Below, piece after piece: positions 1-64,000 of a stretch of 64,000 nucleotides of DNA. The stretch lies in the IMG/VR virus record IMGVR_UViG_3300012000_000002, positions 1 to 64,000 of that record; one strand, 5' to 3'. The translations under genes were made by a program, and so were the position numbers. The notes under the pieces are model-generated. The model saw nothing but the letters and a program-made list of their open reading frames with translations, was not told where the DNA came from and did no database searches. Every line of letters starts with the position of its first letter. Within the stretch, counting starts at the first letter, position 1. The DNA comes from a virus.

Positions 1-612
1 AAAGCCGATGACATTATCGCATATCTTGTAAAACGTAAGTTTCAAACCAAAGATAGCACCAAGATTGTTATTAGCAGCGACAAAGACTTTTATCAGTTAT
101 TGGAAGATAAAACAGTAAGAATATTTGATCCAGCCAAAAAGATTCTTATTGATTCTGCTTATGTGTTAGAAAAGTTTAATGTGTCTGCTCGCAACATTAC
201 TTTGGCTCGATCTGTTATTGGAGATGTTAGCGATAACTTAAACGGTGTTCCCGGTGTTGGGTTTAAAACCCTTGCAAGTCGTTTTAAAGATTTTGCAAGA
301 GAAGATGTTGACTTAGACCAAGCTTGGCTCATGGAAGCGGCTAACAACGAAATAAAAAGCAGTAAAAAGGCACCAAAATGTTTTGCTGACATTGTTAGTC
401 ATTCATCTATTGTGGCAAGGAACTGGCAGTTAATGTATTTGGATACTTCTTGTTTGGCGGCAAACCAAATTGCCAAGGTAGATTACAGAGTTGAAAATTT
501 TCAACCTGTGGCCGACAAACTTAACTTTATAAAAACCTTTACAGCAGCCGACATTCCCTTAACAAATGATTTAGATTTCACGTTTTCTATGGCAAAAACG
601 TTAATCAGATAG
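1..612 (+). CDS. 5'-3' exonuclease (FEN / T4 RNase H type), 5' end outside window
   Basis: The open frame runs in from base 1, so the N-terminal part is cut off by the window edge. The first residues give the 5'-nuclease signature KADDIIAYLV followed by VISSDKDFYQLL, the acidic metal-binding core of the FEN/Pol I 5'-nuclease family. It is followed by the helix-hairpin-helix region GDVSDNLNGVPGVGFKT, which binds the duplex behind the flap. Such enzymes remove RNA primers and flaps from lagging strands, which fits the helicase gene just downstream. The rest of the C-terminal part is not recognisable. The family is secure; whether it is closer to T4 Rnh or T5 D15 cannot be decided here. Confidence 0.9.
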   Translation, partial: KADDIIAYLVKRKFQTKDSTKIVISSDKDFYQLLEDKTVRIFDPAKKILIDSAYVLEKFNVSARNITLARSVIGDVSDNLNGVPGVGFKTLASRFKDFAREDVDLDQAWLMEAANNEIKSSKKAPKCFADIVSHSSIVARNWQLMYLDTSCLAANQIAKVDYRVENFQPVADKLNFIKTFTAADIPLTNDLDFTFSMAKTLIR

Positions 613-740
613 TTTGGGGCAACCTTCTAAGACGGTGATAGTTACAACTTAACCTGTAACGTTGTGAACCGTTTTATTTTTCGTTTTTGGGATGCTAAAC
701 TAACTTTAGTCTTATTCAAGTGAATTGGAGCAAAAACAAT

Positions 741-2180
741 ATGTCTTCGACAAAAACAAACGGTGTATCAGGATTTGGTAACCTTGGCAAGAGTTTTCAA
801 GAAAAGGTGTTACAAGCACTTCTAACAGATCGTCAATGGGCAACTCAGTTCATTGAAGTGTTTTCTGTAGATGAATGTCTTGAGCCTGTATATCTCAAGC
901 TTATTGCCAACAAGTTTATCAACTACTACAACAGCTACAAAGAGTTTCCCACAATGGATTTGCTCATTACCATCATTAAAGATGAATTGAGCAGTAACTC
1001 TGATCTTGTTCTTCGTGAACAATGTCATGGCTTTCTTCAAAAGGTTATTCGCAGCGAGGAAATGAACGATCTTCCTTGGGTAAAGGAAAAAGCTTTTACC
1101 TTCTGCCGTCAGCAACTGCTTAAGAAGGCTCTTTCTGAATCGGTTGATATCATTCTTACCGACAAGTATGAAACCGTTGTTGATATCATGAAAACAGCTA
1201 TTGCTGCTGGTGTAGCGTCTTCTCCCGGTCATGACTACAACAACGATATTGATGCACGTTATTCAGTAACATTCCGTCATCCAATTGCTACTGGCATTGC
1301 AGAACTAGATGAAAAGAAAGTTATGGCTGGAGGATTGGGGGCTGGAGAAATCGGAATTGTTGTAGCTCCATCCGGTGTTGGTAAATCTCATCTTCTTACC
1401 CATTTTGGTTCTCAAGCTCTTCTTAAGGGCAAGAACGTTTATCACTACACAATGGAACTTAATGAACGCTATGTAGGCATTCGTTATGATTCACACCTAA
1501 CAGAAATTAACAGCAGCGATTGTATTGATGCAAAAGATATCATCAAAGACTTTTTTGAAGCAAACAAAGACCATCTTGGCAGACTTATCATTAAAGAATT
1601 TCCAGCACGTTCAATTACTTGCAACACCATTAAAGCTCATATTGAGAAAATGAGTTACAAGGGTATCAAGCCCGATCTTGTCATTATTGACTATGCTGGT
1701 ATTATTCGTTCAACAGAACGTTACGATCTTCCTCGTCTTGAGATGCAATACGTAATTCAAGAAATTCGTAAAATGGCTAAAGAGCTTGATTGTCCGGTAT
1801 GGACAGCTTTGCAATCAAACAAAGATGGTGCAAAGAGTGATATTGTTGATCTTACAAACATGGCAGAATCATATGGTCAAGCAGCAGAAGCAGATTTCGT
1901 ACTTGGTCTTCAACGATTGAGCACACAAAAGGCAACAGGTCTTGGAACATTGTTTGTAGCCAAGAACCGATTTGGGATTGATGGCTTGCAGTTTAAGGTT
2001 CATGTTGATACCGCCCGCAGCAAGCTTCGTGTTCTTACCGCTGATGAAGTTGAAGGTTTGCAACTTGATATGGAAGCAGAAAAAGAACGCATTCAAGATG
2101 ACACGGTAAGTCGATTTAAAGAAGCAATCAAGAAAAGCAAGCAAAAGTTTCAAATGACGAAACTTACCGATCATCAATAA
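741..2180 (+). CDS. DnaB-class replicative DNA helicase (T4 gp41-like)
   Basis: A RecA-fold hexameric helicase that would unwind DNA 5'-3' at the phage fork. Visible motifs are Walker A APSGVGKSHLL near residue 208, the downstream YTMEL stretch, and Walker B VIIDYAGIIR, followed by a Q-rich sensor region (VWTALQSNKDG) as in DnaB and gp41. At 479 residues its length is normal for gp41. A GTG at 720 is in frame, but ATG 741 has TTGGAG ten bases upstream and is preferred. The gene lies between the exonuclease and nrdB, a replication and nucleotide supply order typical of T4-like phages. Confidence 0.9.
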   Translation: MSSTKTNGVSGFGNLGKSFQEKVLQALLTDRQWATQFIEVFSVDECLEPVYLKLIANKFINYYNSYKEFPTMDLLITIIKDELSSNSDLVLREQCHGFLQKVIRSEEMNDLPWVKEKAFTFCRQQLLKKALSESVDIILTDKYETVVDIMKTAIAAGVASSPGHDYNNDIDARYSVTFRHPIATGIAELDEKKVMAGGLGAGEIGIVVAPSGVGKSHLLTHFGSQALLKGKNVYHYTMELNERYVGIRYDSHLTEINSSDCIDAKDIIKDFFEANKDHLGRLIIKEFPARSITCNTIKAHIEKMSYKGIKPDLVIIDYAGIIRSTERYDLPRLEMQYVIQEIRKMAKELDCPVWTALQSNKDGAKSDIVDLTNMAESYGQAAEADFVLGLQRLSTQKATGLGTLFVAKNRFGIDGLQFKVHVDTARSKLRVLTADEVEGLQLDMEAEKERIQDDTVSRFKEAIKKSKQKFQMTKLTDHQ

Positions 2181-2195
2181 TAGGAGATACATAAC

Positions 2196-3158
2196 ATGTT
2201 GTTAGATGGACGCATAACATATAAGCCATTTGCTTATGATAAAGCACACGATTATTGGCTCAAGCAACAGCAAGCTCATTGGCTTCCTTCAGAAGTTCAA
2301 ATGGCTTCTGATATTCAAGATTGGGCTGAGAACCTAACAGCAGAAGAAAAGCAAGTTGTTGGTGGTGTATTAAAAGGCTTTATTCAAACCGAGCTTGTTG
2401 TAAACGATTACTGGACAACAAAAATCGCTAAGTGGTTTCCTCACCCAGAAATTGTTATGATGGGCACAGCTTTTGGTAACATGGAAACTGTTCACACAAT
2501 CGGTTATGCGTACCTCAATGACTCACTTGGTTTAACTGAATATGACGCATTTCTTCAAGAGCCAACAGCCAAGGCAAAAATTGATCGTTTGGTTGAAGTA
2601 AAAGGAGATGACAAACATGATATCGCCCGTTCGCTTGCTATCTTTTCTGGTTTTACAGAAGGAGTATCTTTGTTTTCCTCTTTTGCAATATTGTTCAATT
2701 TCTCCCGCTTTAACAAGCTTAAGGGAGTGGGACAGATTATCTCTTGGTCAGTTAGAGACGAATCTTTGCACAGCGAAGCAGGATGTTGGTTGTTCCGTGA
2801 GTTCATTAAAGAATACCCAGAAGTGTGGACAGATGAAGTAAAGAAATCTGTATATCAAGCCGCAAGAGATACTATAGAACTTGAAGATGATTTCATTGAC
2901 AAAGTTTTTCAAAACTGTAAGATTGAGGGTATTGATTCACATGACATAAAACAGTTTATTCGATATCGAGCAAACACCAAACTTGGCGAGCTTGGTCTTA
3001 AAATGAATTGGAAGAATATCGATCAAGACGCTGTAAAGCGTATGTCATGGTTTGATCTTATGACTGCTGGAGTTGAACACACTGATTTCTTTGCACAAAA
3101 GGTTACAAGCTACTCCAAAGGTCATGTTGATTTTTCAAATATCTGGGAAGGAAAATGA
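2196..3158 (+). CDS. nrdB: ribonucleotide reductase class I, beta (small) subunit
   Basis: Supplies the tyrosyl radical for reduction of ribonucleotides to deoxyribonucleotides. The sequence shows the carboxylate of QTELVV, the first ExxH with the radical tyrosine in METVHTIGYAYL (E-x-x-H-x-x-x-Y, as E115/H118/Y122 in E. coli), and the second ExxH in VRDESLHSEAG. At 320 residues it is slightly shorter than E. coli NrdB. ATG 2196 follows a TAGGAG site. Its TGA overlaps the ATG of the large-subunit gene, so the two are probably translationally coupled. All core iron/manganese ligands seem present, so I expect an active enzyme. Confidence 0.95.
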   Translation: MLLDGRITYKPFAYDKAHDYWLKQQQAHWLPSEVQMASDIQDWAENLTAEEKQVVGGVLKGFIQTELVVNDYWTTKIAKWFPHPEIVMMGTAFGNMETVHTIGYAYLNDSLGLTEYDAFLQEPTAKAKIDRLVEVKGDDKHDIARSLAIFSGFTEGVSLFSSFAILFNFSRFNKLKGVGQIISWSVRDESLHSEAGCWLFREFIKEYPEVWTDEVKKSVYQAARDTIELEDDFIDKVFQNCKIEGIDSHDIKQFIRYRANTKLGELGLKMNWKNIDQDAVKRMSWFDLMTAGVEHTDFFAQKVTSYSKGHVDFSNIWEGK

Positions 3159-4876
3159 ATATGTCTACCGCAACAGAACTACAAAAACTAAAAGCAGATA
3201 ACGAAGCACCAGAATGGCTTACAGAAGAAAGCTATAGAATGCTTCGTGGTACATATCTTCTTAAAGATGAAACACCTCGTCAAATGTGGCAACGTGTTTC
3301 TAACTCTTCTGCACGATATCTTAACCGTATGGATTTAGCTCCAAAGTTTTTCGATCTTATGTGGAAGAACTGGCTAGGTCTTGCTACACCAGTTGCTGCC
3401 AACACAGGAACAACAAGAGGACTTCCCATTTCATGCTTTTCTGTTTATGTCCCAGATTCTATTGACGGCATTATGAGTTCTATGCATGAGCTGGCATCAA
3501 TGACCAAGAATGGTGGTGGTGTTGGTGTACATTGGAATGGTGTACGTCCACAAGGAGCTAACATTCGTGATAATGGAAAGTCAGAAGGTGTTGTTCCATT
3601 TATCAAGATTCAAGACAGCACAACCATTGGTGTATCTCAAGGTGGTGTTCGCAGAGGAGCTTCAGCAGCATATCTTCCAGTAGATCATGGTGACTTCTGG
3701 CAATTCATTCGTATGCGTAGACCAGAAGGAGATCAAAATCGTCAATGCTTAAACACACATCATGGCATTTGCATTACAGATGATTTTATTGCAAGAGCAA
3801 AAGCTGGAGATAGAGAAGCAAGAGAAAAGTGGCAAGAAATTCTAAAAGCCAGAATGGAAACAGGTGAACCATATCTTTTCTTTACCGATAACGTTGCACG
3901 TAATCGTCCCGATTGCTACAAAGAGCGTAATCTAGATGTACACGGATCAAACATCTGTACAGAGATTTTCCTTCACACAGATAAGGATCATAGCTTTGTT
4001 TGTTGCCTTTCTTCCATGAACCTTGCTCGTTGGGATGAATGGAAAGATACAGATGCAGTAGAGCTTGCTACATGGTTCCTTGACGGTATTCTTTCAGAGT
4101 TTATCGATAAAGCTTCTAAAATTCCCGGCTTTGAAAGAGCAGTACGTTCAGCAGAAAAAGGAAGAGCTATCGGTCTTGGAGTTCTTGGATTTCACACATA
4201 CCTTCAAGAACACATGATTCCAGTTGATTCATTTGAAGCGTTTCGTATTAACGGTCAAATGTTTTCTGGTATGCACAAAAAGGCTTTTAAAGCCTCTACA
4301 GAGCTCGCAAAACAATATGGTGAACCAGAGTGGTGTGTTGGTTCTGGAAGGCGTAATAGCCACCTTATTGCTCTTGCACCAACCGTTTCTAACTCACTTA
4401 TCTCGGGCAACGTTTCTCCAAGCATCGAACCTTGGGCCGCAAACGTGTTCGTTCAAAAAAGCGCAAAAGGAACCATTATTCAACAAAACAAAACCCTTGT
4501 TGCTCTTTTAGAAAAGAAAAACAAGAACACAGACGAAGTATGGAAAAGCATTGAACGTGAGAATGGTTCAGTTCAACATTTAGATTTTCTAACCGCAGAA
4601 GAGAAGGAAGTATTTTTGACTGCAAGAGAGCTTAACCAATTTACCTTGATTAAACTTGCAGGGCAACGCCAACGTTGGATCGATCAAGGCCAAAGCTTGA
4701 ATCTATTCTTTCCAGAAAACGCTGATCCAAAATACATTCATGAAGTTCATTTAATGGCACATGCTGAAGGATTGAATTCATTGTATTATCTACGCACCAG
4801 TTCTGTTATTAGAGGCGATAGTGGAAGCAGAGAATACAAGCGAGAAAGCACTGAATGTAAAGCTTGTGAAGGCTGA
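3155..4876 (+). CDS. nrdA: ribonucleotide reductase class I, alpha (large) subunit
   Basis: Catalytic subunit paired with the preceding nrdB. The active-site string SNICTEIFL carries N-x-C-x-E near residue 266, CCLSSMNL carries the partner cysteine, SCFSVYVP holds the first redox cysteine, LYYLRTSS holds the radical-transfer tyrosine pair, and the C-terminal tail ends in the CKAC swinging-arm pair. At 573 residues it is much shorter than the roughly 760 of E. coli NrdA. The N terminus starts almost directly at the barrel, so the allosteric ATP-cone is absent, as in other compact phage versions. The start overlaps the nrdB stop (ATGA); an in-frame ATG six bases later is also possible. Confidence 0.95.
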   Translation: MNMSTATELQKLKADNEAPEWLTEESYRMLRGTYLLKDETPRQMWQRVSNSSARYLNRMDLAPKFFDLMWKNWLGLATPVAANTGTTRGLPISCFSVYVPDSIDGIMSSMHELASMTKNGGGVGVHWNGVRPQGANIRDNGKSEGVVPFIKIQDSTTIGVSQGGVRRGASAAYLPVDHGDFWQFIRMRRPEGDQNRQCLNTHHGICITDDFIARAKAGDREAREKWQEILKARMETGEPYLFFTDNVARNRPDCYKERNLDVHGSNICTEIFLHTDKDHSFVCCLSSMNLARWDEWKDTDAVELATWFLDGILSEFIDKASKIPGFERAVRSAEKGRAIGLGVLGFHTYLQEHMIPVDSFEAFRINGQMFSGMHKKAFKASTELAKQYGEPEWCVGSGRRNSHLIALAPTVSNSLISGNVSPSIEPWAANVFVQKSAKGTIIQQNKTLVALLEKKNKNTDEVWKSIERENGSVQHLDFLTAEEKEVFLTARELNQFTLIKLAGQRQRWIDQGQSLNLFFPENADPKYIHEVHLMAHAEGLNSLYYLRTSSVIRGDSGSREYKRESTECKACEG

Positions 4877-4893
4877 TACACTATTTAGTGTGT

Positions 4894-5550
4894 ATGAGCT
4901 TTATAAACAAAATTAGATTTGGCAACCTTTCCTTAAAGGAAAAAGAAATCTCGTTAAAGGATGACGAAGTAAGTCGCAAGCTACAAAAGCTTGGCTTATA
5001 TGAAGCGTTGTTTGAGATGCCGCCACCAGAAAACTCTTCAGATGAAACCAAATCTGATTTAAAACTGTTAAGTGAGTTAACTTCTAATGTTTCAGATGTA
5101 ACATTAGAGTTTTGCAAAAGTGCTGAAAAAGATAGCGTTCAATTGTTTGTAAATCTTCTTAAAAGGCATGGAATCACCGAGATCACAAAAAATCATTTAG
5201 AAAAAGTGTTAGATCAAGCTGAACCTTTGCTGTTTAGACTTAAAGATCATTATAATCGTGCAAGACCAAATCAAGTAGCTTACTACTACAACATTGATCT
5301 AGCTGTTCCTATTGATACTACAAACGCAAATCATCCTGCGTATCCTGCTGGACATTCTTATGAAGGTTATATTCTAGCAAACTTACTTGCAGAGAAATAC
5401 CCAACGCATAAAGAAAGTTTGCTTAAGTTGGGTAAGAACGTAGGATTATCTAGAATCGTTTTAGGACTTCATTATAAATCCGATCACGAATTCGGTCGTT
5501 ATTTGGGGAAGTTATTGATTGACAATCAATTGATATCACTAACAGTGTAA
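4894..5550 (+). CDS. PAP2 / vanadium-haloperoxidase superfamily phosphatase
   Basis: All three signature motifs of the type-2 phosphatidic acid phosphatase superfamily are visible in order: KDHYNRARP (K-x6-RP), YPAGHS (the PSGH-like motif) and SRIVLGLHYKSD (SR-x5-H-x3-D). The lysine, two arginines, two histidines and aspartate that bind phosphate are therefore all present. The 219-residue protein has no clear membrane helices, resembling soluble bacterial acid phosphatases more than lipid phosphatases. The substrate is unknown; the position next to nrdAB makes a nucleotide monophosphate plausible (inference). A GTG two codons upstream is possible. The promoter-like TGATACACT lies just before the ATG. 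Confidence 0.8.
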   Translation: MSFINKIRFGNLSLKEKEISLKDDEVSRKLQKLGLYEALFEMPPPENSSDETKSDLKLLSELTSNVSDVTLEFCKSAEKDSVQLFVNLLKRHGITEITKNHLEKVLDQAEPLLFRLKDHYNRARPNQVAYYYNIDLAVPIDTTNANHPAYPAGHSYEGYILANLLAEKYPTHKESLLKLGKNVGLSRIVLGLHYKSDHEFGRYLGKLLIDNQLISLTV

Positions 5551-5577
5551 AATTTACATAGTTAGAGTTAGGTTGAA

Positions 5578-6192
5578 ATGAAAACAAAGCTTTTTGATTA
5601 TATCTTTGAAAACACACACGAACTTGAAGAAGCTATGGGAATAAGCACAGGTGGTGCAAGTTTAGCTTCTTCTGGTCAAATCGGTGGTGGTATGCAACTT
5701 CCTCTTGGAATGAAACCGGGACAAAAGGTAAAGAAACGCCGCAAAGGAAAAGTTATTTCAGCTTCTCCAGCGGTTCATAATCCCGATGCTTTGGCGTTGC
5801 AAGAAATGCCTCATGTGGCGTATGATGATTACGAGCCAAAAGATTTTGAAGTAGAAAAGCTTGATATTTCTCCAGAGGAAAAAAGAAAGCTTATGCTAGC
5901 GTTTCGTGGTAATGGTGTTCTTTGTCATGGTCCAGATGGTGAATGGATGGTATGCACCTTGGATGATGTACGCAAAGCAACAAAACAAGAGATTAATGAT
6001 GAAAGCTTTCCTCGTTTAGATGTTACTTTAGAATACGAGCATGACATACAAGAAAGCTTTGGAGCAATGCATAAACCGGATTTCAAGGGACCAGCTATGC
6101 CGGGACTATGGAAAGGTTTAGAAGATCCAGAAGAACCTGTAAAAACAGGTTCACCAGAGCTTGATAAGGATATCGAAGACTACTCTGAATAG
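5578..6192 (+). CDS. hypothetical protein with capsid-leader-like N terminus
   Basis: I do not recognise a family. The N terminus MKTKLFDYIFENTHEL resembles the short leaders of the neighbouring minus-strand genes (aromatic-rich stretch ending F-E). It is followed by a glycine-rich segment, a basic patch PGQKVKKRRKGKV near residue 50, then an acidic and proline-rich C-terminal half ending in a negatively charged tail. A compact domain may lie around residues 105-135 (GNGVLCHGPDGEWMV). Its 3' end overlaps the convergent paralogue gene by 13 bases, and both proteins end in Y-S-E. Function unknown; a virion or packaged protein is an inference from the leader. Confidence 0.6.
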   Translation: MKTKLFDYIFENTHELEEAMGISTGGASLASSGQIGGGMQLPLGMKPGQKVKKRRKGKVISASPAVHNPDALALQEMPHVAYDDYEPKDFEVEKLDISPEEKRKLMLAFRGNGVLCHGPDGEWMVCTLDDVRKATKQEINDESFPRLDVTLEYEHDIQESFGAMHKPDFKGPAMPGLWKGLEDPEEPVKTGSPELDKDIEDYSE

Positions 6193-7025
6193 CTTGCAGG
6201 CCCACCGTACAGTCTACGAAAAAACTTAGATCCTGCCATTTCAATCAGCCGAGCCGCATCTTTTTCTGTGAACTTTGGATATTTTTCAACTAAAAGCCGA
6301 ACCAGTTTATTACCGTTGTCAAACGTTTCTTGGATTTTTGTGTCATGAGACGTTGCTTTATAAGCCCAAAGCCAACCATAAGATGCTGGGTTTAGTTTAC
6401 GCTCTTGCAAATAATCAAGAAATACTTGCTCGTCCTGCACATCAATGCTTTCGTCTGAAAGTTGCTCGACATATTGATTTAAATGATGCGCTGCCGGACC
6501 CTCAAACACACGATCAAGTAAATGCATGGCGAGCCAATTGCCAAGCCATTTACGCTGGTATACACCCTTGTCTGATAATTCATACATTTTCTGCCAAACA
6601 AATTGACTTGCTGGTTTAAGAGAATCGTCGCTCATTAACCATTCACCTGTTTCATACATAACCATTTGATAAGCTAACGGACCAAAGCTTGCAACACCGG
6701 CAGATTTGTTTACACTCCACAAATCATCTTGGGCATGAGAGTAATCAATCATGCCAGCTATAGCTCGTCGAGCAATACGTTTTGCTATTTCGTCTTCTGT
6801 TGCTGGATAATCTTCTAGACGGACGTTTAGATTCCAACCGCTTTCTTCCAACGTTTTTAGAACACTAAACACTCTATCCGTTGAAACCAAAACAATGTTG
6901 TGTTCATTTCGGTTGCTGAGTAAATTTTGATAATGATCTTTGCTTATAGCTGCAACTCCTTTATCAAGAGCTTCTGTTGCTGTACGGGCTCCTTCATTGA
7001 TGTATATGATTGGATATAGTTTCAT
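6180..7025 (-). CDS. paralogue family member 1, leader MKLYPIIYINE (putative packaged protein)
   Basis: First of four tandem paralogues (6180-9403). The N terminus MKLYPIIYINE/GARTA looks like a T4 capsid-targeting leader with an x-x-E/G cleavage site. The shared core is here VASFGPLAYQMVMYETGEWL, then SDDSLKPASQFVWQKMYELS and the ending FFRRLYGGPASYSE. The block G-P-L-x-Y...L-x-P-x-S-x-x-V-W resembles GNAT motif A plus the following strand and helix, but this is only a weak inference. The start is fixed by GGAG eight bases upstream. The downstream end overlaps the convergent gene. Probable role: an internal head protein ejected with the DNA. Confidence 0.7.
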   Translation of the reverse strand: MKLYPIIYINEGARTATEALDKGVAAISKDHYQNLLSNRNEHNIVLVSTDRVFSVLKTLEESGWNLNVRLEDYPATEDEIAKRIARRAIAGMIDYSHAQDDLWSVNKSAGVASFGPLAYQMVMYETGEWLMSDDSLKPASQFVWQKMYELSDKGVYQRKWLGNWLAMHLLDRVFEGPAAHHLNQYVEQLSDESIDVQDEQVFLDYLQERKLNPASYGWLWAYKATSHDTKIQETFDNGNKLVRLLVEKYPKFTEKDAARLIEMAGSKFFRRLYGGPASYSE

Positions 7026-7030
7026 AATTC

Positions 7031-7804
7031 TTACTCCGAATAACTTGCTTCTGAATCATACATTTTATCCCAAAAAGCTTTTGCTGCTTTTGCGATTGTT
7101 TCTACTATTGTTTCGGTTGAATACTCGTTTTCTTGTGCTATATTTTCAATTGTTTCTTTGCCTTTAACATACAAAGGTTTTACGTTTATAGGAGAAGAAA
7201 GGTTGTAAGCCCAAAGAAATCCATAGTCTTCTGGTTTTAAACCATGCACTTCCAACCAATCAAAAAAATCTTCTTCATTTTCGTAGCCAACGTTGTTGTC
7301 GGTGACATCTTGAATATATTTTTCTAAATCTTGTTCTATATCCGCTCGATTAACTAGAAGATCAAAGTTCCAATCTGCAAGCCATTTACGTTCGTAAATT
7401 CCTTTGTTTGAAAACTCATACATTTTCTTCCAAACGTGTTTGCTCGCAGGTTTAAGAGAAGTATCACTCATTAACCAATTACGGTTGCCGATATGTTGCA
7501 TAACGATTTGATAAGCTAATGGGCCATAGTCTAAAATACCAGCACTTGCATTTACCTTATATAAATCGAAATCTTCATTATCGAAATCAATTAAACCAAC
7601 AATTCCGTCTTTGTTGGATATGATATCTACAACTTGTGATAAGTCGTGGCCCAAAGCAAACGCATTGGTTAATGTTTTTACATTAAACAATACTATGGTA
7701 TCGCCCCACATATTTGCGCTTATAACAGCAACACCTTCCGAAGTAGCTTGAGCGGGGGTTTTTGCTGCTTCGTTTATGTATAATAGCGGATATAATTTCA
7801 TCAT
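7031..7804 (-). CDS. paralogue family member 2, leader MKLYPLLYINE (putative packaged protein)
   Basis: Close relative of the gene at 6180-7025: leader MKLYPLLYINE/AAKTP, core GILDYGPLAYQIVMQ, SDTSLKPASKHVWKKMYEFS, a matching late segment GFLWAYNLSS, and C terminus FWDKMYDSEASYSE. The start region reads ATGATG; the first ATG overlaps the TGA of the upstream paralogue, and the second (7801) begins the leader proper, with AGGA upstream. It is shorter in the N-terminal region than its sisters and acidic overall. The whole set is probably cotranscribed from upstream of 9765. Confidence 0.7.
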   Translation of the reverse strand: MMKLYPLLYINEAAKTPAQATSEGVAVISANMWGDTIVLFNVKTLTNAFALGHDLSQVVDIISNKDGIVGLIDFDNEDFDLYKVNASAGILDYGPLAYQIVMQHIGNRNWLMSDTSLKPASKHVWKKMYEFSNKGIYERKWLADWNFDLLVNRADIEQDLEKYIQDVTDNNVGYENEEDFFDWLEVHGLKPEDYGFLWAYNLSSPINVKPLYVKGKETIENIAQENEYSTETIVETIAKAAKAFWDKMYDSEASYSE

Positions 7805-8616
7805 TGTTTCCTATGCCTTTTATATAACCGGTCAAATTGCTTGCCATAAGCACCCATTAACACATTGGTAATATCTAGTTTATTTACGTTAAAGTTATCG
7901 GCCAATTCTTCGATAGCTGCATCACCAGCTTCGATCAGTTTCGATACGTCTTTTGATCGTCCACCAGAACGACGATAAGCATAAAACGGTCCAAGTTTTT
8001 CGTTGTTTTCAGAGTTTAGCTTTTGAACAAAGTCAACATCGAATTCTGTTTCTGTTATCGGAGTTTCGTTTTCAATTTTATTCAACACATTCCGTATGTT
8101 TTTTTGCTCAAACATATCTGACACATTCCAACTGGTTATAAGTTCATCTGAACCCCAGTTTCCAATCCAGCTATGTTCAACATCAGAACGAGTATACATT
8201 ACGTTCCAAACTCTACGTGAATCTGGAGTAAGAGTAAAATCAGAACGTATATAATTGGGATATATTGAAGCCATTACCATTTCGTATATTAAAGGCCCAT
8301 ATTTTTGTACTGCGGCAGAAGTAAGAACCATCCAAAGATCGTCTCTTTTTGGCGTATCTTTTCGTGTAGCCATTACAGAACCAACAATTACACGGTTTCC
8401 AAAATACGTTTCTAACCAATCAAGAACTTCTTCCTTTGAATTCAATCTGTCTTGATGTTTTGAAAAGTATGACTCAGTTGCTTGTATACAACGCTCGGGA
8501 CTGAACAATATAAAAACTAGTTCTTCGCTGCTTTTCCAAATGTATAAACCTAAACCAGCTTTTAAAGCTTCTTTAGAGGTTTTAGCAGCTTCGTATAATA
8601 TGTTGGTTAGTTTCAT
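7801..8616 (-). CDS. paralogue family member 3, leader MKLTNILYE (putative packaged protein)
   Basis: Same family: leader MKLTNILYE/AAKTSKEALKAG, core AVQKYGPLIYEMVMAS, SDFTLTPDSRRVWNVMYTRS and ending KQFDRLYKRHRKQ. An upstream in-frame ATG at 8670 would add 18 residues overlapping the preceding gene, but the leader comparison fixes the start at 8616, one base after the TAA of the upstream paralogue. The C terminus is basic and lacks the A-S-Y-S-E tail of members 1 and 2. It is the most diverged of the four, which argues for functional divergence rather than simple dosage. Confidence 0.7.
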   Translation of the reverse strand: MKLTNILYEAAKTSKEALKAGLGLYIWKSSEELVFILFSPERCIQATESYFSKHQDRLNSKEEVLDWLETYFGNRVIVGSVMATRKDTPKRDDLWMVLTSAAVQKYGPLIYEMVMASIYPNYIRSDFTLTPDSRRVWNVMYTRSDVEHSWIGNWGSDELITSWNVSDMFEQKNIRNVLNKIENETPITETEFDVDFVQKLNSENNEKLGPFYAYRRSGGRSKDVSKLIEAGDAAIEELADNFNVNKLDITNVLMGAYGKQFDRLYKRHRKQ

Positions 8617-8617
8617 T

Positions 8618-9403
8618 TTAATCACTTGCGCTTGAGCCATACAAACGGTCGAATAGTTTTGCGCCTGCATTTTTCAACAATTGTTTTGCATCTTTTTCGT
8701 TGATATTATATTCATCGCCTAAAACTTTTATAATATTTTCACCACTGTTAAACATATCAACAATTAATGGATCGTGAGATGTTTTGCTATAACACCAAAA
8801 GTTTCCAACGATATGCGGTTCAATGTTCGTGTTTGTTTTCAACCAATCCAAAAATGCTTCTTCGGTTGGTGCAATTCGTTCTCTTTCAAGTAAATCGATA
8901 TAATCATAAAATGTGGTGCGAGGCAAGTTTTTAGGAATTCTTTCATATATTTCTCTGTATGAATATAACCCAAGGAACTTGCGTTCGTAAACTCCTCGTT
9001 CAGAAAGTTCAAACATTTTTTCCCAAACTCTTTGGCTGGCTGGTTTTAAACTTGTGTCGCTTGCAAGCCAAGCTGGGCTAATCACATACATCACAATTTG
9101 ATAAGCCAAAGGGCCAAAAGAGCTAACAGCACCGCTGCTGCTAATTTGAAACAAATCATCAAATCTTTGATTTTTCAAATAAGCAATAGTGCCCACAAGA
9201 GCTCTGTTGGCTGCACTGCGGGATGCATCAGTTGGTTTTGAATTTCTGGGTCGAGCAGCTTTTAAAAGTCGCTCGTTGTCGAACAAAGTTATGTGATTGA
9301 AATATGTGTCTTTTGGACCTCTTGTTATAACAGCCGATACGCCTTTTGATAAAGCTTCTTCTGCCGTTCTTGCCCCTTCGTATACAATTGGATATAGTTT
9401 CAT
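8618..9403 (-). CDS. paralogue family member 4, leader MKLYPIVYE (putative packaged protein)
   Basis: Family member with leader MKLYPIVYE/GARTAEEALSKG, core AVSSFGPLAYQIVMYV, SDTSLKPASQRVWEKMFELS and C terminus KLFDRLYGSSASD. The start at 9403 is preceded by AAGGA and overlaps the stop of the DUF192 gene (ATGA), so it is translationally coupled. The sequence after the leader (GARTA-x-EAL-x-KGV) is nearly identical to member 1, marking these two as the closest pair. Function is unknown; the leader suggests packaging into the prohead and cleavage by the prohead protease. Confidence 0.7.
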   Translation of the reverse strand: MKLYPIVYEGARTAEEALSKGVSAVITRGPKDTYFNHITLFDNERLLKAARPRNSKPTDASRSAANRALVGTIAYLKNQRFDDLFQISSSGAVSSFGPLAYQIVMYVISPAWLASDTSLKPASQRVWEKMFELSERGVYERKFLGLYSYREIYERIPKNLPRTTFYDYIDLLERERIAPTEEAFLDWLKTNTNIEPHIVGNFWCYSKTSHDPLIVDMFNSGENIIKVLGDEYNINEKDAKQLLKNAGAKLFDRLYGSSASD

Positions 9404-9765
9404 AGTTTCCTTATAACTAGTTTTTCGTTGCCTTTTAAACCCATATCTTTGCACCAACCACCTCTTACCTCAACAACGTATTTGACGGGCTTAGAAAAGC
9501 TTCTAGAGGCCGTAGACATAGCTTCTAAATTCAGTATCTCAACAAGACGGTTGTGCTTGTCAAAACCCATGCAGTCAATATCAAAAGGAACGGTATGCAT
9601 CCAATAAGATTGTGGATGTTCATGTTCATGAACAAAAAGCATTCCATAATAATCGTTGGGAGGTTGATTCCATCCCATAAAGCCTTTGGAACGTAAATGT
9701 GGTTTGTTTAAAATCTTTAATGCTAGTGGAACATAACCAATAGAAGAGAAGCAATACATAACCAT
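9400..9765 (-). CDS. DUF192 family protein
   Basis: The sequence follows the DUF192 (COG1430) pattern: KGFMGW near the N terminus, YYGMLFVHEHEHPQSYWMHT (G-M-L-F, acidic residues, then W-M-x-x-T), the P-F-D-I-D strand, VEILNLEA, and VKYVVEVRGGWC followed by K-G-N-E. The family forms a small beta barrel of unknown biochemical role and is found in bacteria, archaea and phages. The start at 9765 (MVMYCF) is chosen because longer forms run into the divergent plus-strand gene. The stop overlaps the next paralogue start, so it heads the operon 9765 to 6180. Confidence 0.75.
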   Translation of the reverse strand: MVMYCFSSIGYVPLALKILNKPHLRSKGFMGWNQPPNDYYGMLFVHEHEHPQSYWMHTVPFDIDCMGFDKHNRLVEILNLEAMSTASRSFSKPVKYVVEVRGGWCKDMGLKGNEKLVIRKL

Positions 9766-9783
9766 ATATATTTCTTTCAAATC

Positions 9784-10116
9784 ATGTTCAACTTTTTCAA
9801 ACGCAATAAACCTCAAGCAAAAACCAAGTCAATCCAACAACAACTTTTAGAGTTGCCTCTTGGAAGCTTTGTTGTTTTATCATTAAACCCTGATATATGC
9901 GCTCAACATATGTTGAAAGGCACCAATAGGTTTGATGAAGTTGTTATATCAACCAACAAGCTTAAAGGATTGGTTAAAGCTGTTTATGTGGCTGATGTAA
10001 CAAACTATGTTTATGTAGAAGTTATTGGATTGGTTGTTAATGATGGAGTTGCAACACGAAAAGAATATGTCGTGATGCAAGGAGAAATATTGTCAATCAA
10101 AGTATGCGACGTTTGA
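9784..10116 (+). CDS. hypothetical small protein
   Basis: 110 residues of unknown family. The N terminus MFNFFKRNK is amphipathic and basic, as in proteins that touch a membrane surface. The rest is rich in valine-containing strands (FVVLSLNP, VKAVYVADVTNYVYVEVIG), suggesting a small beta fold. The gene is divergent from the DUF192 operon, with only 18 bases between the starts, so the two promoters must overlap. Its 3' end overlaps the convergent HAD-type gene by 20 bases. No Shine-Dalgarno sequence is evident before the ATG. Confidence 0.6.
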   Translation: MFNFFKRNKPQAKTKSIQQQLLELPLGSFVVLSLNPDICAQHMLKGTNRFDEVVISTNKLKGLVKAVYVADVTNYVYVEVIGLVVNDGVATRKEYVVMQGEILSIKVCDV

Positions 10117-11176
10117 TTCCAGCCATTCTTTGCCAACGATCTAAGTCAAAACCCAAAGATTCAGCCAATGGTTGAGCTGCTTGTTCTTCTTTTTTCTTTT
10201 TGGCACCGCTTGGTGGATATTTTTCTTTTGGAGTATCTGCACTAGCTGTACCGGCTGGGTGAGGATGCTTACTTGGATCAGCGAAGCCACCGGGACCATA
10301 CAAAAATACTTCTGCATCAACGTCTTTTAATGCAGCACGCACATCATCAATGTTTTTGGGATCGTCGTCATAAAAGTGTATTTCATCTGGTTGTTCTTCT
10401 GGTTTGCGTGCATCAAAGTATGTTTTTTTGATTTGTTTACCTTTGTTGCCGCCACCCATACCTTTTACTGGTTGACCAGCTTTGGTGCTCAAGGTTATGC
10501 CTTGATCAGACATGAACTTTGCCAAATCTGTTTCAACAGAAGGTGGATGCTCTTTACCACCAAAATCTTTTGGATTTGATCGTTCTCCAGATTTAATAGC
10601 ACTTTCACCAGAACGTGCAGTAATGATTTGAGTTTCGGCACCGGGAGGAGCGTTCTTCACACGGTTCAACGTTGAATCGATTGGTTCAGCATTTTTAGCT
10701 GTAGAAGAAGGGCTATAGTCCGCAACAAGAACAAGCTTACCGGCTTGTTCTTGATTTCCCGGTGCGGGCTTGTCGGGTGCTATAAGGTTTATATCTGCAA
10801 GCTTACGAGCTTTTGTTAAACCAGCGGAGTTAACATAAACGGCGAATCCTTCTACTCCATCTGGTTGTTCGATTGAACTTCCTTTTGGCCCTTTAAGAAG
10901 TTCTTTTTGCAAACCGTTTTGGGTTACCCAAGCTTGTGCTTCTTGCGCTGTTTTCCAAACCGGTGATCCATCTTTATACATCATGATACCGTTAGAGTCT
11001 GATGTTACACCAAGAGTATCATCAAAGTCAAAGATGTGAGCTTGTTTGTCTGGTGCTGCGTCACCGGGAATCGGTTCGCCCTCATCTTGCTGAACAACAC
11101 CTTTTCTTTCGGATTGTTTTTCGTCTTGCTCAAACAACCAACGATAAACGATTTGGTCTTTTTTGTCTCTTAACAT
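10097..11176 (-). CDS. HAD superfamily phosphatase-like protein with LFEQ leader
   Basis: HAD motifs appear in order: HIFDFDDTLGVT (D-x-D-x-T nucleophile) near residue 50, TQIITARSG (motif II, threonine) near residue 185, and IHFYDDDPKNIDDV (acidic motif with DD-x3-N) near residue 270. This is the layout of phage polynucleotide-phosphatase-like and acid-phosphatase-like HAD proteins. The N terminus MLRDKKDQIVYRWLFEQDE shares the Y-x-W-L-F-E-Q block with the ParB-like gene next door and the gene at 50142. The C-terminal end AGIKRRIL also echoes that neighbour (PGIRRRW). AGGAGCT precedes the ATG. The substrate is unknown; packaging is inferred from the leader. Confidence 0.75.
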   Translation of the reverse strand: MLRDKKDQIVYRWLFEQDEKQSERKGVVQQDEGEPIPGDAAPDKQAHIFDFDDTLGVTSDSNGIMMYKDGSPVWKTAQEAQAWVTQNGLQKELLKGPKGSSIEQPDGVEGFAVYVNSAGLTKARKLADINLIAPDKPAPGNQEQAGKLVLVADYSPSSTAKNAEPIDSTLNRVKNAPPGAETQIITARSGESAIKSGERSNPKDFGGKEHPPSVETDLAKFMSDQGITLSTKAGQPVKGMGGGNKGKQIKKTYFDARKPEEQPDEIHFYDDDPKNIDDVRAALKDVDAEVFLYGPGGFADPSKHPHPAGTASADTPKEKYPPSGAKKKKEEQAAQPLAESLGFDLDRWQRMAGIKRRIL

Positions 11177-11200
11177 TGTTGTGAGCTCCTGTTTTAACTA

Positions 11201-12391
11201 TCACCAACGACGACGAATGCCGGGAAGATGGATTTTGCGAATACGGCTTTCTGTTTGAATATCAAAACCGGGTTTTGCGTTAATATCGCCGCTTTGCAAA
11301 GCCGTGCCCAATCCTTCTGGGCCGGGGCCACCATCACCAAGACCAGTTTGAGGCATGATTGGTCTAGGAAACTTTCCTGCTGGTGGTAATGCTTTGCAGT
11401 TTGTTGCAAGAGTTGCAGCAGCTTCTGACCAACCTTGTACATAATCGTTTGAAACCGTACCAACTTTAACTTCTAGAAGGGCACCTCTGGCATCACCTTC
11501 GGCTGCTCCGCTTCGCATTCCACCAAACTCGCCTGCCTCTGGTGGTACCGCTCCCGGTGTTGATGCAGTGTCTGGTTGAGTGTTTGAGTCAGCACCTAGA
11601 GCAACCCGTTTCAATACATCTTTGGCCCAAGGTTGTTTTGAAGCAAGTTGTTTTGCAAACATTATGCTCGTTGGTTTGGCAGTATTTTCCAGTTTTCCTT
11701 TAAGTTGTTCAAAAACTTCCGTGCCCATAAACAATGGACCAGAAACAAATTTTGTTATAATGTCTTCAAGAGACATGGCATATATGTTCATGCCTTTTTT
11801 AACACCTTGAGTTGGTACATTTTGCTTTGTAACCGCAATCGCTGCTTGAGTCATCTTAAGAGCCATTTCTGGGTCTGGTATATCAATGTCAATGCAAGCC
11901 AACTGGATTTGTGGGTTGAAAACCATTGCTTGTGACCAACGGTGGTGACCATCGATAACATATTTTCCACCGGCTGTGATGATTGGGTCGCCGCCCTTCC
12001 AAGCCCCACCAGCATAAAAATTTGCTATAAGACTGGGGTTTTTAAAAGAAAACGCAACTGAGTTCGAAAGATCGATTTCGCTTTGCGTTGGTTGCAAAGC
12101 TGATCCTGCGATTGTCGCAGGTTTAACAGCTACGGATTCGTCTGTGGGGTTGCCGTCTTTTTTGCCAGCAGCCAAGAATGCATGAAGTTTTGGATCTTTT
12201 GCAACTTTTTTTAATTCTTGAACAAACTGTTCATATGGCATTGACCAAAGCTTTTGAATTTTTTCTGCGGTTAATGGATCGGGAGCACTAGCATCTTTAG
12301 CAGCATCTCCACCACCAGCAGCAGCAGCCTTTTCTTCTTGTTCAAACAACCAGTTATACAAGTCACGATCAGATCTGATAGATTTTCTCAT
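11201..12391 (-). CDS. ParB/sulfiredoxin-like domain protein with LFEQ leader
   Basis: The recognisable part is AGGKYVIDGHHRWSQAMVF near residue 140, the ParB-like nuclease/sulfiredoxin fold signature (strand, D-G-x-H-R, helix), followed by IQLACIDID. It may bind or hydrolyse nucleotides or act as a DNA-linked switch; the partner is unknown. The leader MRKSIRSDRDLYNWLFEQEE matches the gene downstream and the one at 50142. An alanine/glycine-rich linker follows, and the C terminus ends SRIRKIHLPGIRRRW. The start has AGGAG upstream. The gene is divergent from 12437, with a possible extended -10 TGATACTCT in the gap. Confidence 0.7.
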   Translation of the reverse strand: MRKSIRSDRDLYNWLFEQEEKAAAAGGGDAAKDASAPDPLTAEKIQKLWSMPYEQFVQELKKVAKDPKLHAFLAAGKKDGNPTDESVAVKPATIAGSALQPTQSEIDLSNSVAFSFKNPSLIANFYAGGAWKGGDPIITAGGKYVIDGHHRWSQAMVFNPQIQLACIDIDIPDPEMALKMTQAAIAVTKQNVPTQGVKKGMNIYAMSLEDIITKFVSGPLFMGTEVFEQLKGKLENTAKPTSIMFAKQLASKQPWAKDVLKRVALGADSNTQPDTASTPGAVPPEAGEFGGMRSGAAEGDARGALLEVKVGTVSNDYVQGWSEAAATLATNCKALPPAGKFPRPIMPQTGLGDGGPGPEGLGTALQSGDINAKPGFDIQTESRIRKIHLPGIRRRW

Positions 12392-12436
12392 TTTAGTTCT
12401 CCTATTATTTTAGAGTATCACATGATATATATTATT

Positions 12437-12727
12437 ATGGTTAACGATTTGTTGCGTGAACTTATACAACTTCTTGTTTTAGAAGCCGCATTCAATACAA
12501 AGCTTCTTAAGAAGATGGGTTACAAATATGTTGGCCGCAATAAACGTATTGCTTCAGATACTTTTATTCACGCTAAAGACGATAACAATCCTTCTTACCA
12601 TAAAACCTTGAGCAAACGTATAAATAAAAACTTAAGTAAAGGTGGCTACTATCGTAGCAAAAAACACGATACCCTTAAAGACCCACCTGCTATGGGCGTA
12701 TCTTGGACAAAAGGAGAAAAAGGTTAA
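12437..12727 (+). CDS. small basic protein with leader MVNDLLRELIQLLVLE
   Basis: 96 residues, strongly basic, without a recognised family. The N terminus is an amphipathic helix ending LLVLE/AA, another possible prohead-protease site (L-x-E/A). The remainder (KKMGYKYVGRNKR, then repeated lysine-rich segments and SKGGYYRSKKHD) looks like a nucleic-acid-binding tail. No Shine-Dalgarno is visible; the TGATATATA just upstream could be a -10 element placing the start of the message near the ATG. The gene is followed after three bases by the plus-strand member of the paralogue family. A packaged DNA-binding protein is an inference. Confidence 0.55.
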   Translation: MVNDLLRELIQLLVLEAAFNTKLLKKMGYKYVGRNKRIASDTFIHAKDDNNPSYHKTLSKRINKNLSKGGYYRSKKHDTLKDPPAMGVSWTKGEKG

Positions 12728-12730
12728 ACC

Positions 12731-13540
12731 ATGCCAGCAAAAAAAGTTAAAGACTTAATAGAGTTCAACAACAGCGTTCCCGACGACTTCAAAGTTAAAG
12801 TAATGTTGGGAGGAAGTCAAATTCGTTTGGCTGCTTCGTTTATAAACAACAAAGGTAAAACAATTTATCAACAGGATGATATTCGTAAATCATATTACGG
12901 AAAGTCTTTTGAAAATTTAAAAGTCGAAAAAGGAACTGAATCTGCTATAGAAAGATACGAAGACCCAACAGATAAACCTATGTTTCCTTGGGGTTCAGCT
13001 AGTTGCAAACCAAACAATGATAAACATAAATACAAATGCAACAACGCTTGGTTTATCAGTCTTACTGAAGTTGCTAAAGGTTATGGCCCAATGCTTTATG
13101 ATTGCTTGATTGCCAAGCTGGGTGAATATGGTTTTGGTTTAACTGCTGATAGAGGCATGGTTTCTGCAACAGCGGCAGCAGTTTGGAGCGCATATCTTAC
13201 TGATCGTCCAGATGTAAAAAGAAAAAAACTGGACTTGGATAATTCAACACCAGAAACTGAAGACGATTGTTATGCTAAACATTCTTCTATTCCTAGTTGG
13301 AATACTTGGTTAGCAGACCCAAAAAAAGGTTTGTTGCAAAGTGACGAAGAACACGAAAAAGAAGTAGAAAAAAGAAAAATCATGCGTGTGGCTGTTAACT
13401 TTGCTTATTTTGACGACGGAATCGTCACGCTTAATGAATTAAGCCAAGCCGGACTTTTGGTTGATCAAACGTTTGGATTGAATGAGAACTATGTTGTTCG
13501 ACGTTTGTATGAAAGCTTTCTCAGAGATTTAAAGCTTTGA
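12731..13540 (+). CDS. paralogue family member 5 (no leader), GNAT-like core
   Basis: The central part matches the tandem minus-strand family at 6180-9403: [19 protein letters not shown], then [20 protein letters not shown] and the ending [13 protein letters not shown]. In this copy the K-G-Y-G-P-M-L-Y-D stretch looks most like GNAT motif A, with the following strand and helix; this remains an inference because no acceptor domain is recognised. The N terminus [14 protein letters not shown] lacks the MKLYP leader, so this member may stay outside the capsid. The gene has a weak ribosome site and forms a pair with 12437. Confidence 0.65.
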
Positions 13541-13565
13541 CATTAATTTTCTTTGTTGTTATGCT
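13537..13565 (+). promoter_or_regulatory. sigma70-type promoter of thyA, probably leaderless
   Basis: TTGACA (13537-13542), 17-base spacer ending TGT, then TATGCT (13560-13565). The thyA ATG begins only six bases after the -10 hexamer, where transcription should start, and no Shine-Dalgarno exists. The message is therefore probably leaderless. Confidence 0.75.
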
Positions 13566-13571
13566 TTAAGC

Positions 13572-14369
13572 ATGACATATCATCACGTTGACCAAACGTA
13601 TTTCGAATTAATCAATGATGTTCTCACTAATGGTGTAGAAAAAACTGATCGCACTGGTACAGGAACAATCTCGGTATTCGGTAGACAAGTTCGTTATGAC
13701 TTGTCTTTAGGATTTCCTATCCTAACCTCTAAACGAGTTCACTGGAAGTCTGTTGTTGGAGAACTGCTATGGTTCCTCAAAGGTGATACCAATATTAAGT
13801 GGTTAAAGGAGAACGGTATTTCTATCTGGGATGAATGGGCAGACAAGGATGGAAACCTTGGACCTGTTTATGGTAAACAATGGAGAGATTGGAACGGTGT
13901 TGATCAGATCAAACAACTGATTCAACAGATCAAGACTAGTCCAGACTCACGAAGACTTATTGTATCTGCATGGAACGTTGGAGATATTCCTAACATGGCT
14001 CTTGCTCCATGCCATACGATGTTCCAATTCTATGTGGTAAATGGTAAACTTAGTTGCCAGCTATATCAACGCAGCGGGGATCTTGGATTGGGAATTCCCT
14101 TTAATGTTGCTTCATATGCGCTTCTAACACATATGATTGCTCAGGTGTGTGGACTAGAGGTTGGAGATTTTGTGCATACCTTTGGTGACTTGCACATTTA
14201 TTCAAACCACGTTGAAGCGTTGAAACAACAGTTGCATAGAACACCATATCCAATGCCTAGATTGATGTTAGCTAAGACTGTTACGGATATTGATGGATTC
14301 GATTTTGGCAAGGTGACATTGGATGGTTACCAACATCACCCGTCGATTAAGTTGCCTGTGGCTGTTTAA
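13572..14369 (+). CDS. thyA: thymidylate synthase
   Basis: Makes dTMP from dUMP with methylenetetrahydrofolate. Family blocks are clear: [15 protein letters not shown] (phosphate-binding arginine), [14 protein letters not shown], the nucleophile in [11 protein letters not shown] (Cys147), [17 protein letters not shown] and [12 protein letters not shown]. At 265 residues it matches E. coli ThyA (264). It works with folA downstream (15453), which regenerates tetrahydrofolate. The gene begins six bases after a strong -10 element with no ribosome site. Its last four bases overlap the convergent leader-bearing gene at 14366. Confidence 0.97.
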
Positions 14370-14749
14370 GACTCTTGAGCTTTCTTTGCCATATCTGTTA
14401 ATGTAGAGACTTGAGATTTAATCGTTTCTACATCTTTGGTGAGAGCAGAGGAATCATTGCCACCAGATGTGGTGGTTCCTGTAGTTGATATCGTTCCCGG
14501 TCCTTTGGGAACCGTAGTTGCTGCTGCTGTTTGATCTGCTCCTGTAGTTGAACGTGACTTTGTGGGTTCTTGCTTTCTCTCCCCAGAGGATTTTTGAATA
14601 ACGTTGATATCTTTTTTCATTTGATCAACGTCTTTGGTTATAGGTTCCAATGCTGTTTTAACAGCATCAGCAACATCTTTCCCAATATCAACGTTCATAC
14701 TTGCGTCGTCTGCTTCGAAAAGAATAGGATAAAGCTTAACGGTTTTCAT
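14366..14749 (-). CDS. low-complexity protein with leader [12 protein letters not shown]
   Basis: 127 residues. The N terminus [17 protein letters not shown] repeats the KLYPI block of the paralogue family and ends in a potential L-F-E/A cleavage site. After a short coiled-coil-like segment ([20 protein letters not shown]) comes a threonine/serine/glycine/lysine-rich stretch of about 50 residues, then a second heptad-like helix. No enzyme motif is visible. It is isolated from the other leader genes, lying between thyA and clpP on the opposite strand. A packaged, possibly disordered internal head protein is the best guess. Confidence 0.6.
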
Positions 14750-14816
14750 TGTTTATAGATATAACTTTATCTTAGATTTGTGTTATGCTAATGTGGTATT
14801 ATAAAGGAGTAAACGT

Positions 14817-15446
14817 ATGTTTGAATTACAAATTAAAAATCCGCTGCTAGCAAAGCCAGAAATTACGGATTCTGGAGAAGTTTCGGTGAAGTATAAATCA
14901 CCAAACATTATTTACGTTAACAAGTTCAACGAAGAATCGGCTAAAGAGTTTATTGAAGCAATGGTTAGTGCCCAAAACACAGGGCAAACAATTATTCCAA
15001 TTGTAATTGATTCTTATGGTGGAGAAGTATATTCTCTTCTTAAGATGATTGATATGATTAAAGCTTCAACTGTTCCTGTTGCAACTATTTGCATGGGAAA
15101 AGCTATGTCTTGCGGAGCTGTTTTGCTTTCTTGTGGAGCAGAAGGTCATCGTTATATGGCACCAACAGGAACAGTTATGATTCACGACGTTGCTAGTTTT
15201 GCTATGGGCAAGGTTGAAGAAATCAAAGCAGATGCCAAGGAATCTGATCGTCTTAACAAGTTGATCTTTAAAATCATGGCAGACAACTGCGGCAAAGAAG
15301 TACCTTACTTTTCAAAACTTGTTCATGAACACGGCCACGCAGATTGGTTCTTGGATGCAGAAGAATGCAAGAAGCACGGAATTGTTAATCACCTTCGTAT
15401 TCCAAAGATTAAAGTATCTTTTGACGTTGAAACAACCTTTGGTTGA
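14817..15446 (+). CDS. ClpP-like serine protease
   Basis: The ClpP catalytic triad is complete: Ser98 in GKAMSCGAVLL, His123 in VMIHDVAS and Asp176 in ADWFLDAEECKKHGIVN, with the substrate strand PIVIDSYGGEV upstream. Length (209) is that of ClpP. In phages this fold serves either as prohead maturation protease or as a ClpP homologue; here it sits in a nucleotide-metabolism operon, not beside head genes, so a regulatory or host-takeover role is as likely. AAGGAG precedes the ATG, and an extended -10 TGTTATGCT lies about 30 bases upstream. It could be the enzyme that cuts the leader proteins, but T4 gp21 is a different family. Confidence 0.88.
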   Translation: MFELQIKNPLLAKPEITDSGEVSVKYKSPNIIYVNKFNEESAKEFIEAMVSAQNTGQTIIPIVIDSYGGEVYSLLKMIDMIKASTVPVATICMGKAMSCGAVLLSCGAEGHRYMAPTGTVMIHDVASFAMGKVEEIKADAKESDRLNKLIFKIMADNCGKEVPYFSKLVHEHGHADWFLDAEECKKHGIVNHLRIPKIKVSFDVETTFG

Positions 15447-15452
15447 TGTTTC

Positions 15453-15989
15453 ATGTGCATAGTCTCGATCATTGTTGCAAAAAGTAAAAACAACGTTATC
15501 GGAAACAACAACTTGCTTCCGTGGAAACTACCTTCTGATTTAAAGCACTTTAAAACTATAACCCAAAACTCTGTTATTATCATGGGAAGGAAAACTTATG
15601 AAAGCATTGGTAAGCCTCTCCCAAACCGTTTAAACGTCGTTGTAAGCACTCAAAAAAACTTGAACTTACCAAACAACGTTACAGTTTGCAATGACCCTAA
15701 TGAGGCGTTAAAAGCTTCAAGAGTGTTGTGTTTAAAACATAACATAAACAACATATGGATTATAGGTGGAGCAGCAATATATCAACAATTTATCAAACGT
15801 GCAGATAAAATGGTTATTACAACCATTGATGAAGATTGTGAAGGAGACACAACCTTCCCAGTTTATAAATCTGATTTTTGGAAATTAACAGATTGTGTTG
15901 ACTGTTATGATGTTGAAGGTTATATGCTGGATAATCCAATGCAAATCGGATTAAAATACAAAATAGAAGAATTTGAAAGGATTTTTTGA
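15453..15989 (+). CDS. folA: dihydrofolate reductase
   Basis: Reduces dihydrofolate produced by ThyA. Signature elements: SIIVAKSKNNVIGNNNLLPW (substrate loop, I-G-x-x-x-x-L-P-W), SDLKHFK with the folate-binding aspartate, VIIMGRKTYESIG (NADPH motif M-G-R-K-T-x-E-S-I-G) and NNIWIIGGAAIYQQF (G-G-x-x-I-Y). At 178 residues it matches T4 frd and bacterial enzymes. It begins seven bases after clpP with no strong ribosome site and overlaps the next ATG (TGATG), so clpP-folA-15989-16525 reads as one operon. Confidence 0.95.
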   Translation: MCIVSIIVAKSKNNVIGNNNLLPWKLPSDLKHFKTITQNSVIIMGRKTYESIGKPLPNRLNVVVSTQKNLNLPNNVTVCNDPNEALKASRVLCLKHNINNIWIIGGAAIYQQFIKRADKMVITTIDEDCEGDTTFPVYKSDFWKLTDCVDCYDVEGYMLDNPMQIGLKYKIEEFERIF

Positions 15990-16528
15990 TGACTAAATCA
16001 TTTACAGAACTAGCAACCAATATTGGTGAATTGGTAGAAAGTAAAAACAAAGCATATGGCTCTGCCTTTGACAAGTGTGGTGATTTCTTAAAAGTTCTAT
16101 ATCCAGAAGGAATCAAACCAGAACAATATAAAGATATGCTTTGCATTGTTAGAGTGTTTGATAAGCTAATGCGTATTGCCACATCTTATGAAGGCACAGA
16201 AGAAAAGAAAGTAGATGCTTATTCAGATCTTATGGGATATGGTCTTCTAGGTCTAAGAGCTTCACTGGAAGAACAAGAATCAGTAAAACAAACAGCAAAA
16301 GAAAAGCAGCTAAAAGAAGAAGGCTTTACTCCAGAACAAGTTGATCGTTGGAAAGAAGTTCTAGCAAAAGTAGAAAGCCGTGATCCTGATGCTACTGCAT
16401 ATAGCGTTGAGGAAAGAGCTCTTCTAAAAGCAGCAGATAAAGAAAAAGATCCAGCCAAGAAAAAGATGGCTAGGGCATTAGCAATTCAACGCCTTGGAAT
16501 ACAACCTAAATCTGTAGGTGAAAAATGA
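15989..16528 (+). CDS. nucleotide-modification-associated (DUF1599/Nmad1-like) protein
   Basis: The N-terminal half carries the pattern KNKAYGSAFDKCGDFL, then IVRVFDKLMRIA and DAYSDLMGYGLLGL, which matches the DUF1599 family (Y-G-x-a-F, R-x-x-D-K-x-x-R, D-x-x-D-l-x-x-Y). These helical proteins are related to MazG-like nucleotide pyrophosphohydrolases and are common in phages with altered nucleotide pools. The C-terminal part is a charged helix rich in K/E that ends near the stop. The ATG at 15989 overlaps the folA stop; a TTG one codon earlier is not needed. The function in this phage is inferred from operon context only. Confidence 0.7.
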   Translation: MTKSFTELATNIGELVESKNKAYGSAFDKCGDFLKVLYPEGIKPEQYKDMLCIVRVFDKLMRIATSYEGTEEKKVDAYSDLMGYGLLGLRASLEEQESVKQTAKEKQLKEEGFTPEQVDRWKEVLAKVESRDPDATAYSVEERALLKAADKEKDPAKKKMARALAIQRLGIQPKSVGEK

Positions 16529-16743
16529 AAGTTTTAAACGAAAAAGTTATTGGAACAAGAGGGCCGTGGGTATTTCGTGCAAGATACGTTGAATACCATA
16601 CCAAAGAACAAGGCAAACACTATCGCCCAGAGATTGTGTTTGAACGCATTGGTAACGATGAAACAGGATTTTCTTTGCAAGACTTAGAGCAACTGCATAC
16701 AGCTTTGCGTATGTTTGCAGAAGAAAACTATCATAGAGGATAA
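16525..16743 (+). CDS. hypothetical small protein
   Basis: 72 residues, no recognised family. The start overlaps the previous stop (ATGA), so it is the last gene of the thyA-to-folA operon. The sequence (GPWVFRARYVEYHTKEQGKH, then SLQDLEQLHTALRMF) suggests two strands and a helix. It is followed directly by a perfect terminator hairpin at 16751-16780. Confidence 0.6.
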   Translation: MKVLNEKVIGTRGPWVFRARYVEYHTKEQGKHYRPEIVFERIGNDETGFSLQDLEQLHTALRMFAEENYHRG

Positions 16744-16750
16744 AAAGAAA

Positions 16751-16780
16751 TCGGGGAGAGATATTTCTACCTCTCCCCGA
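16751..16780. terminator. bidirectional terminator hairpin
   Basis: A perfect 10-bp stem (TCGGGGAGAG / CTCTCCCCGA) with a 10-base loop separates two convergent units, the plus-strand nucleotide operon and the minus-strand fibre block. The T-tract after it is weak on the plus strand, and A/T-rich sequence lies on the other side for the minus strand. Confidence 0.8.
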
Positions 16781-16822
16781 CCCCTTATTCAGTTAGGCTT
16801 TTCAGCTTTTACCGATCAAAGA

Positions 16823-19060
16823 TCAGTATTTGCGTGCGCCGTTTCCTGAGTCAAGAACCATTTTCTTGACGATTTGGCAATCCCAGTAAACTGTTCCTGC
16901 TGATGCTGCACCCTTAGCGATGATATCGATACCACCAGCGTAGGTTTGAATGTCTACGTCGAGTTGTGCGCCGAGGCTACCAAAGAATTCTTTGGAAAGT
17001 TCGGTTGCTGCTGCTTGAACATCTGAGCCGTCGTGCATTGCTGCTACGGAGATCTTCCATGCTGCGGCGTTTGAACCACCACGGGCGATAACTTCGATTT
17101 CGTATTTAGCCATGTCACCAGAAACAAGTGTTTGGGAAAGCATTGCTGCTGTACCTGCGTCAACTGTTGAAACTGGGTTTGAGGAAGAGATTGGTGACAT
17201 GTTGATGCCACCAACGACGAGTGAGCCGAAGTCACCGGTTCCGGGCACTGCGAAGGTGCCGTGGAAGGTGGCTGTGCCGTATACGTCTAGGTCACCAGAG
17301 AAGCTTGCGCTTGCTGCTGAGAGGTCGCCTGTAAAGGAACCAGAACCTACTACGTCGATGCTTTGTGCGAAATCTGCTGTACCTGTGACATTGAGTGTGT
17401 CAAGGTCTGAAAGACCTGTTACTGCGAGGCCAGCAAGTGTTGTTTGACCGTAAACGGTCAAATCGTTACCGATGAGTAGGTCACCGGAGATTGATGCGCT
17501 GTTGGTCATTGACACTTGGCCAGCAACACCGAGGGTTTGGAGAATGGTTACGCCACCAGAGAAGCTGCCAGATCTTGCTGAGAGGTCACCAAATGTAGAA
17601 ATGCTTCCTGCGGAGAAAGCACCAACCACACCGGCTGTTCCTTGAACGGAGAGATCTCCAGCAAAGCTTGCGCTTTGTGCGGAAACGTCACCAGAGAATA
17701 GGCCGTGGAATGCGTCGATATTTCCTGAGAATGAGCCTGTACCTGAAACAGCAATGCTTGAACTAAAGATTGCTGCACCTGCTACTGCGAGGCTTGCTGC
17801 ATCGAGTGCTCCTACGCTTGCTGCACCAGCAACATCAAGTGCGCCACCGATGTTGGCATCACCAGAGATGTTGAGCTCACGCCAACGTTGTGATGGAATA
17901 CCGAGGTCGTAGGTGAGGTCGATTGATGGAATCCAATCAAGGTTGGATACCCATGAACCAGATGCTCCACCAATTGCGTTTGCAAATTTGATTGCTGGCA
18001 TTTCGCTGCCACCAACTTCAACTTCGATACCTGCGTTGTTTGACATTGCACGGCCTGTTGAGCCGCTCATGAGGGTTACTAGACCGTCTTCGACAACAAG
18101 TTGTGTAACTTGTGCTTCGATACGGTCACCCATGACGGTGAGGTCGCCGCTAACAATAAGGTCACCAGCAACTGCTGTGTCGCCACTTGAAGCTGCTACG
18201 GTGAATTTGTTTGTTGCAACTGAGAAGTTACCAGCAACGTTAGCTGTTAGAGCAACTTCGAGAGCACCGCTTACGTTAAGGTCAGCCTTAGCGTATACGT
18301 CGTCTTGGAATGTTGCAATACCATCAACGTTTAGTGTGCTGTCGAGGTCTGCTGCGCCTTGAACGTTCATTGTGCTGTAAGCTGTTACTGCACCGTGAAG
18401 GTCTGAGGCAAGAGCTACATCGAGAGTACCGTTGAGGTCTGCGTTACCTGCTACTGCAAGAGCACCACCAGCTTGGAGGTCGCTTGATGCAGAGACTTTA
18501 CCAGCTTGGACGAGGATATCGCCTGCTGAGAACACTGCACCGGCTGAACCTGTAAGTTGAGCAACTGATGCTGTTATTGCAACATCAAGGTAATCAGCTT
18601 CAAGGTTGGTGAATGCTGCTGTACCAGCATGAAGTTCTGCCCAGCGTTTTGATGCTGAACCGAGGTCATATGCTAGATCAGATTGTGGCAATACGTCAAC
18701 CATATCTGCTTGACCGTCAACCTTGAGGGTTGAGGAAAGCAATGCGGCTGCGCTGCCGGTGAGTTCACCAGTGATACGAACTGCTTGTGCAAAGTCAGCA
18801 TCGCCAGCAACATCTAGAAGGTTACCAGCATAAACTGCACCTTGGAGATGTGATTCTGAAGCAATGCTTAGGTTTGCAGAACCAGTGATATCAAGATCAA
18901 CAACGATTTTGTTATCGAAGTCTGCTTGACCTGATACTAAAAGTGTGCTTGCTGCTGTTAGAGAACCTGTAATGTAGGCTTCTGTGGCATCAAGCTTTTT
19001 GTGAAGTGAGCCGCTATCTGATGAGTTTAGATGAGCGTATTTCTTGGAAATAATTGCCAT
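16823..19060 (-). CDS. long repetitive virion fibre protein
   Basis: 745 residues built from many short strand-turn repeats of the kind G-S-L-x-V-x-G-x-A-x-F, as in fibrous beta-structured phage proteins. Two copies of a YDLG-x6-RW-x-EL motif (LAYDLGSASKRWAELHAG and LTYDLGIPSQRWRELNISG) flank a segment VSGDLTVMGDRIEAQVTQL that is common in phage fibres. The C-terminal domain (GTVYWDCQIVKKMVL) is shared with the fibre at 32758. Composition is unusually Ala/Gly/Ser-rich and the gene is more GC-rich than its neighbours, as for highly expressed structural genes. ATG 19060 has a GAGG site; longer starts lack one. Confidence 0.75.
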   Translation of the reverse strand: MAIISKKYAHLNSSDSGSLHKKLDATEAYITGSLTAASTLLVSGQADFDNKIVVDLDITGSANLSIASESHLQGAVYAGNLLDVAGDADFAQAVRITGELTGSAAALLSSTLKVDGQADMVDVLPQSDLAYDLGSASKRWAELHAGTAAFTNLEADYLDVAITASVAQLTGSAGAVFSAGDILVQAGKVSASSDLQAGGALAVAGNADLNGTLDVALASDLHGAVTAYSTMNVQGAADLDSTLNVDGIATFQDDVYAKADLNVSGALEVALTANVAGNFSVATNKFTVAASSGDTAVAGDLIVSGDLTVMGDRIEAQVTQLVVEDGLVTLMSGSTGRAMSNNAGIEVEVGGSEMPAIKFANAIGGASGSWVSNLDWIPSIDLTYDLGIPSQRWRELNISGDANIGGALDVAGAASVGALDAASLAVAGAAIFSSSIAVSGTGSFSGNIDAFHGLFSGDVSAQSASFAGDLSVQGTAGVVGAFSAGSISTFGDLSARSGSFSGGVTILQTLGVAGQVSMTNSASISGDLLIGNDLTVYGQTTLAGLAVTGLSDLDTLNVTGTADFAQSIDVVGSGSFTGDLSAASASFSGDLDVYGTATFHGTFAVPGTGDFGSLVVGGINMSPISSSNPVSTVDAGTAAMLSQTLVSGDMAKYEIEVIARGGSNAAAWKISVAAMHDGSDVQAAATELSKEFFGSLGAQLDVDIQTYAGGIDIIAKGAASAGTVYWDCQIVKKMVLDSGNGARKY

Positions 19061-19089
19061 GACGTTCCTCTTGTTGAAAAACAGAGAAT

Positions 19090-19103
19090 ACAAGGTACCT
19101 TGT
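19090..19103. promoter_or_regulatory. perfect 14-base palindrome upstream of fibre gene
   Basis: ACAAGGTACCTTGT, a perfect inverted repeat 30 bases before the ATG of the fibre at 16823-19060, in the largest gap of the block (19061-19247). A second small inverted repeat (GACCAA/TTGGTC) lies near 19157-19172. It could be an operator or an RNA hairpin; there is no direct evidence of function. Confidence 0.4.
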
Positions 19104-19247
19104 AAGCCATGATCGAATTATCTGGATCTCCCAAGGACATTATATTCACTATTTGACCAAATGGTTGGTCACTGTATAATTATTTTCTCACTTGGAATTT
19201 TTTCGTTGTTTTTAATTTTTTCCTGTATTTTTACACGTTTTTTTAAT

Positions 19248-20255
19248 TTAGCCTACAGCGAACTTGCCATGTAGGGTCCAATCAATTAAGTGAGGTGCAG
19301 AGCCAGTTACGTCAACTAAAAGTTGATCGTTTAAAGTACGAATGTTAAAATCCCAACCACTTGTTGTAATATTTGGAATTGTTTGAACAAGATCATTAAC
19401 AAACAATGTTCCATTACCTTGATTGAACATATAAAGAGAAAACTTAAAACGACTATGCTCAGTAAATGTTGTATTTTTTGCCAGAATGGTAAACTCTGCA
19501 TCAACCATTGTGCCGGTCACAGGAACGTTTAACGTAAACATAGTTCCGTATATTGATACCGAACCTGTCATACCATAGTGGGAAATAAGATTAAGTTCTC
19601 TAGTGGTTGAAGGATCAATGCTGTAGTTGTTAACAAGTTCGTTTTCCCAAACAATGTTACTGCCTTCAAATCTAACTTCTGGACCTTGAATTTCAACAGA
19701 GCCAGTTGTGGCAAAGCTATCTCCTGTGTCAAACCATTGAGCCCCTCCACCACCTAATGAACCACTTCCAGATTCTAATAAGCTTTGAAGTGTTTGACCT
19801 TTATAGATGTAAATTGTGGCGGTTGCTGGAGCAGGACTCGCATTAGCGATTTGTTGAAAGAAAATACCGGGCTGATATTGATAAACCCAATCACGAGAAT
19901 CGAATTCTGTTATTCTTGTTCCGTCTGCTGCCCTAATAACGGCTTCATATGCGTTGCTGAACGAGTGAGGAACAGTGTTATTAATTCTTTGACCGGCTTT
20001 AGGATGCCCAGCAGGATAATATGTGAAAAAGGCTCTACCGTTAGATGTTGGATCTGGAAGTAGAGTCGCTTGAATCTGCTCAACTAATGCAGGATCTGGT
20101 GTATCTGTAAGTTGTGACAGCCAAACAGTGTCAGAACCAACTATAAAACGAAACTCTTCTTCTTCGTTTCCTAGTTCTTTATTTGTGGCTGTATGAGCTT
20201 TACCTTGAGTATTTTTAAATGCTAAGGCAGCTTTGTTCGCATCAGATAACGCCAT
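19248..20255 (-). CDS. structural/fibre protein
   Basis: 335 residues, no catalytic motif. The N terminus MALSDANKAALAFKNTQGKA is helical and charged, followed by a mixed domain (WLSQLTDTPDPALVEQIQAT). After a glycine-rich hinge SGSGSLGGGGAQW near residue 170 comes a beta-rich C-terminal domain (VEIQGPEVRFEG, GTMFTLNVPVTGTMVDAEF) that ends in GKFAVG. The layout of attachment domain, Gly hinge and jelly-roll-like tip is typical of virion decoration or fibre-tip proteins. It starts eight bases after the upstream fibre stop and lacks a clear ribosome site, consistent with coupled translation. Confidence 0.6.
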   Translation of the reverse strand: MALSDANKAALAFKNTQGKAHTATNKELGNEEEEFRFIVGSDTVWLSQLTDTPDPALVEQIQATLLPDPTSNGRAFFTYYPAGHPKAGQRINNTVPHSFSNAYEAVIRAADGTRITEFDSRDWVYQYQPGIFFQQIANASPAPATATIYIYKGQTLQSLLESGSGSLGGGGAQWFDTGDSFATTGSVEIQGPEVRFEGSNIVWENELVNNYSIDPSTTRELNLISHYGMTGSVSIYGTMFTLNVPVTGTMVDAEFTILAKNTTFTEHSRFKFSLYMFNQGNGTLFVNDLVQTIPNITTSGWDFNIRTLNDQLLVDVTGSAPHLIDWTLHGKFAVG

Positions 20256-20263
20256 TGATTAAA

Positions 20264-22213
20264 TCACAAGAAAGTAAATAAGATATTCGAAAGAGAACCA
20301 GAAAAGTTGTAGGGTACTGTGATTTTAAGATATACCCTATAGTTTGAACTGACTATGTTCTTGACACCAATTGTAAGACCCCAATCTGTGTTTAAAGCTC
20401 TTCCTACTCCGAAAGAAGCAGCTCTACCACCGTTGCCATCGTTATATTGTCCGCTTATAAAATCATCGTATGCACATAACCAACCTGTTTGTGTGGGAGC
20501 TTTAAATTCCACCTTCATTTGATTAGCTGCACTAAATATGTCAGATACGTGAACAATAACCGCACCTGAGCCGTTTATACGCAAAACAAAGTTTGCTGCC
20601 GCATCCGTGCCAATAAACATACGATAATATGTTCTGTCACCAGTACCCATTCCTGTGCTGTAATCAACATTACCTACAGGACCGTTTGCTATAGCTCCCC
20701 AGTTAACTGAACCTCGTTTCAACTTAGCTTCTACAACTTGTAACCCATCATTGTATCCTACCGTAGAAGCTTCAACAAGTGAAATACTACTATCCCATGA
20801 ACCTGTAACTAATGCTGTGCTATTAAAATCAGAATTTGAAGGTAAACGATAAAGTTCTGAAGTAAACGTTTCATTTATGTTTGTAGAAGTATTTGCTACA
20901 TTATCAAGTAATATGTGGCTTACAGCAACTCCAGAACTTTGAACTGATGGGCCGAATACTGTTGGAATTGTTGTTCGAATAGAAACCGATCCATCAAGCA
21001 AACGAATGCCTGACGTTTGAAACAAAACGTTTTTAAAAACTTCGAAAAGTTTTGTTTGATCTCCACCAGCAGCAGGAAGATATTCAGCAGCTACAGATTG
21101 TAAACCATAGTTTGTTGTATATTGAACTAAGTTATGACTGTATACACTTCCATCGTAAACGTTTGAACCTATAACAGAATATTCAAATGATCCACCTGTG
21201 TAATACGCAACACCAGACAAATACTTTGTACCAGTTAAACTCAATCCAGTTATTTGTTCATTGTTATAAACAATGTTTTCACCTTCACCATCGATAAACC
21301 ATTGAATTTCATTTGTTGTGTGGCTGGTACCATTGATTTGATGTACAACCTTCATGGTGTTATAACCACGACGTTGGTGAGAAGCTCCTATCTTCCATAA
21401 ACCGGTTCGATATTTAAAACCCTCGAAAGCTATACCTGTTGTTGGAAACAATACGCTTTGTGTTGTTGATAAAACAAAACCGGTTTCTGAATCGTTAACT
21501 GCGCCTTCTGTTGCTAAGTTTACGGTGCGGACAATTGAATCATTGAGATACAAGTTTAATGTTCCTGTATCTCCTTGATTTAAGGAACCAGTTGAATAAG
21601 CTGCGAATGGCGAACCCGGTCCTATACCAACGTTGTCTGCTAGTTTTCCAGACAGTGTAGAGCCACTTTGAAAAATACCAAAATTGTTTGTAGCTGGTGC
21701 ATACAAATCATCTACGCTTTTTGAAGGAACTGGAAAATGCTCATTATATGGATGAGCATCATCTACCATTAATCTTCCTGTATTCCCTGCGTTGTTAGAA
21801 GAAAGGGAAGATAGATAAGGAGGTCTAGATGGAGCAAGAGCTTTTAAAAGGTTGTTTATTTCTTTGATAGCGTGACCAATTGTTGTGGTTGCTGTCCATG
21901 TTTCAAACAATCCTTCTTGATAAGATAAATCTGGAAGGTTCTGTCCAAGGGGTAAACCTTGTAACGCAACAACCGTTCCAGATAATGTTAGTCCACCACC
22001 AACAACCGATCTTTTATTTTCTGAGCCAGATATATAGAAAAAGGTATCTGCTCCAATGCTTCCTGTGTCAAATGTTGATGCAATGTTTCCAGCTAACGGT
22101 GGCTCACCATCGTTCTCGTATCCATAAAGTAATATGGACGCACTGGTACCTGTAGAACCAGAAGCAATGATCTTGTTTGTGCGTATTTGGGAAGCTCTAA
22201 AATCATATGCCAT
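20264..22213 (-). CDS. tail fibre/adhesin with shared anchor domain (copy A)
   Basis: 649 residues. The N terminus MAYDFRASQIRTNKIIASGS, followed by GSIGADTFFYISGSE, is the anchor shared with the genes at 26408 and 32758. The remainder is a long beta-rich segment without repeats (QWFIDGEGENIVYNN, YLSGVAYYTGGSFEYSV, DRTYYRMFIG) ending in a hydrophobic strand FSGSLSNILFTFL. This C-terminal segment differs from the other two fibres, so it probably sets a different receptor specificity. I see no catalytic motif. The start is divergent from dnaJ, with a palindrome TTCATATATATGAA (22261-22274) in the gap. Confidence 0.7.
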   Translation of the reverse strand: MAYDFRASQIRTNKIIASGSTGTSASILLYGYENDGEPPLAGNIASTFDTGSIGADTFFYISGSENKRSVVGGGLTLSGTVVALQGLPLGQNLPDLSYQEGLFETWTATTTIGHAIKEINNLLKALAPSRPPYLSSLSSNNAGNTGRLMVDDAHPYNEHFPVPSKSVDDLYAPATNNFGIFQSGSTLSGKLADNVGIGPGSPFAAYSTGSLNQGDTGTLNLYLNDSIVRTVNLATEGAVNDSETGFVLSTTQSVLFPTTGIAFEGFKYRTGLWKIGASHQRRGYNTMKVVHQINGTSHTTNEIQWFIDGEGENIVYNNEQITGLSLTGTKYLSGVAYYTGGSFEYSVIGSNVYDGSVYSHNLVQYTTNYGLQSVAAEYLPAAGGDQTKLFEVFKNVLFQTSGIRLLDGSVSIRTTIPTVFGPSVQSSGVAVSHILLDNVANTSTNINETFTSELYRLPSNSDFNSTALVTGSWDSSISLVEASTVGYNDGLQVVEAKLKRGSVNWGAIANGPVGNVDYSTGMGTGDRTYYRMFIGTDAAANFVLRINGSGAVIVHVSDIFSAANQMKVEFKAPTQTGWLCAYDDFISGQYNDGNGGRAASFGVGRALNTDWGLTIGVKNIVSSNYRVYLKITVPYNFSGSLSNILFTFL

Positions 22214-22285
22214 AACGAGAATTCTTTAAGTTTTAAAACCAACGGTTAGCCAGTATTCTATTCATATATATGAACTTACTGTACA

Positions 22286-23263
22286 ATGGAAAACGATAGC
22301 ATGAACTTTTACGATATATTAGGTTTAAACCAAAATTGTTCTCAAGAAGAAGTTAAAGCTGCTTTTAGAAGCAAAGCCATGCAATACCATCCAGATCGTA
22401 ATCCCAACAACAAACAAGCAGAAGAAACGTTTAAAAAAATAAACTCTGCATATGAAGTTCTTGGTGATCCTCAAAAGCGTATGCAATACGATCAACAACA
22501 AAATCCAAAACGCTCTGGTTTTTTTCGCAGCCAAAACTTTACTAGCCCCGAAGAAATGTTCACCAGCTTGTTTGGTAATTTTGCAACTGTTCAAAACATC
22601 AACATACCCAGACACCAAACAAACATTGCTCTTACTTTAGCAGAAACACTTAAAAATCAAGAAAAAACAATTGCTATAGCACTCAAAAACAAATGCTCGA
22701 AATGTCTTGGCACTGCTATCGGCAAAGGAGAACGTTGCAAAACCTGTCAAGGTAATGGTTGCAATTTTTGTGGTGGTTTAGGTGTTTGCTATCCTAGATG
22801 TGATTTGTGTAATGGAGCAGGATTTTCTACCGAACAAAAAGAAGTCAAGCTTGATATTCCAAAAGGATTGTTCACAAAAACTCAGTTAAACATCAACACA
22901 CCATATGGTATGGTGTTGGTCAACATAACAGTAGATTATCCATCGAACATCAAGCTTGGTGCTGGCGGTAGATTGATAATGCATGTGCCTATTCCATATC
23001 ATATTGCTGTGTTAGGTGGTGTGCATCCCGTTGAAACAATTGAAGGTGGTACCGTTAACGTTAGATTTCCTCCGCTTACAAAAGTGGATCAACTCATTAA
23101 AATCAAAGGCAAAGGTTTATATTCTGGCCCTAATGCATCAGAAAGAAACGATCTTTTCTTATCGACTTATATTGCAATGCCAGAAAACATATCTGACGAA
23201 CATAAAACAATAGTTGAGCAACTTGCCAATCTATACAACAGAGAGGAATCAAAACATGAGTGA
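22286..23263 (+). CDS. DnaJ/Hsp40-like co-chaperone
   Basis: Residues 6-70 form a J domain (YDILGLNQNCSQEEVKAAFR) with the catalytic HPD in MQYHPDRNP. After a short G/F-like linker comes a compact zinc region with four CxxC motifs (CSKCLG, CKTCQGNG, CNFCGGLGVC, CDLCNGAG), then the C-terminal peptide-binding beta domains (LDIPKGLFTKTQLNI, HPVETIEGGTVNVRFPPLT). It is a complete type-I DnaJ at 325 residues, with the zinc repeats tightened compared with E. coli (376). It would stimulate a host DnaK. An alternative ATG at 22301 (MNFYDILGL) may be the true start, since TACAAT overlaps the first ATG. Confidence 0.9.
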   Translation: MENDSMNFYDILGLNQNCSQEEVKAAFRSKAMQYHPDRNPNNKQAEETFKKINSAYEVLGDPQKRMQYDQQQNPKRSGFFRSQNFTSPEEMFTSLFGNFATVQNINIPRHQTNIALTLAETLKNQEKTIAIALKNKCSKCLGTAIGKGERCKTCQGNGCNFCGGLGVCYPRCDLCNGAGFSTEQKEVKLDIPKGLFTKTQLNINTPYGMVLVNITVDYPSNIKLGAGGRLIMHVPIPYHIAVLGGVHPVETIEGGTVNVRFPPLTKVDQLIKIKGKGLYSGPNASERNDLFLSTYIAMPENISDEHKTIVEQLANLYNREESKHE

Positions 23264-23507
23264 CACACAACGTTACAACCTTAGCGACGAATTCATTGCA
23301 CAAGTAGCAAAGCTACTTCAATTGGCTATGCTTACAGGAACAAGCATCCATGACAATCTTCGTTTGGTGCAAGTTATACCATCTGCCGAAGGCAAACTAG
23401 TTCTAACAGATGAATACAAAAAAAGCTTCGAAGCCAACATCCAAAAGATGCTGGCCGAAGCTGAAGATATCAAGGATGATATGCGATCTACAATCGCTCA
23501 AGCTTGA
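23256..23507 (+). CDS. hypothetical small protein
   Basis: 83 residues, largely helical (DEFIAQVAKLLQLAMLTGTS and SFEANIQKMLAEAEDIKDDM). The ATG has GAGAGGA upstream and overlaps the dnaJ stop by eight bases, so the two are coupled. A pattern of this type (a helix pair around VQVIPSAEGKLVLT) is seen in small phage regulators, but I do not recognise the family. Confidence 0.6.
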   Translation: MSDTQRYNLSDEFIAQVAKLLQLAMLTGTSIHDNLRLVQVIPSAEGKLVLTDEYKKSFEANIQKMLAEAEDIKDDMRSTIAQA

Positions 23508-23510
23508 TTG

Positions 23511-23957
23511 TTAGCCTTTTGCTTTACGCTTCATTGCAACCTTTTTACCAACCTTCTCGGGCTCTTTAGGAGCCTCTACAACAGTTTCTTGCTTGACCGG
23601 AGTCGATTCTACAACTGGAGCTTCCGGCACGGTAGGAGCAACCACGGTGGTTGGTGCTACCTCAACGGTAGGTTCTTCACTCTTCGTAGGTAGATGATAA
23701 ATCATTTCTACCTGAGATCGAAGAATCTGTACTAGCGCATCCAAAATCTTGGTTATAACTCTGCCAAGATAATACCCAAAAAACACACCAATGAAAATAA
23801 TACCAAGACGGTTTGCTACGGATTCAGCATGAAGTGGAATAATGCTGGCAGTACCTAGAACCGCACCAATACACACCGAAATATATGGTAGGATATTACT
23901 GTAATATTGAAGACTTAGAATCGATTTGTTAAGACGGTTAATGTCGCTTTTATCCAT
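23511..23957 (-). CDS. membrane protein with two TM segments and Pro/Glu/Val tail
   Basis: Two hydrophobic segments (ILPYISVCIGAVLGTASIIP near residue 20 and LGIIFIGVFFGYYLGRVI near residue 55) are followed by an amphipathic helix. A disordered tail of about 55 residues, rich in V, E, P and T (VEVAPTTVVAPTVPEAP), ends in a basic KKVAMKRKAKG. A holin-like role is possible, but the long tail and the position away from the lysis genes make it uncertain; a membrane anchor is an alternative. GAGG precedes the ATG. The gene converges on dnaJ-23256. Confidence 0.6.
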   Translation of the reverse strand: MDKSDINRLNKSILSLQYYSNILPYISVCIGAVLGTASIIPLHAESVANRLGIIFIGVFFGYYLGRVITKILDALVQILRSQVEMIYHLPTKSEEPTVEVAPTTVVAPTVPEAPVVESTPVKQETVVEAPKEPEKVGKKVAMKRKAKG

Positions 23958-23996
23958 TTTTACCTCGCAATGTTAAATACGTTTCGCTATCAGCAA

Positions 23997-25100
23997 TTAT
24001 GCCCAGTAGTTATACGACCGGCGGCCACCCCGAGCAACAAAACTTGGCTTATAAGTGTTCTTGACAGGAGCAGGAGTCTCACCACCATCGCACTCAAGAA
24101 TATCGTAGTGCTCGCCAAAAAGCTTGACAATGCTATCCTTGTGCTGCTTGTTGATAGCCCACAGCTTCGATGCAGCATCATAAGAGCGTTCCCTAGCAGG
24201 GATGTTCTTGATCTCGTCAATAAGCCTACGAGTAACAGACTTGTCCCAATCAAACTTAAGCGTAAAATCGGTTGAACGATTAATGATGTGAGCTACAGGC
24301 TTTCCGGTAAGCTTGCGCTGCTCTGCAACCTTGACAGGGTTAGCAGCAATCCAAGCTTTGCACTGTTCAACAATCTCGTCAACCTTGCCATCAAAGCAAG
24401 GCCAAAACTCCATACAAGCAGCGATAAACTTCTCGTATCGAGCAGCGGGAGCCTCAAAAGGCCCACCACGCTTGCGAGGAATAACGATACCGGGAATCAC
24501 ACGCATAGCGTTGAAGCCAGCCTTGTTACTAGAGCCGGTAAGAAACAACTTGCCATTGTCAAACTTAAGCTCTGCTTCACCAGTAGAACTCTCACCAGAA
24601 AGAACACCAGCCAATCCGATAAAGCCGAGATGCTTCACAATTTGAATAAGATGATGCTTGTTATCACGATCCATCGCAAACGAAAGCATGAAATCGATAA
24701 CCTTGGCAATCTGCCTACAATCTTCACCAGAAAAATGAAACGTGAACGTTCCAGTGTTGCTGGCAGCGTTCATAGCAGATTCACTCTTTTCAAAGAGAAA
24801 ATCGTTGAGTGCAGTCCACACAGAACGCACAGCAGCGGGAAGCATATCGACCTTCACTCCGAGTGCATGAGCAGTAGCAAGGGTGAAGTTTGCAGGAATG
24901 GTCTTTGCAAAAAGGTGCGTATCCTTCTTTGCACAAATAGGACCGATACCACGCTCCCACGATGCAGGATCGGTAAGAGGCTGATTACAACGAGAGCAAT
25001 GACGCACATCGTTGCAAGAGCGAGTAATACCTCCGAGCGAGGCAACAAGCTTCGCAATCTTGCTTGAGGAGTTAGCAACCTTGGTGTTATTCTTCTTCAT
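23997..25100 (-). CDS. zinc-finger and HARP-like domain protein
   Basis: The N-terminal region has a zinc site HCSRCNQPLTDPAS followed by GIGPICAKK (C-x2-C...G-x-G-x-x-C), as in DUF6011-type phage proteins. The C-terminal part (TDFTLKFDWDKSVTRRL, then RSYDAASKLWAIN and VKLFGEHYDI) resembles the HARP domain of SNF2-family annealing helicases, here without an ATPase. It probably binds DNA junctions or single strands (inference). The gene is distinctly GC-rich for this genome (35 of 60 bases in the row at 24421). It begins six bases after a strong extended -10 box, so its mRNA is probably leaderless. Confidence 0.65.
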   Translation of the reverse strand: MKKNNTKVANSSSKIAKLVASLGGITRSCNDVRHCSRCNQPLTDPASWERGIGPICAKKDTHLFAKTIPANFTLATAHALGVKVDMLPAAVRSVWTALNDFLFEKSESAMNAASNTGTFTFHFSGEDCRQIAKVIDFMLSFAMDRDNKHHLIQIVKHLGFIGLAGVLSGESSTGEAELKFDNGKLFLTGSSNKAGFNAMRVIPGIVIPRKRGGPFEAPAARYEKFIAACMEFWPCFDGKVDEIVEQCKAWIAANPVKVAEQRKLTGKPVAHIINRSTDFTLKFDWDKSVTRRLIDEIKNIPARERSYDAASKLWAINKQHKDSIVKLFGEHYDILECDGGETPAPVKNTYKPSFVARGGRRSYNYWA

Positions 25101-25106
25101 ACTATT

Positions 25107-25135
25107 AGAATATCATACAGCCATGAATATCTAAA
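25107..25135 (-). promoter_or_regulatory. TTTAGA-N17-TATTCT promoter, leaderless
   Basis: On the minus strand TTTAGA (25135-25130), 17-base spacer ending TGA (extended -10), then TATTCT (25112-25107). The ATG at 25100 follows after exactly six bases and there is no ribosome site. The same arrangement occurs upstream of 53155. Confidence 0.8.
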
Positions 25136-25175
25136 GGTATTTTTTTCTTTTTATTTCCCTGCATTTTAAAGGGGT

Positions 25176-26411
25176 TTATAGCACTTGTTCTAAGTTGATG
25201 TTCCAAAAGTTACCTTTAGCGGTACGATGACGTTTAAAACCTAGATCAACTAGTTTCTTGGCAAGTAACTGTTGCTTGTAGTTGCTAACATTCGTTAAGC
25301 CTTGTGCTTTAATCCATATTAGTCTTGTTTCTATAACTTGATCCAAGGTGCAACGATGCAGTTTCACATCAGATGGTTGCAGCAAAGAAAAAAACTTGTC
25401 ATCCAGCGTTTGTAGTTGTTGAAGTAAGTTTGCTGGAGCAGCACCATTCTTTTTGTTCTTCTTTAACCATGTAACGTATAGTTGATTAACTTTTTCATGT
25501 GAGTTGTTATAAGCTGGATATTTCATAACCGACTCAACAATGGTAGCAATCTCATTTAAAAACGTTTCTGGGTTCTCTACACGTTTAATGTATGTTCGTG
25601 CGTTTTGTTCAAGTTCTGCCTTTAAACAGCCTTTAGCACGATCTGAAGACAACAATCTATGCATTACAACATTTCTTATTCCATTAGGGATAAGCATTGT
25701 TTGCATCATTGTTCTGATGACGGGTACAGGTTCTTGAACCCATGTTTTAAACTGGTTGGTTGGCGGGGATTTAACTCTGGGTTTAACCTTTGCGGTTGTT
25801 TTTGGTTGAGGCTTTGCAAGCAACGTTGCAAGAACGTTTTGTGGTAGATCAGCGATATCAACGTTGTTGATTTTAGCATACCAACCTTTTTTATGTTTGC
25901 TTGGAGGAATTACAACATAACCATCTGTTCCTCTTACGTCTACCTTATCCGCAAGAAGTGACACAGAGTTTTTAATTGGATACTTTGACCAAAACCAAAA
26001 ATGATGACCACCTGATCCTGTTCTATATGAGAACGTATTTGGAAGTGTTTTGATGAATGGATGTTCTTGGGCATCCACATCAATAACTACTAGATATTTG
26101 TTTGTGACTTTTGATAGTCTTCCTGTGGCAAGACCAAAATTCATCTTGTTATAAGCTTCGAACCAATCAAGGATTTTATCTGGTTTGTTTGAAGCAATGA
26201 TTTTCCAGTTGTAGCGAAACAAAGGATGTTTGCCGGGAGCAGAACAATCTTCTTTACCGCATGAACAAACACCATTTTCCCTAATGGAATAAAGAGGTAG
26301 AATATATAGTTCATTTTTCAATACAATATCAGTGATTGTTTCAGCGTTAGACTGTTCCATGCTATCAAAGCTAGCAGATGAAAAACAATCTATAAACTGA
26401 TATGATATCAT
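25176..26411 (-). CDS. archaeo-eukaryotic-type primase-polymerase (Prim-Pol)
   Basis: Residues 30-190 match the bifunctional DNA primase/polymerase N-terminal family: cysteine cluster CSCGKEDCSAPGKHP, catalytic LVVIDVDAQEH (D-x-D), the SGGHHFWFW motif and VDVRGTDGYVVIPPSKHKKG. The C-terminal 200 residues are basic and contain a proline/lysine linker and a helical domain of unknown role. It probably primes DNA synthesis for the helicase at 741. The ATG at 26411 overlaps the stop of the upstream fibre (ATGA), but no ribosome site is seen; an internal ATG at 26360 (MEQSNAET), preceded by a possible TGCTAGCTT -10, may be the true start. Confidence 0.85.
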   Translation of the reverse strand: MISYQFIDCFSSASFDSMEQSNAETITDIVLKNELYILPLYSIRENGVCSCGKEDCSAPGKHPLFRYNWKIIASNKPDKILDWFEAYNKMNFGLATGRLSKVTNKYLVVIDVDAQEHPFIKTLPNTFSYRTGSGGHHFWFWSKYPIKNSVSLLADKVDVRGTDGYVVIPPSKHKKGWYAKINNVDIADLPQNVLATLLAKPQPKTTAKVKPRVKSPPTNQFKTWVQEPVPVIRTMMQTMLIPNGIRNVVMHRLLSSDRAKGCLKAELEQNARTYIKRVENPETFLNEIATIVESVMKYPAYNNSHEKVNQLYVTWLKKNKKNGAAPANLLQQLQTLDDKFFSLLQPSDVKLHRCTLDQVIETRLIWIKAQGLTNVSNYKQQLLAKKLVDLGFKRHRTAKGNFWNINLEQVL

Positions 26412-28600
26412 CCAGAGATAAGTGGTTCCAGCTCAACAACATACCCAACATAAGGAAGAGTAGGATTTATATCTCCAGTATCATAATAATATGAATCGGT
26501 GATATGGTAATCCCTAAACCTTAAAGGTGGAGCTAGAATTGTAAGATTTCCAGCATAACTCAGAAATACAGATCCACTGGTTTCGTAACAGCTAGCGATA
26601 TATTGTTTTTTGGGATCTAAAGCTACTGCACCACCAAACGTTACTGTGTAAATTCCGGGTGTTGTGGTTGTGGTAACGTTTCCGCTTGCAAGAATACCAC
26701 CCACCCCTACTTCATATAATCCTAGCTTAAGTGTTACTGACGATGTACCTCTCCAATACACACGAATGCCAGTGCATTTTTGCGATGCTCTAGCGGGATA
26801 AAACCGCACACCGATAGTATAATCACCCGATGATGGAATTCCAATAGTTTGATGTAATGTAACCATATCGAGATAGGAGTCAGGAAGGGCTCCCATACGG
26901 GCCAGAGTGGTTTTTCTGCTTGCAGGTGTACCAGATGGATCGATAACAACATATGCCAGCGAATCATCATTAAGTTCGGGATTTGTTGCTTGCGTAAGTG
27001 CAACAAGATCTGCTGCTGTAAAGCCACCACCAGAACCAGTTACTTCCCATTGTCCAAGTGAATTATAGTTTGTTGTTATGTTTGCTCCACCAACAATAAA
27101 CGGGTTACTTGCTACGGTGCCACTGATTGACCCAGTTATTGCTCCAAGAACTTCAAGAGAACCTGTTACTTGAACAGAGCCAGAGTTAACTCTTAATACA
27201 TCGTGACGATTAGATCCGTCTAAACCATCTCCGATAACAAACAAAGATTCTACATTGTTTCCTAAGTTGTATTTACCAAACGCTGCTTGAACGGTTGTTT
27301 GTGGCGAAACTCCATCGATAGCACCAGAAGCAATAGTTCCAAGACCAGCAGCTAACGAACCCGTACCAAAAGCATTTGTGTTAACACCTTCAGCGTGCGA
27401 AACAATACCGTTTGCTACCGACAAATAACCTTCAGCATGAGAACCTAAACCATTAGCCTGTGTAGTATCTCCTTCAGAGTGAGCATATTGACCAGAAGCT
27501 GTTGTACTTCTACCTTCTGAGTGTGAATAATTGCCAGAAGCTACCGTGCCATTTCCTTCGGCGTGTGCTGCTGTGCCAGAAGCGGTAGAATAACCACCTT
27601 CTGCATGGGAATATGGACCTGTTGTTACAGTATTAGCACCTTCTGTATGCGAATATACTGCGTTGGCATTCGTGTAATATCCTTCAGAATGGGAGCCAGC
27701 TTGCTGCGCTTGTGAATATCCTCCTTCATTATGAGAATATAAACCAGAAGCTGTACCTCCTATACCTTCTGAATGTGAAGCTTGACCAGAAGCTACCGTG
27801 CTATAACCTTGAGCGTGAGAATAATCTCCAGAAGCAAGACAACCTCCATAACCTTCAGAAAAAGCATATTGCCCAGAAGCTACAGTAGTATTACCTCTTG
27901 CAAAAGAATCAGTACCAGAAGCGGTATTGCCAGCCCCTTGTGTTATTGACCCGGTTATTCTGGCTCCTGTTGAGGCAGAAAGCAAAGTCATAGCAACAGA
28001 ACCGGTTGTTGCAATAGAATTTAAAGCTACTTCAGTAAAGTAGTTTATTCCTCCACCACCGCCTCCAGAACTTGTGATCTCCCATTGACCTAACGAATTA
28101 TAATTTGCTGTTATGTTTGATCCGGCAACTATAAAAGGATTACCAGCAACAGTTCCGCTTAGTGATCCAGTTATTCCACCAAGAACTTTAAGCGAGCCTG
28201 TTACTTCGGCTCCCGTTGAAGCCGAAAGAAAAGTCATAGCAACAGATCCGGTTGTTTTAATAGAGTTTAAAGCTATTTCGGTAAAGTAATTTGTTCCACC
28301 TCCACCAGCAGGATATGTTCCATCAACTGTTAGGTTACCAGAAACGTGAAGATCGCCACCAATAACAGCTATAACTGGATCTGTTCCTCCTCTACCACCA
28401 ACAGCACCTGACACAAAGAAAAACACATCTGAACCAATGCTGCTTGTATTAAAAACAGTTGGATCGATGTTTCCTTGATTTGGTGGAGTTCCATCAGCAT
28501 CAATACTGTAAATCAATAAAGTTTTTTCTGGAGCACTGCCGGTTACAATAATTTTACTTGTTTGAACTTGATCTGCACGAAAGTCTATTGAGTTTGCCAT
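26408..28600 (-). CDS. tail fibre/adhesin with shared anchor and YadA-head repeats (copy B)
   Basis: 730 residues. Anchor NSIDFRADQVQTSKIIVTGS, then SSIGSDVFFFVSGAV. It continues with two copies of an SLSGTVAGNPFIVAGSN-type module, a block of about 14 YadA-head-like repeats (YSHAEG, TxASG), a capping segment AFGKYNLGNNVESLFVIGDG, a third module copy, and a unique beta C terminus with jelly-roll character (IGVRFYPARASQKCTGIRV). The repeats form a left-handed trimeric beta roll in bacterial adhesins, so the fibre is probably a trimer. The C-terminal domain resembles that of the neighbour at 28625 in its Y-I/F-L-S/T-x-x-E-T-S-G-S pattern. The start has AAAGGT upstream. Confidence 0.8.
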   Translation of the reverse strand: MANSIDFRADQVQTSKIIVTGSAPEKTLLIYSIDADGTPPNQGNIDPTVFNTSSIGSDVFFFVSGAVGGRGGTDPVIAVIGGDLHVSGNLTVDGTYPAGGGGTNYFTEIALNSIKTTGSVAMTFLSASTGAEVTGSLKVLGGITGSLSGTVAGNPFIVAGSNITANYNSLGQWEITSSGGGGGGINYFTEVALNSIATTGSVAMTLLSASTGARITGSITQGAGNTASGTDSFARGNTTVASGQYAFSEGYGGCLASGDYSHAQGYSTVASGQASHSEGIGGTASGLYSHNEGGYSQAQQAGSHSEGYYTNANAVYSHTEGANTVTTGPYSHAEGGYSTASGTAAHAEGNGTVASGNYSHSEGRSTTASGQYAHSEGDTTQANGLGSHAEGYLSVANGIVSHAEGVNTNAFGTGSLAAGLGTIASGAIDGVSPQTTVQAAFGKYNLGNNVESLFVIGDGLDGSNRHDVLRVNSGSVQVTGSLEVLGAITGSISGTVASNPFIVGGANITTNYNSLGQWEVTGSGGGFTAADLVALTQATNPELNDDSLAYVVIDPSGTPASRKTTLARMGALPDSYLDMVTLHQTIGIPSSGDYTIGVRFYPARASQKCTGIRVYWRGTSSVTLKLGLYEVGVGGILASGNVTTTTTPGIYTVTFGGAVALDPKKQYIASCYETSGSVFLSYAGNLTILAPPLRFRDYHITDSYYYDTGDINPTLPYVGYVVELEPLISG
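27312..27945 (-). repeat. YadA-head-like (S-H-A-E-G) repeat block
   Basis: Tandem units of about 14 residues (42 bases) with consensus A-S-G-x-Y-S-H-A-E-G-x-x-T-x, roughly 14 units inside the fibre at 26408-28600. Spurious plus-strand frames stay open in such repeats. Confidence 0.8.
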
Positions 28601-28624
28601 GTATTACCTTTAAAAGATATATAG

Positions 28625-29683
28625 TTAAGCAAATATAATTGGCTCTATTGGAGCAAAAACCCCAACTGCTTGGTTAAGGTAATGAACTGGTTGCGAATCA
28701 TAATCTCCATAACAATAAGCAGCGTTTAAAATCAATGCAGATGTTTTAAAATTTGCAGGAAAAGCACCATATCCAACATAATACAAATAATAGAAATTAG
28801 ATCCACTTGTTTCTCTAAATGTCAGGAAATATGTTTTTCCTTTAGATAATATAACAGGATTATCAAAAGTATATAATGTGTCTGTTGCACCATTTACAGT
28901 TATGGTTTGTGTCGTTAAAGCTTGATTGTTGTTCCAAACCTTTATATCAAAATCTTTTGACGAATCTACATTTACTTTAAATCTATATCCAAACAACACA
29001 GAATCAGAAATAGAAGTAAACTGAACACCTATCGTTACGTTTTGATATCCGGTGCTTGTAGATGTAAGACCAATACTACTTGCATAGTCGATCCAACTTT
29101 CTTCCAGCTTTTTTGTTTTTGTGAGCATAGGAACCCAGTTGTTGCCAATGTACATATATTGAGTAAAACTATATGGTTGTAACAATGCTACATGTGGATA
29201 AGTTTTACTATCCACTAATTCACCAGAAGAACCTGTCACTAACACATAACTCGAACTACTTGCTGATCCATCACCATTTAACAACTGGATTGTTTTTCCA
29301 GCAGTAGGAGATGATGGTAGTGTTACAACTCTGGGTGCTGTTAACCCAACCATATTAACAATACTTTCGTTCGTTAAAGCTATGTTTGTGTCAGAAACGT
29401 CAACTGGTGTTGGAGTTGAACCACCACCACTTCCTCCACCTTCTCCGGTTCCTGTAATAACCCATTGACCTAATGAGTTATAGTTGGTTGTTATGTTCGC
29501 TCCAGCAATAATAAAAGGATTTCCTGCTATAGTAGTTTTTAAAGAACCAGTTATTCCTTGTTTAACTAACAAGGAATCTGTAACTTGAACAGCACCACTA
29601 ACAACTACCGAGCTTGATATAACAGCCGTTGCAGATTCATTTGGAACAAAAAGTGGTCTACGTTCTTTTGCTATTGTAACCAT
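28625..29683 (-). CDS. fibre/adhesin component with shared module
   Basis: 352 residues. The start MVTIAKERRPLFVP at 29683 is preferred to a TTG five codons upstream. Near residue 50 it carries one copy of the module seen in the large fibres (GSLKTTIAGNPFIIAGAN, then NYNSLGQWVITG). A Gly/Ser linker follows, then a domain typical of fibre knobs (TLPSSPTAGKTIQLLNGDGS) and a C-terminal beta domain with KGKTYFLTFRETSGSNFYYL, which parallels the C terminus of the 26408 fibre. No Shine-Dalgarno lies before the ATG; a TATATATC box is placed 5-12 bases upstream. Confidence 0.65.
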   Translation of the reverse strand: MVTIAKERRPLFVPNESATAVISSSVVVSGAVQVTDSLLVKQGITGSLKTTIAGNPFIIAGANITTNYNSLGQWVITGTGEGGGSGGGSTPTPVDVSDTNIALTNESIVNMVGLTAPRVVTLPSSPTAGKTIQLLNGDGSASSSSYVLVTGSSGELVDSKTYPHVALLQPYSFTQYMYIGNNWVPMLTKTKKLEESWIDYASSIGLTSTSTGYQNVTIGVQFTSISDSVLFGYRFKVNVDSSKDFDIKVWNNNQALTTQTITVNGATDTLYTFDNPVILSKGKTYFLTFRETSGSNFYYLYYVGYGAFPANFKTSALILNAAYCYGDYDSQPVHYLNQAVGVFAPIEPIIFA

Positions 29684-29709
29684 ATCGATATATACCAATC
29701 AATTAACGT

Positions 29710-30231
29710 TTAGTAGTTTTTATTAAAGTAAAACACTTGAGTTAAAGTAAATCTGGAAGTTGTTATCGTGGCATCCGAGGAATTTTGATCATGAACAGTA
29801 TACCAAACCAAAGCATCATTACTGCCTTGAACAAGCCAACGAATAGGATCTCTTCCATCAACATCGTTTGCTGTACGATATTGAAAAGCGTCGGCTTGTC
29901 GCACAGAGCCAAAATCAACTTGTAAAATAGAATAAAGATTGGTGTTAAAATTCAAATCCAACCATTTTGTATTTTGATCGTTATCGATACCTTTTGATGG
30001 CTCTTCTCCTGACGGATTATTTCCACCGGGATTTGTTGCTGTTGCACCAGTATAATCGATTCTGGTATTTCCAAGTAACATAATAAACTCGCTCATTTGA
30101 ATAAGTCCGTTTGGATATGTTGGGGCATCAGCACTTGGGTTTCTTACTTTTGTTCCATAAAATCTAAAATACCGAAAACGAGCAACAAATTTTCTACCAG
30201 CTTGATTTGCACCACTAAATGAACTAAACAT
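29710..30231 (-). CDS. discoidin/F5-8C-like carbohydrate-binding virion protein
   Basis: 173 residues. The pattern FRYFRFYGTKVRNP, IQMSEFIMLLG, GNNPSGEEPSKGIDND, then TKWLDLNFN and RDPIRWLVQGSND matches discoidin-type (F5/8 C) domains of virion proteins, in which the D-N-D-x-x-T-K-W-L stretch caps the beta sandwich. Such domains bind sugars, so it may recognise surface glycans beside the larger fibres. The protein is almost entirely this one domain. The gene lies between two fibre genes with 18-26 base gaps and is probably cotranscribed with them. Confidence 0.7.
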   Translation of the reverse strand: MFSSFSGANQAGRKFVARFRYFRFYGTKVRNPSADAPTYPNGLIQMSEFIMLLGNTRIDYTGATATNPGGNNPSGEEPSKGIDNDQNTKWLDLNFNTNLYSILQVDFGSVRQADAFQYRTANDVDGRDPIRWLVQGSNDALVWYTVHDQNSSDATITTSRFTLTQVFYFNKNY

Positions 30232-30249
30232 TTAAAACCCGCTTCATCG

Positions 30250-32670
30250 TTAAAACGATACAATCTGCCCTAATACAATATAAGTGCCAGCATTGTTTAA
30301 AATGCTAAATGTAACAACGTTGTTTCTGCTTGGCGTTCCAATTGGAGTGACGTTTCCTTGCCAGTTAAGAGTTTGTCCTACTCCATCTATTTGTACCGCT
30401 GTTGGCAAATAAGCCGTAGAACTTTGAGAAATAACCATTGTTACGCTAGTAGCGTAAGAAGACGACAAATTTAAGTTTGTGAAGTTTGCGGTCCAGTTAT
30501 TACTTGGACTTGTATGATAGAAGATACTACTTGTAACGCAATCATGTGTGACCGTACCTGTTGCACCAGTTTTCGAAGCAAACGATTCTTTTACTGGTCC
30601 AAAATACGAACTGCCCGCCGCAATTTTTAAGTTTCCTGTATCAGTAAGCTCCAGCAAAGTAGTTGAATATGCGTTGTTAACAACTTGCAAACTTCCGGTA
30701 CCATCCAATCGGAAATACTTGTCACGATTCGTCGCTGTCGAATAATTGTTTGTTGCTTTTAGAAAGTTGAAGTATCCAGCACCACCTCTTGTATCTGTTC
30801 CAGAAACATACAATATTGGTTGTGCGGTATCACTTGTGTTTATCAGAGTTTGACCAACCGCACCACCAAAATATGCAGAACCTGTGAATTGGGAATTACC
30901 TTGAACAAGCAGGTTTCCTGCGGTTGATATGTTACTTGAAGCACTTATACCTTGGGATGCTGTTAGTCGTCCTGTAATTGTGATAACATCACTAGATGCA
31001 TCACCTAGAGTTACGCTTCCACTTACTCCAACAATCCCAGAAACTTGTATGTTTGTTGCCGAAAGAGTATTTGTAGTAGTGTTGAAAGTGAGATCAGCAT
31101 CACCACCAAATGTCCCGTTGTTATTAAATTGAACATATGTGTCGCTACCACCGGGGGTTGTTGCTCCTCCACCTCCTCCTCCAATACCATTATTTCGAAA
31201 CAATCCAGCCTGCAAAATACGAGCTTGAGTGGAACTGTTTAAGTTCGTTGCGTTATAAGCAACAATCAAATATGCAACAAGAATAGCTGCACCAGCAGTA
31301 TTTGCTCCTTCAACAAAGAAATCTGTTGGAATACTGGATTGTGCTGCATCTAAAGTTGCATATTCTGTTGTTCCATAATAAACAAAAAACGCTTTGTTCA
31401 CAGAGTTTGGAAACCAAAATACTCTTTGAATGGTGAACTTACCGGAACCAACGGAGCTTGTGACACCTAAGTTGCCGGGATTGTATTTTCCGGGTTCAAT
31501 ATCTGTGTAACCTAAGTTTCCGTTGTTTAAAATGGTGGGTGTACCAGAAGTGTCGCTATAAATACGGAAAATCTTTGAGGACAGTTGAGCACCTTCTACA
31601 GAGCCAAGAATAAGGTTTGGGCTGTTTGGGTCGGTGGTATAGTTTCTACCCTCAACATATGAATCGCCAGCACTTTTTGTAATAGCCAAAGTTATGCCAG
31701 AACCAGAAGGAGCAAGAGTATGTCCAGATATCTTTAAAGGACCAAATGCACGATTGAAATCTGCATTCCAAGTCGATTGGCCATAAGAAATAAATGGAGA
31801 AGTTATTGTCCCGTTACTGACCGCATTTGATTGATGCAAAATTCTACCAAGCGAAATGTAGTCTTGATAATCAACACCAGAAAAAGGAGATGTGCGTTGA
31901 ACTACTTGACCATTAGTATCAATGCCAACATATGTGATTTGCGCTGAACCACTGTAGTATAATGGTATACTGCTAGACAAAGGCCATGTTATAGTTTTAA
32001 TTGTGGGATATGGATCAGTTGTTGTTGACGCATTGAAGTCTACAATAATACCAGAACCAGATGTTACAGAAAACGTGGTTGTTCCATTTGTAGTAGAAAG
32101 AACACCGCCATGAAGTAGACCTGTTGACAGGTTTCCTTCTATCCAGCGTAAACGTGTTGTGTTGGTATAAGGTCCGCTGTATTGCGTAAAATAAAGGTCG
32201 TTGGTACTCCCAGAAGTATAAATATATGAAGATGTTGTGTTAGTTGGAATACGAAGCGAACCAACTGGTTTTAGCTGGAGATAGTCGTTTGTTCCGATCC
32301 CACCAGAAACAAAGATATCGCCGTTTACAAGCACAGATGATTCTTCTGTTCCTAAATCTGAACGTGAACCAGAAAAAATAATAGAACCACTTGTTGTTAT
32401 ACCAACAGAACTACTAATAATAAGTGGTCCAACTTCGTTAACTATAGTACCGGGACTCCCAGTTAAACGTAAATTTGAAGCTGTAAGATCAGCAAATATA
32501 CCAGAACTACCACTTATTGTTTCTTGCACGGACCATTCATTAGACCCTGTGTTGAAATAAACTAAGTTGCCTGTGTTTAAATCATAACCAGAAACACTTG
32601 CGGTTGTTGGTAAAACTAACTGTTTGTTATCCGATAACGTGCTTAAGATCGCTTTACGTTCTATTGCCAT
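30250..32670 (-). CDS. large tail fibre/appendage protein
   Basis: 806 residues. The N terminus MAIERKAILSTLSDNKQLVL differs from the DFRAxQI anchor of the other fibres, so it probably docks elsewhere. A central region SGIGGGGGGATTPGGSDTYV (Gly hinge) precedes the phage-fibre segment YVQFNNNGTFGGDADLTFN and strands of the form VSGSVTLGDASSDVITITG. The C-terminal 100 residues (SYATSVTMVISQSSTAYLP) form a compact domain common at the end of fibres and baseplate proteins. No ribosome site is visible; TATATATC lies shortly before the ATG. Confidence 0.7.
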   Translation of the reverse strand: MAIERKAILSTLSDNKQLVLPTTASVSGYDLNTGNLVYFNTGSNEWSVQETISGSSGIFADLTASNLRLTGSPGTIVNEVGPLIISSSVGITTSGSIIFSGSRSDLGTEESSVLVNGDIFVSGGIGTNDYLQLKPVGSLRIPTNTTSSYIYTSGSTNDLYFTQYSGPYTNTTRLRWIEGNLSTGLLHGGVLSTTNGTTTFSVTSGSGIIVDFNASTTTDPYPTIKTITWPLSSSIPLYYSGSAQITYVGIDTNGQVVQRTSPFSGVDYQDYISLGRILHQSNAVSNGTITSPFISYGQSTWNADFNRAFGPLKISGHTLAPSGSGITLAITKSAGDSYVEGRNYTTDPNSPNLILGSVEGAQLSSKIFRIYSDTSGTPTILNNGNLGYTDIEPGKYNPGNLGVTSSVGSGKFTIQRVFWFPNSVNKAFFVYYGTTEYATLDAAQSSIPTDFFVEGANTAGAAILVAYLIVAYNATNLNSSTQARILQAGLFRNNGIGGGGGGATTPGGSDTYVQFNNNGTFGGDADLTFNTTTNTLSATNIQVSGIVGVSGSVTLGDASSDVITITGRLTASQGISASSNISTAGNLLVQGNSQFTGSAYFGGAVGQTLINTSDTAQPILYVSGTDTRGGAGYFNFLKATNNYSTATNRDKYFRLDGTGSLQVVNNAYSTTLLELTDTGNLKIAAGSSYFGPVKESFASKTGATGTVTHDCVTSSIFYHTSPSNNWTANFTNLNLSSSYATSVTMVISQSSTAYLPTAVQIDGVGQTLNWQGNVTPIGTPSRNNVVTFSILNNAGTYIVLGQIVSF

Positions 32671-32694
32671 AACGGATATATATCGCTAAAAAAA

Positions 32695-32730
32695 GTTTGC
32701 CGCAATCCTTGTTAAAGAACTGCGGCAAAC
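32695..32730 (-). terminator. intrinsic terminator after fibre gene 32758
   Basis: 10-bp stem GTTTGCCGCA / TGCGGCAAAC around a 16-base loop, followed on the minus strand by a run of seven T. It should end transcription of the 32758-35856 fibre and leave 30250 to its own promoter. Confidence 0.85.
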
Positions 32731-32757
32731 AAAGTTAATAGTTGTTACTAGCTAGAG

Positions 32758-35700
32758 TTAGTAAATAACTTGACCAGAGCTAGATAGAACCATTTTATGA
32801 GTTAGTTTGGCCATCCAATATACGGACCCTGCTCCGCTGAGAGAGCCGGTAACTTCAACGTTGGAACCGTTAACGTTAACATCCCAGCTTGCTCCATCTG
32901 TTCCAACCAATATATTATCAAGTGCCGTTACACCAGCAACGCTAATAACGTTCGATGAAGCTGTCATTGTTACAACCATTTTCCATGAACCAAAATTTAC
33001 TGCTGCATCATCTGTTGCCACAACATTCATGTCAAACAATCCAATCCCATTAGAAGGCATATTATCTACAAGCAAAGAACCGCTTAAAAGTGTATTTGGT
33101 GCTGCTTGTGAAGTTGTTGCATGATTCCATAATGGTACAATGTTAAAGCTATTTATGTTGAATACGTCTGTGATTGCAGCAACAGAGCCCGTAACGTTAA
33201 ATGACCCTGTAACTTCTACTGATCCAGAGTTAACTCTTAATACATCACGACGATTAGATGCGTTTAGCCCATCTCCAATAACAAACAATGAATCTGTATT
33301 GTTTGCTAGATTATACTTTCCAAAAGATGCTTGTGTTGTTGTTGGTGGATTGTCAGTGGGGCCAGAGCCGGAAGCGATTGTATACAAACCCGCAGCCAAA
33401 GAGCCTGCGCCATATGCTTCTGAACCCCAACCTTGGGCATGAGAATAATTACCTCTAGATTTTGTACTGTAACCTTCAGCATGAGAAGCAGGACCAGAAG
33501 CTATTGTATAAGCACCTTCAGAATGAGAACTATCACCAGAAGCTGTTGTGTAAGCACCTTCGGAGTGAGCATTCCCAGCAGAAATGCTGCCCGCTGATGT
33601 TGAATAACCCTCTGCGTGACAATTATATCCAGAAGCTATTGTGGAAACACCTTCGGCGTGAGAAGCGTAACCCGATGCGGTTGTTAAATACCCCTCGGCG
33701 TGAGATTGATCGCCACTTGCCGTTGTTGCCTGACCTTCTGCGTGAGATTGTGGACCGCTTGCTGCTGTTTGATATCCTTCAGAGTGAGAATATATACCAG
33801 AAGCTGTTGTACCATTTCCTTCTGCGTGAGATGACACACCACTAGCGACAGAACTATTTCCTTCGGCATGGGAATAATTTCCTTGAGCGGCTGTAGAATA
33901 ACCTTGAGAATATGCATACAATCCAGTTGCTGTAACAGAAGGTGCGCCATGTCTGACTGAAGTAAGAATAACTGCTGGAATTGAGCTGGACAGTATAAAA
34001 GAACCTGTTATTTCAGCTCCTGTTGAAGCTGACAAGTATGTCATAGCAACAGAACCAGTTGTTGCAATAGAGTTTAAAGCTATTTCGGTAAAGTAGTTAG
34101 TTCCACCACCTGAGCCCGTAATTTCCCATTGACCAAGAGAATTATAATTTGTTGTTATACCAGTACCAGCAACTATAAAAGGGTTACCTGCAACAGTTCC
34201 ACTCAATGAACCAGTTATTCCACCAAGCACTTCAAGAGAACCTGTTACTTGAACAGAACCACTATTAACTCTTAATACGTCATGACGGTTACTATTGTCT
34301 ATTCCGTCTCCAATAACAAACAAAGAATCTGTGTTGTTACTAATGTTAAATTTACCAAGAGCTGCTTGAGTTGTTGTTGGAACTGCTCCATCAGTCGAGC
34401 CAGAGGCTCTGGTCCCTAAACCAGCAGCAAAAGAACCTGTTCCACTTGCTCTAGTGTTATAACCAACTGCGTGTGCATATTCACCATCTGTAGCTGAATA
34501 TAAACCTTCGGCATGAGAATATGGACCAGATGCATTTGTTCCAAAGCCTTCCGCATGTGCTCCTACAGCAGTAGCAGCAGCAAGAAAACCCTCTGCATGA
34601 GAATAAAAACCAGAAGCTGTGGTTAAATTTCCTTCGGCGTGCGATGCTAACCCAACAGCACTCACCGACCCACCATTAGCTAAAGAGCCCGTAATTTCAA
34701 CGATTCCAGTATTAACTCTTAATATGTCATGACGATTAAGTGCGTCTGCACCATCCCCAACAACAAACAAAGAAACGTTATTACTCAATGTGTTGAATGT
34801 GCCAATAGCAGTTTGATAGTTTGCAAAGGCTTCAGTGTTTAAACCACTAGCATGAGAATAGTCTCCAGCAGCCACAGATCCAGAACCTTCTGCATGAGAA
34901 TATTGTCCACTAGCTAGAGTTTCTCTGCCCTCTGCATGAGCACCATCATCAATAGCTTGTGTTGCGTTACCTTCAGCGTGAGAATATAAGGCCGAAGCAG
35001 TTGTACTTACACCTTCAGCATGGGAAGCTTGCCCTGATGCAGTTGTACTTTGTCCCTCTGCATGAGCATATTGTCCAGAAGCTGTTGTTCCAGAACCTTC
35101 GGCATGAGATTCAATTCCAGAAGCAATCCCTCCGCTTCCTTGGATAAAGCTACCTGTTATTGTTCCTCCATTTGAGGAAGATAAAAACGAACTATGTAGA
35201 TTGCCAGATAGATAAAGTGAACCAGAAGCTTCAATTATATTAAGTGTGTTGGAGAAAAAGAAATCATTTCCTCCACCACCGGAACCAGTTATTTCCCATT
35301 GACCTAATGAATTATAATTTGCTGTTATGTTTGGTCCTGCAACAACAAAAGGATTACTAGCTAAAGTACCACTTAATGAACCAGTGATACCACCATTAAC
35401 AATTAAAGAACCTGTTATTTCTGCTCCTGTAGAAGCAGAAAGATATGTTGCTTCAAAAGAACCTGTGGTATTAACAACATTACTACTAGGAGATGTAAAA
35501 AAGTTAGTTGCTGACCCTGAGATTTCCCATTGACCTAATGAGTTATAATTTGCGGTTATGTTTGGCCCACTAACAAGAAAAGGATTGTTAGAAGCATCGA
35601 TATATCGAAGAGAGCCGGTTAAACCGGCAAAAGAGCGAATAGAACCAGAAGCAACAACGTTTCCACCAAAAAGAGATATAGCAGTTGTAGAGCCAGAAAC

Positions 35701-35856
35701 AAAAAGAAAAACATCTGTGCCGATCCCAGTTGTGGAAAAGTTTATGCCACCTTGAAGGTTTGTTGCGCTACTTGATGGATAAACGTAAATTGGAACGGAA
35801 CCAGAAGAGATAATTCTGTTTAATCTTATTTGGTTTGCTCTAAAATCATATGCCAT
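32758..35856 (-). CDS. giant tail fibre/adhesin with shared anchor and three YadA-head blocks (copy C)
   Basis: 1032 residues. Anchor MAYDFRANQIRLNRIISSGS, then TGIGTDVFLFVSGST. It continues with repeated modules (GSLSGTLASNPFVVAGPN, NYNSLGQWEITG; three copies) and three blocks of S-H-A-E-G repeats, each capped by a F-x-K/T-x-N-x-x-N-N...F-V-V/I-G-D-G segment. The C-terminal domain (GSVYWMAKLTHKMVLSSSG) is shared with the fibre at 16823. The order suggests a long trimeric stalk with three beta rolls. GGAGC precedes the ATG. It is the last gene before a clear terminator. Confidence 0.8.
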   Translation of the reverse strand: MAYDFRANQIRLNRIISSGSVPIYVYPSSSATNLQGGINFSTTGIGTDVFLFVSGSTTAISLFGGNVVASGSIRSFAGLTGSLRYIDASNNPFLVSGPNITANYNSLGQWEISGSATNFFTSPSSNVVNTTGSFEATYLSASTGAEITGSLIVNGGITGSLSGTLASNPFVVAGPNITANYNSLGQWEITGSGGGGNDFFFSNTLNIIEASGSLYLSGNLHSSFLSSSNGGTITGSFIQGSGGIASGIESHAEGSGTTASGQYAHAEGQSTTASGQASHAEGVSTTASALYSHAEGNATQAIDDGAHAEGRETLASGQYSHAEGSGSVAAGDYSHASGLNTEAFANYQTAIGTFNTLSNNVSLFVVGDGADALNRHDILRVNTGIVEITGSLANGGSVSAVGLASHAEGNLTTASGFYSHAEGFLAAATAVGAHAEGFGTNASGPYSHAEGLYSATDGEYAHAVGYNTRASGTGSFAAGLGTRASGSTDGAVPTTTQAALGKFNISNNTDSLFVIGDGIDNSNRHDVLRVNSGSVQVTGSLEVLGGITGSLSGTVAGNPFIVAGTGITTNYNSLGQWEITGSGGGTNYFTEIALNSIATTGSVAMTYLSASTGAEITGSFILSSSIPAVILTSVRHGAPSVTATGLYAYSQGYSTAAQGNYSHAEGNSSVASGVSSHAEGNGTTASGIYSHSEGYQTAASGPQSHAEGQATTASGDQSHAEGYLTTASGYASHAEGVSTIASGYNCHAEGYSTSAGSISAGNAHSEGAYTTASGDSSHSEGAYTIASGPASHAEGYSTKSRGNYSHAQGWGSEAYGAGSLAAGLYTIASGSGPTDNPPTTTQASFGKYNLANNTDSLFVIGDGLNASNRRDVLRVNSGSVEVTGSFNVTGSVAAITDVFNINSFNIVPLWNHATTSQAAPNTLLSGSLLVDNMPSNGIGLFDMNVVATDDAAVNFGSWKMVVTMTASSNVISVAGVTALDNILVGTDGASWDVNVNGSNVEVTGSLSGAGSVYWMAKLTHKMVLSSSGQVIY
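33360..33935 (-). repeat. YadA-head-like repeat block, C-terminal of three
   Basis: About 13 units of the 14-residue S-H-A-E-G / T-x-A-S-G repeat in the fibre 32758-35856, capped by SFGKYNLANNTDSLFVIGDG. Confidence 0.8.
34395..34675 (-). repeat. YadA-head-like repeat block, middle of three
   Basis: About six repeat units in the same fibre, capped by ALGKFNISNNTDSLFVIGDG, with the same cap pattern as the other blocks. Confidence 0.75.
34815..35145 (-). repeat. YadA-head-like repeat block, N-terminal of three
   Basis: About seven repeat units, capped by AIGTFNTLSNNVSLFVVGDG. The unit sequence is closely similar to the other two blocks, which gives long stretches of near-identical DNA suited to recombination. 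Confidence 0.75.
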
Positions 35857-35875
35857 TGTATCATTGCTCCGATTC

Positions 35876-36589
35876 TTAAGGCTTCACTGCAAAATAGTGT
35901 ATAGAGTTATATACTGGTGCAGAGTAAGTTACTTCTGTTGTTGTTAACCCAAATGATCCAGTATCTACAATAGCGACGTTAGCATCTCCGTTGTTGTTAT
36001 CATCAATCGGTGTGAAGAAAACATATGATGGATTTGTTGCTGGTGCTAGTTGTGAATATGTTGCTGTAAATTCAGTGTTGGAACTAGCTGGTATAATACC
36101 AGCAGAAGCTGTGTAGTAGAAAGAGTTACTAACAACAACACGTTCAATAACAACAGGAAATGTTGGAGATACAATAGCTCTATAAACTAACTGCCCACTA
36201 AAAGGGGCAGATAAGTTTGCAACAAATCCTGTTGTTGACAAATTGTTTGCAAAAAATGATATGTTTTCATAACCAGCAGCAGGAAGAACTTCTAGTGTCA
36301 AGTAAGGAATACTTGAAAATCCTCCTGTTAAGTTGAACGTTGCTGATTCTGTATCTGTCCAAAGAAAATCGATTACGTCTTCATCATACTGAGCAACAAT
36401 TGGTGGCGGCGGGGGAGGTATACCTTGGCTAACCGCTTGTTGAAGTTGATAATACGGACTATCAACCGTGACAAGCGTTTCATCAAAGTATTCAACTTTT
36501 CCATCAACAATTGTTGCAACAACCTTTGAAGGTTGCGAACGATTGAGCGAATAAGTTTTCTTTTTCCTATTTGGATTAAAACCAGCCAT
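35876..36589 (-). CDS. virion structural protein with polyproline hinge
   Basis: 237 residues, no enzyme motif. A basic N terminus MAGFNPNRKKKTYSLNRSQP is followed by a small strand region (VVATIVDGKVEYFDETLVTV), a hinge IPPPPPPIV near residue 58, then a beta-rich domain of about 170 residues (NLTGGFSSIPYLTLEVLPA, GQLVYRAIVSPTFPVVIERV). It is first in the fibre block and could be an adaptor linking the fibres to the baseplate, but that is inferred only from position. Confidence 0.6.
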   Translation of the reverse strand: MAGFNPNRKKKTYSLNRSQPSKVVATIVDGKVEYFDETLVTVDSPYYQLQQAVSQGIPPPPPPIVAQYDEDVIDFLWTDTESATFNLTGGFSSIPYLTLEVLPAAGYENISFFANNLSTTGFVANLSAPFSGQLVYRAIVSPTFPVVIERVVVSNSFYYTASAGIIPASSNTEFTATYSQLAPATNPSYVFFTPIDDNNNGDANVAIVDTGSFGLTTTEVTYSAPVYNSIHYFAVKP

Positions 36590-36632
36590 ATTCTATACTA
36601 GAACTTAAATAGATATGGCTGTCAATATTCAA

Positions 36633-36971
36633 TCACAAACTAGGAAACACATAGCGTTGCAACAACGGAATCAAGTGTGGTCTTTTCGTAGTACAAGTTG
36701 AAAGAATTCTTTTTTGCTTTTCTTCTTTTGGAAGCTTGTTCCAACTGTCAACATAATTGTTTTGCACAATGAAATTAAACAGCTTGTTGTAGTAGTCCCA
36801 AGCTCTTTGCTCATCCGACATATGTTGAACAGGCTCGGAATTTCCAGAATTCATTTCATTAGCAATTGCTTCTACAGCCATACTACCAAAAAATAGCTTG
36901 CCGAAATCTGTCATCTTATAAGAACTAAACGCAAGTGAAAAAGGATTTGGGATTTCTGGGATTTTTAGCAT
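36633..36971 (-). CDS. hypothetical protein
   Basis: 112 residues, helical, no recognised family. N terminus MLKIPEIPNPFSLAFSSYK; the C-terminal part is rich in K and W (DSWNKLPKEEKQKRILSTC). A good extended -10 TGCTATAAT lies 17 bases before the ATG and GAGGT serves as ribosome site, so it has its own host-sigma promoter, separate from the fibre block downstream. Confidence 0.6.
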   Translation of the reverse strand: MLKIPEIPNPFSLAFSSYKMTDFGKLFFGSMAVEAIANEMNSGNSEPVQHMSDEQRAWDYYNKLFNFIVQNNYVDSWNKLPKEEKQKRILSTCTTKRPHLIPLLQRYVFPSL

Positions 36972-36987
36972 GTTTTACCTCTAAACG

Positions 36988-36996
36988 ATTATAGCA
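36988..36996 (-). promoter_or_regulatory. extended -10 promoter for 36633-36971
   Basis: Minus-strand TGCTATAAT is a perfect TGnTATAAT extended -10 element. No good -35 hexamer is seen, which is usual for extended -10 promoters. Confidence 0.65.
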
Positions 36997-37010
36997 CGCA
37001 GTTATGAAAA

Positions 37011-37030
37011 AATAAAAGCTAGCTTTTATT
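37011..37030 (-). terminator. palindrome/terminator after the GIY-YIG gene
   Basis: Perfect 20-base palindrome AATAAAAGCTAGCTTTTATT in the gap after the stop of the endonuclease gene. On the minus strand it is followed by a T-rich run (TTTTTTC). The stem is AT-rich, so the terminator is weak. Confidence 0.5.
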
Positions 37031-37050
37031 TTTGATTAAATAGGCAGGTA

Positions 37051-38004
37051 TTACAAAGGTAACAAACGCCACCCTCTTGTGCTTGGTGTCTGACCCTTCA
37101 GAAGTTTCCACAAACATTTCATATTCAATCCATGCTCGTTTGCAAAACCAGTCAAACACTCAATCCTTGTGTAAATCGTTCCGTCAGGAGATAACAACTG
37201 GAATCCTTCGTAAACTTTTGCTGAAGTGCTATTCTTTCCCGCATTCTTCCCTTTGCGACTTACAGATATTTTAGCTTTGACTTCATCAGAAAGTGTTTTG
37301 CCCATATTAGCTTTTCTTATTTTTTCTTTCTTTTCTTCAGAACAAGGAACAGAAGTATATCCGTAAACTCCCTTATTCCAAGGAATGCGATCCTTTAAAG
37401 ATTCTCTCATCTTATTGATAGACTCTTCACTCATATGCTTGCCGTAGTTAGGATGATTCACCCCAGACATCTCGGGCATCTTCATGCCCTTATTCCAGCC
37501 AGCAATCTTCTCAATAGTAGGTCGCAACTTCTCAACATATACTGGATCTTGCCATTTTATTTTTGACTCTTCAGATCGTTGTTTGCGTAACTCTGGATTA
37601 TTTTCAAACCGACGCTTATGAGACTCAGACATTCTTCTTCTTGTCTCTTCTGGATTTTTAAAATCGTGACCTTCTGATGAAGTTGCATTCACTCTAAGAT
37701 TATAACATTTTTCTCCAAAGTCATAATATTCTTTAAGATAGTTTTCCTCTATCAAAAGACGCTCTTCTTTAGTCTTTCCTTCTGTAATTTCCAATACCTC
37801 AAACACAAAAGCCTCTTCTCCACACTTGTTAAAATCAGCTTGAAGAAACTTATTTTGGTGCCTTTGATTGCGAAGAGAAGATGTATGTTGTTTCCATCGA
37901 CGTTTAAACTCTTTGGCAGAACCAACATAGATTCTACCATTTAGTTTATTTGTGATCTTATAAATCCCAGATTTAAGTGAATGGCCTTCGTATTTGTATT
38001 CCAT
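37051..38004 (-). CDS. GIY-YIG homing endonuclease with NUMOD-type DNA-binding repeats
   Basis: Residues 12-95 hold the GIY-YIG nuclease: SGIYKITNKLNGRIYVGSA, then the conserved arginine in KEFKRRWKQH. The remaining 220 residues contain NUMOD3-like DNA-binding motifs (ETRRRMSESHKRRFE, NHPNYGKHMSEESINKMRES, GKTLSDEVKAKISVSRKGK). It is a free-standing homing endonuclease like T4 Seg proteins, inserted between 36633 and the phoH-like gene; I see no intron. Its ribosome site is the GAGAGGG that lies inside a hairpin (38014-38042), so translation may be repressed until the structure is opened. Confidence 0.9.
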   Translation of the reverse strand: MEYKYEGHSLKSGIYKITNKLNGRIYVGSAKEFKRRWKQHTSSLRNQRHQNKFLQADFNKCGEEAFVFEVLEITEGKTKEERLLIEENYLKEYYDFGEKCYNLRVNATSSEGHDFKNPEETRRRMSESHKRRFENNPELRKQRSEESKIKWQDPVYVEKLRPTIEKIAGWNKGMKMPEMSGVNHPNYGKHMSEESINKMRESLKDRIPWNKGVYGYTSVPCSEEKKEKIRKANMGKTLSDEVKAKISVSRKGKNAGKNSTSAKVYEGFQLLSPDGTIYTRIECLTGFANEHGLNMKCLWKLLKGQTPSTRGWRLLPL

Positions 38005-38013
38005 GAAACGCTA

Positions 38014-38042
38014 CCCTCTCTAATAGTATATAGTAGAGAGGG
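38014..38042 (-). promoter_or_regulatory. hairpin covering the endonuclease ribosome site
   Basis: 9-bp stem CCCTCTCTA / TAGAGAGGG with an 11-base loop. On the minus-strand RNA the 3' arm contains GAGAGGG, the only Shine-Dalgarno candidate, nine to ten bases before the ATG at 38004. No T-run follows, so it is not a normal terminator. Confidence 0.65.
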
Positions 38043-38051
38043 GGCATTTAG

Positions 38052-39443
38052 CTAGAGAATCTCAGCAGAAATTGTAGCCAATTGTGACCTTTCACCTTTA
38101 AGGAAGGTAACGTGACCAGAAATCTTTTGTGATTTAAATCTTTCAATTGCGATTGAAAGACCGTTACTTACTGAGTCAACATAAGTGCTATCAATTTGCT
38201 CAAGATCGCCTGTTAGAACAATCTTGGTATTCTCTCCCACACGAGTAAGAATTGTTTTAATCTCGTGTAGGTTGGTGTTTTGAGCTTCATCAACAATGAT
38301 ATAAGCATTAGCAATTGAACGACCACGAATAAACGTCATGGCTTGAACTTCGATAATACCTTCATCGAAATAACTTTGAAGCACTTGTTCGTCAAACTTT
38401 GGCTGTTCCGATATAATCTTCTTTTTTCTTGTGCCTACGTTTGATTCTTTGGGGGGTTCTGAGGCTCCTAAAAGAAAGCGTAGGTTGTCCTTGATCGGAG
38501 CAAGCCAAGGCTCTAGTTTTTCGTTTAAATCGCCGGGAAGGAATCCGATATCTTTTCCTACGGGCATAACTGGACGACAAATAACAAGCGAACGATATTT
38601 GCGTTGGTTCAATACTTGTTCAAGTCCAGCATCGATAGCAAGAAGAGTTTTGCCGCAACCAGATTTACCTGCAAGAGTTACAAGCTTAACTGTATCATCG
38701 AACAAAAGATCACGGGCGAATTCTTGTTCTTTGTTGCGAGGTGAAATCTTGCTTGAGATTTTTCCAAGAGGAAGAACTGGTTCTCCTTTTGTAATAAAAC
38801 GTGCCATTGCAGATTGTTGACCGTTTTTCATGACAACAAACTGATTTGGAAACAATTCGTCTTCAACGTCGCTTGGCAAAAAGAATTGTTCTTCGTTTGA
38901 ATAAAACTGCTTAACGATTACGTCATCACGTTCAATTGTTTTTACTCCAGAGTAAAGACTGTTAACAGATGTTGCAACGTTAAACTTACGATAATCTTCG
39001 CAAGAAATACCAAGTGCTTGAGCTTTTAGACGAAGAATGGTATCTCTTGTAACAAGAACAACTTGTACGTCTGTATGTTTCTCAATGTAGTTTACACAAA
39101 ACTGTGCAATGGTGTTATCACCGCTTTTTTTAGCTTCCATTTCCATTGGAAGTTTATGAGGCACATGTTCTGGAAAGATATCTTCAATTGAAAGAATTCT
39201 TAAAGTTCCTAAATTCTTTCCAAGCGGAATACCTGTTTTGAAATCTTTGTTGATTTTGGTAAGGTCTGCAAGCTTACGAACAACCTCACGGGCATTTCTA
39301 CCAACTTCATCTTGACGATCTTTATGTCTATCGAGTTCTTCTAAAACGATTAAGGGAAGAACAAGATCGTGTTCTTCAAAACCAAACAAACTGTTGCTAT
39401 CTGAAAGTAAAACGTTTGTATCGAGAATATATGTTTTTTTCAT
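38052..39443 (-). CDS. phoH: PIN-PhoH fusion ATPase/ribonuclease
   Basis: 463 residues with two domains. An N-terminal PIN nuclease (KTYILDTNVLLSD with Asp8, then VVLVTRDTILRLKAQALGI) is joined to a PhoH P-loop ATPase with Walker A LAGKSGCGKTLLAID near residue 256, Walker B AYIIVDEAQN near residue 380 and the downstream ILTGDLEQID. This is the PhoH2/YlaK arrangement, reported elsewhere as RNA helicase plus ribonuclease. PhoH homologues are frequent in phages, but their role there is unsettled. The ATG follows a weak site; an attenuator-type hairpin at 39472 separates it from the Hc1-like gene. Confidence 0.9.
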   Translation of the reverse strand: MKKTYILDTNVLLSDSNSLFGFEEHDLVLPLIVLEELDRHKDRQDEVGRNAREVVRKLADLTKINKDFKTGIPLGKNLGTLRILSIEDIFPEHVPHKLPMEMEAKKSGDNTIAQFCVNYIEKHTDVQVVLVTRDTILRLKAQALGISCEDYRKFNVATSVNSLYSGVKTIERDDVIVKQFYSNEEQFFLPSDVEDELFPNQFVVMKNGQQSAMARFITKGEPVLPLGKISSKISPRNKEQEFARDLLFDDTVKLVTLAGKSGCGKTLLAIDAGLEQVLNQRKYRSLVICRPVMPVGKDIGFLPGDLNEKLEPWLAPIKDNLRFLLGASEPPKESNVGTRKKKIISEQPKFDEQVLQSYFDEGIIEVQAMTFIRGRSIANAYIIVDEAQNTNLHEIKTILTRVGENTKIVLTGDLEQIDSTYVDSVSNGLSIAIERFKSQKISGHVTFLKGERSQLATISAEIL

Positions 39444-39471
39444 ACGTAATCCTAAGTAGGTTAAAAATAAA

Positions 39472-39499
39472 AAAGGGTAGCTGAAAGCAGCTACCCTTT
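39472..39499 (-). terminator. intrinsic terminator between Hc1-like gene and phoH-like gene
   Basis: Perfect 12-bp stem AAAGGGTAGCTG / CAGCTACCCTTT with an AAAG loop, followed on the minus strand by a T-rich tract. It ends transcription of the gene at 39529. Confidence 0.85.
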
Positions 39500-39528
39500 A
39501 CATTATCACTCAATCTGAAAGATATTGT

Positions 39529-39753
39529 TCACTCGGCTTTTGCTGCCTTTTCGCTCTTGCGAGCTTCATCTCCTGCTAGTGTTGCCTTGATAAGTTCTGC
39601 ACCAAGAGCACGAAGCTTGCGAACGCTCTTACGAACACGAACGCCTGCTGATAGATTGCCCTTAGCTGCATTCTTGTGAACGTCTTCTTCAAGTTGCTCT
39701 ACAAGAAGTTTAAACTCTGCCCATACATCTAATGTTAAACGTGATTCACTCAT
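39529..39753 (-). CDS. histone H1-like (Hc1 family) DNA-binding protein
   Basis: 74 residues. The core LVEQLEEDVHKNAAKGN, then SAGVRVRKSVRKLRALGAEL, follows the N-terminal half of chlamydial Hc1 (L-x-x-x-x-x-D-x-x-K-A-x-x-G-N-x-A-A-x-R-V-R-x-x-x-x-K-L). The lysine/alanine-rich tail is short (GDEARKSEKAAKAE). Hc1-like proteins bind and compact DNA; here it might coat phage DNA or alter the host nucleoid. AAGGAG lies before the ATG, and TATATATG sits further upstream. It is flanked by its own terminator, so it forms a single-gene unit. Confidence 0.75.
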   Translation of the reverse strand: MSESRLTLDVWAEFKLLVEQLEEDVHKNAAKGNLSAGVRVRKSVRKLRALGAELIKATLAGDEARKSEKAAKAE

Positions 39754-39812
39754 ATGATTCTCCTTAAGTTTTCATATATAGCGTGTATGTTAAAAAAACG
39801 TTTGTATAGTGC

Positions 39813-40259
39813 TTAACTGCGTTTAGCTAGCTGAAAAAGCAGATTTCCAACAAAAGCAACAACGGACAAAGCCAATGCCCAATAAATGTTTGCTATACGC
39901 TTACGCAGATTTACGAGAGCCGCCAGTTCTTCTAGTTGTTTCCCGGCGATGCTCTCTATCGCCGTTTGAAATTTTTTTAGGTCTTCTACCTCTTCCTTGA
40001 CAGAAGGCAACTCGTCGCACTTCTTGTCTAAATCCTTGATGTTTGTATCAAGTTTGCTTTCAATGACTTTAACACGAGAAAAAAGACCGTTGTTAGGATC
40101 GTATAAAGCTTCAGAAACTTTATCGAGTTTGTGTCCGCTTTTTTCTTGTTCTGTTTGAACGTGTTCGATCATAACACACAATTTTTCAAAACCAGCAGAG
40201 CTGTCACTTGCTTTTTTAAGCAGCAACTCTAACAGTTCTCTCTCACTGCTCGTAGCCAT
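39813..40259 (-). CDS. coiled-coil protein with C-terminal membrane anchor
   Basis: 148 residues. A long heptad-rich helix (VIESKLDTNIKDLDKKCDEL, then VEEVEDLKKFQTAIES) is followed by one C-terminal membrane span IANIYWALALSVVAFVGNLL and the basic end AKRS. The coiled coil would face the cytoplasm or periplasm. No catalytic motif is seen. It is divergent from the chaperonin gene; the gap contains a late-type TATAAATA for the chaperonin. Its own ribosome site is GAGGTG. The function is unknown; a membrane-linked scaffold or lysis accessory is possible. Confidence 0.6.
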   Translation of the reverse strand: MATSSERELLELLLKKASDSSAGFEKLCVMIEHVQTEQEKSGHKLDKVSEALYDPNNGLFSRVKVIESKLDTNIKDLDKKCDELPSVKEEVEDLKKFQTAIESIAGKQLEELAALVNLRKRIANIYWALALSVVAFVGNLLFQLAKRS

Positions 40260-40275
40260 TGTTGCACCTCTTCTC

Positions 40276-40283
40276 TATAAATA
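40276..40283 (+). promoter_or_regulatory. T4-type late promoter TATAAATA before the chaperonin gene
   Basis: TATAAATA, the T4 late -10 consensus, about 24 bases before the ATG at 40307. This octamer is expected by chance about ten times on both strands of a window this AT-rich; its place in a short intergenic gap is what supports it. Confidence 0.45.
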
Positions 40284-40306
40284 GTTCTTAAACAAAGGTA
40301 TTTTTA

Positions 40307-41686
40307 ATGCAACACAACACTTTTATCGAGAAAAATAACACACAAAAAAACTTGGCTTTGTGCCTTGAAAAACTAGAAACAAACTTAGACAAAATATCTT
40401 TGGCTATTTCAACCGAAAACAAAACCTATCTGCAAAAAGATTCATATCAACTTATCGCAAAACTACTAACACCAAAAAACTCTTGGGAACGAATGCTATA
40501 CCAAGAGTTAATCCAAACATGCTATCAACTAGAACTTAAATGCCATAACACAAGCAACTTGTTTCTTCGATCATTTATCTCTCATGCTTATAACCACATA
40601 AAGAATGAAAATCAAACTCATAAGAGTGTTGTGGAACATAACCAAATAGAAGGAAGCAAGTACCTTCAAAACATATTGCAAAAATGTTATCCAGCAAGTC
40701 CAAGTCAAATCGATTGTATAATCAATGAGATAACCAATGACAAACATATGGCGGTAGCGGTTAAAGAAGCAATAAAGCTAGCTGGTATTGAAGGTAACAT
40801 ATTGCTAGAAGAACACGATCAAGCAAACACAATTGTTGAGCTTCAGTTTGGATATAACTTTAAAGTGTATCCGTTCAAAGGGTTTATTCCTCAGTTTGGT
40901 ACTTGGGCAAGAAACAACACAAAGGTTTTACTTGTTGATGGTATGATTGAAAAAGTTTCTGAGCTAGACAAGGTGTTAACAAAAAGCTTTGAAACAAAAA
41001 CACCAATGGTATTGATTGCTCAAGGATTCTCTGAAGAAGTTATTGCTACTCTTCATGCAAACAACAATAGGGGTAGCTTTGATATCATGCCTATCAGGTT
41101 AGAGCAATCGTTGGAAGCGTTAAACATGCTTAACGACATTGCTGTTGTTTCTGGATGTGATGTTGTTTCAACTTTAAAGGGTGAGTTACTTACATATGTT
41201 AACTACGATTCACTCCCAGTTGTGGACAAAGTATCGTTAACCGAAAAAGTTATTACCATTCATAACAACAACACAAGAGGAAATGTTATCGCTCATTTAA
41301 ACTACTTGAGCAATCGTCGTAAAGATCAAGCTGAAGGCGCATCTGTTTCTGACCTTGCAGATCTTACAACAAAACGAATTCAAAACCTTCTTGCTCACAT
41401 TGTTAAGATTAACATTCCAAAGGGGTCAGCAAACCGTTTTAAAGGCCCAATAGACAACGCTATTAGGGCTTGTAGGACTGCCTATACCTATGGCTTTTGC
41501 AAGCCATTAGAAATCGATTTAGAAGGCTTGGCAACGGATTGGAAACAAGCGCACAACCATATGCTTAACAACACAAAAAATAAAGATGTGTCAAGTATTG
41601 GTTTATATCTTGCGGCGATGTATGGAGCAAGTTTAGCTGGAAGTTACTTTACAGCTTCTGGAGCTGTTATATCAGCTACGGAGTAA
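40307..41686 (+). CDS. divergent GroEL/Hsp60-like chaperonin
   Basis: 459 residues against about 548 in GroEL. The apical and intermediate parts align well: AIKLAGIEGNILLEE, GFIPQFGTWARNNTKVLLVD, TPMVLIAQGFSEEVIATL, DIAVVSGCDVVSTL, then DLTTKRIQNLLAHI and the D-x-A helix of GPIDNAIRACRTAYTYG, which keeps the GroEL Asp398 equivalent. The N-terminal ATP region is degenerate: no G-D-G-T-T-T is present, CHNTSNLFLRSF standing in its place. It may therefore hydrolyse ATP poorly or by other residues. Chaperonins of this kind are known in some jumbo phages. It probably folds phage proteins and may work with the DnaJ homologue. Confidence 0.85.
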   Translation: MQHNTFIEKNNTQKNLALCLEKLETNLDKISLAISTENKTYLQKDSYQLIAKLLTPKNSWERMLYQELIQTCYQLELKCHNTSNLFLRSFISHAYNHIKNENQTHKSVVEHNQIEGSKYLQNILQKCYPASPSQIDCIINEITNDKHMAVAVKEAIKLAGIEGNILLEEHDQANTIVELQFGYNFKVYPFKGFIPQFGTWARNNTKVLLVDGMIEKVSELDKVLTKSFETKTPMVLIAQGFSEEVIATLHANNNRGSFDIMPIRLEQSLEALNMLNDIAVVSGCDVVSTLKGELLTYVNYDSLPVVDKVSLTEKVITIHNNNTRGNVIAHLNYLSNRRKDQAEGASVSDLADLTTKRIQNLLAHIVKINIPKGSANRFKGPIDNAIRACRTAYTYGFCKPLEIDLEGLATDWKQAHNHMLNNTKNKDVSSIGLYLAAMYGASLAGSYFTASGAVISATE

Positions 41687-42268
41687 TGTTGTAGCTAGTT
41701 GATTGTGTGTTTCGTTTGAAACATATAGACGCATTGATGGAACGCTTTCGCACAAAGCTTTGAGATCTTTCAAAGAAAGTTTTACAAGTTCTTTGGCTAG
41801 CATGTTGACTACTGGTTGAACGTTACCTTCCATAAGTTTATACGCTTGTGATTTCTTAACGCAAAACTCTAAAAGCTGTACAGCGTCTTTACCGTATACA
41901 CCATACATTGTTTTTTCTTGTGAATGTTTTTGGACGGTAAGTTTTACTGCTTCGTTAATGCATTTGTTTAATGACTCGCAGATAAAAGTATAATTCACCA
42001 TTGATGCTTTGATAGCATTTGGTTTAGACTTACCTTCAAGCAAAACGTTAGAATTTTGTTGTACAAACATATGCAACGTTGGAACTTTTGTTTTAAATCT
42101 GTTTGCAACTTCTTCTAATTGTTCGATTTTAGCTGCTGTATTAACTGCTTCAGTGCTTTCCTTAAGAAAAACGTCAAAAGGATACACGCCTTTTTCCAAA
42201 AGCTTTACTCTTGCTTCCATAAGACGATTTGATTGGTATTGATTATAAGCTTGCTTTAATGTTGCCAT
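41672..42268 (-). CDS. hypothetical helical protein
   Basis: 198 residues, largely helical, without a recognised family: YNQYQSNRLMEARVKLLEKG near the N terminus, then IEQLEEVANRFKTKVPTL, and a C-terminal helix LVKLSLKDLKALCESVPSM. CTGGAG precedes the ATG. The 3' end overlaps the convergent chaperonin gene by 15 bases, and the 5' end is divergent from the YkgJ-like gene. Nothing in the sequence gives a function. Confidence 0.6.
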   Translation of the reverse strand: MATLKQAYNQYQSNRLMEARVKLLEKGVYPFDVFLKESTEAVNTAAKIEQLEEVANRFKTKVPTLHMFVQQNSNVLLEGKSKPNAIKASMVNYTFICESLNKCINEAVKLTVQKHSQEKTMYGVYGKDAVQLLEFCVKKSQAYKLMEGNVQPVVNMLAKELVKLSLKDLKALCESVPSMRLYVSNETHNQLATTLLRS

Positions 42269-42355
42269 GTTTACTCCAGAGTTTGACTATAAGTATCGTG
42301 TTTTAAACAAAACCGTTGTAAAATCTTATTTGTGTGTTATCCTAAAGGTATCAAT

Positions 42356-43048
42356 ATGGAGATCAAGCAAAAAAAATCTATATCACTTGAAGAGCTTATT
42401 GAAATGGATAAGCAACGTCAAGCCGAAGAACAAATAAAAGTTCCTTCCAAGGCTAAAACCTTAAAAGAACAAGAACAAAGTTCAAGTGAAGAAAAAGATT
42501 ATCGAGACAAGTATTATTTGCCTGTATTGAACATTAATCAAAATCATGAATGGGAAAGCAAACCAAAGGAAGAACGTAAACATTTTACGGATGAAGTTGC
42601 AGTTGCAACTTGTCTTGGAAACTGTTGTGGTGTGCCGGGTCTAAAAGGTGCATGTTGTCATTTAGATCCGTTAGATTTAGAACACGTACTTGGTCCCGTT
42701 GACGAAGAATGGATCAAGGATATTGTAAAATGGTTTCGAAAAAAGGGAGTAAACTTTTCCAGACAAGACATTGTAATCGATTATGAAGAAGGCGTTGTTA
42801 TTGGTGACACATTGTTTAAGGATGCACCAAACAACGCTGTGTTTAAAGACAAGAAAGCTTATCCTTTTTTGAGGTTTCAAGTTCTTGGACCAAGGTATGT
42901 TTGCAAATTCATGAATCCAACAACTTATAAGTGTACCATATACGAAGCAAGACCTAATATGTGTAGAACATACTATTGCAATTATATTCAAACAAACTTT
43001 CTTGTAAAAACCAAAGATAAGCCAAACACATGGCGAAAAATGAGATAA
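42356..43048 (+). CDS. YkgJ-like CxxxC cluster protein (putative zinc/iron-binding)
   Basis: A charged N-terminal helix (about 65 residues) precedes a cysteine-rich domain with CLGNCCGVP, KGACCHLDP, then CKFMNPTTYKCTIYEARPNMC and RTYYC. This follows the YkgJ/DUF3109-type pattern (C-x3-CC...C-x-L-x-x-x-x...C-x-I-Y-x-x-R-P-x-x-C-R-x-Y), which binds zinc or an iron-sulfur centre. The start at 42356 has AAAGGT; an upstream GTG is not needed. TTGTAA with TGTTATCCT just before forms a plausible promoter. It heads the operon 42356-44734. Confidence 0.75.
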   Translation: MEIKQKKSISLEELIEMDKQRQAEEQIKVPSKAKTLKEQEQSSSEEKDYRDKYYLPVLNINQNHEWESKPKEERKHFTDEVAVATCLGNCCGVPGLKGACCHLDPLDLEHVLGPVDEEWIKDIVKWFRKKGVNFSRQDIVIDYEEGVVIGDTLFKDAPNNAVFKDKKAYPFLRFQVLGPRYVCKFMNPTTYKCTIYEARPNMCRTYYCNYIQTNFLVKTKDKPNTWRKMR

Positions 43049-43060
43049 AGGATAACAAAC

Positions 43061-43546
43061 ATGAAAAACTGGAAAGACGCTGATGGAACCGTTGTTAGTA
43101 ACGATCATATGATTGATTGGGTTAAGCAAAACTGTCCCTTGTACAAACAAGATTATGAATTGATTGTAGGTGTTGATTCACATCTTCACGGCAACCAATA
43201 TAAATTCGTTGCGGTTGTTTGCGTGTATTACAAAGGTCGTGGAGGGTTTTACTACTACACAACCTCGGAACAAAATCGTAGAGAGTTTAAAGGCATATAC
43301 CCAGCAAGAGTAAAAGCTCGTATGTTTCATGAAACAAGTATTGCTATCGAGCTAGCTACCGAGATTCAAGAAAAAACAGGTAAAACTCCAGTTATTCATA
43401 TTGATGCTTCACCACCGAACGCTGGTGAAGTTACAAGCTTGTTTTCCGATCAACTAAAAGGTTATGTGGTTGCTTCTGGTTTTGAAGCAGTGCTTAAGCC
43501 TTGGAGTTTTGTTTCTTCTGGTATTGCAAATAAGCACAGCAAGTAA
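43061..43546 (+). CDS. RNase H-like fold protein of the YkuK/DUF458 family
   Basis: 161 residues. ELIVGVDSHLHGN gives the first acidic residue of an RNase H-like fold; VVCVYYKGRGGFYYYTT, VIHIDASPPNAGEVTSL and GFEAVLKPWSFVSSGIANKH follow the YkuK/DUF458 pattern (V-G-x-D-S, K-G-G-x-x-Y, H-x-D, G-F-x-x-x-x-K-P-x-S-x-x-x-x-x-A-x-x-H). The family is thought to be nucleases but is poorly characterised. The gene starts 12 bases after the YkgJ-like gene and is probably cotranscribed with it. Confidence 0.75.
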   Translation: MKNWKDADGTVVSNDHMIDWVKQNCPLYKQDYELIVGVDSHLHGNQYKFVAVVCVYYKGRGGFYYYTTSEQNRREFKGIYPARVKARMFHETSIAIELATEIQEKTGKTPVIHIDASPPNAGEVTSLFSDQLKGYVVASGFEAVLKPWSFVSSGIANKHSK

Positions 43547-43592
43547 TACATTATTTGCAATTCTTAAAAAGAATAACAACACGGAGAAAAAT

Positions 43593-43919
43593 ATGACTGA
43601 CGAAAATCGAGTAAAGCTAGATACGGCTATTGAAAAAGAAGTACACAAACTAGTTCATTCAATATCTGAAGGAGTGTATGACAGAGTACAACTTCAAGCA
43701 CGTAAACAAAATCTACCTATTGAACCAGAAGTTCTAACTCATATTCTTAAGATGGTACAAATTTCTATCACAGAGTTCGAATTCAAAAACATTGATAGGT
43801 TTCACGCAAACATCAAACAAAAACTTGATGATTATGTAGGCGAAGAAAACCCTACCGATCTGTTGACTACAACCGAGTCAACAACAAAAAAAGTCCGAGC
43901 AAAATCAGCTATAGCGTGA
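43593..43919 (+). CDS. hypothetical protein
   Basis: 108 residues, helical. ATG 43593 with ACGGAG upstream is chosen over a longer frame that begins inside the previous gene. Helix AIEKEVHKLVHSISEGVYDR and LTHILKMVQISITEFEF are followed by a basic, Ser/Thr-rich tail (TTKKVRAKSAIA). Unknown function; the third gene of the operon. Confidence 0.6.
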   Translation: MTDENRVKLDTAIEKEVHKLVHSISEGVYDRVQLQARKQNLPIEPEVLTHILKMVQISITEFEFKNIDRFHANIKQKLDDYVGEENPTDLLTTTESTTKKVRAKSAIA

Positions 43920-43961
43920 TAGCTGGTTTGTTGTTAACAATTATAACAGTGCTTGTACGCT

Positions 43962-44420
43962 ATGCTTGAATCAATCAAACATCTAATAACTTGCAACTGT
44001 GTTTTGCGTCAATATCAAGAAGTCGAACCAACAGTTTTTCATCAGTTTGTTGTGTTTTCTGTTATCAATCAAGACGGCAGCATTAAACCGTCATATGCGA
44101 AATGTAACAACTGCGGTGCTATTCACAAAGTAACCGAAGTTAATGTTTCAGAACGCTTGAAAAAAGAAGACAGCCCATTGGTACCAGACGTAGAAGAAAT
44201 AAAATCAACGTTGCCAAAAAAGCTTGTTAGCTTGCTAGCAAAATACGATTTAGCACTACCAACTTGGCAAGAAATCAAATTCAATCACGAAAATCAAAAA
44301 TGGGATCGTCCTGTGATTTTATATCGTGAAAAACAAGGCGAAGAATACCAAGGGAAATATCTTCTTATGGCAGGTAAAACTCTTTGGAAGATTGAATCGT
44401 TTTCAACGGAGGAACTATGA
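43962..44420 (+). CDS. hypothetical protein with zinc-ribbon-like cysteines
   Basis: 152 residues. CNCVLRQYQ near residue 11 and AKCNNCGAIHKV near residue 45 give C-x-C ... C-x2-C, suggesting one zinc site. The C-terminal half (LPTWQEIKFNHENQKWDRPV, then ILYREKQGEEYQGKYLL) is a strand-rich small domain. An upstream TTG at 43953 is possible. Its stop overlaps the next ATG (ATGA). Confidence 0.6.
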   Translation: MLESIKHLITCNCVLRQYQEVEPTVFHQFVVFSVINQDGSIKPSYAKCNNCGAIHKVTEVNVSERLKKEDSPLVPDVEEIKSTLPKKLVSLLAKYDLALPTWQEIKFNHENQKWDRPVILYREKQGEEYQGKYLLMAGKTLWKIESFSTEEL

Positions 44421-44734
44421 GCGAAGAAAACACAATGCTTACAGATGAATCTGAAGCTAAAGAAGGCGAAGCCTACGTTATTCCAAACTATGTAGAAACA
44501 AAGCTTTCAAAAGAAAAACGTATGGAATGTCGAGGTATTGTAAAAACAATCAATCAATACGGCGTATCCCAACGTATGAAGCTTTATCTCATATATCTTC
44601 TTGCGCTGGAACTTGAAAATCGTGATTCAATGATGAAGATAGCTAAAATCGTCGGTGAATGCAAAGATGCAATCGAAGATAGCAAGCTCATTGTTGATAA
44701 CAAAGAACCTGCCAAAAAACTAATTCTTGGCTAA
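44417..44734 (+). CDS. hypothetical protein
   Basis: 105 residues, acidic N terminus, helical C-terminal half (YGVSQRMKLYLIYLLALELE, then IAKIVGECKDAIEDS). Starts by ATGA overlap with the preceding gene and ends four bases inside the convergent hydrolase gene. Last gene of the 42356 operon. No family recognised. Confidence 0.6.
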   Translation: MSEENTMLTDESEAKEGEAYVIPNYVETKLSKEKRMECRGIVKTINQYGVSQRMKLYLIYLLALELENRDSMMKIAKIVGECKDAIEDSKLIVDNKEPAKKLILG

Positions 44735-45495
44735 AGCTTTATAGCCAGTGGGCATCCTTTGTCCTCCCATTGCTTAAGCAATAAACCTAATGTTTCGAAG
44801 TTTGGCTTTTCATCTTTTACAAGATTATAACCATTTTGAAAAGCCAAACAAGCTGTTGAGCTTTTCGTGCCCCAAGATGCGTCAACTTTTACTCCAAGTA
44901 AATGTTGTGCAACAATAACTTGACAACGATATACAACCTTTTTCCATGACTCAACGCTTTTATCTGGGCTAGCTTGAGTTACTGGTCCCTTATACCCAGC
45001 TAAACACAACTCCAGAAACCAACTTGAATTCGGTTTCCAAAAAGCTTCACCTGTTTTGTTATAACGTTTATCTTTTAGATTTGGAACCGAAGGAACAAAT
45101 CGTTCCACCCATTCACGATAAAAGTGCAACGGTTCCACATATCCACGGTAATAAACAATTGCCTCATCGCCAGAAGCAACGTGTCCTTCGTCTTGGTACC
45201 AAGGAGCACTAACCTTGTAATGCTTTTTATATGAGTCCGCATAAGCTTTGTTGATTTTCCAACCACCAAAGTTATAGCCGTTCCAATATTTACCCCATCC
45301 AGTTTCAGAAACAAAGTTTCCAATAATCCAAAATATTTGTTCGGTTGTTAGCGATGAATTACATTTGCGTAAAGACTTATAAGAGCAAAGAATAAACACA
45401 ACACTTTTTGTGAGATCGTCCAGCTTTTTGTAAGCTTCTGGTTGTTGATTGTTCTTTATTTCTGTAGTTGGATCTAGCCAAGATGGTAAAGGCAT
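44731..45495 (-). CDS. putative peptidoglycan hydrolase (glucosaminidase-like) with PG-binding domain
   Basis: Residues 55-160 show a glucosaminidase-like layout: IIGNFVSETGWGKYWNGYNF with a candidate catalytic Glu, FGGWKINKAY, then the paired aromatic segment YYRGYVEPLHFYREWVERF. The C-terminal 60 residues (LLGVKVDASWGTKSSTACLA, FQNGYNLV) match a PG_binding_1 pattern (V-D-G-x-x-G-x-x-T...F-Q). It would cut murein glycan strands, either as an endolysin or a tail-linked enzyme. There is no signal peptide. A second murein enzyme (amidase) lies at 46848. Family assignment of the N-terminal domain is moderately sure. Confidence 0.65.
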   Translation of the reverse strand: MPLPSWLDPTTEIKNNQQPEAYKKLDDLTKSVVFILCSYKSLRKCNSSLTTEQIFWIIGNFVSETGWGKYWNGYNFGGWKINKAYADSYKKHYKVSAPWYQDEGHVASGDEAIVYYRGYVEPLHFYREWVERFVPSVPNLKDKRYNKTGEAFWKPNSSWFLELCLAGYKGPVTQASPDKSVESWKKVVYRCQVIVAQHLLGVKVDASWGTKSSTACLAFQNGYNLVKDEKPNFETLGLLLKQWEDKGCPLAIKL

Positions 45496-45498
45496 GAT

Positions 45499-45735
45499 TT
45501 ATTTCTCCACGGCAACAAGACGTTTTTCTGAACCGTTCTCTTTGATAACTACAACTCCACTAAAAGAGTTATGACTATAGTTTTCGGTATATACTCCTCC
45601 AAGTGTTTGCTTGTCTAGCTTTGTTTGAGTGTTGCCTGTGTTGTCTTGAAAATGAACAAAATGGCTTATAACTTCTTGGTAATAACCATCTTTGCGCTTG
45701 TGATAACTTTTTTCAATACTTGGCCAGATTTTCAT
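45499..45735 (-). CDS. hypothetical small protein
   Basis: 78 residues starting MKIWPSIEKSYHKRKDGYYQ; AAGGAGT nine bases before ATG 45735 decides the start. Beta-rich, charged, no recognised domain. It lies directly upstream of the murein hydrolase (three-base gap) and is probably cotranscribed with it, so a role in lysis or its control is possible. Confidence 0.6.
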   Translation of the reverse strand: MKIWPSIEKSYHKRKDGYYQEVISHFVHFQDNTGNTQTKLDKQTLGGVYTENYSHNSFSGVVVIKENGSEKRLVAVEK

Positions 45736-45790
45736 GTTAACACTCCTTTGATATAAGATTACTATGTATAGTGTAAGGTGTTTTGTCAAT

Positions 45791-46855
45791 ATGATCCTAC
45801 TTGAAGATCTTTTATACGAAGAATATGAGAACGAAGGAGCTGGATACGAAGCGCAAGTTATAACTGCTCTTGTGGCAGCGGGGATGAGTCCTAAAACGAT
45901 TATAGGTGCTGGCTCTGATCGTCATAGTGTTGATGCTGAATTCTCATTAAAGGATGGCGACGGTAACGTTGTTGGCCCATATCGATTAGAAATCAAGAAA
46001 GATTTTAAAGCACAACTTGGTGGAAGTAGCTGGGATATAAGCGATCCAAACAACATACGCTTTCTGTCTGATCTTGGCACAAGCAGAGCAATGCTTAAGG
46101 CGCATGATGAAATGAAAGCGGTTCTTGAAGCTGCTCTTGGAACCGGTGGAGCTTTAAAACGTTTGCGGCGATTTCTTAAAAACTTTAAAGCAGGTGCTTA
46201 TGTTGTAAAAGGTAAAAAGTTTAAAGAAACAAAAGAAGGTGAAGCTTACAACCTTGCAGGAGATGGTTTGAAATGCACACGCTTGGCATGGGCAGCAGCG
46301 CAAGAACGAGGTTTGCTTGAAGCATTAAACATAAACGTTCTTGCTCATTCAAAGTTCATGACAACTCTATATTCACAAAAAGGTATATATTACGCACAAA
46401 TTGGTGGTAGAGAAAACGATCACCGAGGATTTTATATTCTTGGTGCTGATCCAGCTAACCTTGCCGCTATTGGTGTTCCTCGTCTATCAACCCTAGCTTC
46501 AAAAAACAAGTTCTTTGTTGAAATGAGAGCCACGCCGGGAGGAAGCGGAACATATCTTTATCTACGTATTCGTTGTCAGGGAAGATTGCATATATCAACA
46601 CCTATTCCAGAAGACTATTCACCTTTCACAGTAGACACACCAGCAGGTGCCAAACATCTCATGAGAACTTATATGGATATATCACCACCAAAAAGAAAAA
46701 GACTGCAAACAGAAGCAAAAGAAACTACATCTTCTGACGTAACCATTGACAGCATCGTGCAATCAGATGAACCAATAGAAGATGCCGAAGTATATACACC
46801 AGACAACGTTGACCTTGATTGGCTATCTCAAGGTGGCTACGAACCAATCACTTAA
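45791..46855 (+). CDS. PD-(D/E)XK-like nuclease candidate with leader MILLEDLLYE
   Basis: 354 residues. SVDAEFSLKDGDG followed by GPYRLEIKKDFKAQ gives D...E-x-K spacing as in restriction-endonuclease-like folds, with an upstream helix GYEAQVITALVAAG. The rest (GLKCTRLAWAAAQERG, FFVEMRATPGGSGTYLYLRI) is unassigned, and the tail is acidic. The N terminus MILLEDLLYE/EYE resembles the capsid leaders seen elsewhere. A start 27 bases earlier is possible, but AAGGTG favours 45791. The nuclease fold is an inference from one motif. Confidence 0.55.
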   Translation: MILLEDLLYEEYENEGAGYEAQVITALVAAGMSPKTIIGAGSDRHSVDAEFSLKDGDGNVVGPYRLEIKKDFKAQLGGSSWDISDPNNIRFLSDLGTSRAMLKAHDEMKAVLEAALGTGGALKRLRRFLKNFKAGAYVVKGKKFKETKEGEAYNLAGDGLKCTRLAWAAAQERGLLEALNINVLAHSKFMTTLYSQKGIYYAQIGGRENDHRGFYILGADPANLAAIGVPRLSTLASKNKFFVEMRATPGGSGTYLYLRIRCQGRLHISTPIPEDYSPFTVDTPAGAKHLMRTYMDISPPKRKRLQTEAKETTSSDVTIDSIVQSDEPIEDAEVYTPDNVDLDWLSQGGYEPIT

Positions 46856-47663
46856 TCAATAAATCGATAGGACGGGAAACCCACATACCATGAAGGTTAC
46901 CGTTCGCTTTTAAAGCTCTTACAGTGGCAGGACCGGGAATACCATCACAATCCTTGTCAGAGAATCCTAAAACCTTCTGACGGACCTTCCAAGTGGCTTT
47001 ATCGTCATCATTGTCGAATGAGTAAGTTTCGTATCCAGCTTTCTTTAAAGCTTGTTGAAGATATGGACCGGGATCGCCATATCCACGATTTGTTGTTTGA
47101 TGATAATGAGCATAAACACCAACAACATCTTTACCATTGTTGCTGCCAGCGATACGTTTAACAACACCTTTTGGTGGACAATCGTTTTTCATATCCCAAG
47201 GTATTTGACGTTGGATTCCCAATTTAGCTGTTAGAAAATCAATAAACTCTACAGCTTTAGCAATTTGTTCTTCGTACAAATCACCATTATCATGTTGTAC
47301 TAACTCAAACCCACAAGTAAACGGATTGACACTTGATGCTTGCCATGTATAGAATTTTGTTGGATCGTTTTGAACCAACCATTCTCCGTTTAAATCACAG
47401 GTAAAGTCCCATGAAACTTGTCTTGTTGTGTTAACTTGATATTTTGCTTGAGCAATATCAATACTTGTGTTTGGTCCCAAACCGGGAAGAAGCTTGCCAA
47501 GTTTACCGTGAATGGTATGACAAACAATTGAACGTAACCACAAGCTTCTTGAATTTTTATTTGTTACTTCTTTTAATCCAAGTGTTTTAGCTTCTGGGTC
47601 TTGCCAAGAAATTGTTTTAACACCGGGGATATCGAACTTTTGCTCGTTAAGGATAATAGACAT
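46848..47663 (-). CDS. N-acetylmuramoyl-L-alanine amidase (endolysin) with C-terminal PG-binding domain
   Basis: Residues 40-200 show an amidase_2/PGRP fold: LRSIVCHTIHGK (first zinc His), VSWDFTCDLNGEWLVQND, the helix EEQIAKAVEFIDFL, and VGVYAHYHQTTNRGYGDPGP carrying the second His and D-P-G, as in T7 lysozyme. The C-terminal part (KVRQKVLGFSDKDCDGIPGP, TVRALK) is a PG-binding repeat. It cleaves the lactyl-alanine bond of murein at lysis. It has no signal peptide, so a holin must release it. The ribosome site AGGAGG is locked in a stem (47668-47700), which may delay translation. Confidence 0.85.
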   Translation of the reverse strand: MSIILNEQKFDIPGVKTISWQDPEAKTLGLKEVTNKNSRSLWLRSIVCHTIHGKLGKLLPGLGPNTSIDIAQAKYQVNTTRQVSWDFTCDLNGEWLVQNDPTKFYTWQASSVNPFTCGFELVQHDNGDLYEEQIAKAVEFIDFLTAKLGIQRQIPWDMKNDCPPKGVVKRIAGSNNGKDVVGVYAHYHQTTNRGYGDPGPYLQQALKKAGYETYSFDNDDDKATWKVRQKVLGFSDKDCDGIPGPATVRALKANGNLHGMWVSRPIDLLIK

Positions 47664-47667
47664 AAGA

Positions 47668-47700
47668 AAACCTCCTATAGCGTTAACTAGTAGGAGGTTT
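47668..47700 (-). promoter_or_regulatory. hairpin that is both terminator-like and covers the endolysin ribosome site
   Basis: 10-bp perfect stem AAACCTCCTA / TAGGAGGTTT. On the minus-strand RNA the 3' arm is the amidase Shine-Dalgarno (AGGAGG), followed by TTTTCTT and the ATG at 47663. It can end transcription of 47725 and mask the endolysin start in read-through messages. Confidence 0.75.
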
Positions 47701-47724
47701 CTATATTAACGATAGTGGTAATTA

Positions 47725-48153
47725 TCAAGTACCAGAGAATGATAGAGAGCCGCTCCTGCCGATAACGAGAAAGCTCTTACCATCTGAAATAAGTGATACC
47801 GAGCTACCGATTACGTTTGCAACAGCCACTTTTGAACCGTTTCCTGTTCCATCGGTGAAAGCTTTTGTTCCGTTTGCTTCTTGTGAGCAAGTAAGAGCGT
47901 TAGCTTGAGCTGTAACAGAGCGGAATGTGAAAACTGAACCGGGGCAACTTGATGCAAGTGGCATCACATATGTTACAGCGGAACCGCCTGTACCAAAAGT
48001 AAATGCACCAGCTTGAGCTGCTGAAATTGTAGCTGCTGTTGTAAGAGCAATCACTGGAGCTTGTAACCCACTGATTGTTACTGTTCCAGTACCTGCTGGG
48101 TCATTTGTTGATACTACACCTAATGTTGCGTCAATTGTTGTTGTAACTGCCAT
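47725..48153 (-). CDS. small beta-rich virion/decoration-like protein
   Basis: 142 residues of Ala/Thr/Ser/Gly/Val-rich sequence without charges clustering (LGVVSTNDPAGTGTVTISGL, VTYVMPLASSCPGSVFTFRS, SVSLISDGKSFLVIG). The composition and repeated short strands are typical of capsid decoration or fibre-tip proteins, and the last third (SDGKSFLVIG) resembles fibre C-terminal segments. It sits between the endolysin and small membrane proteins. A structural role is an inference. Confidence 0.55.
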   Translation of the reverse strand: MAVTTTIDATLGVVSTNDPAGTGTVTISGLQAPVIALTTAATISAAQAGAFTFGTGGSAVTYVMPLASSCPGSVFTFRSVTAQANALTCSQEANGTKAFTDGTGNGSKVAVANVIGSSVSLISDGKSFLVIGRSGSLSFSGT

Positions 48154-48211
48154 TTTAAATTCTCCTACCTTTATTTAGGTTACATTTAATTATGACATGT
48201 CGATTGTTTTA

Positions 48212-48460
48212 TCATTGAGACTCATGCTTTTCTTCTTCGGTACCTGTTGCTGTTTTGTCTTCACTCCATCTACGGCCCCAATACAAAGCAAGAATTGGTG
48301 TAAGATAAGCCATAGCTTCAGAACCAGAAAACGCACGAATTTCAATGTTGCCAATTTTGGCTACAATAGAAACAGTAAGCCAAAGAGTTACAACCACAAA
48401 TGCAATAACCATCATTGTGTATGATGCAGATTTAGTACCTGCTGAATTTTTTAACAACAT
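48212..48460 (-). CDS. small membrane protein (holin candidate)
   Basis: 82 residues with a first strong span MMVIAFVVVTLWLTVSIVAK and a second, shorter hydrophobic segment AMAYLTPILALYWG, then a charged, acidic tail (DKTATGTEEEKHESQ). Size, two membrane segments and charged C terminus fit a class II holin, and the place beside the endolysin and spanin-like genes supports this. No motif proves holin function, and other small membrane proteins nearby are possible candidates. Confidence 0.6.
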   Translation of the reverse strand: MLLKNSAGTKSASYTMMVIAFVVVTLWLTVSIVAKIGNIEIRAFSGSEAMAYLTPILALYWGRRWSEDKTATGTEEEKHESQ

Positions 48461-48472
48461 AACTTAGTCTCC

Positions 48473-49090
48473 TTAACGACTAAGTAGGATGATTGCAGCA
48501 GTTGTTCCAGAAGCTAAAGCAATACCACCAACGGTTAAACCAACAACAAACCATACATTACTTGTTGGTGATCTACGCAAAGTTTCTATTGTTGCATCAG
48601 CTTCACGCAAAGCTATGTCTCTTTGATTTACACGGGCTTGATAAGCTGCACGCAACAAACCAAAATCATTTTGTAACAAATTGATATCACGAATAGCATT
48701 TGCACCTATTGTTTCCAATTGAGTGAAGTTGTTTTCGTTTACGGTTCTTATAGCTTGCCTTGTAGACGCATCAATATGAGCCAATGATACATTATTAACA
48801 CACACGCCGGGAAAAGGACCAACAACGTGATTTCTAGGTATTCGTAATATCCCTTCATTGATTTGTGCTCTTGTATACATTTCAATTCCAACAGCTTCTG
48901 CTGGAGCTTGTCTTAACAAAGACCTTGTATCAACTGTGATATCTTGTCTTGGTCTTTGTGGGCGATAACGATTTAAATCAACTTGAGTTAAAGCAACTTC
49001 TGTTTCGTTTGCAAATCTTCTTTGTGTTGAACTAGTTGTTGCATTGCAAGCAGTCAAAGCAAGCAACAAAGCAGAAACAAGTTTTTTCAT
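48473..49090 (-). CDS. lipoprotein with C-terminal TM segment (unimolecular-spanin-like)
   Basis: 205 residues. N terminus MKKLVSALLLALTACNATTS is a lipoprotein signal with lipobox L-T-A-C. The mature part is mostly helical/periplasmic (VNENNFTQLETIGANAIRDI, then QARVNQRDIALREADATIET) and ends with a membrane span VWFVVGLTVGGIALASGT. An outer-membrane lipid anchor plus an inner-membrane C-terminal span is the layout of unimolecular spanins such as phage T1 gp11, which fuse inner and outer membrane at lysis. GAGG six bases before ATG 49090 decides the start. The neighbour at 49093 could instead make a two-part system. Confidence 0.65.
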   Translation of the reverse strand: MKKLVSALLLALTACNATTSSTQRRFANETEVALTQVDLNRYRPQRPRQDITVDTRSLLRQAPAEAVGIEMYTRAQINEGILRIPRNHVVGPFPGVCVNNVSLAHIDASTRQAIRTVNENNFTQLETIGANAIRDINLLQNDFGLLRAAYQARVNQRDIALREADATIETLRRSPTSNVWFVVGLTVGGIALASGTTAAIILLSR

Positions 49091-49092
49091 AA

Positions 49093-49515
49093 TCAACCTC
49101 TATCAATTCTTATGCCATAAGTTTCAAACAAACTTTGAGACATTTGTTCGGGGTTGTTTTGATATCTAGCAATCAATTCTTTGATTTCTTTTTCCTTAAG
49201 CTTAAGGATATTTTCCATTTCTTTTTCGTGTCGTTGTTGAATGTCTCTTAAGAGTTGTTGATAATCGGATTCAATCTTTCTGCGCTTGATAATTTCTTGT
49301 TCAATTTGTTGAGCTAGTTCATTAATGTTTCGTTGATTTGCTTCACGGGTTCTTTGTTGTTCGTCAATCATACGATTGATAACATCTTGCTTTTGTTTCA
49401 AAACAACAACAGCGTAAAACAAAACCAAAGCAAAACCAATTTCTAACCAATGGTTTTTTAAGAAAGCTTTTACTTTTTCAAAAAACAACTTAACTTCTAA
49501 TTTTTTCAGTTCCAT
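49093..49515 (-). CDS. inner-membrane coiled-coil protein (i-spanin-like)
   Basis: 140 residues. A cytoplasmic N-terminal segment of about 24 residues is followed by one membrane span IGFALVLFYAVVVL, then a long charged coiled coil in the periplasm (RMIDEQQRTREANQRNINEL, IKRRKIESDYQQLLRDIQQR). This is the i-spanin layout. It lies directly before the lipoprotein gene (gap two bases) and overlaps the preceding stop by ten bases, so the operon 49841 to 48473 is coupled. Its role could be i-spanin or membrane scaffold. Confidence 0.6.
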   Translation of the reverse strand: MELKKLEVKLFFEKVKAFLKNHWLEIGFALVLFYAVVVLKQKQDVINRMIDEQQRTREANQRNINELAQQIEQEIIKRRKIESDYQQLLRDIQQRHEKEMENILKLKEKEIKELIARYQNNPEQMSQSLFETYGIRIDRG

Positions 49516-49841
49516 TTTTTATCGTTCTTTTCTGCGGTGGCCGTTTCAGCTTCTTCTTCGGGTTCATGATATGAAGAAGGTTCCGACGCACCAATGTTGT
49601 TTAGTAGTTCTTCATGTGCCAAACTCAAATAAGCAACGTGTTGCTTGATATCTTTTAACAAAGATCGATCTATGATTTGAGCTTTTTGTATGCCTGCTAT
49701 ACTACTTTCTATCACTTTAAGACGATCCAGTAAAGCTTTATTTTCAAATTCTTTCAATCTAGCGAACAATTCTTCGATGTTGATATCTTCTCCCGATAGG
49801 ATTTTTGGTGTTTCATCAACCTTTTTTTTCTTGTTCGCCAT
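49506..49841 (-). CDS. hypothetical coiled-coil protein
   Basis: 111 residues, basic N terminus (MANKKKKVDETPKIL), heptad-like middle (IEELFARLKEFENKALLDRL, then VIESSIAGIQKAQI), acidic tail (HEPEEEAETATAEKND). AAGGA precedes the ATG. No catalytic motif. It is part of the operon of small proteins running into the spanin-like genes; the function is unknown. Confidence 0.55.
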   Translation of the reverse strand: MANKKKKVDETPKILSGEDINIEELFARLKEFENKALLDRLKVIESSIAGIQKAQIIDRSLLKDIKQHVAYLSLAHEELLNNIGASEPSSYHEPEEEAETATAEKNDKKWN

Positions 49842-49845
49842 AATG

Positions 49846-50136
49846 TTATTCCTTACTGTTTTTCAATGGATCTTTTTCGTTCAAAGCAGCGTAAATTGCT
49901 TTAGGGTTTGTAAAAATCAATTGACGCTTCTTGTTTGCAAACTTTTCTTTTTTTGCTGATTCTAAAATGCTTTTGATTCTTGGATCTTTGTTTTCCATCA
50001 TCACAATGATTTGAGAAAACAACTCTTGAAGCGAAACGCCGTTTTCAAATAACATTTTGCGACAAGCAATCAAAGATGCCTTGGGCAAAGCCAACCAAAG
50101 CCCTATTCTTGTTCGTTCCTCAAATTCTGATATCAA
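49846..50136 (-). CDS. small basic helical protein
   Basis: 96 residues starting from TTG (GGAGG nine bases upstream), sequence MISEFEERTRIGLWLALPKA. The middle (LIACRKMLFENGVSLQELFS) and KDPRIKSILESAKKEKF are helical and the C terminus is basic. The RTRIGLWL-x-LP strand followed by two helices is reminiscent of a ribbon-helix-helix DNA-binding fold, but this is weak. It begins six bases after the preceding stop. Confidence 0.5.
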   Translation of the reverse strand: MISEFEERTRIGLWLALPKASLIACRKMLFENGVSLQELFSQIIVMMENKDPRIKSILESAKKEKFANKKRQLIFTNPKAIYAALNEKDPLKNSKE

Positions 50137-50141
50137 ACGTT

Positions 50142-50867
50142 TTATCCTCCCCCTCCTCCACCCGGAGCCCCACCACCATTATCAGGTCCAGAGTTTCCTG
50201 CCCTTGGTGCTGGTGGATATTCAGCTTGAACTTCGGATTGTGTTTTTGGTGTAAGATCGAAATCACGTTCCAAAATACTCATGAGTTCTTTAGCCAATCG
50301 TGGTGAATAGTTTTTTGCAATGTAATACATCGCTCTATTTAATATAATCGTTTTTGGATCGATTAATGTTTGATAATTGTTAACAAGTCTTGCTATACCT
50401 TCGGCAAACTTACGAATGTTGATTTTTGGTACAGGAGCAACAGGAGCTTCAGCACCGGGTTCCGGTGTTTCTCCCCCGCCCCCGCCACCAGAATCGTCTC
50501 CACCGGTATCCCCACCAGTATCTCCACCAGCAGGATCATCTTGTTCGAACAACCAACGATAAAGAGACGAACGTTTTCTATAACGTTCCGCTAAAGGAAC
50601 AGGTTGTTCTGCGGCTTGTTGTCTTGCTTCTGGGCCAAGTTTATCTTCGTCGCTTGCATCCAAAGGTACAGCTTCTTTTTCATATTGAAGAAGATAACTG
50701 TCAATCTTTTGATCAACAGACGCATCTTTTTCTGTCATTGAATCAGATGAATCTGGAGTTGTTAATAGTCTTTCTTGTGGAGGAACGTATGGTGGACCCT
50801 TGCTTTCCTCATCTTGTTCACGAACAAGTTTAAACTCGTTTAATCTTTGACGTTTGGAATAAAGCAT
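50142..50867 (-). CDS. protein with internal LYRWLFEQ motif and Gly-rich linkers
   Basis: 241 residues. The N-terminal 100 residues are polar and probably disordered. At residue 101 begins SLYRWLFEQDDP, the same block found as N-terminal leader in the genes at 11176 and 12391. A Gly/Asp-rich linker follows, then a short conserved domain (KFAEGIARLVNNYQTLIDPK, MSILERDFDLTPK) and a Gly/Pro-rich end. The internal block suggests that the first 108 residues are a removable propeptide. The start overlaps the upstream SOD-like stop by one base (TGATG). Confidence 0.6.
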   Translation of the reverse strand: MLYSKRQRLNEFKLVREQDEESKGPPYVPPQERLLTTPDSSDSMTEKDASVDQKIDSYLLQYEKEAVPLDASDEDKLGPEARQQAAEQPVPLAERYRKRSSLYRWLFEQDDPAGGDTGGDTGGDDSGGGGGGETPEPGAEAPVAPVPKINIRKFAEGIARLVNNYQTLIDPKTIILNRAMYYIAKNYSPRLAKELMSILERDFDLTPKTQSEVQAEYPPAPRAGNSGPDNGGGAPGGGGGG

Positions 50868-51709
50868 CAGCGACCTCCAAGAACTTCAACAGGTGGCATT
50901 GCTTCTGGTAAAGCAACTCCACGTTCTTTATCGTTTGATATAATAGGTTGAATTGCGTAAATCTGATTAAGCTTTGCCATTTCTGCCGCAAGCATTCTCA
51001 TCTCAACCACATTCCAGTTAATCTCACGCATTGACTTGTTAAGATATTCCATCTTCTCACCGGGATAATCATAGAACCAAGCATGATGCCATGTGTCCAC
51101 AACAAGAACAGGAATGCACATAAGAGGAAGATTGATTGTGTGACCTTCGATAAAACAGTTAAAATATTGTTGTTTAAAAGGATCAAAGTAACAGATTGCC
51201 CAACCTTCTCTCGCTGACATACCGCAAGCACGGAAGTCTAATTGCCAAGCATCAAAGGTTCCCCAATCTCTTGACAGTCGCATAAATGGTGTGCTATCAG
51301 CACGAATCTCTGAATTAACATCTCCAGAGTTGGTGAAGTATAACTCATGCAACTTAACACCATTCATGTTATGAACTTCATCTTGTTTTAATCTGCGAAA
51401 CTCTGAGTTGTTATTGTTGTCAGCATCTGCTCTTGGAACCGTATCAAGCTTGCTGGATATCTTGTTGAAGCTATCGACATAGTTCTTGTAAAGCTTTTCA
51501 TGGTTTTCTTTTGTGGTTGGAGATTGTACTTCACCTTTCATTGAAAAGGTGCGTGGCATGATTATAACAGCTTCTTGTAAAATCTTTTTACCAGCCGCAA
51601 CAACTTGTTTAAACGCAGGCTTTTCCAATACACCACTGTTCGATAACACATTACCAACAGCTTCTTGAATAACTTTTTGCAAACGTTCTTTGTCAATCAT
51701 TTTTGTCAT
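50867..51709 (-). CDS. Fe/Mn superoxide dismutase-like protein with N-terminal extension
   Basis: 280 residues. The C-terminal 200 follow Fe/Mn-SOD: helix NHEKLYKNYVDSFNKI (first His ligand), HNMNGVKLHELYF (second His), WGTFDAWQLDFRACGMSARE, GWAICYF, then VVDTWHHAWFYDYPGEKMEY with the D-x3-H ligand pair and REINWNVVE. All four metal ligands seem present. The N-terminal 60 residues are extra and include VIQE/AV and ILQE/AV, both fitting an I/L-x-E/A prohead-protease site. It would detoxify superoxide; as a packaged enzyme it could act right after injection (inference). Confidence 0.8.
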   Translation of the reverse strand: MTKMIDKERLQKVIQEAVGNVLSNSGVLEKPAFKQVVAAGKKILQEAVIIMPRTFSMKGEVQSPTTKENHEKLYKNYVDSFNKISSKLDTVPRADADNNNNSEFRRLKQDEVHNMNGVKLHELYFTNSGDVNSEIRADSTPFMRLSRDWGTFDAWQLDFRACGMSAREGWAICYFDPFKQQYFNCFIEGHTINLPLMCIPVLVVDTWHHAWFYDYPGEKMEYLNKSMREINWNVVEMRMLAAEMAKLNQIYAIQPIISNDKERGVALPEAMPPVEVLGGR

Positions 51710-51740
51710 GTGATTATACCTTTGCTCATAAGTATAGAAC

Positions 51741-51965
51741 TTATGGGGTTATCTTATATTCCATTCGATCTTCTTGCGGAAACGTTGAATCCCAATCATC
51801 TTCCGGTGAATCTATATCTAAATCCATCGTGTCAACGATATTCAAAAACCCTGCATCTTCAGCATCTACACCTGTTCTAGAAACTCTTCTTGGATCGTTT
51901 CCTAATGTTGGTATAGCACTTTGAGCCGATGGTCCCGTTTCAAATAACACATCAAATAACTTCAT
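51741..51965 (-). CDS. small acidic protein with leader MKLFDVLFE
   Basis: 74 residues. Leader MKLFDVLFE/TGPSA matches the family of short leaders; the mature part is acidic, Asp-rich and has no obvious fold (NIVDTMDLDIDSPEDDWDS). Such a composition resembles T4 internal head proteins. No ribosome site is clear. It lies immediately upstream of the SOD-like gene, 31 bases away, and may be cotranscribed. Confidence 0.55.
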   Translation of the reverse strand: MKLFDVLFETGPSAQSAIPTLGNDPRRVSRTGVDAEDAGFLNIVDTMDLDIDSPEDDWDSTFPQEDRMEYKITP

Positions 51966-52059
51966 ATTCTTAAATATGATTACTTCCTTCTATTGGTTAT
52001 GTTCCACAACCATACATAATCCTTTTAACATCTTCATAACAAAAAGCCATCATAATACC

Positions 52060-52323
52060 ATGAGCAAAGTTAAAGTATCACCAAACTATTGGCACAAAAT
52101 CATTGAGTATTATCACAACGTTTTAAACGAAACGTTTTTAAACCAGCCTTTGACTCCTGTAACACAACACTACATGAAACAAAAGTTCGAAGCCGCTGTT
52201 AATGCCGCCAAAAGAAGGGAAACACATCCTGCTTGGCATATCCCGTTAACCTTAAGCTTTGATCTTCCAAGACATCAAGTTATCATTGAAGCTTCTGATC
52301 CGTCATCCATCGATTTCATCTAG
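52060..52323 (+). CDS. hypothetical small protein
   Basis: 87 residues. The start MSKVKVSPNYWHK is preferred to a longer frame of 28 extra residues with low-quality sequence. Helical (YWHKIIEYYHNVLNETFLN, then MKQKFEAAVNAAKRRETHP), no recognised family. TTAACA-N17-CATCAT six bases before the ATG is a possible weak promoter of the leaderless type. Confidence 0.55.
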   Translation: MSKVKVSPNYWHKIIEYYHNVLNETFLNQPLTPVTQHYMKQKFEAAVNAAKRRETHPAWHIPLTLSFDLPRHQVIIEASDPSSIDFI

Positions 52324-52346
52324 CATTTTAACCAAGAAAAATAATC

Positions 52347-52375
52347 TTTAGAATATCGAAACAATATGGTATTCT
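52347..52375 (+). promoter_or_regulatory. TTTAGA-N17-TATTCT promoter for 52399
   Basis: TTTAGA (52347-52352), 17-base spacer ending TGG, then TATTCT (52370-52375). Unlike the other members, the gene starts 24 bases downstream at 52399 with an AGGA site, so the mRNA has a short leader. Confidence 0.8.
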
Positions 52376-52398
52376 GTTTAGAGACAGGAAACCAAACG

Positions 52399-52713
52399 AT
52401 GCAATACAAAAACAACGGGCAGGATATCATGAACAAGTGGATTGGTTGGGTGACCGATTCACAAGGTTATATGGTGTTCTTTGTTCCTCCTACCACTCAA
52501 CCTTGGGCAAAACGCAAGGTGCATGGTTTCTTCACGGAAAACCACAAAGAAGCTACATATATCAACGTTGGTTATGCTCTTCGCACGGTATTGCATTCTC
52601 GCAATATTGATGATGATTGGTTTCGTAAGCTTCTAGCTGGCGATAAGCAAAAGCTTCAAGAGCTTTTGGAAATGGGCTTGAATATGGGGATCGTCGGGCA
52701 AACTCCAATCTGA
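52399..52713 (+). CDS. hypothetical protein
   Basis: 104 residues. The ATG at 52366 lies inside the promoter spacer and cannot be used; ATG 52399 has AGGA nine bases upstream. Strand-rich N-terminal half (NKWIGWVTDSQGYMVFFVPP), then NHKEATYINVGYALRTVLHS and a C-terminal helix (FRKLLAGDKQKLQELLEMGL). No family recognised. Confidence 0.65.
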   Translation: MQYKNNGQDIMNKWIGWVTDSQGYMVFFVPPTTQPWAKRKVHGFFTENHKEATYINVGYALRTVLHSRNIDDDWFRKLLAGDKQKLQELLEMGLNMGIVGQTPI

Positions 52714-52723
52714 AAGCAAAATC

Positions 52724-52843
52724 ATGTTTGATTTAATTGACAAGCTTTTTTCCGTTTACCTTGCGTGGCTTTGGTTTAAAGTTATTGCGATTCTTGTGGG
52801 AATTGCTGGTTTGTTTTTGTTTGCTGCTTGGCTATCAAGCTAA
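52724..52843 (+). CDS. 39-residue single-pass membrane peptide
   Basis: A small gene of 39 codons starting MFDLIDKLFSVYLAW, followed by a membrane span FKVIAILVGIAGLFLFAAWL and the end SS. It lies ten bases after the 52399 stop and six before 52850, in frame with neither. Size and the single span fit a small membrane regulator or antiholin-like peptide. No Shine-Dalgarno is strong (GAAAG), so translation may depend on coupling. Confidence 0.5.
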   Translation: MFDLIDKLFSVYLAWLWFKVIAILVGIAGLFLFAAWLSS

Positions 52844-52849
52844 ACACAT

Positions 52850-53071
52850 ATGAATATCGAAAAAGTGCTTGCTGTATATCGTCAAGAAAACGGCAACGCA
52901 GGAAACAATATTTCTCACGTTAGAGATTTAATCATTGATTTGTTGCATTACGTTGATGCGACCAATCAAGGTATAAGCAGCTACGAACTCTTGGAAATCG
53001 TACAAGATATGTTTACAGAAGAAAAAGTAGAATATTCCGAAAATGCGTCGGAAAATCAATGTGTGGAGTAA
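52850..53071 (+). CDS. hypothetical small protein
   Basis: 73 residues, helical and acidic (MNIEKVLAVYRQENGNAGNN, then RDLIIDLLHYVDATNQGISS, YELLEIVQDMFTEEK). The pattern of an N-terminal helix followed by an acidic helix recalls small phage regulators; no family recognised. It belongs to the short operon from the 52347 promoter. Confidence 0.6.
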   Translation: MNIEKVLAVYRQENGNAGNNISHVRDLIIDLLHYVDATNQGISSYELLEIVQDMFTEEKVEYSENASENQCVE

Positions 53072-53119
53072 ACAAAGAAACCCCCAAATTTCCAGCAAAA
53101 AATAAAAAGAAAAATAATC

Positions 53120-53148
53120 TTTAGAAAATCGTCAACGTCTGATATTCT
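53120..53148 (+). promoter_or_regulatory. TTTAGA-N17-TATTCT promoter, leaderless
   Basis: TTTAGA (53120-53125), 17-base spacer ending TGA, TATTCT (53143-53148), six bases, then ATG 53155. Upstream sequence AAAATAATC is shared with the 52347 promoter, so both belong to one class. Confidence 0.85.
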
Positions 53149-53154
53149 AAGACC

Positions 53155-53523
53155 ATGAAGAACGAAGCAAGCAACGGTTACTGGAACAACACGCATCCTC
53201 GGGCTTTCGAGAATATGATCGTGCTGGTTAAGCCATACGCACATTATGTTTCGTGTCCCTTGTGTAAGGGTCATGGTGCTTGGCATCTTGCCCACTATCC
53301 TCACACTCGTAACGGAGTTTATGCGTACTTTGACGCTAGTTGCTCGCAATGCAACGGATGGGGATACATCGATCCTAACAGCATGGATGCGAAGTGTATG
53401 CACTCGTGGCGAGAGCTTTCCAGCGATGACGCTCGAAAGCGTGGGCTGCGTACCGCTAGGTGGTGGCATAACTTTGCTTGCAAGCACTGTAACACGGTTA
53501 TGGCTACCGATTCTTCCGATTGA
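53155..53523 (+). CDS. zinc-finger protein with DnaJ-type CxxCxGxG motifs
   Basis: 122 residues. CPLCKGHGAWH and CSQCNGWGYID are two DnaJ-type C-x2-C-x-G-x-G repeats, followed by CMHSW and ACKHCNTVM, so two zinc sites are likely. There is no J domain. Proteins of this kind in phages may bind RNA or proteins; the partner here is unknown. The gene is GC-richer than its neighbours, uses no ribosome site and starts six bases after a TATTCT box. A hairpin that could terminate or act as an operator follows the stop. Confidence 0.7.
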   Translation: MKNEASNGYWNNTHPRAFENMIVLVKPYAHYVSCPLCKGHGAWHLAHYPHTRNGVYAYFDASCSQCNGWGYIDPNSMDAKCMHSWRELSSDDARKRGLRTARWWHNFACKHCNTVMATDSSD

Positions 53524-53560
53524 ATATTGCTTTAGAAAAGCAATATCGATATGCTAGAGT
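53524..53560 (+). promoter_or_regulatory. hairpin overlapping a TTTAGA-type promoter
   Basis: 10-bp perfect stem ATATTGCTTT / AAAGCAATAT with loop AGA (53524-53546) covers the TTTAGA (53531-53536). Downstream TGCTAGAGT gives a TGn-type -10 (53555-53560) followed by six bases and ATG 53567. It could be an operator or an attenuator in addition to the promoter. Confidence 0.6.
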
Positions 53561-53566
53561 AAGAAC

Positions 53567-53830
53567 ATGGCAAAGGTGATTAGACATAGGATTCCAAAGG
53601 TTCCCGACACCGATCTTGGCACAATTACGTTCAAGAACGATTATGAATGTATCGTGTTCGGAACCAAGTTTAATGCCGGTCAAACGGTTAAGGTTGGCAA
53701 GTCAATGCTTACTCCGTTTGGTGAGGCATACTACAAGGTGATGAATACAAAGGTTTGGGTAACTGCCAAAGAAGTTACTGATATCAACGTAAACATGGGC
53801 CAGCGTCGAACGTATCGTTCGGTGCTATAA
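53567..53830 (+). CDS. hypothetical small protein
   Basis: 87 residues, basic, strand-rich (IRHRIPKVPDTDLGTITFK, YECIVFGTKFNAGQTVKVGK, then VWVTAKEVTDINVNM). A small beta-barrel-like fold is possible; no family recognised. It starts six bases after a -10 element; GAG seven bases before the ATG might act as a weak ribosome site. The composition is GC-richer than the average of the window. Confidence 0.6.
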   Translation: MAKVIRHRIPKVPDTDLGTITFKNDYECIVFGTKFNAGQTVKVGKSMLTPFGEAYYKVMNTKVWVTAKEVTDINVNMGQRRTYRSVL

Positions 53831-53889
53831 CAATCAACCACTAACAATAAACCGTTTTCAACAACAAAGTTTTCAAAGGTAGGTACATC

Positions 53890-54570
53890 ATGGATAAGCA
53901 CATTCTTCACTCGGTTCTGGAGACTCTCTCCGCTGGTATGACTGCTACTATTAACTTCAACGAGCCTTTCACCGATCTTTCTGGTGATTACACGATTCTT
54001 GCGTCCAAGGTTGGTCGTGGTCGTGGTGGTTCTCGTGTTATCGAGATTGCGCCGGTAAGCAATCCTGACGATGCGTTTGGTGCGCTGGAGATTGACGGGG
54101 TTGAAAAGGCTCTGGGTACTGGTACGTCTCAATACATTGCAACGATGATTATTGATGGCAAGACCTTCGGTATGGAAGATCCGATTGAGGCGTCTCGTAA
54201 GACGGGTGTTCGTCGCCCTCGTAATGCTGGCACCGATGGGCAGTCTGCTGCTCCAGTAACCGCTCGTCAGCGTGAAGCTAGCAAGCGTGCTCGGGTAAGC
54301 AGCGATATCGCTCAAGGTCAGCGAGTTGCCAAGGCTCTTGGCGATATTCTCACCGAGAATGCTGCAACGAATTTCAAGCTTGTTGCCAAGGATCGTACTT
54401 CTCCGATGAATGGTGAATGGAAGGTTGTATCGTTTGAGTATACTGATTCAAACCTGATGATGCATCTTGTTGATCTTGACAATCCGGGGCGAACGTTTGA
54501 GTTTGATTCAATCGTTCACGGTGTTGATGTTCGTGATGTTCAAGTGATTGGAATTGAATCGGCTAGCTGA
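53890..54570 (+). CDS. hypothetical GC-rich gene product
   Basis: 226 residues. The N-terminal domain (HSVLETLSAGMTATINFNEP) resembles a small beta domain, repeated at the C terminus (DRTSPMNGEWKVVSFEYTDS, then FEFDSIVHGVDVRDVQVIG). A central helical basic linker (ARQREASKRARVSSDIAQGQ) may bind nucleic acid. The gene is strikingly GC-rich (35 of 60 bases in the row at 54001), uses mostly C- or G-ending codons, and has a good ribosome site AAAGGTAGGT. It is probably read from the 53524 promoter. Confidence 0.65.
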   Translation: MDKHILHSVLETLSAGMTATINFNEPFTDLSGDYTILASKVGRGRGGSRVIEIAPVSNPDDAFGALEIDGVEKALGTGTSQYIATMIIDGKTFGMEDPIEASRKTGVRRPRNAGTDGQSAAPVTARQREASKRARVSSDIAQGQRVAKALGDILTENAATNFKLVAKDRTSPMNGEWKVVSFEYTDSNLMMHLVDLDNPGRTFEFDSIVHGVDVRDVQVIGIESAS

Positions 54571-55230
54571 TTAATCCAACATCCCCTTAAGCAAAGTTTT
54601 CATACGTTGCTTTAACGCTAGCTTCTCAGGGGTCAATTCAACAACATTAACGGGCTCCGGTATCTTAACTGATATCGGAGCTTCTTGTTTTTGTGGTGTT
54701 GCAAACAAAGCTTGTTTTACAAATTCTTCATCTAAAGCTTTTGCAATTTCTTCTAGCTTGGTTTTCTTTTGTTCGGCTATGGTTATAGGAGCTATAACAG
54801 CCAACACATCTTCAATATCATCGTCTGCCTTAGAATCGTCATTTAAAGACTGTTCTAAGGCTTCTGAATCATTAACGTCCTCTTCTTCATCTTCCAAGTT
54901 TTCGGGCTCTGTTAAGCCTTCTAAATCGATTGTGCAACGAGAAATGACGGGAGTAAGAAGTTGGTCTTCCAAAGCAAGTTCAGCCTTTAGAATATAAGTT
55001 TTCGAAGGGTTAAAAATGCAAAGTTGTTCTGGGAGATTGAATGATATTTCTTTGTTTGTTTTTAACTCAGCAGGAAGCACTATACCAAAATCGTGTTCAT
55101 CTTGAATTATTACACGGCAAGTATATACAGCATCATCTAAAAGCGAAGACAAGCTTTCATGAAAAGCTTCTTCCACAGATAACAAAGTTAAATTGTTTGG
55201 TTTGATTGATAAAACAGAAAGCTCTTCCAT
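54571..55230 (-). CDS. hypothetical acidic protein
   Basis: 219 residues. Residues 1-110 form a strand-rich domain (LSIKPNNLTLLSVEEAFHES, then ILKAELALEDQLLTPVISRC); the middle is very acidic (DEEEDVNDSEALEQSLNDDS), and the C-terminal part is helical with a basic end (LALKQRMKTLLKGMLD). It may be a head- or neck-associated protein, as acidic domains are frequent in internal scaffold-type proteins, but this is unproven. The stop is immediately next to the 53890 stop. Confidence 0.6.
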   Translation of the reverse strand: MEELSVLSIKPNNLTLLSVEEAFHESLSSLLDDAVYTCRVIIQDEHDFGIVLPAELKTNKEISFNLPEQLCIFNPSKTYILKAELALEDQLLTPVISRCTIDLEGLTEPENLEDEEEDVNDSEALEQSLNDDSKADDDIEDVLAVIAPITIAEQKKTKLEEIAKALDEEFVKQALFATPQKQEAPISVKIPEPVNVVELTPEKLALKQRMKTLLKGMLD

Positions 55231-55231
55231 A

Positions 55232-56026
55232 TTAGCCTTTTAAGATTCCACGGCCATTGTGATTTGGATAATAGTTTTGTTGTGGATGTTGGCGGGCGTC
55301 GGTAATCATTTGTCTACCATTGCCATATGGACCGGGAGCAACAACAGCTTCCCGTGGTACAAGCAACGGTCCAAGAGAAGCCATTGGTGGTGCATGTACT
55401 TCAACCAATGAAGAAAGTAAATGTGGATTACGTTGAATCTCATTAATGTTAACTTGCGTTTGATGTTGAGGAACAACATAAGCTTGGATTAATCCCTTCA
55501 TAAGAAAGGGTTGATTAGCTAATTGGTTGTTAACAACTCCAACTTCTCTTGCAAGAATAAATGCATTTCCAAAAGCTTGTTGAATTGCACGATACACTGG
55601 ATATCCTTCACGCAAAACAACTTGTTGAGGATTTTGTTGTGGTTGTTGATGATGACCGGGAAGAGGTTGTTGTGGTGCAGCTTGTCTTCCTTTGTTGAAG
55701 ATCATATCTAAGTCTGCTTCACCCACAGGATTCACTCCACCAGTTTGTTGAAGTAGTTGTTGTTGACGAGCAAAGGCTTCCATATCAACGTTGGTTTTTA
55801 CTTCTTTTTCTAGGGGGATAGGGCCATAATGAGGTTGTTGCGCTCGTTTAGCAACAAGATCACGAATATAAGGATCATGAATTTCAGCTTCTTTTGCCGA
55901 TTGATCTTTATAAGTTACACGTTGGTCTAATGGATTGGTATTGCGTTGATTGTGACGTTGTTGAGCACGCATACGCATTTGTGCGTCAAACCAAGCTTGG
56001 CTACCGTCATCGTACTTGTTGGACAT
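55232..56026 (-). CDS. Gln/Pro-rich protein
   Basis: 264 residues with a Gln-, His-, Arg-rich N-terminal half (AQMRMRAQQRHNQRNTNPLD, PLPGHHQQPQQNPQQVV). A small folded core lies around residues 140-215 (EGYPVYRAIQQAFGNAFIL, PFLMKGLIQAYVVPQHQTQV), and the tail is His/Asn/Pro-rich (RQHPQQNYYPNHNGRGILKG). TTGGAG precedes the ATG. Looks like a virion or scaffold protein with disordered arms. It is followed closely by 54571 (one-base gap). Confidence 0.6.
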   Translation of the reverse strand: MSNKYDDGSQAWFDAQMRMRAQQRHNQRNTNPLDQRVTYKDQSAKEAEIHDPYIRDLVAKRAQQPHYGPIPLEKEVKTNVDMEAFARQQQLLQQTGGVNPVGEADLDMIFNKGRQAAPQQPLPGHHQQPQQNPQQVVLREGYPVYRAIQQAFGNAFILAREVGVVNNQLANQPFLMKGLIQAYVVPQHQTQVNINEIQRNPHLLSSLVEVHAPPMASLGPLLVPREAVVAPGPYGNGRQMITDARQHPQQNYYPNHNGRGILKG

Positions 56027-56061
56027 TTATATTCTCCAACCAAAGAGGATAAGAGATTATA

Positions 56062-56358
56062 TCAAACTTTTACAAAACCTCGACGCACAAGAAGACGTTC
56101 AAGTAGCACTTCATCAGATGTGGATACATCAAATTGTAGATGTGCATAGCTGCTATCGATATCTTCTTTGATAACCTTTGCATGTGGCAAGGTTGAGCGA
56201 AGTTCTTGTTGAACAGATATAAACTCACGACGAATGTCTTCACGTTTGCAAAATTTTGGATATTGTTTCACAAACATATTGCTTTGACCTTTGCCGCTAA
56301 TAGCAGGTTGTTCTGAACGTTCGTGGAACTCGCTTTGTAATGGAACTGCGTATCTCAT
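56062..56358 (-). CDS. hypothetical small protein
   Basis: 98 residues, basic, with helix (YPKFCKREDIRREFISVQQE) and a strand region (VIKEDIDSSYAHLQFDVSTS). No recognised family. The ribosome site AGGAG lies directly after a 7-bp hairpin (56371-56389). Confidence 0.6.
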   Translation of the reverse strand: MRYAVPLQSEFHERSEQPAISGKGQSNMFVKQYPKFCKREDIRREFISVQQELRSTLPHAKVIKEDIDSSYAHLQFDVSTSDEVLLERLLVRRGFVKV

Positions 56359-56370
56359 TGTTTAACTCCT

Positions 56371-56389
56371 ATCGACTAACCTAGTCGAT
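56371..56389 (-). promoter_or_regulatory. intergenic hairpin before 56062-56358
   Basis: 7-bp stem ATCGACT / AGTCGAT with a 5-base loop, ending one to two bases before the ribosome site AGGAG of the next gene. No T-run, so not an intrinsic terminator; it could protect or process the mRNA 5' end. Confidence 0.4.
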
Positions 56390-56401
56390 TGATGATTCTC
56401 C

Positions 56402-56914
56402 TCACTCATAAAGAGTATCATCAGTATCTTCTTCTAAATAGCTTTCCGATTTAACTTTTGCTTTTTTTGTGTTGGCCACAAATTGTTTGCGGCCACCTTT
56501 TGATTTGCTTTTCTTTTTCTTTGCTGTAGCAGCTCGTTCTTTTTTAGACAGGGAATAAGCCTTAGAAGCAGGAAGACAACGATCTGGATTGCTGGTATCT
56601 TTACTTGAACCGCATTCACCTTTCACTTCTCCAGAAGAGCTTATGCGTTTCCATTTTTCCTTAAACCAATCACGTAAGTCTTCCATAATGATTTCTTTAA
56701 GAGCTTCATTTAACTCTAAAGATTCATTAGCTTTCTTTTTTTTCTTTCTCCAACCGCCACCTTTGCTTTTATACCATTTAGAAGCCCACGCATTAGCATA
56801 AGCACTGGGGTATTTAGTGAATTTACTTCTGGCAGCAGCTTTTGCTCTTGACCATAGCTCGGGATTTGTTGGTGCATTCTCGCCTTCAAAAAGAATATCG
56901 TCGTCGTCTTCCAT
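56402..56914 (-). CDS. DUF5872/DUF6321-like lysine-rich protein with acidic leader
   Basis: 170 residues. Residues 17-52 (NPELWSRAKAAARSKFTKYP, SAYANAWASKWYKSKGGGW) match the DUF5872 pattern, and residues 80-150 (LRDWFKEKWKRISSSGEV, CGSSKDTSNPDRCLPASKAY) the DUF6321 pattern; both are common in large phages and viruses, function unknown. The protein is very basic in the middle and starts MEDDDDILFE/GENAP, which may be a cleavable leader. It probably binds DNA. No ribosome site is strong. Confidence 0.7.
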   Translation of the reverse strand: MEDDDDILFEGENAPTNPELWSRAKAAARSKFTKYPSAYANAWASKWYKSKGGGWRKKKKKANESLELNEALKEIIMEDLRDWFKEKWKRISSSGEVKGECGSSKDTSNPDRCLPASKAYSLSKKERAATAKKKKSKSKGGRKQFVANTKKAKVKSESYLEEDTDDTLYE

Positions 56915-56993
56915 ATTGCTTAAGTATAGAAGCTAACGCTTTATTGATATTGTTGCAAAAAATAACATACCCAACAATATCAAAACCACAAAA

Positions 56994-57314
56994 TCAAGAT
57001 ATATTGGTATTAACTCTTTCAAAAGAAGCATATCCATCATCTAACACATAAAGTATTTGATCTTCAACCAACAACTTAAAATATACAGCTTGTTCAATAA
57101 TTGGTTGCAATTTAAAATGCATTATGCTGGTAACGAATTGTTCTAAATAAACAACCAATGTACCGTTAACAATGGTTACACCAGCGTCTTCAACATCATG
57201 ATATGGATCTTTTGTTGCAAAAACAAAAGTGCTAAAAGGTGCAATAACAGCATCTTCTTCATATCTTAAAGAAGAGTAAATTATATAAAGTTTTCCACGT
57301 TCAAGCTCTTTCAT
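56994..57314 (-). CDS. hypothetical small protein
   Basis: 106 residues. The start MKELERGKLYIIYSSLRYEE at 57314 is preferred to a longer frame. Strand-rich (AVIAPFSTFVFATKDPYHDV, VTIVNGTLVVYLEQFVTSI); the pattern of G-K-L-Y followed by beta strands is seen in small beta-barrel proteins of phages. It is divergent from 57373 and the shared palindromic -10 region lies between them. Confidence 0.6.
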   Translation of the reverse strand: MKELERGKLYIIYSSLRYEEDAVIAPFSTFVFATKDPYHDVEDAGVTIVNGTLVVYLEQFVTSIMHFKLQPIIEQAVYFKLLVEDQILYVLDDGYASFERVNTNIS

Positions 57315-57344
57315 GTTAACTTGTAAAATAGCTTTGTAATGATT

Positions 57345-57358
57345 TATGCTTAAGCATA
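57345..57358. promoter_or_regulatory. palindromic -10 region serving divergent promoters
   Basis: TATGCTTAAGCATA is a perfect 14-base palindrome, so TATGCT is a -10 hexamer on both strands. Plus strand: TTGTAA lies 18 bases upstream. Minus strand: TTGTTG lies 18 bases upstream with TGT before the hexamer. Both genes read outward. Confidence 0.6.
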
Positions 57359-57372
57359 ACAAGGATAACTAT

Positions 57373-57738
57373 ATGACAACAAACAACCAAAACAATTCTG
57401 AAGAACAACAAGCTGCAAAAAGCTTTGTAAGTTTTTTCTATAACTTGATAGCTTTTGCTGGTGCTGGACTTATTGTTAAGCTAGCTTGGAATTTGGGCAT
57501 AGCTTCTTTGTTTCCCGGCAAGATACCGGTAATCAATTATATTCATGCTATGACATGGCTTACCATGCTTTATATCGCAGCAAGAACTATTGCGGCTGGA
57601 TTTATGTCTGAGGTAGAAAAAACTGTTTCAAACCTTGTTGATCAATTCGAAGGTTTTATAAAAACAGCTCAAGAATATTTCGATGTTGCTAGCTCAAAAA
57701 CTGCTGGCGATAACAACGATCATTCCAACTTGAATTAG
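57373..57738 (+). CDS. membrane protein with two TM segments
   Basis: 121 residues. Gln/Asn-rich N terminus, span SFFYNLIAFAGAGLIVKLA, a linker with a PGKIP turn, second span MTWLTMLYIAARTIAAGFM, then a charged helix (VEKTVSNLVDQFEGFIKTAQ). A holin or inner-membrane accessory is possible. AAGGA precedes ATG 57373. The 3' end overlaps the convergent gene by four bases. Confidence 0.6.
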   Translation: MTTNNQNNSEEQQAAKSFVSFFYNLIAFAGAGLIVKLAWNLGIASLFPGKIPVINYIHAMTWLTMLYIAARTIAAGFMSEVEKTVSNLVDQFEGFIKTAQEYFDVASSKTAGDNNDHSNLN

Positions 57739-58043
57739 CCGATAAGATAACGTAGGCGTAGAATGTTTCCAATGCCATTACGTGTTTCTCTTAAATAACC
57801 AACAAGACTTAAAATCACACGGCGACGTTCTGTTGCTGCCGTGTTATGAAAATAGTTTTCACGAAGAAGTGTTTCACCTTCTTCTGCAAGTTCATCAGCA
57901 CTAGCAAAAGTTTCATTCAAAAACTTTTCTACCTTTTTGTTGTATTCGGATAATCCACCTTCTCCACCAGAAAGAAGGATGGAATCAACATCTAGTGCTT
58001 CTTTGATTGCAGCTTTAAGTTGGTTGCGAAGTTTATTGTTCAT
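57735..58043 (-). CDS. hypothetical protein with leader-like amphipathic helix
   Basis: 102 residues starting MNNKLRNQLKAAIKEALD, an amphipathic helix that may be a targeting or scaffold segment (A-I-K-E/A). The rest is helical, with FLNETFASADELAEEGETLL and a basic end (SLVGYLRETRNGIGNILRLR). AAAGGT precedes the ATG. No family recognised. Confidence 0.55.
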   Translation of the reverse strand: MNNKLRNQLKAAIKEALDVDSILLSGGEGGLSEYNKKVEKFLNETFASADELAEEGETLLRENYFHNTAATERRRVILSLVGYLRETRNGIGNILRLRYLIG

Positions 58044-58088
58044 AGCCAATACCTTTTGTGATAAGTAGTGGCATATATCGATTTTAAA

Positions 58089-58415
58089 CTATTTTCGCAA
58101 CACTAGCGGATTGTCTTTGGGATGAATCTTCCAATATTGTTCTTCTAATGGAGGTGGTTCTCCCTTGCGAAAGAACATTAATTGGCGGCCATTTGCTTTG
58201 GTGCTGGGATACACACCTATGATAACAATGTCGCCGGTATGAACAAGGCTATGACAAATAGCACAAAGGACAGCCAAGTTGTTCAAGTTATTTGAACAAC
58301 GAGAATCTGCCCTTGGGATTATATGATGAATATGAAGAGCGTCGGGATTGTTGTAACTGCAAACTTCGCAAGAAACCTTTTTCAAGGTTTCACCTGTGCG
58401 CTTCTTACGTTGCAT
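58089..58415 (-). CDS. HNH endonuclease
   Basis: 108 residues. CEVCSYNNPDALHIHHIIPR has the CxxC and H-x-H-H of the HNH fold, then RCSNNLNNLAVLCAICHSLV with N and the second C-x2-C-H, so both the zinc knuckles and the catalytic His are present. Small free-standing HNH proteins in phages are homing endonucleases or nicking enzymes; the C-terminal 40 residues may bind DNA. It overlaps the HDAC-like gene stop by 11 bases and is coupled to it. Confidence 0.85.
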   Translation of the reverse strand: MQRKKRTGETLKKVSCEVCSYNNPDALHIHHIIPRADSRCSNNLNNLAVLCAICHSLVHTGDIVIIGVYPSTKANGRQLMFFRKGEPPPLEEQYWKIHPKDNPLVLRK

Positions 58416-59259
58416 CTACATAATGCTCCAAGCAAGAACGCAAAGTGTTTTCATGCAACGAAAGAACCTTAGAGATTGGGTCTTGATAACCTCCAGCAAG
58501 ATTCCAAACAATCGGCTTTTGATGCTTGGCAGCGAACTGAAACACGATATCATCACGAAGCTTCATTTGTTCAGTGGTCAGATATCCACCAAGAGGATCG
58601 TTGATGTGAGGATCGGCACCGGCTTGATAAAGCAAGATATCACAATCACGGAAGTTTGCATTGAGATATGCAGGAAGCTTTAGAAGCCAATGATCGAAGT
58701 TATCACCGTTATGTGCAAACTCACCAAAGGTGTAGTGTTCGATAAGCTTGTTAGCTCCCTCAAACCGATTAATGATATCGTGCGTACCATTTCCATAATG
58801 GGCATCAAAATCGATGATACCGATTCGTCCAACACCCTGCTTCCAAAGCTGGAATGCTGTAACCATCAAGCCGTTGAAGGTACAAAACCCTCCGCAGCTA
58901 CTATAGCAACTGTGATGAAATCCGCTTGTGGGACTCATTGCAACAGTATCATTTACCAGCGCATATTCAGCGGCACGCAAAAAGCTACCAACCGTATAAG
59001 GCAAGCTATTCGCTACAGCCTCCAAGGTGTTACCAAACCCATTCATTCGACGCAACGACAAAATATCGTCAACAAACTTAGGATCGTGAGCAACAGCGAT
59101 TTCGTGCTTACTCACTGGCAACCAATCGTTTACTACATCAATTCGCTTGCTCTTATTGAAAAGCTCTACAACCTTTTCGGGCTTTCCTGCGCTCGGAGAA
59201 AAACTGGTGTTGGTGCTAACAGACTGCTTTGGAGAATAAAAGACCTTGAGATTCGACAT
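58405..59259 (-). CDS. histone deacetylase superfamily (acetoin-utilisation/HDAC-like) enzyme
   Basis: 284 residues. The zinc site is complete: His115-His116 in GFHHSCYSSCGGFC, Asp152 and His154 in IGIIDFDAHYGNGTHDI, Asp in YQAGADPHINDPLGG and the transition-state Tyr in NLAGGYQDP. The N-terminal A-x-x-H-D-x-x-F-V region (EIAVAHDPKFVDDILSL) is also conserved. These enzymes remove acetyl or other acyl groups from lysines, polyamines or small molecules; the substrate here is unknown. ATG 59259 has AAAGGA. The promoter TTTAGA-N17-TATTAT lies just upstream, and the gene is somewhat GC-richer than its neighbours. Confidence 0.9.
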   Translation of the reverse strand: MSNLKVFYSPKQSVSTNTSFSPSAGKPEKVVELFNKSKRIDVVNDWLPVSKHEIAVAHDPKFVDDILSLRRMNGFGNTLEAVANSLPYTVGSFLRAAEYALVNDTVAMSPTSGFHHSCYSSCGGFCTFNGLMVTAFQLWKQGVGRIGIIDFDAHYGNGTHDIINRFEGANKLIEHYTFGEFAHNGDNFDHWLLKLPAYLNANFRDCDILLYQAGADPHINDPLGGYLTTEQMKLRDDIVFQFAAKHQKPIVWNLAGGYQDPISKVLSLHENTLRSCLEHYVDAT

Positions 59260-59281
59260 ATGCTTTATTTCCTTTAGTATT

Positions 59282-59310
59282 ATAATAACACGTTTTAACA
59301 ATATTCTAAA
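59282..59310 (-). promoter_or_regulatory. TTTAGA-N17-TATTAT promoter for the HDAC-like gene
   Basis: On the minus strand TTTAGA (59310-59305), 17-base spacer ending TGT, then TATTAT (59287-59282). The ATG is 23 bases further with a Shine-Dalgarno, so this member has a leader. Confidence 0.75.
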
Positions 59311-59319
59311 AGAAATAAA

Positions 59320-59347
59320 AAAGGCTTTTTGTTTCCAAAAAGCCTTT
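59320..59347 (-). terminator. intrinsic terminator after the tail tube gene
   Basis: 11-bp perfect stem AAAGGCTTTTT / AAAAAGCCTTT with a 6-base loop, T-rich tail on the minus strand (TTTTTTTATTTC). It separates the tail genes from the HDAC-like gene. Confidence 0.85.
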
Positions 59348-59382
59348 GTTTTAAGGGTGTTTAGCGATTTTGAGAAAGAATA

Positions 59383-59874
59383 TCAATATTGCATTACACA
59401 GTTGTCGAAACGTAGGGTAAGAGAAATTTCTGCCATATCTGCGGTGCTATCGTATGAAAGATCACCGAAACCTGCTGTTGTGCAGAAAGCTCCTTTGATA
59501 TCCCAAAGTTGGATTACTGTACCAACTGGGTCAAGCATTTTAAGTTGAATGTCACGCTTGTAGAAGTCTGGGTAACCAGCACGACCTGATACAGATTCAA
59601 AGCAAAGGCGAACCCATTCCATTACTTGTTGAGCACCAGATGGTGCTATTGGATCGTGAAGGGTTACAGCGAGGGTACCGAAGGTTGTTTTACCAGCAAC
59701 ATAGCGTGTGCTGTTAATCCAGTTGATTGTTACTTCTTCGGTTGTGATTTCTGGTCTTGCTGCTGTTTTCACCAAGAATGCGTCAATACCTTCGATAGCG
59801 AAGATAAACTGACGTTTCATCATTGGGGTAAACTTAGCTGGAAGCATTTCCGTTACTGATAATGTTTGTGCCAT
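59383..59874 (-). CDS. tail tube protein (T4 gp19-like)
   Basis: 163 residues, the length of T4 gp19. MKRQFIFAIEGIDAFLVKTA, then TYVAGKTTFGTLAVTLHDPI-like order (VAGKTTFGTLAVTLHDPIAP) and YKRDIQLKMLDPVGTVIQLW follow the gp19 family (beta barrel with a long loop). It forms the inner tube for DNA passage inside the sheath encoded just upstream. AGGAG precedes the ATG. A terminator follows the gene. Confidence 0.9.
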   Translation of the reverse strand: MAQTLSVTEMLPAKFTPMMKRQFIFAIEGIDAFLVKTAARPEITTEEVTINWINSTRYVAGKTTFGTLAVTLHDPIAPSGAQQVMEWVRLCFESVSGRAGYPDFYKRDIQLKMLDPVGTVIQLWDIKGAFCTTAGFGDLSYDSTADMAEISLTLRFDNCVMQY

Positions 59875-59925
59875 TGACTTAAACTCCTATTTTCTTTAAG
59901 TTAAATATTGCTTGTTTTCTATTTT

Positions 59926-62900
59926 TCAACCACCAACAAAGTTATTGCGGTTTGTTACGAAGAAGTCGATTGTGAAGAACTCTAGAGATGTGGTTGGGAT
60001 TAGATAAATCTTGCCACGAAGAGTTTTGTTATCTAGATCGGCTTGTGTTGTTGTTGTTGCATCGATAACAACACGATAACGTTCAACACCACCAGCGGAT
60101 TGATAACGTGCCATGATTGGTTGAACAGCAGCGTTAAATGCTTGTAGCGTTGTTGATTGAGCTGGTTCGAACAAGAAGCGTGTTGCAACTTGACGTACAT
60201 CACGACGAATTGCAATAAGCAATCTACGAACGTTTACACGGTTAAGCAAACTGTCTTTGTTGAGAAGAGTTTTTTGACCCCACACAACTGGACCAACACC
60301 TTGTTTTGAAAGCAAAAGGTTTATTCTTGCCACATAAAGGGTGTCAGAGTTGGCTTGATTTAGTGCAACAGCAAAGTCTGTTACGTTAGCAAGTGTGCCT
60401 CTTGTAAAGCCTGCTGGTGCGTTGAATGGTTGACCAACTGTATCGTTTTTAGCATATGCACCAAGTACAGCAACAGATGGTGGTACTTTTTCATAAACAG
60501 AACCGTCGTTTGTTACAATGTTTACGTCTGGGAAATAAGTTGCTGCAAAGCTGCTGTTTACTCCACGAGTAACGAATTGTTGCGCTGTTTGTGAAACGTT
60601 AACTGCTTCATAAGAACCAGTAAGTGATGTACCATTAGAATCATATTGTTCTGGATCCATGATGTAGAAACAGTCGAAGCGATCATTTTCTACAGCGTTG
60701 ATTGCTGTATCTGTGACATAACGCACACGGATACCGGGCATTGTAAGAAGTTGGATGTTAACATCGTTAACATCTGAGATAATTCCAATGCTCTTCAAGT
60801 AGCTTTGTACGGTTGGACCGTTTGTTAGACCACGGCTTGTTTGTGTGATTTCTTGAGCAACGGCTGCGTTTTTAAGATAACGTGTATCTGGATTAAAGAT
60901 ACGAGTACCATCGAAACCACGTTCTAGATAAAAGCTGAACTTAGCCAAGCGTTGTACTGCGGCATTTTCAACAAGGTCGTTCACTGAAAGAGCTCTTGTT
61001 TTTGTTGCTTCGTCAGCGGCAATGTTTCCTGCACGAACATAACTCCAGCTTAGAAGTGCTGCTGTGCTTGTGTTTGGTACGTCGCCGCTACCCGTTACAA
61101 TCTTAACTTTTTCTAGAGAGAAAAGGTTGTTGTTAAACAAGTCTGAGTCAATGATACCGTTTGCGGTTGTGGTAGCTGCGCCATTGTTATCAAACACTGC
61201 TGGTTGCACATTTGTTGAGCCTTCAAGATTTGGATAATACTTGCTGAATCCAAGTAAGCTTGGATTAAAGATAGAACTTCCATTTGGATCGGTAAGGCTT
61301 GTTACGTTTTGGAATTGTACACCCCAATAAAGACCTGTGTCAACACCAGAAGAAGCAGATAGCTTCTTAATGTTTAGACGCATTGGAATAGGTGGTTGCG
61401 ATGCGTTGTAAAGTGGTACGCCCCCGCCAGCAAAGTATGGGAAAGCTGGGGCTAGTAAATCGCCTTGCTTGATGTTATAAAGTGAGCTTGACCCTTGTGT
61501 TACAAGGTGTTGCGGACCACGGAAACCAAAAGGCATCGCTGAAGGATCAAGTTCACCAGCGTCTACTGCATCTGCAATTTCAACACGAACATAACGAGAA
61601 TTGTTTGAATAAGATCCATCTGTTGTTACTTTTTGTGAAGCTGTGTCTGTGTCGAAGTTAAAGAACGTGTTTATGTTGCCGATTTTCTTGGCAATATAGT
61701 TTGGTGAAGTTGGATCAAGTGAGCAGTTTGTAAATGTTTCCAAAGCTGCATCGTTATCGGTTGAAGTCATCGAACGAACAAGAACTGTAAACACACCATA
61801 TGGTTGTGTTGCTGTTCCGGGTTGAATGTTAACGATAGATATCTTTACCTCACCATTGCTTGCTTCACCATCTGAGAGACTGTGGAAACGGAAAAGATTT
61901 TGTGGAACTCCACCGAATCCTTGAGAAATAACCCAAGGTGAGAAAGCGTGGCCATAACGATCTTGGAAGCCTTCGAAGTTTGGTGTGATTGCTGAACCAA
62001 CGTTTGATGTGTGGGTAGCGTTCGAACCAGATGAAGGAACAAGGAACGCAATGTTTTGTTTGGTACCGTAAGCAGAGCCAGAAGAAGCCACAATAACACC
62101 AGAACCTGTTGGAACTGCAAGGGCAGAGAATACATCAAAGCTACCATAAAGCAAGTGACCAGCTTCTTCTGTTTTAAGCGGATCAGTATTCAAAACACTT
62201 GGGAAATAGTTCACGGCTTGTGGATCGAAACTTGCAGTAATAACGTTCGGATAACGTGCATCTGTTCCTTTGTGACCATTAAGAATCATCACAAAGCTTT
62301 GTTGGCCAGAGGCAAGTTCAACTGACCCAGTAAATGCACCACTGAATGACATTTCAGTAGCTACAAAGCTTGAAGCTGGAGCTGGTGAATTTTGTGCTGC
62401 TGATGATAGACGAAGCACAACTCCAGACGGAGCAAACAGCACACCACGAACGATTGGTACTGAGCCTGTTGAAGTTTGCAAGCCTGCATCAGAAAACACA
62501 GTAGAGCCAACTGATTCACTCATGAAGCAACCAAGCATATACACAGAGCCGGTCACACCACCTGCGTTTGCAAACACGTTGTTTCCAAGAGCACCAGTGC
62601 TTCCACTTGGCTGTTGAGAACCAACAACGAAACCTGCATCTGTTACAGTTCCGTTAGTATTTCGTGCTAAACCTTGACCAGCTCCAAGCACTCTTAGTTG
62701 CATGAGAGGTACACCAGTGTTACTAAACCATTCTCTCGCTGAAAGATAACCTAGTGGAGTATTTGAGTTAACACCACCAAACACTGACACATATTGTGTT
62801 AGTGTTGTTGCCATGATAGGAACAAATGCTGGTCCTTTGGCTGTTGTAGATATTACCAACGCAGGAACTCCTGATGGTGAGCGAGTTGTTGGTTGACTTA

Positions 62901-62943
62901 TATCAAACTCTCTTGCTAGTACGCCGGGGCTTAATAGTGCCAT
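59926..62943 (-). CDS. tail sheath protein (copy 1)
   Basis: 1005 residues, far longer than T4 gp18 (659). The C-terminal part is clear: NRVNVRRLLIAIRRDVRQVA, RFLFEPAQSTTLQAFNAAVQ and VERYRVVIDATTTTQADLDN are the conserved sheath C-terminal domain that binds tube and neighbour subunits. The N terminus (SPGVLAREFDIS) also follows the sheath start. The extra middle probably forms surface domains (residues 130-560). GGAG precedes the ATG. Terminator-separated from the second sheath-like gene upstream (63058). Confidence 0.9.
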   Translation of the reverse strand: MALLSPGVLAREFDISQPTTRSPSGVPALVISTTAKGPAFVPIMATTLTQYVSVFGGVNSNTPLGYLSAREWFSNTGVPLMQLRVLGAGQGLARNTNGTVTDAGFVVGSQQPSGSTGALGNNVFANAGGVTGSVYMLGCFMSESVGSTVFSDAGLQTSTGSVPIVRGVLFAPSGVVLRLSSAAQNSPAPASSFVATEMSFSGAFTGSVELASGQQSFVMILNGHKGTDARYPNVITASFDPQAVNYFPSVLNTDPLKTEEAGHLLYGSFDVFSALAVPTGSGVIVASSGSAYGTKQNIAFLVPSSGSNATHTSNVGSAITPNFEGFQDRYGHAFSPWVISQGFGGVPQNLFRFHSLSDGEASNGEVKISIVNIQPGTATQPYGVFTVLVRSMTSTDNDAALETFTNCSLDPTSPNYIAKKIGNINTFFNFDTDTASQKVTTDGSYSNNSRYVRVEIADAVDAGELDPSAMPFGFRGPQHLVTQGSSSLYNIKQGDLLAPAFPYFAGGGVPLYNASQPPIPMRLNIKKLSASSGVDTGLYWGVQFQNVTSLTDPNGSSIFNPSLLGFSKYYPNLEGSTNVQPAVFDNNGAATTTANGIIDSDLFNNNLFSLEKVKIVTGSGDVPNTSTAALLSWSYVRAGNIAADEATKTRALSVNDLVENAAVQRLAKFSFYLERGFDGTRIFNPDTRYLKNAAVAQEITQTSRGLTNGPTVQSYLKSIGIISDVNDVNIQLLTMPGIRVRYVTDTAINAVENDRFDCFYIMDPEQYDSNGTSLTGSYEAVNVSQTAQQFVTRGVNSSFAATYFPDVNIVTNDGSVYEKVPPSVAVLGAYAKNDTVGQPFNAPAGFTRGTLANVTDFAVALNQANSDTLYVARINLLLSKQGVGPVVWGQKTLLNKDSLLNRVNVRRLLIAIRRDVRQVATRFLFEPAQSTTLQAFNAAVQPIMARYQSAGGVERYRVVIDATTTTQADLDNKTLRGKIYLIPTTSLEFFTIDFFVTNRNNFVGG

Positions 62944-62991
62944 GTTTTATTCTCCGTATATCAAACGTTAACGATAAATAGAAGAATAAAA

Positions 62992-63021
62992 AAAAACTGC
63001 CACCTTTCGATGGCAGTTTTT
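62992..63021. terminator. intrinsic terminator between the two sheath genes
   Basis: 11-bp stem AAAAACTGCCA / TGGCAGTTTTT with an 8-base loop; A-tract on one side and T-tract on the other, so it works on both strands. Confidence 0.9.
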
Positions 63022-63057
63022 CTTTTGTGCTAGTTTCGTTCTAGCGTATTAATGTAA

Positions 63058-64000
63058 TCAGATAGAAACTCCGCTTGGAAGAACAACGAAATCCATTACG
63101 ATGTATTCGATTGCTCTTGTTGGAAGCACTCTAATTTGAGCATTCATACGGTTGCTGTTAACGTCTTCAGCAGTATTGTTACGATCATCACAGATAATCG
63201 CAAACTGTTCAATACCTTGTTGGGCTTGAACTGTTGCAAGTACCAATGCTGCTTCGTTAACAAAACGTGTGCGAAGTGCTGGTGTGTTTTGTTCGAAGAG
63301 CAAACGGTTACCGATTGCAACAATTTGACGCTTGATTTCTAGTAACATTCTTTTAACGTTAATAGATTCCAAAGCACTTTCTGCTTGTTGCAATGTGTTT
63401 TGTGAGAAGAACACATAGTTGGCACCGGGGAACTTCACGATTGGGTTAATGTTGGCATCGTAAAGTGTGTTGCGATCATTTTGGTTTATTCTTATTGAAG
63501 TAAGAAGTACGAAACCAAGAGAACCACGATCAAATCCTGCTGGAGCAAACCAAGGGAACTTAACACGGTCGTTATAGCTCAATGCTGAAAGAGCAGCAAT
63601 AGAAGCTGGGAGTTGTACACGGCGAGTGTTAACAGTGTCTTCGATAACGATGTTGGGGAAGTATGCTGCACCACCGTTGTTATCCAATGCACGGTTTATA
63701 AACGCATTTGATGTTTTGTTGATGGAGATTGATCGATTTGATTCACCATCAAAGATACGAACATCGTCTTTGTCGTATGGTTGAAGGTCTAGAAGATAAA
63801 AACTCAAACCGTAATCTGTGTTTTTCTCTAGTGCGTAGTTTGTGATAAGTGGATCACGTTGACCGGGCGTTGCAAGAATGTTGTTGTTTGCAAGGCTTGG
63901 GTTGGTTGCAATATCAAGTGCTGTGCGATAAGCAACAACGTTTTGGTTAGAAGCACCAACGCCAGTATAGTTGGTTGCTGATGGAGCACCGGGAGATACA
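63058..64000 (-). CDS. tail sheath protein (copy 2), 5' end outside window
   Basis: The frame is open to the right edge of the window, so only the last 313 or so residues are present. The visible part starts VSPGAPSATNYTGVG and runs through ITNYALEKNTDYGLSFYLLD. The C-terminal domain (INVKRMLLEIKRQIVAIGNR, LLFEQN, then VRALPTRAIEYIV-like ending VLPTRAIEYIVMDFVV) matches copy 1 (VNVRRLLIAIRRDV, LIPTTSLEFFTIDFFV). Two sheath genes in tandem are seen in some large myoviruses, where the proteins may alternate or form different tail zones. Confidence 0.85.
   Translation of the reverse strand, partial: VSPGAPSATNYTGVGASNQNVVAYRTALDIATNPSLANNNILATPGQRDPLITNYALEKNTDYGLSFYLLDLQPYDKDDVRIFDGESNRSISINKTSNAFINRALDNNGGAAYFPNIVIEDTVNTRRVQLPASIAALSALSYNDRVKFPWFAPAGFDRGSLGFVLLTSIRINQNDRNTLYDANINPIVKFPGANYVFFSQNTLQQAESALESINVKRMLLEIKRQIVAIGNRLLFEQNTPALRTRFVNEAALVLATVQAQQGIEQFAIICDDRNNTAEDVNSNRMNAQIRVLPTRAIEYIVMDFVVLPSGVSI

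Follow-up and report, generated by a model that had tools for sequence, protein, structure and literature searches.

A series of genes in an uncultured phage encodes proteins that begin with similar short peptides ending in glutamate, which raises the question of whether these peptides direct the proteins into the phage head and are removed there. The window analyzed is a 64,000-nucleotide stretch of the 119-kb phage; in the sequences below, a slash marks the putative cut.

Leader set and cut rule

All ten leaders recognized in the initial annotation were found in open reading frames at the correct coordinates. Four of them belong to an array of GNAT-like genes:

6180..7025, minus strand, GNAT-like paralogue 1, leader MKLYPIIYINE/G (6993-7025)
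7031..7801, minus strand, GNAT-like paralogue 2, leader MKLYPLLYINE/A (7769-7801)
7801..8616, minus strand, GNAT-like paralogue 3, leader MKLTNILYE/A (8590-8616)
8618..9403, minus strand, GNAT-like paralogue 4, leader MKLYPIVYE/G (9377-9403)

Because these genes are tandem paralogues (25-40% identity), the leaders at 7025, 7801, 8616, and 9403 are not independent examples. Other genes of interest are the following:

5578..6192, plus strand, 204-aa protein, leader MKTKLFDYIFE/N (5578-5610)
10097..11176, minus strand, HAD-motif protein (FDFDDTL), leader MLRDKKDQIVYRWLFE/Q (11129-11176)
11201..12391, minus strand, protein with a ParB-like DGHHRW motif, leader MRKSIRSDRDLYNWLFE/Q (12341-12391)
12437..12727, plus strand, leader-like N terminus MVNDLLRELIQLLVLE/A (12437-12484), no sign of a ribosome-binding site
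12731..13540, plus strand, divergent GNAT-like protein with a weak leader, possible partner of the 12437 open reading frame
14366..14749, minus strand, coiled-coil protein, leader at 14714-14749
45791..46855, plus strand, protein carrying a D...EIK motif, leader MILLEDLLYE/E (45791-45820)
56402..56914, minus strand, acidic protein with a C-terminal DDTLYE end, possible leader MEDDDDILFE/G (56885-56914)
57735..58043, minus strand, amphipathic leader MNNKLRNQLKAAIKE/A (57999-58043) whose junction is conserved as KQLVKE/A in relative G005

The motif originally proposed for the leader ends, (L/I/V)-(F/Y)-x-E, is wrong. Eight of the ten leaders end in [ILV][FYL]-E (ILYE, IVYE, ILFE, YIFE, VLFE, LLYE, ILFE, and LVLE) and two in Y-I-N-E; the rule common to all ten is the T4 gp21-type [LIVM]-x-E, followed by a small residue beyond the putative cut. 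The original list was also incomplete: within positions 5578-14749, leaders at 11176 (IVYRWLFE/Q) and 12391 (LYNWLFE/Q) had been overlooked, and further leaders lie outside this region at 98361, 98089, and 107763. An amphipathic class (class B) is represented by MRITVKQLKALIRE/A and by similar peptides at 71089, 71319, 94341, 118052, 51709, and 58043. The KLYPI string is common to the 14366..14749 protein and the GNAT-like paralogues, but the proteins are unrelated and the codons differ.

Most leader starts have a ribosome-binding-like sequence or a tight gene junction (the 9403-6180 array), while no obvious ribosome-binding-like sequence is seen at 8616, 12437, 14749, 51965, and 56914. At 56914, 12437, and 12731 the leader is weak or its start signal is indistinct, and the 56402..56914 protein is the weakest member of the set.

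Prohead protease, capsid protein, and scaffold tail

The initial annotation had proposed a search for a gp21-like prohead protease. Such an enzyme, of the T4 gp21 type (S77), was found at G000:79733-80155 (E 9e-29), in the gp21 homologue at G000:79628-80239, and proteases of this type are present in 26 of 31 relatives' records. The major capsid protein has the same type of site as the leaders (MLNE/S); the cut region is conserved, its Glu is invariant in ~70 aligned relatives, and the site aligns by eye with T4 gp23 FLTE/A. The site type is common to capsid protein, scaffold, and cargo, and the substrates in the T4 record read MKTYQEFIAE/A (ipII/ipIII), MLKEQLIAE/A (gp22), and MAKINELLRE/S (gp24). 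In T4, an Asp in position 10 prevents processing. Residues 16-37 of the 5578 protein (5623-5688; LEEAMGISTGGASLASSGQIGG) resemble the part of the capsid protein that covers its cleavage site and the N-terminal arm of its mature form (LNE/SLSLSTGGASLASSGQVAG), at 68% over 22 aa (E 3e-5).

The capsid protein may be of the Far-T4 kind, and the phage appears to be an uncultured T4 relative. The best isolate matches of its gp23 include RM378, Flavobacterium phage immuto, and a Microcystis phage, with cyanophages lower. The same signals are seen in immuto, where immuto26A_188 carries MKKQILSEQFRRMQKLAGIITE/S and other proteins start with FDLKKFLVENKLT...LLE/. In the Far-T4 literature searched, superoxide is not mentioned, the terms internal protein, prohead, and scaffold are absent from one paper, and capsid targeting is absent from another; the leader and LAGI strings were not found printed in the literature searched.

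The RWxxLAGI tail at the scaffold C terminus recurs on other proteins as an N-terminal leader or a C-terminal tail. Matches to it are C-terminal in 48 cases (nearly all scaffolds), N-terminal in 7, and interior in 2, which makes the N-terminal density per residue ~29 times the interior one. A leader of relatives that resembles the tail is NRFQKLAGILKE, and the HAD-motif protein (10097..11176) has a C-terminal RWQRMAGI (10115-10141) that resembles the scaffold tail RWQILAGM.

Leader-bearing proteins and leader frequency

For most cargo proteins, nothing significant was found in Pfam, PHROGs, NCBIfam, or PADLOC. Matches were limited to a superoxide dismutase (SOD), weak HAD/polynucleotide-kinase links, and phrog_2859 (function unknown, E 7e-5) for the 11201..12391 protein, whose ParB-like match is weak (E 0.31). 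The domains assigned in the initial annotation fared unevenly: top Foldseek matches of the paralogue model include GNAT enzymes, but with E values of at least 0.2, so that the GNAT-like label is weak, and the nuclease-like label of the 45791 protein was not borne out (AlphaFold pLDDT 31). For the 6180-9403 paralogues, a Pfam search gave no match and a PDB profile search found nothing; tblastn against isolate phages gave no match for the GNAT-like proteins or for a class-B leader.

Viral contigs were scanned for GNAT-like relatives using a degenerate DNA pattern for GLGPLLYD; an eight-member alignment was too divergent. We found that members of the family from unrelated viruses have leaders that are themselves unrelated, MKLYPIVYE/GARTAEEA versus MRITEHRLRQLIRETLLVE/AALTPKKAAE, MIRELIREMLLTE/AMYTPERAAE, and MKITRLQLRRLIEGVINE/M. 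With the leaders removed, the mature parts are homologous at E 2e-11 to 3e-7, and the differing leaders reach the same kind of cut point. The leaders are modular in both directions, since the same type occurs on unrelated proteins and different types occur on one protein family.

Three adjoining genes form the SOD locus:

50142..50867, minus strand, low-complexity protein, leader MLYSKRQRLNEFKLVRE/Q (50817-50867), internal LYRWLFE/Q
50867..51709, minus strand, Fe/Mn superoxide dismutase whose pro-region is 46 aa long (51572-51709), PF02777 E 3e-15
51741..51965, minus strand, small acidic protein adjoining SOD, leader MKLFDVLFE/T (51939-51965)

The SOD pro-region of this phage contains KVIQE/A and ends in KILQE/A. 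Across homologues the pro-region is variable, yet its end is LxE before A or S in 10 of 10, and the metal-ligand residues (assigned by eye) are conserved. The 50142..50867 protein is a conserved neighbor of the SOD gene, with a leader junction in most homologues. A tblastn search with SOD against 50,697 isolate phage records gave no match. From its sequence, the conserved SOD is predicted to be packaged cargo.

The leaders could target proteins to the head and be cleaved while their bearers are components of the prohead core or shell, as T4 gp67/gp68/gp24 are, with a part in head shaping or degraded later, and are not injected. We hold this reading to be rather unlikely. It would suit the leader-bearing 79091 gene, which adjoins the protease, the small, acidic or coiled-coil proteins at 51965, 14749, and 98361, and the capsid-protein arm of the 5578 protein, but SOD with its conserved ligands, the HAD-motif protein, and the GNAT-like proteins look like folded enzyme domains, most of which vary between relatives in a way that structural parts do not. 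It is improbable that the peptides are uncleaved docking or localization helices, making, for example, membrane or oligomer contacts, as the amphipathic character of class-B leaders might suggest: the P1 Glu is the conserved element in SOD and in orthologous junctions and matches the capsid-protein site, and in the AlphaFold model of paralogue 3 (7801..8616) residues 1-9 are disordered and order begins directly after Glu.

The leader observation is real and beyond chance. With interior windows of proteins as the expectation, [ILVM]xE[AGSTNQ] at residues 8-18 was found in 31 of 155 genes versus 10.9 expected (p = 4e-7); since [LIVM]xE is short, chance alone should supply ~11 of the 31, and the weaker ones are individually no more than candidates. 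The strict form [ILV][FYW]E at the same residues occurred in 10 of 155 genes (2.3 expected, p = 3e-4). The T4 head region, a positive control, gave 13 versus 4.6 expected, while phage SPO1 showed no excess (8 versus 8.4). In a motif-free test, 38 pairs of non-homologous proteins had N-terminal peptides in common at a score of at least 30, compared with 6-12 for interior and 6-13 for shuffled sequences; at a score of at least 40 there were 6 pairs versus 0-1 in controls, and SPO1 gave no clear excess. The simple motif showed little or no excess in more distant relatives (G018, G020, and immuto). A short motif over-read in many small open reading frames, helped by four leaders in one paralogue family and by starts without ribosome-binding sites, is already disfavored and very improbable in view of this excess over interior windows, the SPO1 control, and the non-homologous pairs.

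Proposed packaging and known systems

Judging from sequence comparison, the leaders are probably propeptides that target proteins to the capsid during head assembly of the T4 type. An N-terminal peptide of 9-20 residues (about 46 in SOD) on each protein would bind the prohead core, a gp21-type serine protease would cut after [L/I/V/M]-x-E inside the prohead, the mature protein would stay in the head, and most mature cargo proteins would probably be ejected with the DNA. The leaders fall into several interchangeable classes, one short and aromatic (MKLYPIVYE), one amphipathic (MRITVKQLKALIRE), and one, found in relatives, that resembles the scaffold tail (NRFQKLAGILKE). The original proposal of packaging, trimming, and injection is supported by comparison for leader-directed packaging and gp21-like cleavage (protease, capsid site, leader swaps, and AlphaFold order), both of which are likely; injection with the DNA is plausible. 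We infer cleavage, presence in virions, and injection from T4, P1, and giant phages, and core binding, retention in virions, and cargo functions are to be read in the same way. Whether interchangeable cleavable leaders, some RWxxLAGI-like, form a general packaging code that admits SOD and fast-changing enzyme-like cargo, protecting the genome and disarming the host, seems to us evenly balanced.

Homology searches reveal hardly any ejection proteins of uncultured phages. With a leader grammar based on the cut site in the capsid protein of the phage itself, probable packaged proteins may become readable from sequence throughout an aquatic phage group that is abundant. One prediction of this grammar is a superoxide dismutase carried in the virion, and Flavobacterium phage immuto is an isolate in which it is testable. 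A capsid-targeting sequence may work by imitating the scaffold tail.

Chloroviruses package a Cu-Zn superoxide dismutase in the virion. Delivery of SOD inside the particle would be a common trait, although theirs is another SOD family, in an algal virus, and is not known to have a CTS-type leader. In phage P1, a 30-residue N-terminal signal of DarB suffices for targeting a protein to the capsid, and Dar proteins are believed to enter the cell (PMC9024508). The N-terminal capsid-directing peptide is the likeness; the P1 prohead protease differs, the signal is 30 residues long, and no leader family with many cargoes is reported there. In SPN3US/phiKZ, gp245/gp175 of the gp21 superfamily cut head proteins, ejection proteins among them, after x-E sites, and paralogues have N-terminal peptides in common (PMC5694885, PMC10052503), but the specificity is A/S-x-E, the propeptides are mostly long, and the phages belong to the giant group.

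The closest parallel is T4, whose CTS has been mapped and used for cargo fusions (PMC9026906), and in which gp21 cuts Alt at both ends (PMC5694885). Like IPI/IPII/IPIII and Alt, the proteins described here have a short N-terminal leader ending in [LI]-x-E before a small residue; the genome encodes a gp21/S77 protease and a gp23-type capsid protein, and the cargo genes lie outside the head module and vary between relatives. By eye only, the T4 leader MKTYQEFIAE resembles the MKxY start and [FY]IxE end of MKLYPIIYINE, and MTNFKEWLISE in L165. Unlike T4, this phage has many more candidate cargo proteins and combines two or more classes of leader in a single genome, and homologous cargo carries different leaders across phages. 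The leaders would act like the T4 capsid-targeting sequence; what is new is the several leader classes, the scaffold-tail tags, and the putative SOD cargo.

Distribution of the leader peptides

The open reading frame listing, made over the entire 119,039-base record (window, bases 1-64000), contains every leader named in the initial annotation at its coordinate. The formula proposed there for the leader end proved inaccurate, the common rule being [L/I/V/M]-x-E, after which a small or polar residue usually stands (a slash below marks the putative cut after Glu). Measured against interior windows of the same proteins, [ILVM]xE[AGSTNQ] was found at residues 8-18 in 31 of the 155 genes of the whole record, compared to 10.9 expected (Fisher p = 4e-7), and the strict aromatic leader form in 10 genes (2.3 expected, p = 3e-4). 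For the broader motif, 13 genes were found in the T4 head region versus 4.6 expected, while SPO1, a large myovirus chosen as a control, showed no excess (8 versus 8.4 expected). A motif-free test, which counts pairs of otherwise non-homologous proteins that share N-terminal 22-mers above a threshold, yielded 38 pairs, versus 6-12 with peptides from protein interiors and 6-13 with shuffled N termini; the SPO1 values were 12 versus 3-10 and 3-6, respectively. The leader excess exceeds chance. Chance alone is expected to supply ca. 11 of the 31 motif-bearing genes, and some of the listed leaders are therefore possibly not real.

Two leader groups, aromatic and amphipathic (MRITVKQLKALIREA and similar), are prominent. 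The KLYPI codons differ between genes 9403 and 14749, and thus the shared stretch is not a recent DNA copy. The earlier view that the leaders are attached to differing proteins stands for most bearers, which are unrelated, but not for 7025, 7801, 8616, and 9403, which are tandem paralogues of one GNAT-like family. Little or no enrichment of the simple motif was seen in the more distant relatives, G018, G020, and the isolate Flavobacterium phage immuto; these phages either use other leader forms or have a reduced system. Several immuto protein starts (L166-L168) read (F)(D/N)L(K/R)xFLxENKLTxN...LLxE, a candidate further leader class in an isolate. N-terminal (I/V)PG(E/N)LYR is common to many otherwise differing small proteins of another relative (G011, 245 kb; L112-L124), and neighbouring large proteins at window positions 20264-35856, likely modular fibre proteins, begin alike with MAYDFRA.Q... 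and have AGNPFIVAG repeats in common.

Leader exchange and the superoxide dismutase pro-region

GNAT-like homologues in relative G005 carry different leaders, MTTQLYKLLFEEHAVDIEE/SAKT and MKNVSLSELIYPVDE/AAKR, with the junction aligned, and in further viral contigs the domain is preceded by MRITEHRLRQLIRETLLVE/AALTPKKAAE (L163), MIRELIREMLLTE/AMYTPERAAE (L159), or MKITRLQLRRLIEGVINE/M (L164). Without leaders, the mature parts remain homologous (profile E 2e-11, 2e-7, and 3e-7, scaled to a notional 20,000 sequences); the profile alignment covers the central GPLxY region, and the junctions themselves were matched by eye. L165, whose leader MTNFKEWLISE/AA is reminiscent of T4 MKTYQEFIAE/A, was linked to the family by tblastn (8e-6), with no link to the GNAT-like profile. 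Records of L163 and L165 carry both gp21 and gp23; L159 and L164 lie on fragments with neither. In an AlphaFold model of one paralogue, pLDDT is ~40 across the leader and ~87 directly after. A Foldseek search of the PDB with the GNAT-like model placed GNAT enzymes near the top of the list, none significant.

The Fe/Mn superoxide dismutase (SOD) gene (50867-51709; PF02777, 3e-15; 1coj, 1e-24) has homologues in nine uncultured relatives; all eight of the records searched that span at least 137 kb have one. Pro-region length and sequence vary freely, but in 10 of 10 sequences the last residues are LxE, followed by A or S where the SOD domain starts (LQE/A, LNE/A, LNE/A, LDE/A, LNE/S, LDE/A, LDE/A, LVE/S, LEE/A, LNE/A). 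Across these ten, the metal-site positions H, H, D, H, assigned by eye, are kept. In the four relatives checked, the SOD neighbour is a leader-bearing homologue of 50142. No match to the SOD was found among 50,697 isolate phage records, and no mention of superoxide in the Far-T4 phage literature searched. The SOD is a candidate virion enzyme. A leader-like N terminus, MKLSDIIEAKILQRLAE/S, also precedes a protein with a HEFTH (metallopeptidase-like) motif (108971-109786 of the whole record).

Head genes and their proposed imitation

The gp21-like prohead protease that was sought is encoded in the record, between a portal-like gene and the major capsid gene:

74096-76048, major capsid protein, matches gp23 proteins of T4-superfamily phages
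76111-78354, scaffold, N terminus MSTPLYQEALIE/A
79733-80155, Peptidase_S77 (gp21 family), E 9e-29

The protease family is present in 26 of 31 relatives' records. The capsid-protein cut region, with forms ...L(L/I)(K/R)E/(S/A)xSLSTGG or MLNE/SLSLSTGG, has an invariant Glu in an alignment of ~70 relatives, and T4 gp23 FLTE/A aligns with it by eye. The scaffold start is similar to that of T4 gp22 (MLKEQLIAE/A). Endings of the same type were read in the T4 record for ipII, ipIII, gp22, and gp24, at their known cut positions. A GroEL-like chaperonin, recognised by eye, lies near the head genes (87234-88964); immuto also encodes GroEL and GroES.

RWxxLAGI is the C-terminal end of the scaffold in ~45 relatives. 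In 605,000 predicted-protein residues it occurs 48 times C-terminally (nearly all scaffolds), 7 times N-terminally, and twice in the interior, the N-terminal rate per residue being ~29 times the interior one. The N-terminal occurrences lie in leaders, among them MAFTKNRFQKLAGILKE/S, MNFSSNRWKQLAGVLKE/G, and, in immuto, MKKQILSEQFRRMQKLAGIITE/S. A 265-aa protein encoded in L040 bears an amphipathic leader and, at the opposite end, VERWQRLAGIVK, the 10097 protein combines an aromatic leader with C-terminal RWQRMAGI, and the 5578 protein contains a stretch resembling the cut site and mature arm of the capsid protein (E 3e-5). Such tail-like and arm-like stretches may imitate core and shell contacts. 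HAD motifs occur in three proteins of this one phage (69474-70708 of the record and 10097-11176), all with leaders that end in x-E; the first and second give hits to phrog_415 (polynucleotide kinase; 6e-7 and 2e-4).

Comparison with T4 capsid targeting

Targeting by the T4 capsid-targeting sequence (CTS) depends on residues 4 and 7, and its processing on residues 8 and 10 (PMC9026906). By analogy, the leaders would be expected to bind the prohead core and then be clipped by gp21. Injection of their bearers is extrapolated from T4 Alt and internal proteins and from P1 DarB (PMC9024508). The small bearers with acidic or coiled-coil sequences may rather be core components. The 56402-56914 protein has alike acidic ends, DDDDILFE at one terminus and DDTLYE at the other, a pattern reminiscent of Alt, which is cut by gp21 at both ends (PMC5694885). 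The CTS and gp21 processing are already known; what is new here is the set of several swappable leader classes, together with leaders resembling the scaffold tail and a pro-SOD conserved among relatives.

Follow-up and report, generated by a model that had tools for sequence, protein, structure and literature searches.

The cI message of bacteriophage lambda begins at its AUG and is translated without a Shine-Dalgarno sequence (SD). Transcribed from PRM, it is a known leaderless phage message, and leaderless messages are held to be rare in enterobacteria; in the systems that have been studied, it is mainly 70S ribosomes that recognise their 5'-terminal AUG (PMC9031893). The TA-led bacterial genes carry a TAnnnT-type signal approximately 10 bp before the start codon and no SD, which is taken as a sign of leaderless transcription, and in some low-GC genomes the Pribnow box is preceded by TG (Zheng et al. 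2011, PMC3160421). The late promoters of T4 consist of a short -10-like element located roughly between -13 and -6, have no -35 element and depend on the phage sigma factor gp55 (PMC1524935). For the large phages phiKZ and AR9, start sites near the genes have been described, and the phage transcripts were remarked to be often leaderless (PMC5312081). A literature search on leaderless transcripts of jumbo and T4-like phages returned only AR9 and passing mentions, and in the literature searched no such programme was described for T4-related or other contractile-tail phages.

The stretch analysed here (the window) comprises bases 1-64,000 of the 119,039-bp IMG/VR virus record IMGVR_UViG_3300012000_000002 (G000), and was compared, among others, with its relative IMGVR_UViG_3300042453_005404 (G004; 260,466 bp); the records are partial and the gene calls simple and home-made. 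The genes for tail sheath, tail tube, portal and major head protein were identified in G000, a contractile-tail phage, and the large tailed phages concerned form a group about which little is known. In the phage collection, the closest portal relatives are those of Microcystis phage Mel-JY01 (38%) and Flavobacterium phage immuto (37%), and 18 kb of the window had no megablast match among known phages. The host search returned a portal relative with 50% identity in a Flavobacteriales MAG, which does not settle the host. No tRNAs were found within the window. An SD-like tetramer precedes about 60% of the called G000 genes, which makes SD-led translation the rule for this phage.

Two promoter classes abutting start codons are described below. 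Class I shares with the TA-led genes the Pribnow-like signal approximately 10 bp upstream and the lack of an SD; however, the TA-led genes belong to cellular genomes, whereas class I occurs in a phage clade, has a strong -35 and coexists with a leadered version. A single gene is concerned in lambda, as against dozens per genome with a shared promoter architecture here. The phiKZ and AR9 systems differ in their phage multisubunit polymerases and unrelated motifs, the AR9 leaders being 26-491 nt long (PMC5312081) and phiKZ giving 0 matches to the class I pattern. Leaderless genes were already known; what is apparently new, in that no description of it was found, is a programme that extends over a whole phage clade and has a dedicated, conserved architecture in two promoter classes.

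Class I promoters of the window

A preliminary description of this DNA had proposed an identical arrangement, TTTAGA-N17-TATTCT-N6-ATG, at two places, and both are present. On the plus strand, the predicted leaderless promoter at 53120..53154 has TTTAGA at 53120-53125, N17, the extended -10 TGA-TATTCT at 53140-53148 and six bases before the ATG at 53155, an arrangement that is the same in the orthologues L008 and G004:129560. It precedes, without an SD, the gene of a 122-aa zinc-ribbon protein (53155..53523, +), DnaJ CXXCXGXG-like with a match below the cut-off, which scored under the coding-score threshold of the gene caller used; it exemplifies how easily a gene that lacks an SD and directly adjoins its promoter is overlooked or mis-started. 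On the minus strand, at 25101..25135, TTTAGA (25135-25130), TGA-TATTCT (25115-25107) and six bases lead to the ATG at 25100 of a 367-aa gene with a DUF6011 zinc-finger segment (23997..25100, -). Its orthologues L006, L007 and L015 (74-80% identical) all keep TTTAGA-N17-TGnTATnCT-N6-ATG around a changed spacer, and the orthologue L016 (48% identical) keeps the spacing with TTGACC-N17-TAGAGT-N6-ATG. Two matches to the motif as proposed in the window compare with 0.03 expected from dinucleotide shuffles.

The related site proposed at thyA was likewise recovered as a class I promoter with a canonical -35 (13537..13571, +): TTGACA at 13537-13542, N17, TGT-TATGCT at 13557-13565, six bases and the ATG at 13572 of the thymidylate synthase gene (13572..14369, +), whose G004 orthologue retains TGA-TATGTT-N6-ATG. 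A dihydrofolate reductase gene lies nearby (15453-15989). The variant put forward at 53531-53560 stands with its six bases to the ATG, although it is best read with an 18-base spacer and an extended -10 TGC-TAGAGT: TTTAGA occupies 53531-53536 and the -10 element 53552-53560 of a promoter at 53531..53566 (+), before an SD-less 87-aa gene to which no function was assigned (53567..53830, +). The orthologue of this gene, G004:219053, has TTTAGA-N17-TGGTACTCT-N6-ATG.

Promoters of the same type with a normal leader had also been noted, and both are real. At 52347..52398 (+), TTTAGA (52347-52352) and TGG-TATTCT (52367-52375) are followed by 23 bases including AGGA before the ATG at 52399; at 59260..59310 (-), TTTAGA (59310-59305) and TGT-TATTAT (to 59282) are followed by 22 bases including AAAGGA before the ATG at 59259. 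The HDAC-like identity given to the latter gene was not upheld, its 284-aa product (58405-59259) having no PHROG match. Since leadered, SD-bearing promoters of the same type coexist with the others, the presence or absence of a leader is a gene-by-gene property.

Spacing, composition and conservation of class I

For an assessment free of selection on TTTAGA, G000 and G004 were scanned only for TGnTAnnnT-N6-ATG beginning an ORF of 50 aa or more, which gave 29 sites in G004, 0 of them within called genes, and 7 sites in G000 with 1 more within a gene. Over the 36 sites, a part of which are related by descent or duplication, a -35 emerged unselected (T34, T36, T25/G8, A32, G21/C7, A28, with an A/T-rich stretch before it), and TTTAGA stood at exactly N17 upstream of the -10. 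The hexamers lie 17 bases apart (once 18), with the A of the ATG after six bases, as in sigma70 promoters, where the hexamers are 17 +/- 1 bases apart and a purine at +1 follows the -10 by 6-8 bases. The -1 base was C or T at 36/36 sites against 234/390 other starts (p 5e-8), and codon 2 began with AA at 20/36 sites against 105/390 others (p 8e-4). Two of the G004 sites, G004:110764 and G004:111431, 667 bases apart, have an identical leaderless promoter and gene start, a recent duplication.

The Pribnow-like signal stands at a fixed spacing, and in four genomes the maximum falls at six bases exactly: TGnTAnnnT lies six bases from the ATG at 18/284 starts in G004, with 4 or fewer at any other distance and 0/1211 at internal ATGs, and the distance histograms of G015 and G005 show 9 and 6 starts, respectively, at the same position. 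The preliminary remark that the six-base cases lack an SD agrees with the counts, an SD-like tetramer preceding 0/6 called members in G000 against 78/124 other starts (p 0.003), and 1/18 members in G004 against 156/266 (p 7e-6).

G000 and G004 have 104 reciprocal best pairs (median identity 77%). TAnnnT at six bases was found in both members of 5 of these pairs, in G000 only in 3, in G004 only in 5 and in neither in 91 (p 1.3e-4); the shared cases are thyA and the genes starting at 25100, 53155, 53567 and 96043. In G004, all 16 matches to TTTAGA-N17-TAnnnT-N5-7-ATG have exactly six bases, and the reversed pattern gave 1. The relaxed pattern TTKA-N15-17-TGnTAnnnT-N5-Y-ATG occurs 6 times in G000, 27 in G004, 13 in G015 and 5 in G005, with no match in the reversed controls of any of the four; outside the clade it was found once in T4 and not in Mel-JY01, immuto or phiKZ. 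The more distant G005 (GC 46%) has a canonical TTGAC[C/G] -35 with the spacings unchanged.

Over all IMG/VR contigs, the strict motif had no excess (37 matches at N6, 39 at N8), and class I is therefore a feature of one clade and not a general one. The N6 matches are concentrated in one clade, and 25/37 of them begin ORFs that are 50 aa or longer (median 123), against 5/39 of the N8 matches (median 12). One clade genome, IMGVR_UViG_3300036770_008700 (122,895 bp; L139/L140), which has 13 or more class I sites, was found by the promoter motif only. The class I genes encode thymidylate synthase, a UvdE-type UV endonuclease, DNA polymerase III alpha, DNA ligase, two RNA ligases, an exonuclease, a KaiC/DnaB-like ATPase, an amidoligase and small proteins, a set that would be typical early/middle phage content.

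Probable late-type (class II) promoters and a phage sigma factor

Apart from class I, the most prominent upstream motif is TABTTA[T/A]. Because EM alone was too weak for this late motif, a fixed expression was used with spacing and SD statistics. Measured to the ATG, its spacing has a maximum at five bases, where 13 starts from three genomes fall; internal ATGs would give about 0.08, and upstream regions give 1-3 at each distance. Of the sites 3-6 bases away, 1/20 has an SD and 18/20 have a pyrimidine at -1, whereas at 14-49 bases an SD is present in 55/65. The short spacing (4-6) is retained in 5/5 G000/G004 orthologues (p 6.5e-8). In the window, a predicted leaderless promoter of this class lies at 56915..56926 (-), with TACTTAA (56926-56920) five bases before the ATG at 56914, and a candidate at 51966..51976 (-), with TATTTAA (51976-51970) four bases before the ATG at 51965. 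The pattern is common in AT-rich phages, and class II is less secure than class I because it is not distinctive in AT-rich DNA.

The absence of a class II -35 was judged by eye only, and the offset of the motif fits -13 to -6 if +1 is the ATG, an offset then identical to that of the T4 late promoters. Since these span -13 to -6 (PMC1524935) and the class II motif ends five bases upstream, +1 would fall on the A of the ATG. The consensus differs from T4, being TABTTA[T/A] and not TATAAATA, and no exact TATAAATA site in T4 has an ATG five bases downstream.

Outside the window, G000:104235-104963 (L005:2235-2963) encodes a 242-aa sigma factor with similarity to regions 2-3, which aligned to residues 374-568 of RpoD only; region 4.2 of the E. 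coli protein lies beyond these residues, and the G004 orthologue ends alike. The protein appears to end before region 4.2 and is a candidate late sigma factor, in which it resembles the T4 late system with its phage sigma lacking this region. Such a factor fits promoters without a -35, and it may be the one that reads class II.

Proposed mode of expression and its alternatives

It is most likely, on the sequence evidence, that both classes drive leaderless mRNAs. Very probably, class I is a sigma70-type promoter with an extended -10 and its +1 on the A of the ATG, class II being a less secure late counterpart. The leaderless geometry advanced in the preliminary description is consistent with the conservation in relatives, the single enriched spacing, the unselected -1 pyrimidine and the loss of the SD. 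Host RNA polymerase with the housekeeping sigma would read class I, covering early/middle genes for nucleotide metabolism, replication and repair and small proteins, and its transcripts would begin at the A of the ATG, their 5'-terminal AUG being recognised directly in a 70S-type initiation; later, the phage sigma would likewise start some late promoters at the ATG. Read-through from upstream promoters could add leaders, which would count against this explanation.

Among the alternatives, the best surviving, though still unlikely, is that the promoters are real but give leaders of 1-5 nt or starts scattered near the ATG, with translation still through the 5' AUG or through a 30S route that does not need the SD. 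The spacer between the -10 and +1 at bacterial promoters varies by 1-2 bases and the class II spacings range from 4 to 6, both of which would suit short leaders; however, nearly every class I member has a spacing of exactly six, and without exception a pyrimidine at -1 adjoins the A, the preferred start context.

It is somewhat less probable that TTTAGA is the site of a phage activator, as at the MotA-dependent middle promoters of T4, where a MotA box near -30 takes the place of the -35, and not a sigma70 -35, in which case the messages would still be leaderless. TTTAGA is more uniform than expected of a -35 and two positions off TTGACA, but it stands exactly 17 bases from the -10, the position of the box disfavours the MotA type, and it is exchanged among members for TTGACA, TTGACT, TTTACT and TTGAGA, and in G005 for TTGAC[C/G].

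Mis-assigned starts, with translation from a downstream SD-led codon and the promoter giving a normal leader, are very improbable. In a few members an SD-like tetramer does precede an in-frame start further downstream; most have none within 180 bases, and orthologous proteins align from residue 1. In several products (amidoligase, metallophosphatase, tRNA-thiouridylase-like) the Pfam domains begin at residue 2-3, and the start therefore cannot lie far downstream. On the upstream side, an in-frame stop is found within 42 bases of the ATG at 36/36 sites, and the few other upstream starts that these sites offer all lack an SD. Hardly any weight is left for chance and composition, with the best-looking -10-like hexamers picked near ATGs in AT-rich intergenic DNA: TAnnnT alone is frequent at many start distances in G000 and the strict motif lacks an IMG/VR-wide excess, but against this stand the single sharp peak, the empty reversed controls, the unselected -35 and -1 pyrimidine, the orthologue conservation, and IMG/VR matches that at N6, but not at N8, represent one clade and real ORFs.

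A further and distinctly tentative idea is that leaderless initiation forms a translational regulon, to which two unrelated promoter classes (host sigma70 and phage sigma) have been tuned by leaving selected genes without leaders, as a route left open when infection alters SD-dependent initiation. The earlier suggestion that such messages evade anti-SD-based control is speculation. Leaderless messages would escape cutting at GGAG by a RegB-like nuclease; families of this nuclease had no match in four genomes, and the control genomes were equally without a match. Since leaderless and leadered versions of one promoter coexist and are conserved across relatives, the purpose of phage leaderless translation becomes directly testable.

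Several other features were observed. A DnaJ-type co-chaperone (window 22286-23263) and a GroEL chaperonin (L004:4243-5964) are phage-encoded, and head-maturation/ATP-dependent protease families are matched by two different genes (window 14817-15446 and L003:15628-16239). Between two large convergent/adjacent genes, a strong hairpin with a T-run at 62988-63025 of the window has a terminator-like score on both strands.
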